Below the pieces are notes generated by a model. That model searched no databases and was not told the origin of the DNA. It saw nothing but the letters and a program-made list of their open reading frames with translations. 64,000 nucleotides of DNA from Chondrosia reniformis. Lineage: Eukaryota; Porifera; Demospongiae; Chondrillida; Chondrillidae. A program made the position numbers and the translations under genes. The DNA is taken from NCBI GenBank assembly GCA_947172415.1, contig OX359202.1:1800501-1864500 (forward strand), read 5' to 3'. Every line of letters begins with the position of its first letter. The stretch's first letter is position 1. Shown one piece after another: positions 1-64,000 of this stretch.

Positions 1-225
1 GTGTTACCTTCTCATGGAGTACCATCTATCATAACAACTTTCAGAGAATACACAATCTATATATTTTGGCTAACAAATTGATAAAACAGTGCCGATAAAC
101 ATGCAGTTGCCATAACAATTACACACAAAAGGTCTTTCAATGCAGATAAACTAAATGAGATGTTCTGGAAATTATCAACCTAAACTTCACAGCTTAGGAA
201 GCACCTTTACCATCATACACCTTAA

Positions 226-345
226 TGAAGCCACACCTCCCCATGAAGCCACACCTCTCCATGAAGCCACACCTCCCCATGAAGCCACACCTCCCCATGA
301 AGCCACACCTCCCCATGAAGCCACACCCCATGAAGCCACAGCAAT
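226..345. repeat. 18-bp minisatellite, about 6.5 copies
   Basis: Tandem units of the form gaagccacacctccccat, with one shortened unit (gaagccacaccccat) near the right end. The period is a multiple of three, so several frames stay open and give short Lys-Pro-His or His-Glu-Ala-Thr peptides. I do not regard these as genes: there are no flanking exons and no recognisable domain. Confidence 0.9.
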
Positions 346-689
346 CACTGTCTTGTGAGATCAGGCCTCCTCATGGAGGTTATAACTTAATCTGGTGTCA
401 TACTAATTGTGAAGTCATATATAAAATAATTGAGACAGCTCAATGGGACACCTTTCATCATTCCCTTTCTAAGTCAGTAAGAATGTTAACAAGCCTTAGA
501 CTGCATAGATTGCAATTTAATAACAGGTGTGGTCCTCCCAAACCATGTAACCAAGTTTACAGGATTCTGTAGTTGCAATTTGTTTTAACTACATGTATGC
601 ATTCCATATATGTATAGCAAGTAGATACAATGGGTTAGCACAATGGGCTAACGGACAGAGCAAAAGTTCACTTAATGGGAACAAGAACT

Positions 690-850
690 TCCAGAAAGTC
701 CTTCAGGGTCACTGATGAATGGTGTTATTCCCCAGAAGCAGCTTTCTGGCCTAGCAGTGCAAAAGAAGAAAGAGAAAACTCTCGTATCCTTGTCCAAAGC
801 TCTCACTAGGTTTAGTTCCCTATAGGCATTTTACTGTAGAATAAAGCATA
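690..850 (+). repeat. Hammerhead repeat family 2, degenerate copy
   Basis: Related to the copies at 41.4 and 50.1 kb: stem I/core text (agggtcactgatgaa), then cagaagcagctttctggcc, then the family's 3' half (ctctcactaggtttagttccc, ataggc). Core mutations are visible (GAAA has become GAAG and the GUC is lost), so this copy should not self-cleave. Confidence 0.7.
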
Positions 851-904
851 GAATATAGTAATGGTGTTTAGATTATTATGATGCTAATGGAAAGAGGTGT
901 GGAG

Positions 905-1062
905 GTCAGGAGAGGTGTGGTCAGGAGAGGGGTGTGGTCAGGAGAGGGGTGTGGTCAGGAGAGGGGTGTGGTCAGGAGAGGGGTGTGATCAGGAGAGGGG
1001 TGTGGTCAGGAGAGGGGTGTGGTCAGGAGAGGGGTGTGGTCAGGAGAGGGGTGTGGTCAGGC
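905..1062. repeat. 17-bp G-rich minisatellite, about 9 copies
   Basis: Unit ggtcaggagaggggtgt, first copy two bases shorter. Because 17 is not a multiple of three, an open frame through it repeats every 17 residues; I treat that frame as spurious. The G-runs on the + strand could form unusual structures, but that is inference. Confidence 0.9.
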
Positions 1063-1165
1063 AAAGGTATGACAGGGGACAAATGTGATGACGCACACTG
1101 AAAGTAAGAAGTTGTTTAGAGGACATGGATTTTTCATTTTGTGAACATAAACTTAATACAAATTA

Positions 1166-1362
1166 TCTAATACACCATTTTCCTACATGCTATGCCTACT
1201 CTGTAATAAATAAAAAATGTATAGGGGAATAAAATGGTGAGAGCTTGGGGTGAGGATACAGGAGTCTTTTCTTTCTTCTTTTGCTCCACTGGGTCAGACA
1301 GCGCTGTTTTTGGGAATTCTACCCTTCATCAGTGACCCCCTTTTCTTGATCTTTTGTAAATC
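1166..1362 (-). repeat. Hammerhead repeat family 2, minus-strand copy
   Basis: Near full-length family 2 element. Read on the minus strand at about 1287-1343 it shows GGGUCA before CUGAUGA, a stem II closed by AGGG/CCCA, then AAAAC, AGCGCU, GUC and UGACCC. GAAA has become AAAA, so the core is probably inactive. The 3' half resembles the other copies (accattttcctacatgcta at its end). Confidence 0.75.
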
Positions 1363-1571
1363 CTTCAACATGCATTCATTCAGGATGGATGTAGGAAGCA
1401 GTCTGGTCAGTTCACTTTTGACCAAAACAATTTTAGTTGTTCAACAAACTTTTAAAACTCTTTACACTTCTATACTAGGTCAGCACTACGTAGGAAGAAA
1501 CTTTAGCTGAGGTCAAATTAAGTAATTAGAGTCATGATAGAATATAGCTATAGATTCATTGCTACATTGAG

Positions 1572-1764
1572 TTTATGACAAGAAGGAATAGTCTACTTTC
1601 ATAACATCATTTTATATCACAATTTTAACCTCACCAATCTGTTTGTATGTTTAAAGTGTAACCAATTAGTATCAGCTGAAGAAGGTCTATGGACCGAAAT
1701 GTTCTGAAATATTTGATTGTCTTGCTCTGCTACAGAAAGCGCTCACTATTCCTTCTTGTCATAA
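1572..1764. repeat. Foldback element with long-stem hammerhead-like core (family 3)
   Basis: Outer arms ttatgacaagaaggaatag (1572-1590) and its exact reverse complement (1746-1764). Inside, at about 1679, are CTGAAGA, A, GGTC, TATG, GACC, GAAA. An inner AACAT upstream pairs with ATGTT directly after GAA. The stem II sequence is the swapped version of the GACC/GGTC pair in the copies at 29.8 and 42.6 kb. Confidence 0.6.
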
Positions 1765-1959
1765 TTAGAGTAGAATCATGTTTGATGTTAAATTTTTCCT
1801 AGTTTACTCTTTCTTCATCTGAATTTTACAGCGATTTTTCCTTCTTTTTGTAGCTATATAGTAAAAACTGGAAAAAAATTTCTTCACTGCACTCATAATA
1901 CTCGTTATCCAGATCACATTCAAATTATTACCTAACCCCTGTTTATGTACAGTAATAAT

Positions 1960-2165
1960 TTAATACATCACTTTTTAACATGCTACATCTATTCTGGAAT
2001 AAAAGGCCTACAAGGATGTAAACCTAGTGAGAGCTTTGGATGAGGATATAAGAGTCTTCTCATTCTTATTCTTCTCCACTGGACCAGACAGCTGTTTCTG
2101 GGAATATCATCCTTCATCGGTGACCCTGGGAGTCATTGTCGTTTTTCTTGGTCTTTTTGAATCCT
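1960..2165 (-). repeat. Hammerhead repeat family 2, minus-strand copy
   Basis: On the minus strand at about 2075-2134: GGGUCA, CCGAUGA (one core change from CUGAUGA), AGGA...UCCCA, GAAAC, AGCU, GUC, UGGUCC. Stem I GGGUCA/UGGUCC pairs throughout, with two wobble pairs. The rest follows the family consensus, including aacctagtgagagctttgga. Confidence 0.75.
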
Positions 2166-3060
2166 TTAAGACTGTCAATCCTTTGAACTTACATTTTACT
2201 TTACTTAAACAGATCCAATGTTGGCTGCTCCAAGATCTGTTGATAAATACTGTAACTCACGATGACCAAAACTCATAATCTAAGATAATCATGCGCCTCT
2301 GGATTAATCCATCCACTCTTGTCTTTTGAGTAGTACAAAAGAATTCAGTTCTATTTTAACTCACCATACACCTTAAGAGTCAGTAGAATTGGGGTAAATT
2401 TAGAGCTACACGACAATATTACCTGTTTGTAGATCAGCTTGTCCTAAAGTTACTAACATAATAACCCATGATTTTTTACGCAGCTACTGGTATTTGGAAA
2501 AGAACATAATAGACAAAGAAACAGTAACAGTATAGTATAAAGGTAATAATCCACATTAACATTTCCCTAGACAGCTGAGTATGCAGAATTACTTAATATG
2601 TATGTATGGAGAAGATAACATGTTTTGCAGTAAACATACATACTTTTGAAATAAATGAAGTTTATCCAAAATGGGATAAATGATAAACTCAAACACTGGA
2701 ATGCTCACAGAGGTAGATTAGCACCTCAAAATCTCTACAGAAACCAGATCTTAGCAGTTGATCATCAAAATACTCACAGAATTTTAAAGCTACATGATCC
2801 TATAGGCTTTTTTACAGAGTAGGCATAGCATGTAGGAAAATGGTGTATTAGATGTTTCATGATAAAATGATAACCTGAGTTATGTCAGATTCACACAGAA
2901 AGTATTTTGTATGACAAGTAACAAGCAAGCATAAGGTAAACACAAGCTAAAGAATTCCCTCATCTAAACTTCCAAACTGTACCTACCTACCTTTGTGACA
3001 GTGTGACAGTTGCAAAATGAGTGTCACAAATGAGTATATGAACAGCACTACACACACGAA

Positions 3061-3295
3061 CATGTACAACAGCCTCTGTAGAAACAGATAAGATGCACTA
3101 TGTATAGCATGTACAACAGCCTCTGTAGAAACAGAAGAGATGCACTATGTATAGCATGTACAACAGCCTCTGTAGAAACAGATAAGATGCACTATGTATA
3201 GCATGTATAACAGCCTCTGTAGAAACAGAAGAGATGCACTATGTATAGCATGTATAACAGCCTCTGTAGAAACAGAAGAGATGTACCGAGGATCA
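3061..3295. repeat. 47-bp tandem repeat, about 4.9 copies
   Basis: Units begin catgtacaacagcctctgta at 3061, 3108, 3155, 3202 and 3249. Copies differ at a few sites (gataag/gaagag, gtacaac/gtataac). No coding content is seen. Confidence 0.9.
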
Positions 3296-3321
3296 AGGAC
3301 TACAAACGTAAGTAGAATCTA

Positions 3322-3474
3322 CAGTGGAACCTTTCTAAGCTGGTCACCCGCAGGGCCTTAGTTGACTGGCTGAATTAGTCAGGTCACCACTCACCAGATT
3401 AATATACATATTAAAAATGGTGTAAACAATTAGGTGACCATTCTAGAGAGGTGATATTCATATTGGCTCCACTG
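3322..3474. mobile_element. Short pogo/Tigger-like MITE
   Basis: Terminal inverted repeats cagtggaacc and ggctccactg flanked by TA on both sides, with internal partly palindromic text. The termini resemble the CAGTG-type ends of pogo/Tigger elements. There is no coding capacity. Confidence 0.65.
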
Positions 3475-4496
3475 TATAATTAAGAATTGCCTTTTAGGTA
3501 ATAACAACATTTGAAATAAAACATAAACGTCCATCAAAATTGTGAGTTTGTAGTATATAACTGCAACATGACTGATGACTACATATGTATGTGCTGTATA
3601 GTACTGTGTGTGTGTTTCAGGTAAAACCCTTAATATTAACTTTAGCGTTTTACTTCATATAACTTATTAATGTCCATTAAATTAGCATTTTGTTGTAAAT
3701 ACGTGCTCCACACTACTGCACATGCATAATAATAAACATTTTAGCAACCATACATGTTAGCGAATGATATCGCATCGCTAATTTTGCTAACATTAATGGC
3801 ATGCTAACATTAAGGGTTTTACAGCAGCATCAACATTTTCAAGTTCCAAGGTCCAGTCTCACTGGAAAACCTTTTGTTAACAATGCAGGCAAGGAATGAA
3901 ATTTATTATACCGGCTTCTCTGAAGAATTCGAGTGATTGAATCTTCAAGCTTGCAATTAAATTATTTATTAATAATATGTTGGAGGACAAAACGTTTAAT
4001 GTAGAGGTATTGTCAGCCTAACTTCATAATCTACAGTAATCTTACTTGGTTGCATTCTCTAAAAACCTAAACAGGATATTTCTAACTTGAGCATGAAGGT
4101 TTTTATATCTAAAAAGTATGTACTACAATATGCATACTTATACCCAAAGCTGTAAGTATCAGGTATATTTTTCTATCGTTACAAAGAAATTGTTATTGTG
4201 TTGAATTTAAGGCTTGCGAAAACTAGTCCTAGATCGATCCATTAAGTCAAGTATACGTAGCTTATCTACGTAATAATAACTTCAAGAATTTCTATATGTA
4301 GTTGATACATATACAATTGAAAATATATACGAATGAAATTTAAACAACAGAAAGTAATGATCATTTTGTGTTGAAAATACATATGGAGTGGGCTAACATT
4401 TTACAGGTTATGACTGGTTGTTGAAATGAAATTTAAACAACAGAAAGTAATGATCATTTTGTAGTTAATATAGAAACGTTATAGCTGTACTACTTG

Positions 4497-4740
4497 AAGT
4501 ATCATCATCATTGAACTCTGGATATTACCCCTGCCCACTCATGTCCCCTGAGGAGCACAATGAGCTAATGGGCGGAACTGAAGTTTGCTTGATGGGAACC
4601 AGAGTCTCCCCCTAGCCACTCAAAAAGATGGTCGAGCCATAGACAGCTGTTTCATCCTTATTAGGACTCATCAGCATAAGGCATAGGATGGAAGTTTGAG
4701 TGGCTATCTGCTAATAAGTACTCCCAAGAACAACCAAAAG
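4497..4740 (-). repeat. Hammerhead repeat family 1 copy
   Basis: Dispersed element also present at 8.47, 22.8 and 43.6 kb, with ends such as atcatcattgaactctggat and gtcccctgaggagc. Its minus strand carries the hammerhead candidate listed at 4613-4706. It abuts a separate foldback at 4757-4880. Confidence 0.85.
4613..4706 (-). ncRNA. Candidate type I hammerhead ribozyme
   Basis: Minus-strand reading: outer stem I UAGCCACUCAAA pairs with UUUGAGUGGCUA (12 bp); an inner GCC..AUG pairs with UAU..GGC; then CUGAUGA, stem II GUCC/GGAU with loop UAAUAA, GAAA, a two-base-pair stem III (AC/GU) with loop AGCU, and cleavage site GUC. All invariant core positions are present; the only weak point is a G-U pair closing stem II. 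Hammerheads with this layout are known from metazoan repeats, such as those of Schistosoma. Self-cleavage itself is not shown. Confidence 0.7.
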
Positions 4741-4756
4741 TGTGACTGACCACTAT

Positions 4757-4880
4757 ATGGAAAAATAGGCAAACGTTAAGATCTTAAACCGATCTTAAAG
4801 CATTCATTCAATGATGATGATATTGATGCTTTAAGATCAGCTTAGATCTTAAAGTTCCCCTATTTTTCCATACTTGAAGT
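4757..4880. repeat. AT-rich foldback with nested arms
   Basis: Arms tatggaaaaatagg and cctatttttccata enclose a second inverted pair built on taagatcttaaa/gatcttaaag. The left arm recurs at about 8419, next to another family 1 copy, so the foldback and the hammerhead repeat are associated twice. Confidence 0.7.
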
Positions 4881-5797
4881 ATACTTGTTAACAAACACAA
4901 GGTTCTCAATCAAATTAAATCAGAAAATACTAAGAAAATGGACCTCAAGTGCTGTAGCAAGACTGAGCAGTGAAAGAGACAGTACATTAACATCTACTAC
5001 AGTGTGAAGGTGTGCATAGAAACTATATAAATACCATTATAACAACACTTTTATACTAAAGATAAGGCAACACTAAGTGTATAAATGGTGCAGCTAAAAC
5101 CTATTTTACTGTAGTATCTAAATAAATATATTTTTGGCTACTTTACTTGCTCACAGTTGCTAGATACCCACTCTGTGTAGAATCATTTAATTTAGTAGTT
5201 ATGAGTAAATACAAAAGAATCAAATATTCTTCAATGCAGTACAACATATACAACTTCATCCACTAGGAAGAGATAGAAATTACAATAAATCCATTATACA
5301 TAGCATTACTAGTTGTAAGACCATCTCTTACTAAGTGATTAACATCGACAGCTGTGCAAATCTTTAGCTGAAAGGCTTACAACTGACGGCTACTTTGCAA
5401 AATACGGTTACGATATTAACAATGTTCGCTTACTGATGCCTTTTCTACTTCCATTCGCACAGTCCAGACAATACACAAGCATACGCTGATAAGAAGATTG
5501 ACGTGGAACAGGACTTTGAAGAGCAGCCTTTTTCTACTTCTTACAGTTATCAACACACCCTCAACTCCATCTTCAGTTAAGTGCTGTATGTGAATTCTCT
5601 GCTTGTGATTCATTGATTCAGTTCAAGCTGCCATTTTCAGAGGAAAAAATGGAAAATACACAAAGATATTGATGACGATATTGCAAATTGAAAAAATGCA
5701 CAGTATATAAATGCAAATATAAAAATATAAGCAGAATCCTTCCTGAGGACTTCCAGACTAAAACAGGTCGATCTTTAGTGTCCTTTCTCTGACTAGA

Positions 5798-8700
5798 TGG
5801 AAGGTAAATCTGAATTTAGCAGAACTTATAAAATTGATCAATAGCTAATTATCTACTTTCAGGTAACTTTGGCAAGGGGAGAGGATTGCAACTAGTGCTG
5901 CTGGCTATAATCTTTGCTATTCTCGTTGCAAATAGCGAAGGAGAAAGATGCTGGTAAGTAATCTTGTGTAGTTGTATAGTACCACACAGGGACACACATA
6001 CATTGGAATAGCAAAGTAGCTATAGCATGCATAGGATTCACAAAAGATCAAGAACACGACAAAGATTCCAGAGTTACTGATGTAGGGTGGAATTCGGCCA
6101 GAAACAGCTGTCTGGCCCAGTGAAGCAAAAAGAAGAGAAGACTCTTGTATCCTCATCCATGCAAAGCTCTCTCCAGGTTTAGTTCCCTTTAGGCCTTTCA
6201 ATTTATTACAGAGTAGGCATAGCATACAGGTAAATGGTGTATTAGATTATTCAAATTGATCTATTTATATAGTAGATTAAGTGGAAAGGTGTTTGTCTGT
6301 ATTGCTGGCATTCAGAGTACCTATATAATATGATGCTCTATCTAACACATGCATGGTATCTCAAACAATTGTTGGGAAAAATTGATGTATATCGACTATG
6401 CAATTAAATGATTATGTAATCAATATATAGAGAGCTAATATTTAACTTCAGTGACTATTCTTTTTACCTTATAGCAAATATGTAGTAAAGTCTTATGTAC
6501 AATCACGTATTACCTATACTGAGACTTGCAGCCTTTGGGGGAGATGCAGACAAAAGTCCATGTAAGTGTACTATATACATACGTACATACCTATAGATAT
6601 TCATATCCTCATATGTATATATACAGTACTGAAGAAAAATATTTCAGAATAATTCCTTTCAACATATACGTACGTATGTATACATACGTATAGAGGAGTA
6701 ACCAAGTAAAATGATTTTTTTATTATTAGAGTATATTTTAAAATTTAGTTTGATAGGTGAATTAATTAAGCTGAAAGTGGCTTTGCATAAAATAAGCTTT
6801 GAAAAGTAAAACACAAAAGATAATTAAATAAAAAGTGCATGATCTATAGAAAGCAGAACAGTCTCTAGCAAAGAGATGATATATGTATATATTGCAACTT
6901 ATATGATGAAAGTCTCAAAAAGGATTTGAAAAGAATTTAAGCAAATAGAATAAATGTATGATTACATAGATTTATAAAGGCTCATCGATGTAGTATATAT
7001 GAATTCTGTTTCCTGGCCTATAGTTTAGCACATGATGTGTTTATACACTCTATAGTTGCCTTAGAAACTAATATAACTTCACTCATATACCATTCCAATA
7101 CATACTTTGCTTTTCATAATTAGTTTGAAAGTCAATCATCCATCCATTCATCCATGTAAATGCATATATACATACATATATGTACATATGTACATATCAA
7201 TGTATTAATAATTTGTATGAGTTTTAATCAGTAACACTTTATAGTACATGAATAAAATGTTGCTGAATTTCAAACAAAGCACAAATCTCATTAGCAAATT
7301 ATAATACTTGTATATATTATGTAGGTATAATTGAAGGTGCATGCATATAGTAGGATGTTCACAAAGTAACCTTTCAACTTCTTTGAAGGTTTCAATTTTT
7401 GTTTATTAAGGTTTCTCACCTGCATTACTGGGTACTATTTATTTTGTATAATACAGGACAAGCTATAGAATTGCTTATAGAGTTGAACAGTTATGCAGTA
7501 AGAAAAATATAATCTATTAAATAACAATCCTACGTATATATATACGTATGTATATAACACAAAAATGTTCCTACTATATATACACATGGTCTTATTCATT
7601 CTATATGCATGTACGTATACCAAAGTGTTTATACAGTAATTGTATAAGTTATAAAACATATAAAACGTATACAATATGTGTCTTTGCATTACACACAAAG
7701 CTACCTATAATCATAAACTTTCCGTTCTCATATGCTTATATGAATGTATGTAGCCAATGGACCAGTTAGATCTCCTATTGTTATTGGTAAGTATACATGA
7801 AGATACGTATATATATATATATATATATATGAAGGCATATACATACCTCTACATGAAGATATATATTATACCTATACATGCATCTTTATGTTGTAGTGTG
7901 TTCTTTCATGCATTGAGTGCACTAATAGGTATATAACCACTAATTATGACCCAGTAACCATTAAACATGTTTATTTTATTACACAGGATCAAATTTCATT
8001 ATTTTATCAATCAATTATATTTCATATAGCATGAAACCTATTTGAAACTTCTTGAACAGCCAGGTTTCATTGGGTGCTTAAATATGTGCTAATAGATTAA
8101 TTTCACAGGTTTCAAGTTTTTCAAAACCCTCTTTCCTCTTTCCGAGTTTATACATACTATCATAACTTCTGAAACCTGGCAATTCAAAGAGTTTTGAATA
8201 GGTTTCATGCCTTCTGAAACCTGAGATTTGATCCTGTATTAAAGTCCTCTAACTCATACTGAAAGTAGAGAATACAATATAGAACATATCCTATATGTCC
8301 CACGAGAGGTCTTCTATCTGTATATATAGTTGAGCCTTAATACCATGCAGGTCTTTGATTATCAGCTTGTTCTGATAACTGAATCATCACTTAGTGATAT
8401 GTACTAAATACATTGTTATATGGAAAAATAGGGGAACTTTAAGATCTAAAGCCGATCTTATAGCATCGATATCATCATCATTGAACTCAGGATATTACCC
8501 CTGCCCACTCATGTCCCCTGAGGAGCGCAATGAGCTGATGTGTGGAACCGAAGTTTGCTTGATTGGAACCAGAGTCTCCCCCTAACCACTCAAAAAGATG
8601 GTCAAGCCATAGACAGCTGTTTCGTCCTTATTAGGACTCATCAGGGGACAGGCGTAATATCCAGAGTTCAATGATGATGACATTGTTATATAATTCAGAA

Positions 8701-11700
8701 ACATGAATGGAGTATTGTATATAGCTGTGGGAAGTGGTCTATACCAGCTATTTTGGGTTCACTTTCCATCAGTTACTTCTTTCCTGTTTCCTCTTCAAAA
8801 TGTTTGAGAATGATTTACTTATAATTATGGTGTGCTTATTACTTTGATTATTCGTTATAAGCAAATAATCACTGGAACATATTATGCCAAACCAATCAAG
8901 TGACCGCAGTCTAATCTGATGAGCTTAAATGAGGGCAAAATAGCTGTCTTTGGTCACTTGGCTGGTTTGGTGTAATATAAATTCCAGTGGTTTTTTGCTT
9001 ATCATCATGACAGCCTTTGCAAATGCCAAGTGCAATTATATAGCTGCCTTAGCTCATTGATTATTTATGATATATACTATAATTATCAATTTACTTATAT
9101 AGTTCCTGGACTTTTTGGATCTCACATAAGAGCAAAGTTCTCCAAATTGGTGGATAAAGTTTTCTGCCTGTGCCTTTCTGGTTTTTGTCCTGTTTGGCTT
9201 AGTTTGGAGCGAATATTCTGTTTGGATGATGTACTAAAGTATGCTAGAGTGTTACCTATATATACGTATCTCTAAATACATGCCAAAGCTAATTTAGATG
9301 GATATATATATACGTGCTTACATGATAAATGTGCATGAACTTTATATTCTTATTATGTGTTAATCTATGGCTTGGAAACCTATTAATGGCATCCAGAAAC
9401 TTTTGTGATATATGCAATTATATGCTAATTACTTTCATGTCATTAAATAAGACATCACATGCACATGTAATATCTTTATGATCATTCAGGCATCAACATA
9501 TACAGTACATATATACGTATATGTGTGTACCTATAATATGGTACGTATGTATGCAATCAAATAAAGTCAATTAAATACATTTAATTATATTAGCATGCAT
9601 ATATACATTTCCTGAGAGTATATAAGTGTACTTATGTTATATTTCAGGCTATACTATAGTAATGGAAGATTCAACACTGAGTCTGGAATTGAAACTATGA
9701 TTCCAGATTTTGGACACACACAAGCAGTTGAAATTATTGATGATGGTGTTCTAGATTTTGGTCTGTTGGATAGTTACACCTCTTACTTTTACAAGATGGT
9801 TAAGTACTTTGTCAACAAAGGATACACTAAAGATAAAGATATCAGAGCTGCTCCTTTTGATTGGAGATATGACGCAGGTATGTACATATATGTGTAGTTA
9901 GTAAATCATATGCATACATACAGTATTGTATTGGCTTTCAGAGAAGCCTTAGTTAACGAATCTTTTTCTATCGATATTTATAATGTTCAGGACAGTTAAA
10001 TGTCCTCAACTGTTAAGATTACGAAAATATATATATTAAAGCCCAACAAAGCCGTCAAATAGTTTTTTTAACTTGAAATATCCACCTCATGATATTTGAG
10101 GATGATTATAGTTACTTGTGGTTTGATTATCACCTCAATTAGTCATATATAGACATAAAGAGATAGAGTTAGTATATATACATACTAGGTGTTCGGTTCC
10201 CATAGACCTTTTAGTCTAATTAGCTTGTTGTGTTTCAAATAAAAATATTATATATACGTATATATATGAATGTTATATTATTGATCTCAAATGCACATCT
10301 TGTAGGATGCATCTTTGCAGCTCATAACTACTTTCAAAGGCTGAAAACCCTAATTGAGGATACTTACAATAGTAACAGCAACAGATCAGTGACACTAGTA
10401 GCCCATAGCTTGGGTGGAGCTGTCTCTTTGTATTTCTTGAATAATGTTGTTTCACAGGAGTGGAAGGATACATATATTCATGCTTATATTCCTCTTTCAG
10501 CTGCTTGGTCAGGAAGCAGTGTGACTGTTGGAGCTGTTGCCCTTCACACTTTTCAGTTGCTTGATAGTGTGATAGAATCTAAAACAATTACCTCCCATTT
10601 GACTTCAATTGTAAAAACTTGGCCTTCCATGTACTGGCTATTTCCAAGGGCAGAAGTATTTGGAAATCAGACAATTGTGGAATCTCGTTATGGAGATGGG
10701 AGGCTCAAGCGAACATATTCAGCCAATGATTGGCAAGCCTTTTTCTCAGATTTTAATGTTCCAAATGGATGGGAAATTCTCCAATTGGTTCATGCTCTTA
10801 ATGCGAATTTTACGGCTCCAAATGTTACTGTTCATTGTTTATATGGAGCTGGCTATTCGACTCCCTTTAAGTTCATTAAAAATGTTGACGATATGAAGAG
10901 TCCAGCTGAGGTAATCTTTGGTGATGGAGATGGTACAGTTAATATTGAAAGTCTAGAGGTGTGCCTTAAATGGAAGAATGAACAGAGTGCTCCTTTTACC
11001 AGTAAAAAGGTCAAAGCAGCTCATACACCCATTGTAAAGACTAGAACTGTTTTCAATTATATTGAATCTGTAGCTACTGATTGTCAAACAGGATGCCCAT
11101 GTATCAGTGAGTGAATATATACGTATATGTATAGTAAATGAATAAAACAACCATTTTCCTATATATGCATCTATTCTAGAGAATATAATAGGGGCCTAAT
11201 AGGAACTAAACCTAGTGAGAGCCATATGTAGATGAGGATAGCTCCTTCTTCTTCTTCTTCTCCATGGGCCAGATAGCTGTTTTGGGAATTCCACCTTTCA
11301 TCAGTGGCCCGAGTCCTTGTCTTCTTAATTAGATATTTTGTGGTCAGTATTATAAAGTTATTGAGCAACAGCAGCTGATGACTGAATCCCTACACTGGTT
11401 GAAGCGTTCTGAAGCTCAATAACTTTGCTAACTTATCGCAATATACACTCTATCATTTCAGGTAATAATGCAAAATAGTCAGTTCTATATATATATGAAT
11501 ATATGGCTTACACACATGCACATGTATGTTTATGTGCTGCATATTAAAAGAACCATATTGCTATATATATTTTTGTGCATCTAGATGGAGATGTAAAGAT
11601 AATTGGTGGTGATAGCTTGCATGAAGGAAATCTGATGACATGGTTCAATGGCTCTTGGTACTCAGTGTGCACTAGTAGTACTCTATGCAGCTACACCTTG

Positions 11701-11880
11701 AAAGTTGCTTGCAAACAACTTGGTTGTGAAAGCAGTAGCCCCAGGGTAGAAAGATTCAAGGCCACAAATGAGAAGTGTCTGTCCATTTGTTGTACTGAAA
11801 ATGAAGATACTCTCCATGATTGCATCTTCAGTGGCCTTAATTCAATTGGGACCCAGTTGGACTATATATATTGCCAATGA
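5798..11880 (+). CDS. Secreted EMI - LCAT/PLA2G15-like lipase - SRCR fusion protein
   Basis: Proposed exons: 5798-5804, 5863-5953, 6475-6561, 7457-7497, 7754-7786, 9103-9238, 9648-9877, 10321-11106 (alternative start 10306), 11585-11880. All introns have GT/AG ends and phases match at every junction, giving 568 residues. Residues about 8-28 form a hydrophobic signal peptide. Residues about 31-75 resemble an EMI domain (RCCKYVV, TETCSLWGRC, YRIAYRVEQLC), but the usual terminal CCxGW is replaced by the lipase start. Residues about 80-468 are LCAT/lysosomal phospholipase A2-like: PIVIVPGLFGS, APFDWR, nucleophile motif VAHSLGG (Ser about 238), Asp in FGDGDGTV and His in AAHTPIV. Residues 471-568 are SRCR-like (VKIIGG, FNGSWYSVC, CKQLGC, CTENEDTLHDC). 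Known LCAT-family enzymes move or cleave acyl chains of phospholipids; here the enzyme is probably extracellular and tethered by its flanking modules (inference). Exons of 7, 33 and 41 bp make the 5' part easy for gene finders to miss. Confidence 0.85.
6040..6250 (+). repeat. Hammerhead repeat family 2 copy in intron 2 of the lipase gene
   Basis: At about 6065-6125: GAGUUA, CUGAUGU, AGGGUGGAAUUCGGCCA, GAAAC, AGCU, GUC, UGGCCC. The change of the last core base (CUGAUGA to CUGAUGU) and a weakened stem I suggest decay. The family 3' half follows to about 6250. Same strand as the host gene. Confidence 0.75.
7808..7832. repeat. TA dinucleotide microsatellite
   Basis: A run of at or ta units in the intron after the 33-bp exon of the lipase gene. 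Confidence 0.9.
7984..8236. mobile_element. Foldback MITE with caggatcaaat ends
   Basis: Inverted ends caggatcaaat and atttgatcctg. Internally several copies of gaaacctg or caggtttc occur in both orientations. It lies in an intron of the lipase gene and has no coding capacity. Confidence 0.7.
8465..8685 (-). repeat. Hammerhead repeat family 1, chimeric copy with inverted ends
   Basis: The left part matches the 4.5-kb copy, but after the core the right end is replaced by an inverted copy of the element's own left end (acaggcgtaatatccagagt). The core at 8612-8644 (minus strand) is perfect: CUGAUGA, GUCC/GGAC stem II with loop UAAUAA, GAAAC, AGCU, GUC. The stem I partner was lost in the rearrangement, so cleavage as a simple type I ribozyme is unlikely. 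Confidence 0.8.
8857..9002 (+). repeat. Foldback element with hammerhead-like core
   Basis: Arms begin ataagcaaataatcactgga and end with their imperfect reverse complement. At 8897-8960: CAAGUGACC pairs with GGUCACUUG as an outer stem I, and inside are CUGAUGA, GCUU/GGGC, AAAA, U, AGCU, GUC. GAAA has become AAAA, so this is likely a decayed ribozyme. It sits upstream of the VPGLFGS exon of the lipase gene, same strand. Confidence 0.65.
11141..11345 (-). repeat. Hammerhead repeat family 2 copy in last intron of the lipase gene
   Basis: Minus strand, about 11262-11316: GGGCCA, CUGAUGA, stem II arms, then AAAAC, AGCU, AUC, UGGCCC. Stem I GGGCCA/UGGCCC is fully Watson-Crick, whereas other copies have G-U at the same pair. 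Loss of G12 and GUC to AUC argue against activity. Confidence 0.75.
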
Positions 11881-13922
11881 ATTGACAGTACACAAGCACT
11901 GATGTGGTGATCTGCAGCTGGCATATACACATATACATCTAGAAACCATGCATTATAGCTTTTTCTGCTCTGAAAACATACATACAGTTCTTGTTGTATG
12001 CTGATTACGCACTTCAAATGCCATTAAATACATGTATTACATCAATCCTATATTCCTAATGAAATAATGTTGCTTGTGTATATACAATGGAGGGGAGTAT
12101 ACACGATGAAATTTTCAGATGTTGCTTGGCCAGCCAATTCAGTAATGATGAGTTACCTAGCAATATCAGAAGCTAATTATAGCAGAATTCCAGTGTTGCT
12201 GATGAGTTCATTCCACGAAAAAGGCTTCTATACAGCACACTGGTTTTACGACAATATTTTAAAAGACTTGTGGGCACTCTTTTTGCATAGTCTATATATA
12301 TATTATATATTTATAGTATGACAAGTATAGGGCAGCACCCAAGCTCATATATATGTAAATAATAATATATATATATTAAAGCTTTTAAAACACATATAAC
12401 TGCCAGCTGATCATGAGGGTGTGTGGCTGGTCACGAGGGTGAATCTCTGAGTGACTGGGTGTGGCCATGGATTAGAGCTTGAGAACTTCATTAGCCAGCT
12501 GGAATTGAAAGACAGATGTCACTTGTCAAAAATAATTACCAGACATTTTGAACCATGCAATCCAGGATCCTCATCAGTGGTAAATGATCTGGGGTATATA
12601 CAAAAGCATAGGTACGTACCGTAGTTCGGGAAATTTTCGTGGGAAAAATTTTCGTGGTCTGGGGGCTACCACGAAAATATATTACCACGAAAATTTATAT
12701 ACGTTACGTAATTACGATTGTTGCTGCTGGTACTTCGGACGAAAAGTGGGCCCTTTGGGTCGGGTAAACCGACCTTGCGCTGCAGGTATCGCAGTAGAGC
12801 CATTTTGGCCGCGCTCAACTGTGTTGCGTTTACATATACGTAGATTGTTCAACGTGTTATTATTCGTTGTTAAAAATATTTCGTGTGATAAATTTTCGTG
12901 GTTTGAGCCAACAACGAAAATAATTTAACAACGAAAATTTCCCGAATTACGGTATACACAAAACAAAGGGAGGGGGATGGGGGAGAAAAATTGGGCAGGA
13001 TAAACAGTATTGTTAGTCTGAGTGTATATCCTGTCAGTGTGTATCAGGTATTGCTCTTCTCCAATGATCTTAATTCCTTGAAAAATCAAAAAAACTGTGA
13101 GTAGCTTATTCATCGACTAGGAAGGCCATGACCATCTGTGTTAAGTATATACTCCAAAAACAGTATATATTGACTCTCTGCATGTAATGTAAAAAAGAAC
13201 TCTGTCGCTAGAGAGCAATAGCAATAGTGCATGACTTCCTTTACAAACGATCTTGGATTATTTTAAACAATGATTTGCAAGAGAATACATGTTTTCTCTT
13301 TATTCGTCTACTCAATTAGGACTGCTTCTGGGAAATATATATATATCATTCTTCATCATTAACCACATAAGTCTTTCTTTTGAATCATAGAATTAACTCA
13401 CCTGCCATACTCCAGCTTGCCAAAATACACTGTTCTATGAGTGGTGAGGTCATTATAAATGAGATTGATTGACTTGTAATACATTCCTAATTGCTTATTG
13501 CATCCTATCTATCCAGTATAACTACAGCTAGTGAAAACTCATGCTCCTCTAAGATGAACAGCACACATCAGTTTTTAAGACAATGAGGGCCACTTTGGAA
13601 TTATCATTTTAAGCGTCCACAAAATCTATTTTTATATTATTTGTTTAGATTTTTAGCATATTTTTGACACACACACACACACACACACACATATATGGCT
13701 CGTACAGAAATGTATGTATGCCTGTGATGTAATATCAAGCTGCAGATCACTGAATTTGAACTCATTGGGTACTTTCATAACATTACATGTACAAATGCTC
13801 TGACTCCACCTAATAAAGAAAGCTATTCTGTCATATACATATTTATGTAGCTAGAAAGCATATGAAAAGTAATAATATATATAAGGGGAAAATGTAAGAT
13901 GTCCTTAATTGAAGCACACTCC
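11881..13922. other. Intergenic region between the lipase and P450 genes
   Basis: The lipase and P450 gene A converge here. Contents: a decayed hammerhead-like stretch at about 12530-12585 (minus strand, CUGAUGA present, GAAA lost), the MITE at 12617-12954, and a CA microsatellite at 13668-13692. An open frame at 12067-12321 has no domain and I do not call it. Confidence 0.5.
12617..12954. mobile_element. MITE with ttcgggaaattttcgt termini
   Basis: Terminal inverted repeats taccgtagttcgggaaattt and its near reverse complement ending cccgaattacggta, plus subterminal repeats of ttttcgtgg/ccacgaaaa. A degenerate relative lies at 54673-54780 (tagcgggaaattttcgc). No coding capacity. Confidence 0.8.
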
Positions 13923-16900
13923 CTATCTTGCTTCAAACTTCACATGAACTCCCCCTTCAGCTCTCAAAATAGTCCCCATTACTGGTTTCAAAGGTACCTA
14001 AGCAAAAATAATGTCACACAAGCTGGAGTGGCTACCTAAAACACTAAACCAACACATAAGTATGAAAACCTCTCTCTCAAAGAAAACTAGGTAATTTAAA
14101 ATGAATATGTGTTCTTGGAATACCAAATCACCTTCATTGTTATAGGGCAAGTATGAAAACCTCCTAATATTACTTTACTAGCTTTGTAAACATTTAGAGA
14201 ATTTCTTTCTCAATCATAAATAATTTTGACTTCTGTATACAGTGAAAACCTCTCAATAACGGACAAGTTGGTGCAAAGGGACTTGTCCACTATTTGGAGG
14301 TTGTCCTTTACTGGGAGGTTTTCATAATAAAAGCTTTATAAATGTATACAATGCTATCTGAAACGGGTTCAGCCGTACGTACATTACTTCGTTAGTACAT
14401 TCAAGATTAGCCAATAGGACGCTTTTACTTCGTTAACAGCTCGGTAATACTCGGTGAAAGGCGTCCCTCGTTACATACGGAAATCGTTCAGTTTTTCTGA
14501 CTGTAACCGTAGCTAGACAAGGCCCTCTTTGTCCGTTAAAAGAGTTTTTTGTATTACAAAAAGTCCTTGGGCTCAGGCAGAGTGTCCGTTATCCGGAATT
14601 CAGAGGTTGTCCGCTATTCGGGAGTTGCTAATGTACTAATTGTATACAAAAATAAGTTGGTACATTGCATGTTGTCCGTTATACGGAGACTGTCAGCTAT
14701 TAGGAGTGTCCGTTAATAGAGGTTTTACTGTATTAGGATAGTTGTCCATGACAATATTCATTAAATTGAATGCTATAAACATCTATAACATATAACTACT
14801 ACACATGTACCGTATGTACATTCCCTAAGTGCTACAAATTTTGGGCACATAATATGTACGTATATGTAATTCACATATGCAGGGAAAAAGGAAATATACT
14901 TGTGGTAAAAAATGGCCAAACCTTTGTTTCTGGGGCAAGAAGTATCTTATATTTGCTGACTACTTCAATGAGGGCCATTTTGGCCTCCAAATATGCAAGT
15001 CTCATTCCAATACAGCTTCTTGGGCCTGAGCCAAAAGTCAAGAAGGAACAGGAATGGCGATTTGCTTTGTTTTCTTGATTGAACCTGTACAAGGGGATGA
15101 TAACAATGGCTTGTAAATATCTGGAAGGACCTAACAGATCTGTAAGTTAGAGCATGTCCAGCTGAGAGTTTACATCTAATTAAATAAATGTGCTAGAATA
15201 CACTAAAACAATGTCATATTGGTTAGCCTTGCATGGCAAATATGACTGTCATATTGTGATTGTTCTAACCTTTCAGGGTCAAAAGTTTCTGGATCTGGCC
15301 AAATCTCTGGATCACGCTGAACACAGTAAATAGGAATCATTATTGCTGCACCCTTCTTGAACGGAATACCATTAAGTACAATATCTTCATTGCATATCCT
15401 TGCAGTGCTACATGGAAGGTCAAATATAAATCTGTAACTCCTCCATTTTAACATACCTCAAAAAGTTAAGTTGTCAATAAAAGCCTCTTGAAATGGACTC
15501 CTTAGAGTGATGGGGAATTGTTCTTACTCACCAATTATCCTTAGCTATATACAGTTCATACTGTATGTCTATAGTGTACATATAGTTGCCTCATAACACT
15601 TGATACTGAGTAGAGTGTTATGATTCTTGGTTAGAACTATGCACTACAGTTACAATATATACAGTTAGCTTGTTTTCATTAGTTCTACCGGCTATATTGT
15701 CATACGTACATATATGTATGTAGTTCTACGTACATCTGTATACTCCTACCTTGTCCATAAATAATCATTCTGCAAGTCATAGTACTACACTACACATTGA
15801 TTATTTAAAGGTTACTTCTTCAAAGTTGCTAATTTATATTTCTTATCTAAACTCGTACCTCCCTCAGCTGTTTAATGTCTAACTCACGCTGGTCCTACGG
15901 GGAAAAGTCTCAGAACTTCATTAAAAACCATATCCAGGTAGTCTATACTGTGAGTTGCTTCATAGAGAGTTGATTCCTACGTATATTCAATTATTACCAA
16001 ATATTAAGATACTCCTATACGTATGAATATCTGTAAGGTCTATACTGCTGACATACTGGATTCTTAGAAAAGTATTTCCTGATCTCTTCAGCCAGTTTTT
16101 CTTGGATATCAGGATGAGAAGCTAGTAAACCGGTAGTAAATGTGAGAGCAGAGCTTGTGGTCTCATAGCCAGCAACTAGAAATCCAACGGATTCTGCTAT
16201 AATTTCTCCATCTGACAAAGCTCTGTTTGAATCACCATCACCTGCTTCAATCATCAAGCCAAGTAGATCAGAGTTCTGAAACAAATTTAAAGACATACGT
16301 ATCATACAAAGTGTGTATAACAAGTAATTCAAACAAGCATTTTGTTTTTTTATCGTGACATCACTAAAATCATTTACACAACATATATACTGACCTAGTA
16401 TATGTATATGACTAATCAAAGTGATAATAAAAGTAATTAAAATCATCCTCAAACATCATAAAGAGGAAAAAACGAAAGAAGCAATTGCTGGTAATCGAAC
16501 CCAGGACAGCTGTAGTGCTCTGCCACTGAGCTGCAACTGCTACAGCCTGCCTCCTTCATGTTCATAACATTTTTAACACTAAAGCTTCATTTGGATGGGA
16601 TCTCAGTTTTGAAAGAGCAGAGATTAATCACTGTCTCAATCTCCTGTTTTTTTTGGAGTTGAGACTGAATTTTAACTGTGTTTGATCATATTAATATGTA
16701 CGTATATATGTATGTAGTTGCTATTATAATCATAAACTTTGAACTTTGATGTATCACTTACAGTATTGCTCTCTCCATTAAGAGCTCTTCTTGATTTTAT
16801 TATCTCCTGACTGGCCTCAGCCAGGTAGTCCATGGCATCACCCAGGACAACAGTTCGAAACAGATAGCGAAATAGAGGTTTCAACTTAGGGAATGAAACT

Positions 16901-19900
16901 GTATAGAGTAATACGTAGTTTAGATTACACTTAGTATGTTCTACTAAACAGTGGTGATTAGTACTTATATACACACATAACATATAGAAGCCAAAATATT
17001 CTAATCTTGATCTTTAGGAAAGATTACTTATTAAGACATTAACACTTGGCCCCAGCTAATAAAACGATTTATGAAACTTTAAAATTTGGATACTTTTTAG
17101 GGGCTATAGGCCTGTAGGCTTTCATTTTGCGATTCATTTGCATGGCTTGATATTACGGAAACACATGCATACAGTATGTCGTATACATAATAGTTCATAC
17201 ACAATTATTATAACACTTAATATATACATGTATGTATTTGAAAATCTCAAGGTGTGGTAAGCCTAAATCATCTTTAGACAAGTTTTATTTCCTTTCTCTT
17301 ACCGTTCTATGAATTTTGAGGAATCATAAAGACTACTACTGTAGAAGGTATTAAGGCTAACTAAGTGGCCATGTAATTTGAATGCAGGGAACAGCAGATC
17401 CATAAATATTAACTATTAGAAACAGTTGGTTATTCAACTTTAATGACAGAATTTTATTATCTTTGGGAAGACAATTGTTATTCGTGTGATTGTACAAACT
17501 ATTAGTTATGCAGCGATTTTGTTTACCTCCTAGAAACAGCAAAGCTCTAGCAATCCTGCTTGATTGCTCTCCTTCACCTGTTAAGGAACCGAATATCTTC
17601 ACAGCCGAGTCCAGTAATTTTCCTCCCTTGCCATTCTGCACATCTACAGCTCTTCCAAAAGCAGTTGATAGAATAACCTCCATAGTCATCTTGTTATACA
17701 TTCTACGTATGTACGTACATAGAGAAATACTTATAAATGTATCCTTAAAATATTTGTATTGTATTACATTTTATGCAATATACACTGACTTTAAAGCATC
17801 CACCGTTTCACCACTGGATGCAAAGCAACTTATCTTGCTACAAAGACGTTCAGTACTCTCCTTAATTAAGGATTCCATCTAAAATACAGCAAGTAAAATA
17901 AATTATAAATAAACGCAAAACAAATGGTTTTGCAATTTATATAGAGTTTGTAGATAGACAGAAAATCACATTTTAACCACTATTGCAAGGCCCTGATTAT
18001 TAGCTAATTCTGATAACTCAAATATCACTAATTAGTATGGATACAGATACGTAGTTGTAGCTAACATTAGAGGGAAACATGAATTGAGCACTGCTATGGC
18101 AATTGTAGCTCAGTGGCAGAGCACTGGTGGTTATAATCAGCTGTCTGGGGTTATATTCACAGTAATTGCTTCTTTTGTGTTTTTCTCTCTGCTGCTTGTA
18201 GTTTTATGTATTATTTGATTGTGTACATACATACGTACGTATGTGTGTACAAGAGCTCATTAACAAACACCTTCACATGCAGGAGATAGCTTAAGCACCA
18301 AATGTAGTCAAATTAAGGATTTATAAATTATCTAATACCAATTGCAGGAGAGAGTGGCATTATCAGACAACCACAACCATTTTATTAAAGAGGTTGGTTT
18401 AAATAGCCAAACATACCAACTTCATCTTATGTCCACTGAATGCTGGTGTAAGAATTCGTCTTCTCTTCTTCCACGAGTCTCCTTGGATGGCAAATAAAGC
18501 ACCGTACTCCTTGCCATCAAGTCTGGTAGTTATTAGGCCATTACCTTGCTAAACAGTTTTCAGACACATAATTATAGTTAAATCCAGATCTATCATATTA
18601 CAATAAATCATATTAAGGGTTTCTATTTGCCATTGATATTCTATCATTATAATGATATGTAATTAAAAGGAAACACAACAAGGAATCAAAATTAAATCTG
18701 ATAGACTGATTAGTGATGATACGTACATGTACATTGAGTGAGTAATACGTATACAAACATATCAGCACAGTCATAATCAGGGCTGTAGCAAGCATATTTG
18801 GACTGCTCAGGCCAGAAAGAGGTCAGGACATACACTGTAAGGTGGGACATTGGCAGCTACTTTGGCCTAGAAATAGGCATGATCATTGGCCCAAGTGGTC
18901 ATCTGCCAAATTACACAGAATTATTTGGAGAGGCTAAAGAGGCAATATTCTGAAGTCATGGCCGACTCTGTGAATGTGTGAAGGAGAAAACTCTTGTATC
19001 CTCATCCAAAGCTCTCACTAGGTTTAGTTCCATATAGGTCTTTATTCTAAAGTATATGTAGCATGTAAGAAGAATTGTATTAGATTATTTATGCATGTGT
19101 GGAGAATCAAATAGTAAAGCTGGACCATCTGGATGGCTTGCTACAACATTTGTGAGTCCTGCCAGTATAAACCACAGACATTGCACACATACTACTAAGT
19201 ACTGCCAGTCTATTAGCAGCACAGTATTGTGGTATGGTATTTTAATTGTTTACTTAAGCACTACTTTGTACACCTACTCTCTAATGTCACTATATATACC
19301 AAATACAAAAACAGGATTTAAATAATATCTCAAGGGGGGGAGATATACAAGTCTTGAGGGGGCAACCTCGGACAGTATTGTTTGCTATTGAATAAAGGGG
19401 ACAAAATATTTTTAAAAATATAAAATATTTTTATTTTTAAAAAGGAGCAATTGCCCCTTCTACTACCAATTCTCCCACCTTTAAGAACATTAAGGTTGGT
19501 GGAGCAATTGCCCCTTCTACTACCAATTCTCCCACCTTTAAGAACATTAAGGTTGGTGGTGATATATTTTATTATACAGTACATACAGTAATGAATAATA
19601 CAATTGTACTCACAGTTCGATCAGTAAAGTTATCAGAATGTTTGACAGTTATCAGTTTTAACAAGTCAAGGTCTTTAGTAATAAAGAAACTCAAATTTCC
19701 AAAGTACAACCTGTATGAAAAGTAATACAATTGAAAAATGAGAGCATAAATTACATTGTAACCATGTTTCTATTACACCATACACAACTATGAGTATTAG
19801 CTTATATGTATCTAGCAAAGGATCAAAAAGACTGGGCAATTTGACAAATTAGAAATGTAAATAGGTCATAATTATATACATCTGTGGCTTCATGGCTAGA

Positions 19901-20469
19901 GCAGTAACCTGACATATTTCATTTAACTCATATACTCATTAGCACTACTTTGATTTTGAAATATTTTCATCTATGTAGCTTGTATATGAAATTCTCTATA
20001 GCAGTGGTTTCATGGGTAGAGCATTACTACACGTACCCAAATGTTGGTCCATACTCTTCAAATGCAGAGCTAATATACTTTGATAGATTAAACTGAAGAT
20101 AGAATAGACAGAAAGTAGTTAATAGACATACCTTAGACTGGTAACTTACATTGTACTTCTTTAATAGATCTAGGTTTCCGATTACTGGTTTTGGAGTGGG
20201 TCCAGGAATCCCAAGCTGCTTAAAGTACTGATGGGGCTTGTAGATGTAACTGGAGGAAAATCGAATAGGAGTAATCATTATTGATATTAGACTCGCAAAT
20301 GAGGTTATTTACAGCCACTAATATAGCAAGGAAATGTAGCAATGCTTTCAAGTCTGCTATCAAAATCTCTTGTAATTTACTTGTAGTAGACGAAGGTAGC
20401 ACTTAGCAAACCCAAAATCAGTAGCAAGATGATAGTCGAAACATTCAGCATAGCGAATACACCATCCAT
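13923..20469 (-). CDS. Cytochrome P450 gene A (clan 3-like), 13 exons
   Basis: Exons (minus strand): 20381-20469, 20150-20249, 20037-20092, 19614-19710, 18417-18548, 17790-17878, 17527-17702, 16762-16898, 16057-16275, 15888-15976, 15270-15407, 14922-15084, 13923-13997. They join in phase to 519 residues, normal for a microsomal P450. Start MDGVFAMLNV leads into an N-terminal membrane anchor, then LGIPGPTPKPVIGN. Helix C is WKKRRRILTPAF, helix I AGYETT (about 327-332), ExxR is EVLR (385-388), then DPERF and the haem loop FGSGPRSCIG with Cys about 465. A monooxygenase of endoplasmic reticulum membranes; substrate unknown. The haem-loop text GPRSCIGMRLA resembles CYP3-clan enzymes. Introns hold a pogo-like MITE and two tRNA-like SINE pieces that gene B lacks. 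Confidence 0.92.
14240..14730. mobile_element. Pogo/Tigger-like non-autonomous element in P450 A intron
   Basis: Ends cagtgaaaacctc and gaggttttactg flanked by TA target duplications, with several internal copies of tgtccgttat-type text. About 490 bp, non-coding. It lies between exons 12 and 13 of P450 gene A; gene B has only about 90 bp there. Confidence 0.85.
16481..16540 (-). repeat. tRNA-derived SINE head, truncated
   Basis: The minus strand reads as a tRNA-like fold: acceptor arms GCAGTTG/CAATTGC, D stem GCTC/GAGC, T-loop text GGGTTCGATT. The anticodon arm is about 11 nt too short, so it is not a working tRNA. Located in an intron of P450 gene A. Confidence 0.65.
18099..18169 (+). repeat. 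tRNA-like SINE head with UUA in the anticodon position
   Basis: A 71-nt cloverleaf can be drawn: acceptor GCAATTG/TAATTGC, D arm GCTC/GAGC, anticodon stem CTGGT/ATCAG around loop GGTTATA. The T arm is poorly paired and U33 is replaced, so I read it as a SINE head related to 16481-16540. Following text (tgcttcttttgtgtttttct) matches the minus-strand copy. Confidence 0.6.
18955..19090 (+). repeat. Hammerhead repeat family 2, 3' fragment
   Basis: Contains the family 3' half (aaaactcttgtatcctcatc, aaagctctcactaggtttag, ataggtctttattc) but only remnants of the ribozyme part. Lies in an intron of P450 gene A. Confidence 0.65.
19444..19557. repeat. 57-bp direct duplication
   Basis: Two adjacent copies of a 57-bp unit starting ggagcaattgccccttctac, essentially identical, in an intron of P450 gene A. 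Confidence 0.9.
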
Positions 20470-20523
20470 CTTGTTGCTATATGCTATAAGGCATTTCGCA
20501 CTATTGCTGACGTAATCTTTGCG

Positions 20524-20723
20524 TCGGTTGCCGTTTCCAGCTCGCTAATCATGATCCAGCAGCCGTTTTCCAGCTTGCTAATCATGATCCAGCAGCCGTT
20601 TCCAGCTTGCTAATCATGATCCAGCAGCCGCTTCCAGCACGATCCAGCAGCCGTTTCCAGCACGCCGTTCTAATCATGATCCAGCAGCGTTTCCAGCTTG
20701 CTAATCATGATCCAGCAGCCAGT
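20524..20723. repeat. Promoter-proximal minisatellite upstream of P450 A
   Basis: About six imperfect units of roughly 30 bp built on gctaatcatgatccagcagc and cgtttccagctt, starting about 55 bp upstream of the gene A start codon. The corresponding region of gene B (after 25760) lacks it. atcatgat palindromes recur in each unit. Confidence 0.85.
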
Positions 20724-21149
20724 AGTTCTGATGTGGGAGATTGATAAATCATATGGAGAAATTATATATAAGTAATAAGTATATACTGGCTGATGTAATC
20801 GTGATCATATCTAATATACTTAATACAGTATGCAATTTAGGATATTTATTGCAATATATAATTGGACTGTATACGTACACCAATTAGAATTTAAATATCT
20901 GCCATAAAGTATATATAAATAGGTCAATTATATATGAGTGTCTGTCAATGGAAGTAGGTATAGTTGTATTTTAGTACAATAAAGTCAATCTTCATAAGTG
21001 GATCATCATCAAAGGACTTAGGTACATCAAAAATATAGATGGAAATTAAGTGAATGATTATAGCCACTGTGCTACCACAGGTGTTTAAAAACATATGAAA
21101 ACTGATGCAACGGAAAAATATGTATGTTTTGGTTGATAAAGCCCTGGTT

Positions 21150-24100
21150 TTATCTTGCTTCAAACTTCACATACACTCCTTCAGCTCTGAGAATGGCACC
21201 TAACACCGCCTTCAGAGGTACCTGCAATATAATAGACATTGTAGCTTATACTCTAAAGAGGTCAAAGACATCACAGAATACGTAAACATAAAACTAGTAG
21301 TAGCCAAACCTTTGTTTCTGGGGCAAGAAGTATCTTATATTTGCTGATTACTTCAATGAGGGCCATTTTGGCCTCCAAATATGCAAGTCTCATTCCAATA
21401 CAGCTTCTTGGGCCAGAGCCAAAAGTCAAGAAGGAACATGCATGGCGATTTGCTTTGTTTTCTTGATTGAACCTGTACAAGGAGATGATAACAATGGCTT
21501 GTAAATATCTGGAAGGACCTAACAGATCTGTAAGTTAGAGCATGTCCAGCTGAGAGTTTACATCTAATTAAATAAATGTGCTAGAATACACTAAAACAAT
21601 ATCATATTGGTTAGCCTTGCATGGCAAATATGACTGTCATATTGTGATTGTTCTAACCTTTCAGGGTCAAAAGTTTCTGGATCTGGCCAAATCTCTGGAT
21701 CATGCTGAACACAGTAAATAGGAATCATTACGGTTACACCCTTCTTGAACGGAATACCATTAAGTACAATATCTTCATTGCATATCCTTGCAGTGCTACA
21801 TGAAAAGTGAAGTACGTATAAATATATTGTTCACACAAACAGTGATCTATGATACTCTTGTCTACACTTTGCCTAACTCACACTGTTCCTACTGGGAAAA
21901 GTCTCAGAGCTTCATTAAAAACCAAATCCAGGTAGTCTATACTGTGAGTTGCTTCATAGAGAGTTGAGTCCTATATTCAATTATTACCAAATATTAAGAT
22001 ACTCCTATACGTATGAATATCTGTAAGGTCTATACTGCTGACATACTGGATTCTTAGAAAAGTATTTCCTGATCTCTTCAGCCAGTCTTTCTTGGATATC
22101 AGGATGAGAAGCTAGTAAACCGGTAGTAAATGTGAGAGCAGAGCTTGTGGTCTCATAGCCAGCAACTAGAAATCCAATGGATTCTGCTATAATGTCTCCA
22201 TCTGACAAAGCTCTGTTTGAATCACCGTCACCTGCTTCAATCATCAAGCCAAGTAGATCAGAGTTCTGAAACAAAGACGTATACAAGTATATATTACATA
22301 GACAATTTATTTCAGTCAATACAACTAATTACTGTAGTTGTAATATTTCCTACAACTTTTTTATTCTAATGAAATTGTACCATACCGACATTTATATTAA
22401 AATTTTTATATCACTTTGATATAAAGGGTATGTCAATGTCTGGATGTGATCCAGAATGCTTGTAGCATACATTATCTAGATCTGCCCCGCTACAACTGGG
22501 AAGGGCAGTTACATTGTAATTACAGGTACGTATACACACTCAGTATATTATGCATGTATACGTACATGTAGAAATGCAATTACACCTGGGATGTATCATG
22601 AACTTTGAACTTTGATGTACCACTTACAGTATTGCTCTCTCCATTAAGAGCTCTTCTTGATTTTATTATCTCCTGACTGGCCTCAGCCAGGTAGTCCATG
22701 GCATCACCCAGGACAACAGTTTGAAACAGATAGCGAAATAGAGGTTTCAGCTTAGGGAATGAAGCTAAACACAATAAGATATATGTAAGTATCCTCATCA
22801 ATCGACTCTGAAGTTTACCCCGCCCACTCTCCTGCACGAGGAGCACCAAAAGCATTGGTGGAACCGAAGTTCATTTGATGAGAACCAGAGTCTCTGAAGG
22901 AGATGGTTGAACCATAGAGAGGTCTTTGTCTTTATTTGTACTCACCAATATGGCATACAATGGAAGTTTACGTGGCTACTCCGCTCATACACATGCACTC
23001 CCAAAAACTAAAAAGCTTGTGGTTTCCTCATCAGCAGATAAACCACTTATATGGCCTGGGCAAACTACGTACATATGTATATGTACATCAAGGTCCACAA
23101 TAAAAGAAGATACCTTAATAACTTATTAATTAATTACTTAATACAATATATGTATGTGTAATTAATTAAAAAGTATACATACATATGGCAGACATTATAC
23201 ATACGTATATAGGTACAACTTGTTAAAATTGTGTAGCATGGAGACTTTAGGAAGAAACATGTCACATCTTTTACTGCACGATTGCTAGAAACACACCCTT
23301 AAACCGTCAACTTACCTGTGAGGATATTCAAAGTTCCAGCTATCCTGCTTGCTTGCTCTCCTTCACCTGTTAAGGAACCGAATATCTTCACAGCCGAGTC
23401 CAGTAATTTTGCTCCCTTGCCATTCTGCACATCTAGAGCTCTTCCAAAAGCAGTTGATAGAATAACCTCTAATGTCATCTTGTTATACATCCTACGTATG
23501 TACATAGAGAAATACTTATAAATGTATCCTTAAAATATTTGTATTGTATTACATTTTACGCAATATACACTGACTTTAAAGTATCCACCGTTTCACCACT
23601 TGATGCAAAGCCACTTATCTTGCTACAAAGACGTTCAGTACTCTCCTTAATTAAGGATTCCATCTAAAATACAGGAAGTGAACTTAAATAAACAAATTTC
23701 TGAACACAAATAACTTGAATGAATGCCCTTGAAGTAAAGCATTTGGTGATAATATATAAAATGAATAGGCAGCTGGCCAGTAAAAATAATTATCACATGA
23801 TGACGTCATACATCAAAGGGAAAGGTGTGCAGGTAAACGGGTTACCAGCACTGCCAGCAACATGTAAGCGCCCCTAACACCTCCTTATATGGCTTTAAGG
23901 CGGAACAGCCCCCACGCATCTTCCATATATGGCTAGCAACACAAACACACTAATTACAAATCAATCAGCACTTTCAAAGGTCAAGTACAGAACAGTATAA
24001 AAGTAGCGCATTTGTAGAGCGATTAATTTGGCGATAAACCACTTATTACACGCTCTCAATAACATATAGCGTATTTACTGCACTCGCCCTTGGGTGCTTT

Positions 24101-25760
24101 GCGCCCAAGGGCGAGTGCAGTAAAAGCAATACGCCATTGTGAGCGTGTTATAACTAGTACAGATAAAGCTTTATTTACATACTGTTTAGAAAAAGTGACT
24201 AATATATAGGTTTCACTCTCAAATAATCGAAGTGATAATCAAACCACAAATTATAATCCGTCTCAAACATCATGCATACGCACCAACTTCATCTTATGTC
24301 CACTGAATGCTGGTGTAAGAATTCGTCTTCTCTTCTTCCACATTTCATCTCGGGCATCAAATAAAGCATTGTACTCCTTGCCATCACAAATTATACTTGT
24401 CAGACTATCACATTCCTATCAGTTAAAAGACACTAAAGTAGATGTTAGTTTAGAATGTTATGAATAATCATTACACCATATTCATAGGTTCTGTAATATA
24501 TGATGTAGATAGCCAATATGGATGACTTTGATGGGATCGCTGGTTGTCATGCAAATAGGATTTCATCTCCTAACCAAAAAGACTAGTCACTACGTATTTT
24601 GGCTTGCTGTAAAATTTTCCGTGATTATTTACACTTCAATTACTACCCTTTTACAGGCATGTATGGCTATAGAATCACTGAATAAGTGTGTTGAAAGATA
24701 CTCACAGTTCTGTTAGTGAAGTTGTCAGAATGCTTGACTGTAACCAACTTTAGCAAGTCAAGGTCTTTGGTAACTAAAATTCTCATATTTCCAAAGTACA
24801 TCCTGTTTGATGAAAAGGTAATGTAACCATGACAACTGATAGAATAGACAAATATGAAAGATATCTTACAAAGCAGTAGTTTAATGGCTACTAGCTACCA
24901 TCTCGCAAATTAATAAATACTGTTAGCAGCATTTGATGACAAGAAATATGCAAACTGTACAGGATAACAGCACAACCAAATAAATCAGGAATCCTAAGAG
25001 AACCAACACAAAGTGGAGCCATAGACTACTTTGTTAACAAAGTCATATATAGCTCCCATGGTGGCAAGATAGTGGCCTGGGTTATGCAAGATCAAAAAGT
25101 GATGTGGTTGGTAATAATATTGATATTACACTTCTGTTTGGTTAGCCATGACAACCGGATTAATTTTCCTCCATTTTCCAGATGTACTAGTCATTATTGC
25201 CAGCAAGCATGCAAATCACTACTTTAATCTTGAAATATTGCTTGTATATATGAGATTCTTATATAGCAGTGATTTCATTGGTAGAGCATTACTACACGTA
25301 CCCAAATGTTGGCCCATACTCTTCAAATGCAGAGCTAAAATACTCTGATAGACTTGACTGAAGATAAAAGAGACAGGAAGTAGTTAATAGACATACCATA
25401 TACTGGTAACTTACATTGTACTTCTTTAATAGATGTAGGTTTCCGATTACTGGTTTTGGAGTGGGTCCAGGAATCCCAAGCTGCTTAAAGTACTGGTGGG
25501 GCTTGTAGATATAACTGTATAGTGGAGAAATTCAAAGGAAAATCTAGGTAGTATTACTATATAAATCCGAGACAAGTTTATCATTACTGATATTAGTCTA
25601 GTAAATGAGGTTTTTTACAGCATATAGCAAGGTAATGTAGCAATGCTTTCAAGTCTGCTATTGTAATTTACTTGTAGTAGGCGAAGGTAGCACTTAGCAA
25701 ACCCAAAATCAGTAGCAAGATGATAGTCGAAACATTCAGCACAGCAAATACACCATCCAT
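21150..25760 (-). CDS. Cytochrome P450 gene B, tandem duplicate of gene A
   Basis: Exons (minus strand): 25672-25760, 25415-25514, 25302-25357, 24706-24802, 24284-24415, 23575-23663, 23316-23491, 22628-22764, 22047-22265, 21882-21970, 21658-21795, 21310-21472, 21150-21221. Every exon has the same length as in gene A except the last, which is one codon shorter; total 518 residues. All P450 signatures are kept (WKKRRR, AGYETT, EVLR, FGSGPRSCIG). Differences cluster in exon 5, whose first 30 residues are clearly changed (ECDSLTSIIC against QGNGLITTRL), a region before helix C that may affect substrate contact (inference). Head-to-tail with gene A, about 680 bp apart. Introns contain a family 1 hammerhead repeat relic and a perfect hairpin element. 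Confidence 0.92.
22795..23000 (-). repeat. Hammerhead repeat family 1, degenerate copy
   Basis: Recognisable by tcatcaatcgactctg, ccgcccactc and gttgaaccatagagagg, but the core is altered (GGUGAGUAC in place of CUGAUGAGUCC). It lies in P450 gene B between exons 7 and 8. Confidence 0.7.
24043..24154. repeat. Small foldback with perfect 19-bp hairpin
   Basis: 24076-24094 (tactgcactcgcccttggg) is exactly complementary to 24104-24122 with a 9-base loop; outer arms ttacacgctc and gagcgtgttataa extend the fold. It lies in the intron between exons 5 and 6 of P450 gene B and is much more GC-rich than its surroundings. Confidence 0.85.
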
Positions 25761-27177
25761 CTTGTTGCCTGATTACGTAACCTTTAAAAGTTTACGGGCC
25801 ATACAAAGATTACATTAAAGTTATTATATTTCAATGATCACTAAATAATTATATATATGGATGCAACTCATGATGCAGACTTCCAATGTAGCTATGTGAT
25901 TCATGATTAAATACTGATATTGTCAGTATACATCCTGAGCTCTAACCATTCAAACAAAAAAGTTACATTTGTCAAGTGCTGTCAATTATTTAATACAACC
26001 AATGAATAGGTACAAGATGACAAATTTCATGCATGTACAAATATTCTGCAATTAAATTTAAAAGGATCAGTGAATGGCTATATAGCCATAAAACATATAA
26101 GACTACTCATTCATGCTACAGAGCAACTTAATTTGCATCAACACAATCTGCATATGCCATATAGGCCTACATACACACAATCTGCATTTCACTAAATAGT
26201 TTGAGACACAACAGCTCCATATTCTACAGAATGAAAATTCTGTATATAAAATTTGATGAGACAAATGTGTTTCATAAGTGACTTAACTTGAAAAAAAAAG
26301 ATCTTGAAACTGGTCATGTACTTCTCTCAGCACAACTCAAGTAGAGCTGTCCCAGGGCACACCACGAGGAGGTGAAAGTACATCGTGCCCCACCCCACAG
26401 CGTTGACACTAACTATTGTGTAACAGAAGCTGTAACTGCGCAGTAATCTGCACTCATGGAGTTACTAGCCATGACATAGGAATCGATCAGCGTTAGCCTC
26501 ACTTTCAGCCTATGCCAAGTCCGACCCTTTCGAACCGCAAACTGCCCCGATGAGAATCAGTGTGTTGCCACACCTTTAACTCCTCAGGATCGGATGACGT
26601 CCTTGAAGTGGGAACTGGCGAAACAACTGCCCAAATCAGGTGTCGACAACCGACTTCAACTTACATAGTTACGCGATTACCTCAATCTCCGTGCCGTCAG
26701 ACCCCAGCCGAAGCCAGAGCTAGTGAGGACCAATCCCAAGCACCAACCCTCCCACTGAGTTCCTGATCAAATTGTATATCCAACGTGACACCAGGCCGCA
26801 TTCTCAGCTCGCTGACGGAGCTAAGGGGAATCCTGGGTCTACTTGTCTAGCGCTTCGAACAGGACTACTCGGGATAAGGAAAGACCACCGTCAGGCACAG
26901 AAACTTTAGCAATCACACGCGTCAAGTAAGCCACTGGGGGTAAACTGAGATTTTTCACACCTCGCCATCTTTTATATGGCTGCATTCCATTTTTCCCGCG
27001 CAAACTCCAAATTAGGAAATAACAGTCACGTGTTAAGATGACGTCAGCCCTAATTATAAGTTTTGACATATATACAAAATGGCTGACGAATTCGAAATAC
27101 TAGCTGGCGCGAGAACAATTTTCATCGCAGTCCCTGGTGAATTTGAAAACTTTACAAATTTGTGATGCATAAATGAG
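25761..27177. other. Upstream of P450 B, then an unidentified GC-richer segment
   Basis: 25761-26300 is AT-rich with nothing recognised. 26300-27060 is distinctly GC-richer and contains open stretches on both strands without a domain I can name. Because the retrotransposon fragment at 27178 follows on the + strand, part of it may be the 5' portion of a retroelement (inference). Confidence 0.4.
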
Positions 27178-27768
27178 TTGAATGTCGAATCTCTCCGTAG
27201 TTTTTCGCTTGACTTGACAGCATCCATGCTACGAGAGACATGCCACAACATCCGGGTAGAACCTCACTTACAACCATTGACAGGGGAAACCATGGCACAT
27301 AAGACTGCCAACACAGACCCCGGCGCTCGGCTGGATATCTCGGCTTGCGGTGTCTGGGGTGGCCGATTTGAAAGGACATTCTTTGACGTCAGGGTTTTCA
27401 ACCCAAGCGCCCGATCAAATCGTGCCACCTCCTTAAAGTCCACCTACCGCAAGCACGAACTGGAGAAGAAGAGACACTATGAAGAAAGGATCCTGGAAGT
27501 TGAACGATCCTCCTTTACACCCCTTGTCATGTCTGCCACAGGAGGTATGGGACCACTTGCCACAACTTTCTACAGCCGCCTAGCTTCGATGCTAGCTGAC
27601 AAGCAGGGTACACCCTACAGCAAGACCATCCAATGGGTCAGATGCAAACTGAGTTTTGCACTGCTGAGGACTGCCATTCTGTGCATCCGAGGATGTAGAT
27701 CCTCTTACAGGCCACGACCCCAAGGGCAGGACGCCATTGATCTCCAGATTGTGGAGGGACATATCTAA
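27178..27768 (+). pseudogene. C-terminal fragment of a non-LTR retrotransposon polyprotein
   Basis: The frame carries a conserved block seen after the reverse transcriptase of a widespread invertebrate retroelement family: EVCHN-like CHNIRVEPHLQPLTGE, ARLDISACGVWGG, FFDVRVFNPSA, SFTPLVMSATGGMG and LRTAILCIRG. The D..FFDVRV pattern may be nuclease-like (inference). No reverse transcriptase lies upstream, so it is a truncated copy; about 180 residues survive. A reverse transcriptase fragment that I think is from the same family lies at 51044-51230. Confidence 0.7.
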
Positions 27769-28389
27769 TCCAATCTTTTCTTTCTTTCCTTAACTCAATT
27801 GTTAATTTATTATAAACATTACTTTTATGTTATACTGTGTATATTTTTTGCTGATATTATAGTTACGTAGTTTTTCGCTAACCAGCCGTTAAACTCGGCT
27901 ACGCGAAACTATCGTTAAACGTGTATCCGTAAAGGCTTGTGAATTGTAAATCAAAATTAGGATTAACTTACTAAAGTAAGTTAGGCACAGTTCTGCTGGG
28001 AAATACAAAGCTCCTATGTTTCCCAAAGTAACAGTAGAAAAATCGATTCTATATCCCATCTCTAAATTGATCAGAATTGCGTAACACCTTGAATTATATG
28101 CTAACACACAGAAGATAGGATTGGAAATGCCCAAAGAGCTGTCTGTGTCAGTGCATAGCAATATATACCTAGAAACAGACCAAAACCAGCTCATCAGAGT
28201 AATAAGGACTTCTGGTGTGAGGACCAGACGCCTTCTTGAACTTTGAGTGGTATCAGCATCTTCTATGTCACCTTTATCTTCTCTTTTAGGTTTATTACAT
28301 CCCCTTGCTGCATCAGGCTCACCGCATTACATTACATTACATTACAATCATCCTTACTGGTGGACAAAAACAACATGATAAGTAAAGTA
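27769..28389. other. Retroelement flank without genes
   Basis: No exon is recognised. A short attac microsatellite lies at 28321-28347. Confidence 0.5.
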
Positions 28390-28955
28390 CAGTGGGCTCT
28401 GATTTATCCGACATCATCTGTTCCCTCAAAACTTGTCGGATAAATCAGATGTCAAATAAAAAAGTATCTTCTATTTGTATAGTGGCATGGATATTAATAG
28501 AAAGTACAGTATTACATGCAGTAAACAGTCCACTGATCCCCATAGTCTCCCCAAATTCCTTCGCTTTTACCCGAAACATTTCGTCCGAAATCGCTAGGCG
28601 TCTGGAGCGGATGTTTCCGAACCAAACCCACAGCGCTTCCTCCAGCTGAGCGTAACCACTATTAGCGACATCCTTCGAGAGTCCAAGAAACGGCGCAGCG
28701 CAGAGGACAGTAGCTCCACGAAGAAGATCGCAGTTTGTACGCCCGATGTCGAGCCTTGCCGGATAGAAAAAGGCAATACATATGGGACAACGGCCTTTCG
28801 TCGCACAAGCACTAACGTCGGATACGGATAAACGATATCCGGATAAACCAGGGTAATTGCTATACAATAGTACACGATAATTTCGGTTCCCACGCTTCCA
28901 GTTGAATAAAACAGGTTTCCGGATAAATCGAGGCCGGATAAACCAGAGCCCACTG
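28390..28955. mobile_element. Pogo/Tigger-like non-autonomous element
   Basis: Ends cagtgggctctgatttatcc and its reverse complement (ggataaaccagagcccactg), flanked by TA. Internal copies of ccggataaa-type motifs. About 566 bp, with no transposase; the open frames inside it are not recognised. Confidence 0.85.
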
Positions 28956-29429
28956 TACATTAAAAACCTGCACCTGGTCAACACCTAGCTACAAGCAAAT
29001 ATAATACATTACTTTTAAACCAGTAGATGATCAGTCATTGGACTGACTATCATCTTCACAAAAGGGAGAGCAAAATTCATGTAACAATGGAACTCTGGCA
29101 ACTACAACTACACCAAAGTTCAGTTTGGTCCAAACGTGCTCAAAGTATGGAGCAGCACATCTGGTGCACCATCTTGGTGTTGCTAGGTAACCTGTTAGAA
29201 AACATATTTGAGAGAAGTACAGCATTATAAACAGATAGTTAAATGAGCTTTCTAGAGACATTTTTTTCTATTTCAAAAGGCTACATTACAACATACAACA
29301 TACAAACGCCTAGTAAGACTTTGGGCAAGGACAACAGTAACCCAGGTCTATGCTACTTACTTTATCCTCATATACACATACGTAGATAGATGCAAGATGA
29401 ATTATATACGTATATATTTCAACAAGTAA
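28956..29429. other. 3' flank of the LRR gene
   Basis: No conserved exon is seen. The small open frames on both strands at 29027-29261 have no recognisable domain. Confidence 0.4.
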
Positions 29430-32400
29430 CTAACGCTCTAAGTGATCTGGCAGTGTGCCTATCTTCCAAGTCATTCTACTGTTAACTAAAAATCTACAGA
29501 TTATTTCTTGAAGAGATGGCACAGTATTTTCAGGTGAAGAAGTGAACGAAAGCATTTTATGATGATCCATTTCTTTGATAAACATATTATCTTGAGCTGC
29601 AATATAGCAAAGATATGTACTATATATGCACATATGTATAGTAGTACATACGTTACATACATACATATATATAGCTTTGTGTACTCAGGTCATTAACACT
29701 TGTCTTATTACTCTAGTGGACAACAGAGCGATGAAGTATTTATGTCCATGTAAATAGTCATGCATATTAAACACACATGTATTACATGATAGATAAGTTT
29801 ATTGGAGCTATCTGCAACAAAAATTGAGCTACATTGACCATTTCGACCTGTAGGTCTTCATCAGCAATAATGATATACGGGTTGAAATGTTCAATCTAGC
29901 TCAATTTTTTGTTGCAGATACGTAGCTCCAATAAACTTACCTAACATAATGAACGCAACTAAAATTACCTCCCATCACTACATGTATTACATGTAACAGT
30001 ACTTACTGCACATACAATACATATGAGATATAGGGTTTTACAAAGGCAACAATTATTTTAAACTAAGCATGCACAGTTAAGTATTAATAACAGAAGCACA
30101 ATAGCTTAATATACGTACAAGTTACATTAGTAACATTACAGTACATAACTTATGTATAGGTTTTATCAAAACAACCATATAACCACATTAATAAATGTAT
30201 CTTAAGAACTTGCACATACGTACGTATACGTATATGCATATACAGTGGCCAACCTGTAAAAGTGTAAGGGTTCATTCTGAGCATTGTTCCCGGGAGATAC
30301 TGGAGTCTGTTTGATCGAATGTGAAACTCCCTCAAATACTTTAGGTCACCAACTCTTGCAGGCAATACAGTCAGTCTGCAGAAAATAACAGGATTAAGCA
30401 AGTACAAAATCTTAAGAAACAGAATTAAAGTGTAACTTATAGCGACAGCTAGGAGAACCAACAAAATGAAATGGAACAGATTCTTATAAATATATAGAAG
30501 TTAAATATGCAAATTTATATATACGTATGCAAATGTACGTATGTGCATACAAATAAAGTATACTTTGATGGTTGCATAATACTGTCTTGAAACATATACA
30601 GACAAAGCAGTACAATAGGTATTACTTACTGGTTATGACTCAACCAGAGCTTGTCCAAATTGATACAGTCACAGATAGAGTCAGGTAGAGAAGTCAATTT
30701 ACATTCAGATAAATCCAATTCAATAAGTGACACAAGCTTTCCAAAGTCTTTTGGCAAGATAGTCAAATGATTCTTGCCCAGGTATAGGTTCTGTAATAAA
30801 AGTAAAAATAATCATTAAAAAGCTTCTGAATGGTTTAAACATAGGGGTTGCATGGGTTATGCTTGTATAACACATCACTATTAGAATAGCTACATATTTA
30901 CACTAAGTACGTAGTACTGTTTCAACAAATCCCATTTTGTCAATTACCTCAAAAATCATGATATTTAAAGAAGAAAAAAGGCCTACAGCACTGGGTATTC
31001 CCAGGCGGTCACCCATCCAAATACTTGTGCTATTCTGAAACCAATGTTTTCCACATTTGGAACATTTGGAGTCACGTGAAATTGTCATTGGCAGGGATCG
31101 TTAATCGTTAGTGGCAATGCTGAAGCCTGTCATTAGTTTTTTGAGGAATGGAAATTACGACTCTGAAACTACGCAAGGGGAACATTCTATTTTAGCTGTG
31201 GTCAAAAGACTCCTATTGGGCCAAGGAACTGGCCAAAATCGACTCATGCCCCGTTCAAAAGAGCCAGAGTGGAGGCAATCCTTTTGGAAAAACTTTAAAG
31301 TGTTCTTGTACTCACCACCAAAAGGTTAGCATTTCATTATAACGCTTTTCATATGTGAAGGATGTAAACCGAATATTACAGGTCGCTGATTACAACTTTT
31401 AGCTGCAATATTCATAGCCGAAAATTCTTTCACGTATCATAAAGTTTTGTAAATGTTACATCTTTGTTGTATTAACATAGAGATAATCTTGTTCTTCCTT
31501 TGTGTTACATCTCCAGTCAACTACTACCTTTGTACCCAATTTGAGCACTGCGAGGATATCCAAATCAAGATGTGGTGGCATCCACCTGCAGTTGAACGTC
31601 ATTCTGGCAAACCACATCCAGGCAATTACCATCACAGAAGATTGTTCCTTTGGATACCCAGGATGATGTGGAAAGTTAATTTCTACTGCACATACTGTGG
31701 AAAGAAGGAGTCGCTGAGGTCAAAGGGCCTATACAACAAAGTTTGTTTGGTTCTAGATGTGAAGGATTACTACTACCTGGCTGCAGGATGTATGGACTGT
31801 AAGGTCTGCTCAGCAGCATTCATTGCATGGGATCACTGTATGCTGGACCAACTCAGTGAAGGAAATCAAGCCTACTTCCCTGTCACATCTGAAAGCATCC
31901 ATTCATTGCAAAATCTTGCAAATGGCCTGATGGAAAGATTTGATAAGGCAAAACAGCCGCCTCCACTGTTGCTTTACACAGATAGAGATTGCTGTGCAAT
32001 GAATGGTCCATCGAAGTACCAACGATTGATTGATAAATGGCCAAATCTTCTTGTTCGCCTTGACATCTGACACTTTATGCGAAAACTGGCTCTGGGTTGT
32101 ACAACAGAATCCCATCCACTGTACGGCACGCACATTCATGTCACAGCTCTCCAACTGCATTTTTGAGTGGGACACTGATGATTACCTGCTTCTCATGTCA
32201 GCCAAAAGAGCAGGTTTAGTACGGGCTGGTATCTCCACACCATCAGAGAGTGCAGTAAGGAAGTCCATCACAAAGGAGGAGCTTGCTACACATTGTCGTA
32301 GAAGGACCAGAGGAGCAGAGATGACTGTTGTGCTCATCGAAGAACTTCTTCTGTCTCTTACCAACTGACACTCTCGGTTTTCCAATTCTCAAGGAAGACA

Positions 32401-35400
32401 TGAAAATAATATGGAGTGAACAGAAGAAGCATGTCCCATGTCTTCAGGATGCACCAGGTATCCAGCTGTTCACTCTTACTGGCCACACTATAAAGTCTGG
32501 CATTACTCTTCCCACATTTCGGTGAGCTAGAGGGTCAACATCACTGGAAAGTTTCCATCTGCATCTGGCTAGGTTTATACCTGGCTCGTCTGCCAATGCA
32601 GTAAGCTTTCAGGCATACCTTCTGGAAGGAATTGCAAGATGGAATATCCTAAGAGCTGAAGCAGCTCTGGATAGGGAGCCTCAGCAGAACAAGCTGCAGA
32701 CATATGATCTCAGGCTTCAGGATAAGGTACATGGACTCTTCCAATTATATACTGCATACACCTATTAACATCCAATTATTGCCCTCTAACCTAACGTAAT
32801 TGTCTTACTCTTATTCCTCATTCATTTCAATAGGTGAATGCCTTGAGCACCTCCATCCATGGGAACAAATTGATACCCTACTATTCACCACCAGCTAAAT
32901 ACACCGGAGACGTCATTGGGGTACAGTACCTGTATGAGCAGTCTGGACAGTTGCTCTGTCCTACTGATGATAAGAGAATGGATGCATTAATTGATGAAGG
33001 GTTTGAAGAGAGGGACATTGACCATCATATAGCTGACAGTAGCAACATCAGTGACTTCCCTGAAAATCTAATCATTAATCTACCTGATCATAGTGATGAT
33101 GATGATGAAGAAGAAAATGTAAGAAATTACTGCATATTTTGTAAGGCATGAATGCTGCATTACAGTGTTTGTTTTTAATAACATTTTAGGAGGAGGAGTA
33201 CCCCAGCAAAAGAAGACGATGAAGCTCTGGACTCACAAGGCATTCCAGGATGGGACAAAGTTGATGCCTTGGCCAAGGCTCTCCTCAAATTGAAAGGACT
33301 ATGTGTCACAAACATCAGGCCAAAGACATCAAGAAGCTCTATGAGGACCTGCTAGATTTTGATAAGAAATCCCAGGGGCCTACAATTTGCACCAAGACCA
33401 CAGAAATCTAGCACCAGGAGATTTGCCGGGTCAAAACGTTGCACTGGCCATGTAACTTTTGACAATGTTAAAAGGTGTGTTGATACTTGTTATTGTCTCT
33501 TTTTACATACACCCATACATATATGCGGAGCTTCATCTCAGGGAGTTTATCCCTAGCTAAGAGCCACTTGGTGGCTTGGTTGAGGCCATTTGCATTCACC
33601 TTTGTGAGCAAATTAGGCAACCCAGGAAAGAACACAATATTAGGTTTACTCTTCAAGATGAAAGCAAATTCTGAAGGCCTACAATGAGGTCAGGGCCCAT
33701 TTGCTGAACAGTGAGGCTCTCCTGGAGAATATAAATCTTGTCTTATTCACCATCAATGAAACCACTCTCATGAGATGGTTCAAGAACAAGACTAGGATGG
33801 ATGAGGTTAAAATTCTCCTTCAGGGTTGACCACTGCTAACACCTCCAATTGCAAGTACAAAGACCTTACCACCACTAAGTCTCTCTGAAGACCCTGAACC
33901 ACTGCCTGAAGAACCTCATGTATTTGTGGAGCCAGAAGACACCACTGGACAGGCTGTCGTGCTTAATGCACCAGGTCCATCTGCAGGTTCTAGTAAGTAT
34001 ACTCTCTATTACCTCCAGTACTTCACTTAAATCTTATACTTGACTGTCACGGAAGAAATGACCCTTTGATGAGCATTAATCTCAACACAAGAAGAAGCAA
34101 ACGACTACGCGCGCTCCTGCACTGCCTGACGAAGACTGTGTAAGTGTAGCCCTTAACACCTCTTGAAAACGAATACTGCCAAGTTCACGTAGGAAAGAAG
34201 AATTATAACGGAATGATAATAAAGATCGGTACGTTTGCGATACATGTTTAGTGAAAGTTAAAGTATAATACGCTCAATATTAAATTACTATATAACACTT
34301 TAATACTTGAAAAATGATTTTAGTTTTAGGCGCTAAAAAGGCTCTAACAAAATTGGAGGAAGATTATTTAAACGGATCTTTGGAAGTTTCCTTCCCATCA
34401 AGATTACCTGAAGCTTCTAACTCTACTCCAAAGACTGTAGACCAAACAGAACAACACAAAGACAAAATGGGAGCAAAGGAAGCAGATCCACCCAAACAGA
34501 AGAGGAAGAGGAAGGAGAAAAAGGAAGCAACTGGAACAATTCTAGATACAGTGGAAACCCAGAAGACATCTGAAGCTAATGTGATAGAAACAGTGGCTGA
34601 AGCTTCTAAGCCTACTCCAAATACTGCAAGGAATCGTGTACCTCTATCTGATTTAAACAGTAACACTCAACAGAATGACAGAGTGGGAGCAAAGGAAGTA
34701 TATCCACCCCAAACAGAAGAGAAGGGGAAAGGAGAAGAAGGAAGCAACTGGAACAATTCTAGATATAGTAGAAATTAATGAAAACCAGAAGATATCCGAA
34801 GCTAATGAAATGGGAGCAGATATCGGGGAACTTAGGGGTAACAGTTGCAAAAGTCATGCACCCAAGGATTGGAAACCATAATGAATATGTTAAAGGAAAC
34901 AAATGAGAAGATTGACAGGCATATTGAATTGACATCCTAGTAGCTCTACTGACTCCTTCAATATGTTCAGTGGGGAGATGTTTTCATGCAGTGATTCACT
35001 GCATAGCACCTTGTGGCAACCTCCACTCCAGCAACACACCCCACTCCAGCAACACACCCCACTCCAGCAACACACCCCACTCTAGCAACAGACCCCACTC
35101 CAGCAACACACCCCACTCCAGCAACACACCCCACTCCAGCAACACACCCCGCTCAAGTAACACACCCCGCTCAAGCAACACACCCCACTCCAGTAACAGA
35201 CCCCACTCCAGCAATGAGTGCAAAGTTTTTGGAGCTGCCATCAATTGAAATACATAGGATACAATTAATAATGTTCTGCAAAAGTACTCCAAGTTTAGGA
35301 CTGAATGCAAGATTGGCATGTTAGGGGTAAAATTAGAAAGGGAGTGTATTTTTGGAGATGAAATAATGAGAAGATGCACCCCAAGAGGTTGGAATGATCT

Positions 35401-38400
35401 TCCAGCATTGCCACAAGCTGAAACTAAACTTCCTGAAACAAACACTCTTTAGCCAGTTCCTACGATTTTGGAGTTGCCCATAAGAATTAGAAAAAAATGG
35501 ATAATAGTGCAAGAGTCACTAGCCCAGGTCTGCAAACGGCTCAAAACAAATAAACAATGGAGCTATCTTCCTTATATTAAAATCATCAACTCTCTTCTTG
35601 ATTTTGTATTTTGCTCTCTTTTATTGAGTATATACTTTAATACCATTACGTACATATATACAACATGATTCATATAAAGATAACATTATTAATTATCCAT
35701 CGAAATTATATTTAAAAAAAGAAAAAGGCCTACAGCACTGGGTATTCCCAGGCGGTCACCCATCCAAGTACTAACCCAGCCCTATACTGCTTGACTTCAG
35801 TGATCAGACGAGAACCGGTATATTCAGTATGGTATGGCAGTAGGCCTCGTGATCACTATTAGAATAGCTATTTATACTAAGTGGTACAGTTTCAACAAAT
35901 CCCATTTTGTCAATTATCTACTAAATCATGGTATTTAAAAAAAGAAAAAGGCCTACAGCACTGGGTATTCCCAGGCGGTCACCCATCCAAGTACTAACCC
36001 AGCCCTATACTGCTTGACTTCGGTGATCAGACGAGAACCGGTATATTCAGTATGGTATGGCAGTAGGCCACGTGATAACTATTAGAATAGCTATTTATAC
36101 TAAGTAGAACTGTTTCAACAAATCACATTTGATCAATTATCTACTAAATCATGATATTTAAAAAAAGAAAAAGGCCTACAGCACTGGATATTCCCAGGCG
36201 GTCACCCATCCAAGTACTAACCCAGCCCTATACTGCTTGACTTCAGTGATCAGACGAGAACCGGTATATTCAGTATAGTATGGCAGTAGGCCACGTGATC
36301 ACTATTAGAATAGCTATTTATACTAAGTAGAACTGTTTCAACAAATCACATTTGATCAATTATCTACTAAATCATGGTATTTAAAAAAATGAAAAAGGCC
36401 TACAGCACTGGATATTCCCAGGCGGTCACCCATCCAAGTACTAACCCAGCCCTATACTGCTTGACTTCAGTGATCAGACGAGAACCGGTATATTCAGTAT
36501 AGTATGGCAGTAGGCCACGTGATCACTATTAGAATAGCTATTTATACTAAGTAGAACTGTTTCAACAAATCACATTTGATCAATTATCTACTAAATCATG
36601 GTATTTAAAAAAATGAAAAAGGCCTACAGCACTGGGTATTCCCAGGCGGTCATCCATCCAAGTACTAACCCAGCCCTATACTGCTTGACTTCGGTGATCA
36701 GACGAGAACCGGTATATTCAGTATGGTATGGCAGTAGGCCACGTGATCACTATTAGAATAGCTATTTATACTAAGTAGTACAGTTTTGACAAATCCCATT
36801 TTGTCAATTATCTACTAAATCATGGTATTTAAAAAAAGAAAAAGGCCTACAGCACTGGGTATTCCCAGGCGGTCACCCATCCAAGTACTAACCCAGCCCT
36901 ATACTGCTTGACTTCAGTGATCAGACGAGAACTGGTATATTCAGTATGGTATGGCAGTAGGCCTCGTGATCACTATTAGAATAGCTATTTATACTAAGTA
37001 GAACTGTTTCAACAAATCACATTTGATCAATTATCTACTAAATCATGATATTTAAAAAAAAGAAAAAGGCCTACAGCACTGGGTATTCCCAGGCGGTCAC
37101 CCATCCAAGTACTAACCCAGCCCTATACTGCTTGACTTCGGTGATCAGACGAGAACCGGTATATTCAGTATGGTATGGCAGTAGGCCACGTGATCACTAT
37201 TAGAATAGCTATTTATACTAAGTAGAACTGTTTCAACAAATCACATTTTGTCAATTATCTACTAAATCATGGTATTTAAAAAAATGAAAAAGGCCTACAG
37301 CACTGGGTATTCCCAGGCGGTCACCCATCCAAGTACTAACCCAGCCCTATACTGCTTGACTTCGGTGATCAGACGAGAACCGGTATATTCAGTATGGTAT
37401 GGCAGTAGGCCACGTGATCACTATTAGAATAGCTATTTATACTAAGTAGAACTGTTTCAACAAATCACATTTTTTCAATTATCTACTAAATCATGGTATT
37501 TAAAAAAATGAAAAAGGCCTACAGCACTGGGTATTCCCAGGCGGTCACCCATCCAAGTACTAACCCAGCCCTATACTGCTTGACTTCGGTGATCAGACGA
37601 GAACCGGTATATTCAGTATGGTATGGCAGTAGGCCACGTGATCACTATTAGAATAGCTATTTATACTAAGTAGTACAGTTTTAACAAATCCCATTTTGTC
37701 AATTATCTACTAAATCATGGTATTTAAAAAAAGAAAAAGGCCTACAGCACTGGGTATTCCCAGGCGGTCACCCATCCAAGTACTAACCCAGCCCTATACT
37801 GCTTGACTTCGGTGATCAGACGAGAACCGGTATATTCAGTATGGTATGGCAGTAGGCCACGTGATCACTATTAGAATAGCTATTTATACTAAGTAGAACT
37901 GTTTCAACAAATCACATTTGATCAATTATCTACTAAATCATGATATTTAAAAAAAAAGAAAAAGGCCTACAGCACTGGGTATTCCCAGGCGGTCACCCAT
38001 CCAAGTACTAACCCAGCCCTATACTGCTTGACTTCGGTGATCAGACGAGAACCGGTATATTCAGTATGGTATGGCAGTAGGCCACGTGATCACTATTAGA
38101 ATAGCTATTTATACTAAGTAGTACAGTTTTAACAAATCCCATTTTGTCAATTATCTACTAAATCATGGTATTTAAAAAAAGAAAAAGGCCTACAGCACTG
38201 GGTATTCCCAGGCGGTCACCCATCCAAGTACTAACCCAGCCCTATACTGCTTGACTTCGGTGATCAGACGAGAACCGGTATATTCAGTATGGTATGGCAG
38301 TAGGCCACGTGATCACTATTAGAATAGCTATTTATACTAAGTAGAACTGTTTCAACAAATCACATTTGATCAATTATCTACTAAATCATGATATTTAAAA

Positions 38401-41400
38401 AAAAGAAAAAGGCCTACAGCACTGGGTATTCCCAGGCGGTCACCCATCCAAGTACTAACCCAGCCCTATACTGCTTGACTTCGGTGATCAGACGAGAACC
38501 GGTATATTCAGTATGGTATGGCAGTAGGCCACGTGATCACGATTAGAATAGCTATTTATACTAAGTAGAACTGTTTCAACAAATCACATTTGATCAATTA
38601 TCTACTAAATCATGATATTTAAAAAAAAGAAAAAGGCCTACAGCACTGGGTATTCCCAGGCGGTCACCCATCCAAGTACTAACCCAGCCCTATACTGCTT
38701 GACTTCGGTGATCAGACGAGAACCGGTATATTCAGTATGGTATGGCAGTAGGCCACGTGATCACTATTAGAATAGCTATTTATACTAAGTAGAACTGTTT
38801 CAACAAATCACATTTTGTCAATTATCTACTAAATCATGGTATTTAAAAAAATGAAAAAGGCCTACAGCACTGGGTATTCCCAGGCGGTCACCCATCCAAG
38901 TACTAACCCAGCCCTATACTGCTTGACTTCAGTGATCAGACAAGAACCGGTATATTCAGTATGGTATGGCAGTAGGCCACGTGATCACTATTAGAATAGC
39001 TATTTATACTAAGTAGAACTGTTTCAACAAATCACATTTTGTCAATTATCTACTAAATCATGGTATTTAAAAAAATGAAAAAGGCCTACAGCACTGGGTG
39101 TTCCCAGGCGGTCACCCATCCAAGTACTAACCCAGCCCTATACTGCTTGACTTCGGTGATCAGACGAGAACCGGTATATTCAGTATGGTATGGCAGTAGG
39201 CCATGTGATCACTATTAGAATAGCTTATTATACTAAGTAGTACAGTTTCAACAAATCCCATTTTGTCAATTATCTACTAAATCATGGTATTTAAAAAAAT
39301 GAAAAAGGCCTACAGCACTGGGTGTTCCCAGGCGGTCACCCATCCAAGTACTAACCCAGCCCTATACTGCTTGACTTCGGTGATCAGACGAGAACCGGTA
39401 TATTCAGTATGGTATGGCAGTAGGCCATGTGATCACTATTAGAATAGCTTATTATACTAAGTAGTACAGTTTCAACAAATCCCATTTTGTCAATTATCTA
39501 CTAAATCATGGTATTTAAAAAAAGAAAAAGGCCTACAGCACTGGGTATTCCCAGGCGGTCACCCATCCAAGTACTAACCCAGCCCTATACTGCTTGACTT
39601 CGGTGATCAGACGAGAACTGGTATATTCAGTATGGTATGGCAGTAGGCCACGTGATCACTATTAGAATAGGTAGGTACGTACCTCTAGATTTTCAAGGTT
39701 GCAAATTTCTTCAGGCAGAGACTTTAACTCATTTTGACTAATAGAGAAAAAGAAGAGTTTAAATGTTATACATGCTTCATAAAAGAGTGGAGCTTTCACC
39801 TTAATAGTAATATCTTAATTGAAACAAGTAGTTTGAAAGGAAGTATAAGATATTCTTTTCCATAAGTTAGCATGTCTTCAGATGATAAAAATATCATCAT
39901 TCGTATGGTTTACATTTGGGATTATGTATAATTTAACACAGGCCTTCAAGTCCACTTTATATATACGTACATATGTGTCTAAACTAAAACTCACTGCAGA
40001 TTTAATTCTTCAAGTGACTGTAGTTTTTCAATACTTTTAGGAAGGTTCCGCAGAGCATTGTTAGATAATGTTAAAATTCGCAATAACATCAAGTCACCTA
40101 TGTTCTCTAAAGAGAAAACAACACGACATTAAAAAGGGACAGTTTTTGAAAATTTACACAGCTAGCTCTAATTAGTGGATGGACTTGGCAAACAAACTGC
40201 TGGTTTGGGATGGCTCAACGAAATGAGCTTAACACCTGATTCCCATGGCTGTAAGGCAAGAAGATGGTTACAGTTGAGATTTTCAAACATCTCTACTGTA
40301 ACGTACGTACTTGTGTACTGTAGCTCCTATTAGAAATGTACACATTAAATCATACTACCGCATTCAACTGGTATTGTATGAAATTTTCAAAGGGTATGGT
40401 CCTAACCTGGTAACGCGGTTAATCTATTGTTTTTCACATCCAGTTCTTGTAGCCATTTCAAACTGCACAGATCATCCTGTAGAAAAGAGAAACACAAACA
40501 AGGTGGCTTATTTTTAAAGATACTTTAGTGATGTTTGGATAGGTGGGTACATGTACGTATGTACTGCATTACACACATCTCATGCACAAACAAAGTATAT
40601 ATATATATATATTAATGGGTAAAGAATTTGGTACAACTTTAAAGTCACCTGACAGTCATGTGACTCACTGGAAGTGATTTAAGACAGTTGTATTGCAGAA
40701 AGCATTCTTGGACACCATTTAACCGACCAATATTGCTAGGAAGTGATGACAAACGATTAGTAGAAAGATTTAGAAGCTCCTAAAACAGATAAACAATGAA
40801 AATAACATAAAGGCACTGTACAAAGAAAAATAAAGTTAATATGCTATAGTAGTATAAGCATTGCAGAGGAACGGTTCTTTAACATCATAATTCTATTAGA
40901 TAATGGAGACTATTAAGTATGTAGTAGTTATACCACACTCAAGTGTGAAGCTAAGTGATATATATCAAGTATGACTTGAATCAATTGTAAAGGTGATGAT
41001 AAGTAAACACCAGTAGGCCTACTGGTGATATAACATTTATCACTAGTTCAAGTGTGAAATATAAGGTTTGTAACACCCCAGATATCACCTGGTTGCCCTG
41101 GTAACGTGATATATAACCTATTGTATTACTACTTTTCAAATGCATTAGTCAAATACATAACTCTGCAGCCCATAAAAGTTTTACAATACTTTTCTGACCT
41201 ACGTATACACATAGAGGGGAAAGTGCTTCAAAAACATTCATACCCATTTACACAAATAATAATGTACATGCGTATGCTCATAATTGATCATAGGTCAACT
41301 CAAATTGAGGAAGGATCAAAAATGACTGGATTGGTATAGAGGCTCGGCCCTCTATTCAGACAAATAGCCAAGGATTCACAGAAGATCAAGATAAAGAAAA

Positions 41401-44400
41401 AGACAAAGACTCCCAGGATCACTGATGAAGGGTGAAATTCCCAGAAACGGCTGTCTGACCCAGTGGAGAAGAAGATGAAAGAAGGGAAAAGAAGGAAGAA
41501 AAGACTCCTGTATCTTCATCCAAAGCTCTCTTCAGGTTTAGTTCCCCCTATAGGCTCTTTTTACAGAATAGGCATAGCATGTAGGAAAATGGTGTATTAG
41601 ATTTTTCATGGTACATGTGTTCAAGGTACGAAGGTGAACAAGTGTGACTGGAGTGTAATAGGGTGCTGGTCTGATGGACCATGCACTCACTAGCTGTTCT
41701 CCAACATCAGGTATGTGTTGTGGATAGCGTGTTAGATGGGAGAAGCTGAGATCCAGTTCAAAGATCTTATCTCTGCAGGCCTGCAGCACCCTCTCCTGAG
41801 CAGCATCAAATCCTGTCCCGTGGGCTGCACATACTGAATTGGTACTATTGCGACAACAACTTGCACAGAATTTGTACCTTAAGAATTCAAAACATTACTA
41901 ATTATTCCATTACAAACAAACTATAACTTGAGCAGAAGTACGTATATGGCATCTATTGTCCACATAGACAATAAACAATAGCAATATGATGACTTTATTC
42001 CCAAGCAGAAATCTAAAAATGAAAGTAGAAGGTAAATCTCAGGCCATGTACGTACTTGGGGACCAAAGTCCTACGATATACGTACGTACGTATACTCAAA
42101 AGTGGAAAACTGCAAACAGTTCTAGCCCAAGCAACCGTATAATAAAGTATACATCTTTAACAATGTATTCAGCGGAAGACAATTTTTCAATCAAAAGGTT
42201 TACATTTGATACAGATAAAGCAAATTGGGACGGACAAGTCTTACGTGCAATCCTTCTTGGCTGAACTCTCTTTACAACTGCAGAAAAGTTGAAATCACCA
42301 ATTAGATAAACAAAATTGTATCCTTAATAAGTGTACATGCAAAATACACATGAAGACACTGCACACAATACAACAATACTTGGAATCATCGCTAACTCAA
42401 ACTATATGTATTGATATGCTGGTTGTTTGGCATATACATACACAGTTGCATATGAAGTGATAAGGGGTACTTGTTGCAATCATTATGATAGAGAAATTAT
42501 TCGAGCAATTAGCAACACTTCTTTAAACAAAGATTAAGACGTTCTATTTAAACTTTGTAACCTCCTCACCATTCTAACTGATGAAGACCCACAGGTCGAA
42601 ACGTCTTAATCTTTATTTGAATAAGTGTTGCTAATTGCTCAAATAATTTCTCTAACATTTGCATATACACACATACATACATATGTAAAGGAAATTACAC
42701 AAAATAGGCAGTTATTTGTACAAGCACTGTGCATAGGGTGAGATGAATAGTCACTGCAAGCTACACCAAGTATACCAGACTGATACCTTGAAGGAGGCAA
42801 AGTAATTATTGGTGACATCTTACAAAACTACTGTCTCAAAAGCAGTATATGAATTCAGCCACTTGTTTGGTCAGTATGATAACTTCCAGCAAGTATCCAC
42901 AAGTAATGTGGTAAATAAAAAAATAATTGTGGCATACCAATATGTTTGGTTGAATAGCCAATCAGAAGCATTAGAGCAAATCTAGCTCATTAGGTGCTTA
43001 ACAAGTAGATGAACGTAACCATCCTATATGGTAAATATGCATACTACAAGAGACTGCCTTATAAGGAGAGGCAGGTAGGGTTACGCAACATGCATACTTA
43101 AGCAAGGTTGTATGACAACAATACATTTCTATTTTCTCAAAGGAAGAGTAGAAGAGTAAGTCAATTAATCACTCTTCCCTTCTCAGTCTATACCTGTTAA
43201 CTGGTGTCTCACATCAAATCTTTAAACACAGACAAGGAAGCAAGCTGTAATTGTGTGAATTAAGTGGTGATTGGCATGTGCAGAGATGGAATAGCACAGG
43301 ACACATACTAATCTTTTAACAGCAGCCAGGTATAAAGAGATAATTAAACGCTAATTAAACACCTTTGTTTTCATGATGAGACAGACATTATGGAACTCTT
43401 AACCATTTCTGGAGGACAGTTTACTTACCCATGACAAGGAAAAGATGGCATTTTCCTCTCTACAACAATAGTTCTGATTCCCTTTGAAGTGAGCACTCTT
43501 TTAACAGATATCTATAGAGACACAAAACACAGTGGTTTTACTTCAGAAGGGATGACATGCAGCTTTTCAACTTCCAATTCAAACTGAATCTACGAGGACT
43601 ATGTTCAGGGCAGGAAAGCTTGTGGTTTTCTGCTGATAAGGAAACCACAAGCTTTTTTGCTTTTGGGAGTGCTTATTAGCAGGCTAGCCACTCAAACCTC
43701 CATCCTATGCCTTATGCCGATGAGTCCTAATATGACTGAAACAACTGTCTATGGCTCGACCATCTTTCTAGTGGCTAGGGGGGACTCTGGTTCCCATTAA
43801 GTGAACTTTGGTTCCGCCCATTAGCTCATTGCGCTCCTCAGGGGACATGAGTGGGCAGGGGTAATATCCAGAGTTTAATGATCATGATACTGTAAGATAG
43901 ACTTTAGATTCCCTGTTTTTTTTCTAATTCTCTTCAATTAGTATTTTAGAAATTATATAATAGCAGATTTATCAAAGCTATAGTTGATAAAGCCATAGAT
44001 TAAGTCTATGATTAATGATTAAGGAAGCATACACATTTAGAATTGAATAGTTTGGTAGCAATTAATACATAAAGTATTCTGCCATAGATCATGTACAGTG
44101 AGATTTTCCAACTACGTATTTAGAATATTTGACAGGTTTATTTCACTGCTAATCTCACCACTTTCGGATCTTGCAAAGGAAGTATTGGCAAGTTATCAAA
44201 TTCTTTCTCTGGCAAAAACTTATTGTCTACCTGTACACGTTTCTTTGTTCTTCTTTTAGACCTTTTCGAACTTAGCTTAGTCGGTTGGTTGGAGCGAAAA
44301 CTCTGTACTCTTCTGGATCTCCTCCATCTACTCGCAACCAAGACCACAAGAAGACATATAGGGAAAATTAAAACGACGCAGACAGCCAGTAGGAATAGCA

Positions 44401-44416
44401 CTTCGTGGGTTTCCAT
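29430..44416 (-). CDS. Membrane-anchored leucine-rich-repeat protein, 10 exons
   Basis: Exons (minus strand): 44159-44416, 43429-43511, 41691-41877, 40669-40779, 40407-40476, 39995-40106, 39683-39737, 30630-30790, 30254-30375, 29430-29596. Phases match throughout; 441 residues. Residues 7-28 form one hydrophobic helix followed by a strongly basic stretch (SRWRRSRR), suggesting an N-terminal signal anchor. A cysteine-rich patch (CHGYKFCASCC) precedes LRRs from about residue 159, each with LxxLxLxxNxLxxLP spacing, such as LLNLSTNRLSSLP and LYLGKNHLTILP. The C-terminus (PSLQEIICRFL, LPDHLER) resembles the tail region of intracellular LRRC proteins. Function is unknown. The 8.9-kb intron between exons 7 and 8 holds the 5S rRNA array and a transposon. 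The start codon lies 118 bp from that of divergent CMC2. Joining exon 1 to exon 2 rests on phase and a good donor (GTGAGA) and is the least certain step. Confidence 0.8.
29794..29939 (-). repeat. Foldback element with long-stem hammerhead-like core (family 3)
   Basis: Arms taagtttattggagctatct and its near reverse complement. The minus strand reads CTGATGA, A, GACC, TACA, GGTC, GAAA, with the strand after GAA (ATGGTCAAT..) pairing for more than 20 bases with the left arm. One extra A separates CUGAUGA from stem II, which differs from the textbook core. Confidence 0.65.
30885..31036 (-). pseudogene. Truncated 5S rRNA unit and spacer
   Basis: The 5S spacer (tttcaacaaatcccattttg) and the 3' part of the 5S gene (gcctacagcactgggtattc through ggcggtcacccatccaa) are present at 30981-31024; the sequence then diverges and leads into transposon remnants. 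It lies 4.7 kb from the intact array, so the transposon probably split the array or carried a piece of it. Confidence 0.8.
31111..33994 (+). pseudogene. Broken transposon protein of the DUF6729-containing type
   Basis: Three frames together give conserved blocks: WHPPAVERHSGKPHPGNYHH, LFLWIPRMMWKVNFYC, SLRSKGLYN, then LLYTDRDCC, WPNLLVRLDI, HFMRKLALGCTTESHPLYGT, THCRRRTRGA, SLESFHLHLARFIPG and IPYYSPPAKYTGDVIGVQYL, and further down LMRWFKNKTRMDEVKILLQG. Such proteins occur in invertebrate and fish repeats and I believe they are transposase-like (D of LLYTDRD as one acidic residue). AYFPV is joined directly to TSESIHSL, so compared with relatives as I remember them the segment with the first acidic residue is missing. 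Frameshifts near 32067 and 33200 and later stops mark it as dead. Confidence 0.65.
34314..34880 (+). pseudogene. Lys/Glu-rich ORF with an internal duplication
   Basis: A 154-codon frame starts MILVLGAKKALTKLEEDYLN. Its second half repeats the first (MGAKEADPPKQKRKRKEKKE against VGAKEVYPPQTEEKGKGEE, then GTILD), the second copy being frameshifted. It probably belongs to the transposon to its left or to the BEN-like remnant to its right. No known domain. Confidence 0.45.
35022..35215. repeat. 18-bp minisatellite, about 10 copies
   Basis: Units of the form cactccagcaacacacccc with variants (ctctagc, gctcaagt, aacagacc). Three open frames through it on each strand are a by-product of the period of 18. 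Confidence 0.9.
35264..35520 (+). pseudogene. BEN-domain-like remnant
   Basis: The + strand gives YSKFRTECKIGMLGVKLERE, VFFGDEIMRRCTPRGWNDLP, then LPETNTL, WIIVQESLAQVCKRLKT. The pattern of FFG(D/S)E(I/V)M followed by CKRL resembles BEN domains associated with transposons. Stops and a frameshift interrupt it. A better preserved BEN-like exon lies at 63769-64000. Confidence 0.45.
35728..35845 (-). rRNA. 5S rRNA, copy 1 of 18
   Basis: Minus-strand gene of 118 nt starting GCCTACTGCCATACC and ending TGCTGTAGGC, with the internal control region (AGTCAAGCAG, TTGGATGGGTGACCGCC). A T-run terminator (ttttt) follows directly. Most copies have a TATA-like tataaata 24-31 bp upstream and CACGTG just before the start. 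This copy has GATCACTGAAG instead of GATCACCGAAG. RNA polymerase III product, part of the large ribosomal subunit. Confidence 0.95.
35951..36068 (-). rRNA. 5S rRNA, copy 2 of 18
   Basis: Consensus copy (GATCACCGAAG), 223 bp from copy 1. The upstream tataaata lies at 36092-36099. Confidence 0.95.
36174..36291 (-). rRNA. 5S rRNA, copy 3 of 18
   Basis: Variant copy: GATCACTGAAG, GGAATATCCAG near the 3' end, and CCATACTATACTG near the 5' end. Shares these changes with copy 4. Confidence 0.95.
36398..36515 (-). rRNA. 5S rRNA, copy 4 of 18
   Basis: Same variant set as copy 3, implying recent duplication or local conversion of the pair. Confidence 0.95.
36622..36739 (-). rRNA. 5S rRNA, copy 5 of 18
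   Basis: Consensus except GGATGGATGACC in place of GGATGGGTGACC, inside the box C control region, so its transcription could be affected (inference). Confidence 0.94.
36845..36962 (-). rRNA. 5S rRNA, copy 6 of 18
   Basis: Variants GATCACTGAAG and ACCAGTTCTC (ACCGGTTCTC elsewhere). Confidence 0.95.
37069..37186 (-). rRNA. 5S rRNA, copy 7 of 18
   Basis: Consensus copy. Confidence 0.95.
37293..37410 (-). rRNA. 5S rRNA, copy 8 of 18
   Basis: Consensus copy. Confidence 0.95.
37517..37634 (-). rRNA. 5S rRNA, copy 9 of 18
   Basis: Consensus copy. Confidence 0.95.
37740..37857 (-). rRNA. 5S rRNA, copy 10 of 18
   Basis: Consensus copy. Confidence 0.95.
37965..38082 (-). rRNA. 5S rRNA, copy 11 of 18
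   Basis: Consensus copy; the spacer homopolymer downstream of its 3' end is longer than in neighbours. Confidence 0.95.
38188..38305 (-). rRNA. 5S rRNA, copy 12 of 18
   Basis: Consensus copy. Confidence 0.95.
38412..38529 (-). rRNA. 5S rRNA, copy 13 of 18
   Basis: Consensus copy. Confidence 0.95.
38636..38753 (-). rRNA. 5S rRNA, copy 14 of 18
   Basis: Consensus copy. Confidence 0.95.
38860..38977 (-). rRNA. 5S rRNA, copy 15 of 18
   Basis: Variants GATCACTGAAG and TTCTTGTCTG (TTCTCGTCTG elsewhere). Confidence 0.95.
39084..39201 (-). rRNA. 5S rRNA, copy 16 of 18
   Basis: GGGAACACCCAG in place of GGGAATACCCAG near the 3' end; the upstream TATA-like box is altered (ttattata on the + strand). 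Confidence 0.95.
39308..39425 (-). rRNA. 5S rRNA, copy 17 of 18
   Basis: Same 3' variant and same altered upstream box as copy 16. Confidence 0.95.
39531..39648 (-). rRNA. 5S rRNA, copy 18 of 18
   Basis: ACCAGTTCTC variant, as in copy 6. Its upstream flank breaks off within about 20 bp into LRR gene sequence, so the usual tataaata box is missing here. Confidence 0.94.
41366..41612 (+). repeat. Hammerhead repeat family 2 copy
   Basis: Full element; the ribozyme candidate at 41410-41467 is described separately. The 3' half runs through ctgtatcttcatccaaagct and gtagGaaaatggtgtattag-type text. Nearly identical to the copy at 50.1 kb. Lies in the LRR gene intron between exons 3 and 4. Confidence 0.85.
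41410..41467 (+). ncRNA. Candidate type I hammerhead ribozyme (family 2)
   Basis: Order: CUCCCAGGAUCA, CUGAUGA, AGGG..CCCA stem II (loop UGAAAUU), GAAAC, GGCU, GUC, UGACCCAGUGGAG. Stem I GGAUCA/UGACCC pairs except one A-C; stem III is only AC/GU. The A-A closing mismatch of stem II departs from the usual G-C pair, so activity is uncertain. Confidence 0.55.
42491..42652 (+). repeat. Foldback element with long-stem hammerhead-like core (family 3)
   Basis: Arms gagaaattattcgagcaatt and reverse complement. At 42578-42601: CTGATGA, A, GACC, CACA, GGTC, GAAA; the bases after GAA (ACGTCTTAATCTTT) pair with AAAGATTAAGACGT upstream. No convincing stem I is seen. Confidence 0.65.
43627..43885 (+). repeat. 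Hammerhead repeat family 1 copy
   Basis: Full-length copy in the orientation opposite to that at 4.5 kb, ending gggtaatatccagagtttaa. It lies in intron 1 of the LRR gene, antisense to it. Confidence 0.85.
43684..43778 (+). ncRNA. Hammerhead ribozyme candidate, mutated core
   Basis: Outer stem I CUAGCCACU/AGUGGCUAG (9 bp), core CCGAUGA (one change), stem II GUC..GAC region with altered text, GAAAC, AACU, GUC, UAUGGC. The stem I arms differ in sequence from the 4.6-kb copy yet still pair. Confidence 0.5.
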
Positions 44417-44534
44417 GATTTTATGATGTACAGCAAGAACTAGACCGCAGGTGTCAATTCAATTCAGCTCTTGTTCCCAAGACCCTTCCGTTACGCAATC
44501 TGGGTGTAATATTGCGAAACAAGTGTATCGTCCC
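44417..44534. promoter_or_regulatory. Divergent promoter between the LRR gene and CMC2
   Basis: Only 118 bp separate the two start codons, so the two genes must share or overlap promoters and 5' UTRs. I see no clear TATA box. Confidence 0.6.
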
Positions 44535-44768
44535 ATGCATCCTCCTCTCTCTTCTAACCTGCATACTCCAAAGTGCCAAGAGATTATCAAGCAGCTGGAA
44601 GACTGCCACAATCATTTTCATTGGAAGAAATTTTTCGGAGCGTGTAACGATCTGAAGAGGGCACTTGATAAGTGTTTAACGGAAGAATATTTAGATAGAA
44701 AGAAGACAAACCAAGAAATTGCCAAGGCGAAGAAGAGAAGGTGGAAAGAAATTTGCGAAGAGAAGTAA
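44535..44768 (+). CDS. CMC2: CMC2-like mitochondrial twin CX9C protein
   Basis: Single-exon frame of 77 residues beginning MHPPLSSNLHTPKCQEII. Two CX9C motifs are visible: CQEIIKQLEDC and CNDLKRALDKC, the hallmark of small proteins imported into the mitochondrial intermembrane space by the MIA40 pathway. The MHPxLSxxLHTxxC start and FFGACND block match CMC2, a factor linked to cytochrome c oxidase biogenesis. An upstream in-frame ATG at 44451 would add 28 residues; I prefer 44535 because the family starts with MHP. The C-terminus is lysine-rich. The stop lies 23 bp before the start of the DUF547 gene on the same strand. Confidence 0.92.
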   Translation: MHPPLSSNLHTPKCQEIIKQLEDCHNHFHWKKFFGACNDLKRALDKCLTEEYLDRKKTNQEIAKAKKRRWKEICEEK

Positions 44769-44791
44769 TCTAACTTGTTAAATAGCCAACG

Positions 44792-47700
44792 ATGTCGAGC
44801 AAGAAAGTTTTAAACACGGCCCCACCGTCTGGTGATGTTGCAATAAGTACACCTGATCTAGCTCGAGATCTGCAAAGGCTGATGTTGTCAATGAAAGGTC
44901 GATATATGAGGGAGGATGGTAGAGGAGTAGACTATGCCGCTCTAAAGCAGAGTGAAGAGTTTAAGGAGTATTTGGTTAAGGCTGAGGCACTTGCCGGAGC
45001 TGACCCTGGTAGCCTTGATGAGGATCAGAGGAAGTGCTTCTTTATTAGTATCCTTACTGCAGAAGGTGATGCAAGTTGCACCCGGCTCATTAGAGTGGCC
45101 GCCGGGTTCACTAGAGTGGCCGCCCGGCTCACTAGAGTGGCCGCCCGGCTCACTAGAGTGGCCGCCCGGCTCACTAGAGTGGCCGCCCGGCTCACTAGAG
45201 TGGCCGCCCGGCTCACTAGAGTGGCCGCCCGGCTCACTAGAGTGGCCGCCCGGCTCACTAGAGTGGCCGCCCGGCTCACTAGAGTGGCCGCCCGGCTCAC
45301 TAGAGTGGCCGCCGGGTTCATTAGAGCGATGGTAGTTTATGGGATCTGCATATAGTAACCCTAGGAGTCTTACCTATTAATGTTCTGACTTATGAATGTT
45401 GCCTAAGCCTAGTAATCTAAAGTCTGTGATGTAGTTTATATGTAACTGAGATTCAAGCTAGGAAGTTTAGGATAGTATGTTTACTAATCAGAAAAATATG
45501 TTTTGAGTGCAAGATTGATATAGAGTATCCTTGATTCTAAGATAAGACATCTATAATGCTCTCACAATTCATGTACTGGTGGATCAAGATGGTTTGCGGT
45601 CAACAGTGCTTGATATACCAGATCTGTGGCAATTCACTTGTTACATCATTGGTGGTATGGTCTATTCTCTGGATGACATAGAACACGGCATATTAAGAGG
45701 TACTGTAGCCATGACAATATTAAGAGGTACTGTAGCCATGACAATATTAAGAGGTACTGTAGCCATGATAATATTAAGAGGTACTGTAGCCATGACAATA
45801 TTAAAAGGTTCTGTAGCCATGATAATATTAAGAGGTACTGTAGCCATGATAATATTAAGAGGTACTGTAGCCATGACAATAAGAGTGCATAGACAATCTC
45901 ATGGAAAGTTGACTGTTTATCAGTCAGTAATCTATCAGTATAGTGTTTGTTCAAAAAATGGCTGTTTTACACATTGATGAAGTGTATCCTGACAACCTTA
46001 TATCTTTCATAATGTCCTGATTTGTAAACCTATACTTTAGAAAGTGCTAATCGATTCAAGTACTCTTTAATTATCAAGTTTACTCTAGGGTTGCGATTCA
46101 TTAACTATCAAGTACAGGGTTGCAATCAAACCTCACTTGTTTGAGATAGTACTGTATTGTTGTGTAACTTACCAGTTGAATCACTGAATTTTGAACTTAG
46201 CTGCATGGAGTGTGGAGGTAGTTATTTATATGTAGTATCTTGTTAATGAGTCAATCTGCTATACAACGTAAAGCTCAATTATCACTTCAAACGAGACCAA
46301 TTTTTCTCTTGAGGATTTGTTTGTAAAATACTTGCTCATCAGTACATATGTGTTTAGGTGATCGACCACATCCTTCTAAATCATCTGTCATGAACACATT
46401 CTTTGAAAAGGATGATAAGCGTGCTGAACTAGCCTTCCCAAAGTTGGATCCACGAATACACTTTGCTTTAGTGTGTGGTGCTCAAGTGAGTTTGTCAACT
46501 AGTTACCCAATCTGTACATACCCTATACACAGTACATACCCTATACACAGTACATACCCTGTACACAGTACATACCCTATACACAGTACTTACCCTATAC
46601 ACAGTACATACCCTATACACAGTACATACCCTATACACAGTACATACCCTATACACAGTACTTACCCTATACACAGTACATACCCTATACACCGTACATA
46701 CCCTATACACAGTACATACCCTATACACAGTACATACCCTATACACAGTACATACCCTATACACAGTACATACCCTATACACAGTACATACCCTATACAC
46801 AGTACATACCCTATACACAGTACTTACCCTATACACAGTACATACCCTATACACAGTACTTACCCTATACACCGTACATACCCTATACACAGTACATACC
46901 CTATACACAGTACATACCCTATACACAGTACTTACCCTGTACACAGTACATACCCTATACACAGTACTTACCCTATACACAGTACTTACCCTATACACAG
47001 TACATACCCTATACACAGTACATACCCTATACACAGTACATACCCTATACACAGTACATACCCTATACACAGTACATACCCTATACACAGTACTTACCCT
47101 ATACACAGTACTTACCCTATACACAGTACTTACCCTATACACAGTACATACCCTATACACCGTACATACCCTATACACAGTACATACCCTATACACAGTA
47201 CATACCCTATACACAGTACATACCCTATACACAGTACTTACCCTATACACAGTACATACCCTATACACAGTACTTACCCTATACACCGTACATACCCTAT
47301 ACACAGTACATACCCTATACACAGTACATACCCTATACACAGTACATACCCTATACACAGTACTTACCCTATACACAGTACTTACCCTATACACAGTACA
47401 TACCCTATACACAGTACATACCCTGTACACAGTACATACCCTATACACAGTACATACCCTATACACCGTACATACCCTATACACAGTACATACCCTGTAC
47501 ACAGTACATACCCTATACACAGTGCATACCCTATACACAGTACATACCCTATACACAGTACATACCCTATACACAGTGCATACCCTATACACAGTACATA
47601 CCCTATACACAGTACATACCCTATACACAGTACATACCCTATACACAGTACATATCCTATACACAGTACATACCCTGTACACAGTACATACCCTATACAC

Positions 47701-49528
47701 AGTACATACCCTATACACAGTACATACCCTATACACAGTACATACCCTATACACAGTACATACCCTATACACAGTACATACCCTATACACAGTACATACC
47801 CTATACACAGTACATACCCTGTACACAGTACATACCCTATACACAGTACATACCCTATACACAGTACATACCCTATACACAGTACATACCCTATACACAG
47901 TACATACCCTATACACAGTACATACCCTATACACAGTACATACCCTATACACAGTACATACCCTATACACAGTACATACCCTATACACAGTACATACCCT
48001 ATACACAGTACTTACCCTATACACAGTACATACCCTATACACAGTACATACCCTATACACAGTACATACCCTATACACAGTACATACCCTATACACAGTA
48101 CATACCCTATACACAGTACTTACCCTATACACAGTACATACCCTATACACAGTACTTACCCTATACACAGTACATACCCTATACACAGTACTTACCCTAT
48201 ACACAGTACTTACCCTATACACAGTACATACCCTATACACAGTACATACCCTATACACAGTACTTACCCTATACACAGTACATACCCTATACACAGTACT
48301 TACCCTATACACAGTACTTACCCTATACACAGTACATACCCTATACACAGTACATACCCTATACACAGTACATACCCTATACACAGTACATATCCTATAC
48401 ACAGTACATACCCTATACACAGTACATACCCTATACACAGTACATACCCTATACACAGTACATACCCTATACACAGTACATACCCTATACACAGTACATA
48501 CCCTATACACAGTACATACCCTATACACAGTACTTACCCTGTACACAGTACATACCCTATACACAGTACATACCCTATACACAGTACTTACCCTGTACAC
48601 AGTACATACCCTATACACAGTGCATACCCTATACACAGTACATACCCTATACACAGTACATATGTACATAATATCATGCATTATGTAGATCACTATGGTA
48701 TATTGTTACTTGCATTATATATACATAGTGTATTTTCTATACATTACGTATCTATGTATGTACATACTTATGGTAATGTAGTCGTGTCCTCCTATTCAAG
48801 TGTACACACCAGAGAATCTCAACAGAGCTCTGGAAAGTGCTGCAATAAACTTTTGCACACAAGAAGTGATTGTGGAAGAAAACCAACATCAGGTTTGTAT
48901 GGATACATTCATATGTACCTTCTTATTATGACAGAATGTCCATGCACTCCTCCATGACAGCAGTGCTTGAGAGCTAGGAATGAGGAATTGCTTGGACATT
49001 TGTTCAAGCTAATCAATTCTTAATTGGTCATATATTTATTTTGGTCATATGTTGGATATAATCCTTAAGAATTTGTATTTAGCAGCCTTAAAATGCACAC
49101 AACATGTGTTTCAATGAATTTCGTCTAACTTCTATTACCACTATAAGACACTGTAGTGACTATGTTACTATATAAGAAAACCTACTACATAGAACATTCT
49201 ACTTTTAATTGATATGATTTATGTAGGTAACTTTATCAAAAATATTTTTCTGGTACAAAAGTGACTTTGGAGAGACGACAAGGGATATGTTAATGTAAGT
49301 GAACATATTTCAACCTGACTACTGATCAGATAATTAATCTTTTATCTGGTTTTCTTGTAATGTACTACGTATATATATTGTGGGTCATGTCTCATATCTT
49401 AATAATGTAGGTTTGTGGTTCAATACTTGGATGAGATGGGTCAGTCCAAACTGGAAAGGATGTTACAAAAAGATAAAGAAATTGAAATAAAATGGAAAGA
49501 TTATAACTGGTCTATAAATAAATTATAA
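44792..49528 (+). CDS. DUF547 domain protein, 6 exons
   Basis: Exons 44792-45047, 45547-45699, 46358-46485, 48782-48892, 49227-49294, 49411-49528, all in phase, 277 residues. DUF547 landmarks run in order across the junctions: SEEFKEYLVKAEAL, RKCFFI|NIYNALTIH, YIIGGMVYSLDDIEHGILRG, LDPRIHFALVCGAQ|SCPPIQVY and SKIFFWYKSDFG. DUF547 is a conserved domain without a firmly established reaction; some family members carry extra DEP or glutaredoxin domains, absent here. Predicted soluble, with no signal peptide. Introns 1, 2 and 3 contain minisatellites of 21, 27 and 18 bp. Start codon chosen as the first ATG after the CMC2 stop; an acceptor-like ttaaatag lies 5 bp upstream of it. Confidence 0.9.
45081..45325. 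repeat. 21-bp GC-rich minisatellite in DUF547 intron 1
   Basis: About 11.6 copies of gtggccgcccggctcactaga, starting 34 bp after the donor site. The period keeps frames open, which makes the exon seem to read on into it. Confidence 0.95.
45690..45884. repeat. 27-bp minisatellite duplicating a 5' splice site
   Basis: Seven copies of a unit containing ATATTAAGAG|GTACTGTAGC. The first copy straddles the end of DUF547 exon 2, so the exon end and its GT donor are repeated six more times (one copy has GTTCTG). Confidence 0.92.
46509..48665. repeat. 2.15-kb minisatellite, about 120 copies of 18 bp
   Basis: Unit cataccctatacacagta, with recurrent variants at three sites (cat/ctt, cta/ctg, cag/ccg). 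Begins about 23 bp after the donor of DUF547 exon 3 and ends about 117 bp before exon 4. It has no stops in several frames on either strand, which produces very long but spurious open frames. Confidence 0.97.
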
Positions 49529-50363
49529 AAATATTCTAGAGTTCCCGCTTTGTAGACACTTCTAGTCTTTTCATCTTTCTTCTTAAAAGACGTTCTTCAC
49601 ATAATGTATGTGTCTATCATTGGTTAACAAAATAACTAATGTTTACAGTTATAGAATCTGATGTATACATATATACTTGGTGTCCAGTATTAGTGTGGCA
49701 TAAAAATAACGAAAATTGACAAAAAGCATCCCCTAGCTACTTCAGCTCACAGAAGTGATATGCACGTGTTAGGATAGGTAACCTAAATTTCAGTATGCCA
49801 CTTCTGTATGATTAGCTATATCTTTCACGATCATGTCTTGTTTTAATACTTTTCCAACCTTGCTAAGGTGGGGAAATTAACTATTACACCATTGCATAGC
49901 CCAGGTCAAAATGTCTGACTTTCTGTTTGAATTGTATAATTAGTGCTGCTGATGCTTTTAAATATTTAAAACTATAGTAACAACCATATTGCTAAAGTAA
50001 CAACCAGATTGCATGGCTGTCTACCATCCATAAGATACAAACAAACAAAATGCAGCGCTCACTGGTATCATGTAATGCATGCCAAGGATTCACAGAAGAT
50101 CAAGATAAAGAAAAAGACAAAGACTCCCAGGATCACTGATGAAGGGTGGAATTCCCAGAAACGGCTGTCTGACCCAGTGGAGAAGAAGATGAAAGAAGGG
50201 AAAAGAAGGAAGAAAAGACTCCTGTATCTTCATCTAAAGCTCTCTTTAGGTTTAGTTCCCCTTAGGCTCTTTTTACAGAATAGGCATATAGCATGTAGGA
50301 AAATGGTATCTTAGATTTTTCATGCAGTGAGTGAATGATTTGAAATATATATATACCATAAAA
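49529..50363. other. Convergent intergenic region DUF547 - LYR gene
   Basis: Tail-to-tail intergenic DNA. The only recognised feature is the hammerhead family 2 element at 50081-50318. Confidence 0.6.
50081..50318 (+). repeat. Hammerhead repeat family 2 copy
   Basis: Nearly identical to the 41.4-kb copy, including gccaaggattcacagaagat at the left and gcatgtaggaaaatgg at the right. The ribozyme part lies at 50124-50182 (GGAUCA, CUGAUGA, AGGG..CCCA, GAAAC, GGCU, GUC, UGACCC). Confidence 0.85.
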
Positions 50364-50780
50364 TCATACTTTTTTCTGCGCAGCAATCATATGACTATCA
50401 AACAAGGTTGTCAATTGGTGTGGGTCAAGTGAACCTAAATAATTAAATGCCACCAAACTCTTGTGTCCTTGCTCAATCTGATGAGCAACCCTCTCCTCAT
50501 TACTTTCCCCTTTATACAAGTCAAAGGCTTCTCGGACATTGAACCTACAAGAAGATAAGAGCAAAGGTGTACCCGTATATAGTTAGTGCAGATAAAGATT
50601 ACAAATCGTTTAGCTTTTATATTAAAATCGTCTCATCACCATAACCCAATTGATACTTTATTTCTAGCTAATAATATACTTCATTTTCTTGCGAATTCCG
50701 TGCTGCGGAAAGGCAGAGACAGCTCGTAGCCACTGTCTATAGAGGCGCAGTACAGCTAAACGGCTCCGGCTACAAGCCAT
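50364..50780 (-). CDS. LYR-motif protein, 2 exons
   Basis: Exon 1 50680-50780, exon 2 50364-50544, GT/AG intron, in phase, 93 residues. The N-terminus MACSRSRLAVLRLYRQWLRA carries the L-Y-R tripeptide, followed by the helix VREAFDLYKG and an Arg/Gln-Gly-His block (EQGHKSLVAF), the layout of small LYRM proteins. These proteins bind the mitochondrial acyl carrier protein and assist complex assembly or Fe-S delivery; which subfamily this is cannot be told by eye. It is the second small mitochondrial-type gene in a 6-kb stretch, after CMC2. Confidence 0.82.
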
Positions 50781-51043
50781 TAAATACCAGGCAGTGATTA
50801 TGCAATAGGTTGCCTCGTGTTGGAAGAGAAGAATATGGAGATAAGGTAAGCGTAGTTTTACACGAGGTAAAGATACTGATTAATACGTATATATGCTAAT
50901 CATAAGTAGCTGTAGTAACTGTATTAGCATCTATGTACGTACATGCACACATGTATGATATTGTTTGAAATTCAGAATTCTCTTATGTTGTATTTATTTG
51001 TGGTCAATGATTTGCATATTAGCTGCAGCTGGTCCCACCAATC

Positions 51044-51230
51044 TCATAATGGAGTGAGTTGAGCTCCTGCTGCAGTATCATCAGCAAACCACACTTGTTG
51101 CACTGGTTCCTTTGTCAGCCTGTGGATAAGTGGGATGACTGCAATGCCATATATCACCATGGCTAGGGGTTCCCCCTGGGTAGTTCCCTCTTGGGAGACT
51201 AGTGTTTCCCTTTCAATATACAGGCACGGA
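51044..51230 (-). pseudogene. Reverse transcriptase palm fragment
   Basis: The minus strand reads ETLVSQEGTTQGEPLAMVIY, then LIHRL, VQQVWFADDTAAG. The QGxPLAM and FADD motifs are reverse transcriptase motifs of a non-LTR element. Nothing else of the enzyme is in frame nearby. Probably the same family as the C-terminal piece at 27178-27768. Confidence 0.75.
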
Positions 51231-51639
51231 GCAAGCAAAATTAGAGTGGTATGCCCAAATTTTTTTTTCTGTCCACTGCCTATTCCACTTATATATATAC
51301 ATATTGTGAGTGTCCAAGCAAAAAGCCGCTTTTGGGCATTTTTGGTCAAAATTCACCTGCTGCAAGGAAAATTCCCATTTCCATTTCTACTGCGAGATAT
51401 TGAAGTGTAAAAACAGTTCATGAATATTCATTAACGTAATTATAATATTCATAAGTTGGAATAACAATATTCCTGATGGCTATAAATACATTCATGGCTT
51501 AGTGTACTTGGTACAATAAGCACTGAAATGTTTTTGTGCATGCATCTGTTGATGTTGATGTTGTAGTATGTTGATCAGTATAAAAAGATGTTTTAAACAT
51601 ACAGATGAATGATTTAAGCAGGTAGGTTTGGACATGACC

Positions 51640-53582
51640 TCTTTGCATACTGAACACAAATGCTGCTTGGTTCTAGTAGCTCTCGCAGGTGAGTCAGTAG
51701 TTGTAGTTGCAATGGAATCAGGCTCTATGTGAGGCTTTGGTGCAGTTGGTTTGGGGCAAGTGATGTCTGCTGCCAGGTTGCAAGAACAAAATGGCCTAAC
51801 TTCTCATACAGGTACCACTGCCGTTCAATGTCCAATCCTTTTGGGAAAATCTGTTGTGGATGGTCTGTCGGATTAGGATGTGTCTGTAGGACCTGAATGC
51901 TGTGCTCGGGTGACTGGGAATGTTAGTGAACAAAAACAACTCCAGGAAACTGATGATCAAAGCGGAAAATGTGATAGGATGTAATTCCTGGTATCACTTT
52001 GAAGTGATTTGAAAGGAACTGCGACCAATCAAAGAACTTGACATGCGTCTCACCATCGGGAGTAGCAACCAACTGGGGTATATTGCCTCCTACCTGAGAT
52101 GAGTACCGCACAACACGAGCTAAACAATTCATGGTGTCGACTCTGGTCCTTCTGTACAGCTTCTTTATTAGACCAAAATGTCTGTCTGGAGCAAATATTG
52201 TGTGTCCAGGGAGCATGAATGATAGAACAGCAGTCTTATGTCCTAGCATTATCCTGTATAACAGATATTGAATTATAGGCAGTTATTTTTGTTCTGCCCT
52301 ACTCAGTTGTCTGCATGCAAGCAGAGGTGATCCTTCTTTTGGCCGTGATTAGCCAAGTAATGGTCAATCATGCTTACGGTAGCATTTGCCCCTTTCCCAC
52401 AGACTCAGATTCGTTGATGAGGTAGTTTACCTCTGTGCCAAGTGGTTCACAGGCTACACCAAATAGCTGACACTTCCTTGCAGTTAGGAAAAAGGCTGGT
52501 CATGGCTGCTGTGGATTGCTGGGGAAATGTACCTGCTGTGTGTAGTCAAAGCTGTACTGCATTTTGGTGCCACCAGAGGTGGTAGGGGTTTTGCAGTTTG
52601 TAATCTGGCTGTTGTACCATTCTCACTCTACCTTAATTGGCAAGCTGCAAATGTGTCTCAGCCTGCTGTAGTCGCTCGGACTTAGCCTCTTCTGACAAGT
52701 GTGCGGATCTCATGATTTTGAAATGTTTTGCTGGCATTCAAAACACAGGTCAGAAGAGGGTTTCATGGTGTCTATTGTTGGAACGAGCTAACTCCAAAGT
52801 GTGTAGAAGGTACTCCGCCCAACTGGAGTAATGCCACTTTCATCACACACCGCTTTGTAATCTCTGTAGACTTTGCTTTTTGGCATATCTGAAGGCAAAA
52901 GTAAAATCTTTTCGGTGGAGTTAGGTAGCCTATCTGGTAAAGGCAAGCCGTGAGTATTGCCAACGGTGGTGATGAAGTCACGAACTCTGTTTACCTCTGC
53001 TTCTGGGGTCTGGTTGTGGCGTGGTTGTTTGGCATTGCCGTGAATCCTCTGCACCACACCATTGCTATCGACAGCTTTGCAGAGGTTTTCCAAGTACTCC
53101 TTACCAACAGCATGTACAAAACTGAAAGTCAGCTGAGCCATTATGACTAGGTCCGCATCGTTTCGGGTTAGCTGAGGGCAGTTATTGCAAGTGAGAGTGA
53201 TTGTGTCTCTGGACAACTGACTAGAGCATGGTGATTTCTTGGGACCAAGAGTGCAACCACAAGTTTCAGTAATAAATATGTCGATTACGGCGTCTTCCTC
53301 CTTGTCCTCGAAGCTCAATTCTATTCTAACCGTCAAAGCACGTGTGGTAGAATCGACATTGACGGTTTGTGGCAAGATTGTCCCTTCAGGGCAGTGGTTT
53401 GGCTCGAGGTCGTTCTCTTCTCCTTTGCAGGCAAGAATCATCTCATCAACCTGGTCCACTGACGAAACTGGACCGAGAGCTGTCGTTTCGGCTTCTCCAT
53501 CGCTGTCGGAAGCTTTAGCTAACGCTTCTTGATCTTCAAATGTTTCGTATTCCATTTTGACAGATACAAACTCTTCTTCCAT
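51640..53582 (-). pseudogene. Transposon-type protein with DUF7869-like region
   Basis: Read on the minus strand from MEEEFVSVKMEYETFEDQ at 53582: an acidic N-terminus, a CGCTLGPKKSPCS cysteine patch, LTRNDADLVIMAQL, FSFVHAVGKEYLENL, LLLPSDMPKSKVYRDYK, then (in other frames) SMIDHYLANHG, HLCLHADN, KTAVLSFMLPGHTIFAPDRH, RRTRVDTMNC and the end PGVVFVH. This order matches a widespread family of invertebrate repeat-encoded proteins whose DUF7869 part looks DDE-like (inference). Stops and frameshifts around 52250-52780 and 51920 show it is decayed, though its first 270 codons are open. Confidence 0.65.
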
Positions 53583-54059
53583 TTGCACAAAGACGGTTCT
53601 TAAATCTAAGTGTTGGCTATAAACCATTCTATGCACAAACGAAGGCAAACAAGGTACCAAATAAAAGGTCTCACAGAGATCTATCACTTCCACTATGTTG
53701 TTACATGCTTGTGTGTGCTATGTCGCAGAGGTGGACGATTTTGTTTGCGATTTCGTTTATTCCGCGTCCTGAACATTACGCAATTATGTACGAAGGTGGA
53801 CGATTTTTTTAGCTTGTGATTTCGTTTATTCCGCTTCCTGAACATTATGCAATTATGTATGAAGCCGGTTTTTTGCTTGGACGCTCACATATACATTATT
53901 GTAGCAATTGCAACAAACAACTTCATTAAATGGTACATGGCATGAACATGTACGTAAATGCACTATGTTGATAACTGTAATTTGTGTAGTTAAAATTGTC
54001 CAAAAAATCTAACTCGGGTTTCCTTAAGCGCAACAAACTCTTTACCAACACTAATTAAA
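53583..54059. other. Spacer between two transposon remnants
   Basis: Contains a direct duplication of about 75 bp (gtggacgattttttt.. gatttcgtttattccgc) at 53726-53870. No gene recognised. Confidence 0.5.
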
Positions 54060-54572
54060 TCTAAAGCGTCACTTTTCTCTTTGTGAACATGTAGAATCAT
54101 TAACTGGGTAGCTGTAGTGTCGTTAAATAATCATTAAACCAGATTTGGATTTTTTTGCTGTAAGATTGAATTTTCTGTCTTGCACCTTTTCCCTGAGCCA
54201 TTTGACTGCCTTTCTTGTAATATCCTCCTAATCAAGTAGTGTGTTACATCTATACTTCCCTCGTGTACTCCTTGAAAATTCACCTTTGGTTTTGCTGAAA
54301 TCACCAACCCATTTGGAAATTGTTTTCCTGCGATATCCTAGGGCTTGACCTGTTGTTTCTGCTGCTGTGGTCCTCATAATAGATCTGACGGTAGTGGTCT
54401 TCAGCTGATGTGTGGAAATGACCAACTGTAGACCCAGTCTCGAGGTGCCTTGGTGTACGGTGCTTTCGTGACAGAGTGGAAGGTGAAACACCAAGACTAT
54501 CTTGATATTGTAAGACCCGTTAGTAGAACAACTGGAACTGCTCAGGTGTGTGGAGAGATTGAAGAACCTCAT
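54060..54572 (-). pseudogene. Fragment of an unidentified DNA-transposon protein
   Basis: Minus strand: ALGYRRKTISKWVGDFSKTK, GEFSRSTRGKYRC, then after a stop KAVKWLREKVQDRKFNLT. This resembles the N-terminal helix-turn-helix region of repeat-encoded proteins found in many invertebrates (RGKY motif after a WVxDF block). Family not determined. Confidence 0.45.
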
Positions 54573-54672
54573 GTGTCAAACTGACTACTTCTTGTCCCTC
54601 TGCTGCTGACATATGTTCATGCTGTAATGCTTCACTGAGGTTGTCACTGTGTCGCAGGATTAGTGCACCCAG

Positions 54673-54780
54673 TGATACTGTATAGCGGGAAATTTTCGCA
54701 GATAGAAATTTTTGTGAGTCTTAGGAAAAATGCTTAGAATAAATGTTCGTGGTTCTTATTTTCACGATTTTATATTTTTG
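54673..54780. mobile_element. Degenerate relative of the ttcgggaaattttcgt MITE
   Basis: Shares tagcgggaaattttcgc with the left end of the element at 12617-12954, and gttcgtgg/ttttcacg text internally. The ends are eroded. Confidence 0.5.
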
Positions 54781-54800
54781 CATGCTCCAAGTGTACTTAA

Positions 54801-54943
54801 TCAGGACGGATGGCAGTTGGTGTAGTCAGTCTCATCCATGTCACCTCTGAGAGGTAGCCCTTGACGAGCTAGAAAGCGTACCGAAGATAGAATTTTGAGG
54901 AGACCCTCTTGATTCGCTCGCTTTTCAGACATACGGTGCATTT
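54801..54943 (-). pseudogene. hAT-like transposase, second part (split by an insertion)
   Basis: Minus strand RMSEKRANQEGLLKILSSVR then FLARQGLPLRGD, the DUF4371/ZMYM1-like block of hAT proteins. It continues the fragment at 56752-57150 after removal of the 54944-56751 insertion. Confidence 0.6.
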
Positions 54944-55287
54944 CAAAAGAAACTTGGCGATTTCCGCAAGGGTTTGTATGGGAATCCGCAAATTTTCTGC
55001 GTACTGCTGTACAGCCATTTGCAGTTTGCCATATCAGCATCTGCGGGTATCGTCAGCGATGTTTATAAACAATACGTACATACGTAGGGTGTCGATAGGG
55101 AAGCCATGCAATCTACGAAGAAAATTGATACGTACGTATGTCGAGCATTTCGATCTTTACCTATGTATAAGTATCGTTAGAATTAATAATACGAAAGTAT
55201 GTAGACAACAATAAAATAATTAATACAATGTATACATACGTACGTACGTATAATAAAGAAACTTGTCTAAAAAGTGTACGTAAATTC

Positions 55288-55960
55288 CTATAAATGCCCT
55301 GAAGGTTTCCCGTTTACTTCTACCACAATCGGTAGAACTTTCTCAAGGTGATCTATGTACCTTGAGCAAACTGCAGGTGTCATCTTTTTCCAATAAAGCT
55401 TGATGCCTTCTTTTAGCTCAGCAAGATACTTTGGTTTGTGACGATCATGGAGAAAGGTCTTCATTGAACCCCAAACTTTCTCTATGGGATTTAGATCTGG
55501 ACTCTCTGCTGGACTTTTCCACCATCTCACTCTGTTATCCTTGAAATAAGCTTGAATGTAACGGCTTGTATGTTTCGGGTCATTATCCTGATAGAGGCGA
55601 TGACTTTGAGGATACTTCTCTCTAATAAAGGGTAGCAGTGAGGCTGTAAGGATGTCTCCGTATCTTGTGGCTGTCATCGTCCCGTCAAAAATAACAATAG
55701 AAGTAGCTCCTCTCCTTGATATACCAGCCCATACATGCACTTTAGGGGGATGCTTATGCTTGTATTTGAGCTTCCTGGGAGCTCCTCATTTCCTAAAGCA
55801 TTTCCTCTTGTGCCTGTCAAGTTGAAAGGTTGACTCATCAGTAAAGATAACATCATTGAACTGCTCCTACTCTACTAGTCTTTCCTTGCACCATTCTAAT
55901 CATTTTTCTCTGTTAGCATCTCGAATTTCTTGGCAATATCCACTGCAGGTACCAAACAGC
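55288..55960 (-). pseudogene. Tc1/mariner-type transposase
   Basis: Minus strand: YCQEIRDANREK, WCKERLVE, then VIFTDESTFQLDRHKRKCF (first Asp), a stop, KVHVWAGISRRGATSIVIF, LYQDNDPKHTSRYI (second Asp), SPDLNPIEKVWGSM (third acidic residue). The three catalytic acidic residues of a DDE enzyme are all visible, but stops after LVE and FRK, and a missing N-terminal DNA-binding region, make it inactive. Related to but distinct from the copy at 60140-63575. Confidence 0.8.
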
Positions 55961-56449
55961 CACCAATGCATGTTTCCACTGCAGGATATGACCAACAAGC
56001 ACCCAAGGACTGAGGACTCAGGGCAAAATGTAATTCCTGAAGAGGTAATTATGCAGGCAATGCAGTGCTGCAAGTCCAGAAGAAATTTGGCTGGGAGATT
56101 GTGTAATAAAATATTTCCTGAAGCAGTAAGGCAAGCAAGTAATTGTAGAGGAGTTCTAGGGAAGAGACTTCTCAATCCAGTCACAGTAAAGGCAATTTAC
56201 ACAGTTTGCTTAAAAAATTTCCCTTAGACAGATTTGAGACAAATCTGCAGGCTGAAAAGGAAATGAGGAATGCTATTGATGAAGCATGCAGGAAGACAAA
56301 GAAAACATTCCAAGAAGCAAACAATGAATTTTAGTTTTTTACGTTATATATATGTGGCATATGTAATCGATTATCGATTCAATTTCTGTTGTCCTTGAGT
56401 AACGATCGATTGGCATTTCGTAGTTGAAAGATTACAGCCACTTTTCACA

Positions 56450-56507
56450 ACGAATTTGTAAATGATGAGTACAGACTACGAATTGTAATCGTCATTTACA
56501 AATTCGT
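56450..56507. repeat. 16-bp inverted repeat
   Basis: acgaatttgtaaatga (56450-56465) is the exact reverse complement of 56492-56507, loop 26 bases, at the edge of the insertion. No coding. Confidence 0.75.
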
Positions 56508-56751
56508 TACGTACGTATATATACCATGAAAAAGGGAATTAATTGCAATGAGCCGTGCAATGGCTAGGATGATAAGTAAAAATAATCCATGTACGCATAT
56601 ATATACATACGTATGTACGTATACGCAAATTTCCGCACTTGCAGCTTTCCTCAGTTGCTCTCTCAAAAACCCTCAAACAGCTGCGTGGCCAATTGCAAAC
56701 GGTGGCGTTGTCCAACAGCGGAAAAATGCAAAAATCGCCAAGTTTCTTTTG

Positions 56752-57150
56752 ACCTATACCGTATATTGCTTGGAGAGCATTTCTCCAATGTCAAGTTGAT
56801 TGGTCATGGCAGCTGCAGCTGATTTGTGGAAATCACAGGTTTAGTGTTTGCTGAAGTTCCTAGTAGCATCCTTCCAGCTTGTAAAACCATTGACTAGAAA
56901 TGCTGGTTCAGCAGAACGTAGGCGTTTTACTTTCCCTGTCCTAGCAGCCTTGCAGCAGGTAAAGCAGAAAGCACCATCGAGTGAGTTCAACATCATAGTG
57001 AGTCCAAGCAAAACGGTTGAACCACAATGCTTGGAAGGAGCAAGTTACTGGGCTAGCTTTTCCAAACGAGCGCGAAGGGAATGATAGATGGCAAGGATGG
57101 AATGGCTTGTCAGGTACATCACAGACTATATCGACTGGAACGGACATAGT
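56752..57150 (-). pseudogene. hAT-like transposase, first part (TTF-type zinc finger)
   Basis: Minus strand: PSRSFGKASPVTCSFQALWF then WTHYD, a frameshifted AFLVNGFTSWKDATRNFSKH and DIGEMLSKQYTV. This is the TTF zinc-finger N-terminus of ZMYM1/hAT-like proteins. Interrupted by frameshifts and by the insertion at 54944-56751. Confidence 0.6.
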
Positions 57151-57877
57151 TTATGTCTATATACGTTTCCTGGGAACGTCTCCCTTGTATATAAAATGGC
57201 CGACTTCAAGTGGCCCGTGAGTATATCGTGAAACAAGTCGATTTATTGAGGAAGGAAGTAATTGCTGCTATCTCTGTACACTAATAACTTAAGATAAACC
57301 AGTTATTTAAGTTAGTAGCTTTATTCGTCCTTGAATAAGTATTTACACTATTTAAACTTAAAAAATATGTGTACCTCAAGTCTTGGGAAATGTGCTGCGA
57401 CCATGGCTGTACCAGCCGCATCGGTGGCACCGGCCTTGATATAGAGTTGTACATCTTCCTGATAGGTGTTAATGAGGACCTTGGCAATTGCTATACAACT
57501 ACATATGTGCTATACATGCATATATACAGCACCTCTGTCCCCCAAGCACAAATGTAGTTGTATAGCACCTGCAGCTGCCTGGATGTCATCCAGGCCTGGG
57601 GGGGCTGCCGCTCCATTCATCCTAAGAGTGGTCTCACGGATATGCTGGTTACTTTGGTGGATGTTTGCTTAGCAGTGCATCTTTCACTTCATCTTCACTT
57701 GCATATTGGTCCATTTCTTATAAGGTATATAGTAATTTTAAATAATGTATATGTATATATGGACACTGGCAATAAAGTATGAATAATAAATAAAAAGTAA
57801 TGCATTTTCTGTATTTTTAAAGGTCAAAGATTTGTGTCACTTTAATAAGTTAGTTAATTTTTTCTTTCAAGAATATT
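57151..57877. other. Unidentified segment with a small foldback
   Basis: The minus strand has short open pieces (NGAAAPPGLDDIQAA and VLINTYQEDVQLYIKAGAT) separated by the foldback at 57490-57566. I cannot assign them; they may be exons of a repeat-encoded protein. Confidence 0.35.
57490..57566. repeat. 77-bp foldback
   Basis: Arms gctatacaactacatatgtg and its reverse complement with one mismatch. It sits inside an otherwise open coding-like stretch on the minus strand and so looks like a recent insertion. Confidence 0.75.
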
Positions 57878-59891
57878 CTACCCAAAGCACAGCTCTTTAG
57901 TGAAATTTGGGACAGTCACTCTGCTTCTTGTTCTAGGTCTTTTTGGTGGAGGCTCTGTTGTTGGACAAGGCTTTCTTATTGGTGGTGGAGGGATAGCTTT
58001 TTTGGGGGGTAGTGGAGTTAATGTGCTTAGGGATGATGTTGGAGTAGAGGCTCTCTGAAGTGGTGGTGGAGTAGGGGCTCTCTGAAGTGGTGGTGGAGTA
58101 GGGGCTCTCTGAAGTGGTGGTGGAGTAGGGGCTCTCTGAAGTGGTGGTGGAGTAGAGGCTCTCTGAAGTGGTGGTGGAGTAGAGGCTCTCTGAAGTGGTG
58201 GTGGAGTAGAGGCTCTCTGAAGTGGTGATGGAGTAGGGGTTCTCTCAAGTGGTGGTAAAGTAGAGGCTTTCTGAAGTGATGGTGGAGTAGAGGCTCTCTG
58301 AAGTGGTGGCGGAGCAGCTGTTCTTGAGGGTGGTGGTGGAGTAGTTGGTCTTGAGGGTGGTGGGCGGCCTGAAACAAACTAAAATATAAGTCCATCATAA
58401 ATGTTTGTATAAATACAACCACATCAACTGATAGAATTGCAATTTAATTTAGAAATAAAACACTGACTTTCTGTCATCTGTTTTATCCATGTTTCAGCTA
58501 TGTACTTTTTCTTTATTAGCATCCAGTGGGCACTTTTGCCATCTACAGTTCTAGGCTGTGACTTCACTCCCATGTTTCTGTTGCTTACTAGCAATGTCCC
58601 CATACTAGTTACACAATTCCCATCCAGTCCCTTGTTTTCAGCCACACTGGGAATTATACCAATGGCAGGGTCCCCTCCTGTCCTCATGTCAAGGCGTAGG
58701 AAGCTGGTTATCTAATTTAAACAATAATACTGCATGAATTTAATTGTTGAGACAATTATACTTTGGTGAGCTTACCTCTTCTTTTGGGCACCGCCTTAAC
58801 ACCTTGAGCAGTCCTTTACAAAATGTTGATATTGTGTTAATTGATTCTCCTCTGGTGCTGTAGTGATGTGCACTGATGTTCTAGTGCAACATATCTGACA
58901 TGCTTTCCCAAGCAATCTCTCACTTGAGGCCCATAGTACTCGCTCATATGAGGAACAGCATCCAAAACCTGGATATAAATGTTACAAAATTTCAATTTAT
59001 GCTACCTACCAGTGCAAGTTGCATGTTTGTATGCAGTTCTACCTTGTCTGTGAACCACAGAAGAAGTGCATACCCTATCAATACCCGCTCATGTACTCCC
59101 TCTGTCAGTAAAGAAGTCACTTCCTGGATAGATTCATTAAATGGTTTATCTTTGTTTTTTATTTCTTCTTTCACTTTGCAGCCGAGACCTAGCAAGTAGC
59201 CAATAGCACTTGATGCCAACTCAGCCATGTCAGAAAGGTGGTAATGTGCTGAAACATCAGTTGAAACATTTTATCTTTGAAATGGTAGAAAAGCAACTCT
59301 AGTGGTGTATCTAATATTATAGAAAGGTCATAATAAAATCCAAATATATATTTACATATGCAATATTGAAATGTAAAATACCTATGGTATATACACACCT
59401 GTGATTTCTCTCAATAGGAAAGTTTGAAGCCACAACCATCGTTGTTTGTGGCTTTTGTGACCCTTGGCTGTCAGTCAACTTTAGAGAACCATTATATAAA
59501 CCAATACATAGATTCTCAACCTCTTAAATTGGGGATGGATCATCCAGGCCTATGGGTACAGGGGACTGTGCACAATACCCCAGCACCTCCTGCCTAGTGG
59601 CATTGGAAACAATTCTATTTTTTATGCCACCAGTCAATTGTAGGATCATATTTAGGGCAGTAGTCTTTCCGACACCAGCGTGCCCAAACATGAAAACAAT
59701 TGGGCAGAACTTCATTGTTTTTACAATTGTTGCATAGTGTAGACTCATAGCCATCCCTCCAATTGCCATGATGGCTGCTTGAGTATTGTTCCCAAACACA
59801 TTTAGCAGGGCATCAAATAGACTTTCTAGATTGAATGGATCCAGTGGTGTAGTAATGGAAAGTCCACTGTTTCGGTCTGCTATAGTAGGAC
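57878..59891 (-). pseudogene. P-loop ATPase with proline-rich repeat tail, broken
   Basis: Probable exons (minus strand): 59399-59891, about 59044-59310, about 58775-58870, about 58461-58710, 57878-58371. The first carries Walker A GHAGVGKTTALN, an Asp-Asp pair (VPIGLDDPSP) suited to Walker B, and VVASNFPI like a sensor-1 Asn. The middle exons give HERVLIGYALLLWFTDK and GIIPSVAENKGLDG; the last encodes 9-residue repeats (PTPPPLQRA) and ends PNFTKELCFG. An in-frame TAA lies 10 codons after the Walker B motif, another stop in the next exon, and no N-terminal exon is seen upstream, so the copy is probably dead. I believe related proteins occur as multi-copy genes in cnidarians and sponges, perhaps mobile, but I cannot name the family. 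Confidence 0.5.
58036..58330. repeat. 27-bp coding minisatellite, about 10 copies
   Basis: Unit of the form agtggtggtggagtaggggc tctctga; on the minus strand it encodes PTPPPLQRA repeats in the tail of the ATPase gene. Copies differ at a few sites (ggggct/agaggct). Confidence 0.9.
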
Positions 59892-60139
59892 CTGTATAAA
59901 CAGACAACTACATATAAATGGTTTATATGTACGTACTTACAGTAGTGATTAGGAATACATTACTATGCTACACTCGTTTGGTTTGCGAGTACTCTTTTCT
60001 TGTTAACACGTTTTTAGGACGTGATGTAGTTTTTTATACTTGTTATAATAATCAAATTAGGTATAAACAGCGCGGACTATCTTTCGCTCCTTCTAGTGAG
60101 AAAATTGTAGATCGAATCTAATGCAAACTTTAGTAAACA

Positions 60140-60700
60140 TGGCAAATCCTCTATCAAGCTATCAAAGAGAACAAATTGTCCATTTATTTGAAGAAGGCCA
60201 TAGAACGTCAGAAATCGTAGCAACCTAAAGGCAGAAGGACGAAACACTTCATGTGTAACTGTGCAAAATGGATAAAGCGTTGGACATAGAGTTACAGCTT
60301 GGTGGATAAGCATCGCCCAGGAAGGCCAACAAAGGTAACTGCTGAAATTGCCAGCTTCATCGAGAGACAACTAGAAGACGATGATGAAGTTACATCAGTT
60401 AAATTACAGCGAATGATAACAAAATCATTTTTAGCAGAAATAAGTGCCCCAACAATTAGGAGATATATAAGGAAGAACCTTGAGTGAAAGTTATTTGCAC
60501 TAGATTCGGCCCAATGATATCTGCTAACAATAAAATCAAAAGATTGGAATTCACAAAGAAGTGCATTGAAAGCAACATGTTTGACAATGTCATCTGGACT
60601 GATGAAAGCTCCGTACAGTTGACACGTCACAGCCAGACTATGAGGGAAGAGATCACATTTTAAAGCCTGCTCCAAAACATGCTCTCAAAGTACATGTGTG
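60140..60700 (+). pseudogene. Tc1/mariner-like transposase, first half
   Basis: Plus strand: MANPLSSYQREQIVHLFEEG, a helix-turn-helix start; then VDKHRPGRPTKVT, the GRPR-like linker; APTIRRYIRKNL; VIWTDESSVQLTRHSQ (first Asp); ending KHALKVHV. Frameshifts at about 60226 and 60484. The reading stops at the hAT insertion and resumes at 63088. Confidence 0.75.
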
Positions 60701-63087
60701 CAGGGGTGTAGCAGTGAGATAAGCCTTGGTCAGGCGACCAAAATTTGTTTGCTCCCTTCACTCGCAATTTCTTTATTCTCACTTTTTGATTATAATTTAA
60801 CATTTTACATTCAATAACATGTTACAAAACAAAAGTACATGTTTAAAGTGAACACATGGTGACATGCCATTATCTTGAAGAACAGTTCAGGTATAATTCC
60901 TAAAAATGTTTAATACATAGGGAACTTAGATTTACGATAATCAGACTTAGCAATGAAGTCATTACTTTAGGATTTAAGGTCTAGGCAATCAGTCAAGTCT
61001 TTATGTATATGTACGGTCATTGCAGCATTAAGGCGTTCCTGCAGCATTGTTGATCGTAGATAGGTCTTTATTCGCCACATGGCTGAAAATGACCGTTCAC
61101 TGACAGCGTTCATTGCTGGCATAACTAGCAATAAACGTACCAGTTTCACAACTTCTGATAACATGGCTCTCTCCCCTACTGACATGCCTTTTACTATAGA
61201 GACAACATCGTGAATGGTTGTCTTCTGCTCAACGGGGAAATTGGTGTGAAACAGCTGCAACTGAGTCAGGAGTGTGTCTTTCTCAATTCTCATCATTATA
61301 AAACGTCAAAACCTCAGCAACTTCATTCTCTGTTAGATCCTGTTCAACAAGAAGTTGCTCCACCTAACTGTACACTTGATAGCCTTCTTGGGCAAACCTG
61401 TCAGTAATACAAGTAGTAACTGTGTCTACAACCTCCAAGTAAATGGCTTTGTAGTGGTCTTCAGGCAAGGCTGGTGAAGTTCCAACACTAGCCCTTACCT
61501 CTAAATGTCTTGGTGCCTTGCGTTTTCTAGGTAGAACAGGTCCTCCGATGTCTAGCTCACCAGCTTGCTTGACTGTCTTCTGCCAAAACACGTTTGGGGG
61601 AATACTACAACATCTTGCTAATTTCGTGAGTTGTATCCATTGTAGATGCCAGAAGAGGTATCAGTTTTACACTGTCAGCAATGCTAAGGCTCAGTGCATG
61701 TCCATAACAATGCATAAATAGTGCACGTGGTTCCTCCTTCAGTAACTGCGACTTAACACCATTCCTGCTACCAGCCATATTGCTTCCACCATCATAACAT
61801 TGCCCTCGGCATCTAGATAACTTCAAATTGAGTCTCAGTAGTACATCCTTAAGAACTTTGACATTTGTGTTTGCTGTTATATCTGGACACACGTACAACC
61901 CAAGGAATTCCTCATGAACAGCCAACTGATCATCCACGTATCAAAAGCATACCACCAGCTGCTAATTATTTGCACAATCCACACAAAAAATCTGACTGCT
62001 GAAGGCGCCCTCCAACCACACGGAGTATTATGTTGGCCATTAATGTTAAAATCTCATTTTGTATCTCCGGACTGGTATATTTGTCTGCCTTCTTCGTTAG
62101 CCAATCAGCAATATCAGGTTGATCATGGGTTCGTAATTTCCTCAATTGGATGAAATTACTCTCTTTGCCATCATGCCCTCTTCAAGCAAGGCCCTGTCTA
62201 CCCAGAAACTGGATGCTTTGCATAATTATCTGCAGCATACGACCATTGAGATTCTTTTCTTTACTGTGATTACATGAAAGCATCTCACCAACATCATTCT
62301 GAGGCTTAGTCATAGCCTTCACAGCATCTACATGATATTTTGTTGTTTCATGCACCCTGAAACTAGCACAAGTATCTTTCCAGTTAACAAAGCCTTTTTT
62401 AACATATGTGTCCTCACGCTTGCTGTAAAGTCCCTCTGATAACAGCTTCCTTTTGTGTGCACTTAAACAATAAAAGCATATGACTGAATCACTCACTTCC
62501 CTGTAATAAAGCCACGACCATTTCTCAAACCATATGGGCCTAAATGAACGCTTTTCTCCCTTACTTCCAAAGGAGCGGGGTGGGAAGGAGAACTTCTTTG
62601 GCTGGTGAGGAACAGGGACTAAATCCGATGCGGCGATTTGTGCTTTATCCATCTTTATAGAGACACGTGAATTACTAACTTTGATTGTGCAATCGAATCA
62701 GTAAAATTATTATTAGAAACAAAATGGCTACTTTCGGGAACAATAGTTGAAGTTTATATATACGTATATAATACGAGTTCCTATGCAACTATTGTAACAC
62801 TTAATTTATACATCAATACATCGTTTTTGCAAATGGCGGCGTTCAGGAAGCTTTAGTTAACGAAGCTTTTCTGTCGCTATTTATAATGTTCAGGACACTT
62901 AAGCGTCCTCAATCGTTAGAATTAAGAATATATATATTAAAGCCCAACGATGCGGCCAAGTAGTTAGAGTTAATTCGGGGGGCGGCAGCCCCACGAGTTT
63001 TTAAATTCGAAATACTTGTTTCTTCCTCGGCTGACAAATTATTGGTCTGGCAGCTCCCAGCTGGCCAGACCTTTTACTACACCTATG
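60701..63087. mobile_element. hAT element inserted in a Tc1-like transposase
   Basis: Left end caggggtgtagca, right end ctacacctatg (imperfect inverted repeats). The flanks GTACATGTGTG and GTGTGGGCAGG share GTGTG and overlap in the coding sequence for VHVWAGI, so a short target duplication (about 8 bp, imperfect) is visible. 2.4 kb. Confidence 0.75.
60967..62652 (-). pseudogene. hAT transposase (TTF zinc finger, DUF4371, hAT dimerisation)
   Basis: Starts MDKAQIAASDLVPVPHQPKK at 62652. TTF-type zinc finger (PRSFGSKGEKRSFRPIWFEK, ICFYCLSAH), then FVNWKDTCASFRVHE, IQFLGRQGLA. After a TGA: YDGGSNMAGSRNGVKSQLL and FMHCYGHALSLSIAD (catalytic core region). C-terminal dimerisation block NAVSERSFSAMWRIKTYLRS near 61060. 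About four stops or frameshifts (62180, 61940, 61600, 61370) interrupt an otherwise nearly full-length ZMYM1-like hAT protein, so it is recently dead. Confidence 0.8.
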
Positions 63088-63586
63088 GTGTGGGCAGGTA
63101 TATCCAAACAAGGAGCCACAAATATTTGTTTTTGATGAAATAATGGATGGTGCCCTTTACATCAGAATTTTGCAAGATTTTCTATTACCCTTCCTTACAG
63201 TATATTTCCCTGATGAAGATTATCACTTTATGCAGGACAACGATCCAAAGCATACAAGTCGGGTTGCTAAGGACTTTTATACAGGTAAATATATCAAATG
63301 GTGGCCTACACCTGCAAGTAGTGCAGATTTTATCCCAATTGAGAGAGTTTGTAGGGAGCTGAAGCATTTCATAGCAAGACATGTGAAACCATTGACCAAA
63401 AGAGAGCTTGTGGATGGTATTTGCTCATTTTGGAACCAAAAAATGACTCCTAAAAAATGCAGCATATACATTGGACATACATTTACTGTTCTCCCTAAAA
63501 TTATTACCAAAGAAGGTGGTATTACAGGAGAGAAACTGTTTTATTTATCTACTTTTCATTACATTGTGATCGCATGTTATAAATAA
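63088..63586 (+). pseudogene. Tc1/mariner-like transposase, second half
   Basis: Continues the 60140 fragment: GTGTGGGCAGG encodes VWAG; then ALYIRILQDFLLPFLTVYF, HFMQDNDPKHTSRVAKDFY (second Asp), and SADFIPIERVCRELKHF where the usual SPDLNPIE has become SADFIPIE. Stop at 63584-63586. A run of coding without stops from 63143 shows modest age. Confidence 0.8.
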
Positions 63587-63768
63587 TATTTAATAAAGCC
63601 TGTACCCAATATACATGCGAAGAAGAAATTAATCAATTTGTAATTTATTTGGTTATGCAGGCATTTTTGCATCGTTAAGCAAACACCGTTGCATACTTAA
63701 TAATGTAATAAATGGCAATAAACAGTGAAGAAGTTATAATGATAAAATAAAAAGTAAACTAGCTTAGG

Positions 63769-64000
63769 TTAGTGAAAAATACTTTTAAGGGTTGGCCTAT
63801 TCAATTGTCTGCAGCTGGAGTCTATGACCCTTCTATATACTTTCCAAGCATCTTCTTCTTTTTGACCAGGATGCACTGGATATACTGAATAAACAACCTC
63901 TTTAATTGCTGTTAGGCGTCTTGGAGACAACTGTTTTTTACCTCTGCCTGCACAATTTGAAGTAGCCCTCTCCTTCCTTGAGTAGCATCTTCTTACTAAT
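63769..64000 (-). CDS. BEN-like domain exon, cut by the window edge
   Basis: Minus-strand open frame entering from the right and ending at 63769 (TAA). It reads RKERATSNCAGRGKKQLSPR, RLTAIKEVVYSVYP, EEDAWKVYRRVIDSSCRQLN. The pattern L(S/D)PxxLxxIKE..YP..W..C..IDxxCRxLN resembles the C-terminal half of BEN domains (DNA-binding). About 75 residues are visible. It may belong to a host gene or to a transposon; the related remnant at 35264-35520 favours the latter. Confidence 0.55.
   Translation of the reverse strand, partial: LVRRCYSRKERATSNCAGRGKKQLSPRRLTAIKEVVYSVYPVHPGQKEEDAWKVYRRVIDSSCRQLNRPTLKSIFH

Follow-up and report, generated by a model that had tools for sequence, protein, structure and literature searches.

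Hammerhead Retrozymes of the Sponge Chondrosia reniformis Share a Two-Sided Insertion Scar with a Resident Penelope-Like Element

We find that the genome of the sponge Chondrosia reniformis carries short repeats with a type I hammerhead ribozyme, and we consider it very probable that they belong to the non-autonomous non-LTR retrozymes and that a Penelope-type protein reverse-transcribes their circular or multimeric RNA, starting from both strands of a nicked target. What the sequence shows directly is a family with its hammerhead, the regular tandem spacing, head-to-head insertions with outer ends at two sites (A and B), the target duplications, the read-through of the ribozyme cut site, and the presence of the same scar on a resident Penelope element. 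Judged by sequence, the sponge elements are best read as further metazoan retrozymes, to which their junctions would add direct evidence on the machinery that moves them.

Hammerhead Ribozymes in the Window and in the Genome

The window is a 64,000-nucleotide stretch of contig OX359202.1 (assembly GCA_947172415.1, positions 1,800,501 to 1,864,500), in which a sequence-only reading had described a complete hammerhead inside a dispersed repeat. That observation is real. On the minus strand of 4613–4706 the motifs that it named follow one another in the order given, namely TAGCCACTCAAA (4706–4695), CTGATGA (4674–4668), GTCC (4667–4664), GGAT (4657–4654), GAAAC (4653–4649), ACAGCTGT (4650–4643), TATGGC (4641–4636), and TTTGAGTGGCTA (4624–4613), and the 12-bp outer stem is confirmed; cleavage is predicted between 4642 and 4641. 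The word complete needs qualification: all parts are in order, but this copy is decayed: stem II has a G-U pair at its base, and the inner stem I departs from the consensus GCCAUA/UAUGGC. The Rfam type I hammerhead model (RF00163; 45 positions, cut-off 34 bits) spans all 45 of its positions at 4636–4680 but scores 24.2 bits (E 0.19), below the cut-off.

The second copy, at 8612–8644, has a perfect core, stem II included, as had been claimed, but the 5′ strand of stem I is absent because both arms of the insertion meet there; the model aligns end to end at 8606–8647 on the minus strand (26.3 bits, E 0.038), again under the cut-off. The third, from 43684, keeps its 9-bp outer stem (CTAGCCACT/AGTGGCTAG), but this stem, which had been taken to be of different sequence, is the family's own; here CCGATGA stands in place of CTGATGA, and stem II is broken. 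The window holds four copies of this family (family 1) rather than three, the fourth being an older fragment on the minus strand at 22783–23041, with 75–81% identity and without a clear target duplication.

The covariance-model check that the sequence-only reading proposed thus has two sides: every window copy falls below the cut-off, but many genomic hammerheads exceed it. Across the genome (117,379,552 bases in 15 contigs), RF00163 gives at least 65 matches at E ≤ 0.001 and at least 51 above the cut-off, the best at 43.1 bits, with both families included; these counts are lower bounds because 73 of 11921 candidates were scored. Since 51 genomic hammerheads pass, the family does not lack copies above threshold. 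At least two of the matches belong to family 2 (L002, L005). The 33-nt core of family 1 is found 67 times exactly and 291 times with up to three mismatches, and the reversed pattern, used as a control, has no match in the genome at the same tolerance. The Rfam Hammerhead_II model gave no genomic matches, but its controls gave none either, so that this result is no proof of absence. Window matches to an HDV-type ribozyme and to several microRNAs in Rfam are far under their cut-offs.

Two Families of Noncoding Repeats

The family 1 consensus, 354 bp long, was derived from five tandem units (L009–L012, L020); tandem monomers measure 350–355 bp. Its hammerhead combines a stem I (GCCAUA/UAUGGC) that is extended through an internal loop into an outer stem (CUAGCCACUC/GAGUGGCUAG), a stem II with a 6-nt loop II (GUCC-UAAUAA-GGAC), and a helix III of 2 bp (AC-AGCU-GU), and the cut is predicted to fall after GUC. 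As a circular RNA the element is predicted to fold strongly, at −123.1 kcal/mol (z −5.6 relative to 100 dinucleotide shuffles). When the hammerhead consensus is folded locally by free energy, both stem I and stem II appear, but the core CUG pairs with the CAG of helix III; because this pairing replaces the native core, the fold alone does not prove the active shape.

With some of stem II and its loop left open in the core pattern, 196 cores were found in the genome. Among them is a GCCC-AAATGA-GGGC type, with tandem arrays of four on C4 and C7 (C4:3837454–3838563, C7:2773361–2774477). The consensus of family 2 is 359 bp long and comes from eight tandem units of 359–363 bp. Between the two families the hammerhead aligns over 38 nt (87%, E 1.3e-9), and outside it there is one weak 58-column match (71%, E 0.015); the ribozyme is therefore the conserved part, as the hammerhead alone aligns well. 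Compensatory differences occur at positions 1.2 and 1.6 of stem I and in one stem II pair, and family 2 has, where the outer stem of family 1 lies, an 11-bp helix of different sequence. Families 1 and 2 are two unrelated retrozyme families with the same layout. Three family 2 copies were recognized in the window, the largest a decayed head-to-head copy at 8863–9038 (minus strand, monomer 91–145 at 8863–8917; plus strand, 327–359 and 99–183 at 8916–9038), the others fragments at 24519–24564 (plus strand) and 56523–56587 (minus strand).

Neither family appears to encode its own machinery. No reverse transcriptase (RT) or GIY-YIG frame was found at the family 1 and 2 loci checked for frames; the longest family 1 frame is at most 68 aa at three loci, and the longest stop-to-stop frames at five loci from both families are 57–80 aa. 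The GC content is below 50% in each (45.5% in family 1, 44.3% in family 2). Unit size, lack of coding capacity, GC content, the type I hammerhead, and the target duplications described below support the earlier inference that this is a retrozyme or small hammerhead retroelement of the metazoan kind.

Among the 162 core positions listed, 13 of the 14 same-strand neighbors within 600 bp are spaced 350–363 bp apart, and the opposite-strand neighbors within that distance comprise 14 diverging and no converging pairs. At one place 281 bp separate a family 2-type core (C5:1988136) from a family 1 core of the same strand (C5:1988417), which may be a composite or nested insertion.

Structure of the Insertions

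We parsed 75 family 1 insertions in the window and in the loci retrieved from the genome, these being the best-scoring or core-bearing copies out of 1138 candidates. Grouping by internal junction leaves 62 distinct insertions and clustering of flanks leaves 54; the former is preferred because flank clustering fused independent insertions that share a 13-bp satellite. The arms are arranged head-to-head in 38 of the 62, the left arm reversed and the right arm forward, and therefore each outer end corresponds to a 3′ end of the ribozyme strand; the other 24 are not head-to-head. The outer 3′ ends cluster at two places, site A at monomer positions 136–150 (...AATGATGATGA) and site B at 186–206 (...CCCTATTTTTTCCATA). 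By end class, 24 of the 62 insertions are A+B, four A+near-B, three B+B, and one A+A, whereas 24 have at least one 5′ outer end and six are of other kinds. Where both ends fall at A or B, the mixed A+B combination accounts for 24 of 28 cases; independent choice would predict about half.

A shared word of at least 9 bp is found across 29 of the 75 insertions and across 24 of the 33 with A+B ends, compared with 15 of 1479 mismatched flank pairs in a control that covers family 1. Under junction grouping, target duplications of 9–14 bp are present in 23 of the 62 distinct insertions (19 of 24 with A+B ends), and no shared word of that length was found in the remaining 39; under flank clustering the shared words number 19 of 54 (A+B, 17 of 22). 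The duplications in the 23 insertions are AT-rich (77%). For family 2, seven of the nine fetched loci (L107–L115) combine an A end at 145–157, a B end at 192–196, and a shared word of 12–15 bp; L113 and L115 do not show this combination. Core pairs that were already divergent and close had guided the choice of six of these nine loci, so that their ends and shared words count as independent evidence and their head-to-head form does not.

Two family 1 insertions in the window are head-to-head. The insertion at 4501–4874 is composed of a minus arm (4501–4803; monomer 141 to 1, then 354 to 152), the left end of which is site A, and a plus arm (4811–4874; monomer 137–202), the right end of which is site B, with a 12-bp duplication (TACTTGAAGTAT) at 4491–4502 and 4871–4882. 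At 8419–8680 a minus arm (8419–8644) with its left end at site B meets a plus arm (8639–8680; monomer 99–140) with its right end at site A, and the duplication (ACATTGTTATAT) lies at 8410–8421 and 8680–8691. Both window insertions with intact ends thus carry target duplications. The copy at 43626–43888 on the plus strand, with the CCGATGA core, ends at site A, and a search of its flanks found no target duplication.

Template for Reverse Transcription

The ribozyme cut site is crossed by 59 of the 62 distinct insertions and serves as an end in none of them, neither among the 62 insertions for outer ends nor among the 76 inner ends. Arms reach 814 nt and thus exceed two full turns of the 354-nt unit. 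The template was therefore a closed circle or an uncut multimer rather than a linear monomer released by cleavage. The inner ends of the arms cluster at the same two sites (A, 10 of 76, p 0.0014; B, 13 of 76, p 0.0005), which would be expected if each reverse transcriptase tended to stop where the other began on the same RNA; because the test presumes a uniform background, the clustering is no more than suggestive.

A Resident Penelope-Like Element

Searches for GIY-YIG domains gave 38 genomic matches above the cut-off. At locus L071 a frame of 750 aa matches RVT_1 (E 5.8e-10) and, narrowly, GIY-YIG (22.7 bits against a cut-off of 22.6). Insertion ends were read at four loci; two were selected by frame (L071, L072) and two by close, divergent 3′ ends (L105, L106), so that the head-to-head form of the latter pair is not an independent count. 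All four insertions have inverted 3′ ends on both sides, of which one is short (...CCATCCCAAAGA, with AAGG in L105) and the other tailed and about 35 nt longer (...TTATAAGGAATCCTTATTC), and have duplications of 12–13 bp (TAAAAGGGAGTTA, ATTATATGTCCTA, GTATGGCTTCCT, and TTGTATGAACTA, the last two read by eye). In two further Penelope pairs (C13:2947068/2949001 and C6:4755167/4757169) both sides may carry the long end. At L070 the Penelope element has an inverted arm of 1057 nt (99%) and ends in tandem repeats of 615 bp.

A stretch running from CACTGAGGAAGACCC to GGGTCGAAACGTTTGACC is present in all five Penelope loci checked; it resembles the minimal hammerhead motif of the Penelope type and may be one. 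Rfam does not report it, and no Rfam hammerhead was found at E ≤ 5 in seven Penelope/GIY-YIG loci.

The protein of the Anolis element PAc cuts and extends both target strands in vitro and begins cDNA synthesis at two internal RNA sites, the stretch between which forms a "tail" on some genomic ends (PMC11167929). Penelope insertions of Adineta vaga, as far as PMC3846280 describes them, have inverted pseudo-LTRs, one with a 31-bp tail, and 8–10 bp duplications. Elements of the Penelope/Poseidon type, in so far as these two sources set them out, and the sponge retrozymes have in common their head-to-head inverted ends, the short duplications of the target, a hammerhead, and a tail, optional and confined to one end, that corresponds to the stretch between two RT start sites, as for A and B. 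Unlike Penelope-like elements, the sponge retrozymes encode no RT or endonuclease, and neither family has detectable sequence similarity to the sponge Penelope element (best E 0.10).

Proposed Mechanism and Alternatives

We strongly favor a mechanism in which tandem copies would be transcribed and the transcript cut by the type I hammerhead into units of about 354 nt, which would be closed into circles. A circle or an uncut multimer would then serve as template for the resident Penelope-like reverse transcriptase-endonuclease. The enzyme would nick the target at positions staggered by about 12 bp, and the 3′ ends of both target strands would prime at internal RNA sites, with A about 140 nt downstream of the ribozyme cut and B a further 40–60 nt on; the two cDNAs would meet and be joined head-to-head. 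The resident Penelope lineage is the putative supplier of the enzyme, a link drawn from the shape of the insertions. An uncut multimer is possible as template because ribozyme mutants of PAc left insertion in vitro unaffected (PMC11167929), and the role of the ribozyme may be to produce stable circles rather than to act in insertion.

A more specific proposal, which we put forward tentatively and hold at somewhat less than even chance, is that copying of the circle starts simultaneously at two points. The nicked strands would prime at A and B, and each cDNA would tend to stop at the start of the other; the retrozyme would be a Penelope pseudo-LTR reduced to ribozyme, site A, hairpin tail, and site B, and A+B pairing would then be a general test for Penelope-driven animal retrozymes.

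It is improbable, in our view, that a LINE moved these retrozymes and that twin priming produced their inverted arms. LINEs do prime on nicked target DNA and can leave inverted 5′ pieces, but twin priming would place the second outer end at an arbitrary internal position, and here two fixed sites recur (A+B in 24 of 62). Fixed two-site ends are likewise seen on the resident Penelope element, in a comparison that covers the retrozymes and Penelope only. Both LINEs and Penelope elements have been proposed for metazoan retrozymes in the portion of PMC7229834 that treats their mobility, which leaves the mover open, calls Penelope elements a strong candidate, and, together with the relevant part of PMC7761336, names them the likely mover given the type I hammerheads, tandem occurrence, and coexistence that they have in common.

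We regard it as very unlikely that the repeats are satellite DNA spread by recombination, with the hammerhead as a relic: there are tandem arrays of up to four units, and some insertions were amplified along with the surrounding 13-bp satellite, but dispersed copies with target duplications occur on most chromosomes, and what the two families have conserved, while diverging elsewhere, is the hammerhead. Least credible of all is a MITE that carries the hammerhead by chance, since the inverted terminal sequences and target duplications of many copies are outweighed by a duplication length that is not fixed (9–14 bp), by ends at two different sites rather than one terminal repeat, and by arms to 814 nt and tandem 350–363 bp units, which misfit a cut-and-paste element.

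Relationship to Known Retrozymes

The sponge elements are best placed among the metazoan non-LTR retrozymes, known from the coral Acropora, the mussel Mytilus, and axolotl, with which, as these are characterized by Cervera and de la Pena (2020; PMC7229834), they have several properties in common. Type I hammerheads are found in both. Metazoan retrozymes are tandem units of about 170–400 bp, arranged as dimers to multimers, and the sponge units are 354 and 359 bp; they are low in GC and without a long reading frame, as are the sponge families. Their target duplications exceed 4 bp, compared with 9–14 bp in sponge family 1, and the invertebrate members have a 2-bp helix III with a tetraloop, as does family 1. 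The same account states that mussel retrozymes are without most of the conserved nucleotides of the contact between loops 1 and 2. Metazoan retrozymes are also expressed as linear and circular RNA; the passage of sponge copies across the cut site in 59 of 62 insertions fits circles or multimers. A sponge host differs from the hosts treated there. Plant LTR retrozymes (PMC4918200) are also hammerhead-bearing and non-autonomous and are thought to use circular RNA, but according to the comparison in PMC7229834 they have type III hammerheads, LTRs, PBS/PPT, and 4-bp duplications.

The main text of PMC7229834 does not mention inverted, head-to-head insertions that end at two fixed 3′ sites, and the word "inverted" does not occur in it; we found no report of sponge hammerhead retroelements or of A/B-type inverted ends on retrozymes in the open-licence PMC literature. 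That two unrelated retrozyme families and a resident Penelope element share a two-sided, two-site scar would be more direct evidence on the mover, and the question of Penelope as mover becomes testable by sequence alone in other genomes, and in vitro.

Genomic Targets and Neighboring Repeats

When three mismatches are allowed, the dimer of the 13-bp satellite (ACTAGTTGTATGT) matches the genome about 190,000 times, for example at C5:2932790–2939768 and C10:2821289–2843260, and the satellite is present in the flanks of 11 of the 62 distinct family 1 insertions. The stretches within 100 kb of listed satellite positions cover 4.4% of the genome; they contain 10 of 56 exact-core places and 10 of 40 Penelope 3′ ends. 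Either shared targeting or shared survival there would fit these counts. The satellite may be centromeric, because its exact matches, among the places listed, occupy one or a few places per chromosome.

Other repeats in the window include 18 identical or near-identical 5S rRNA genes in a 224-bp repeat array (35709–39670, minus strand) and an 18-bp minisatellite (GTACATACCCTATACACA) of about 119 units at 46514–48662. The microRNA matches below threshold at 46514–48662 are due to this minisatellite, in the region of which the GC skew is strong (−0.53 in 46001–48000). A tRNA model match at 18099–18170 on the plus strand scores slightly above its cut-off (30.8 against 29 bits) and is perhaps a tRNA-derived repeat. 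Contig C15 carries mitochondrial COX1, in which TGA is read through.
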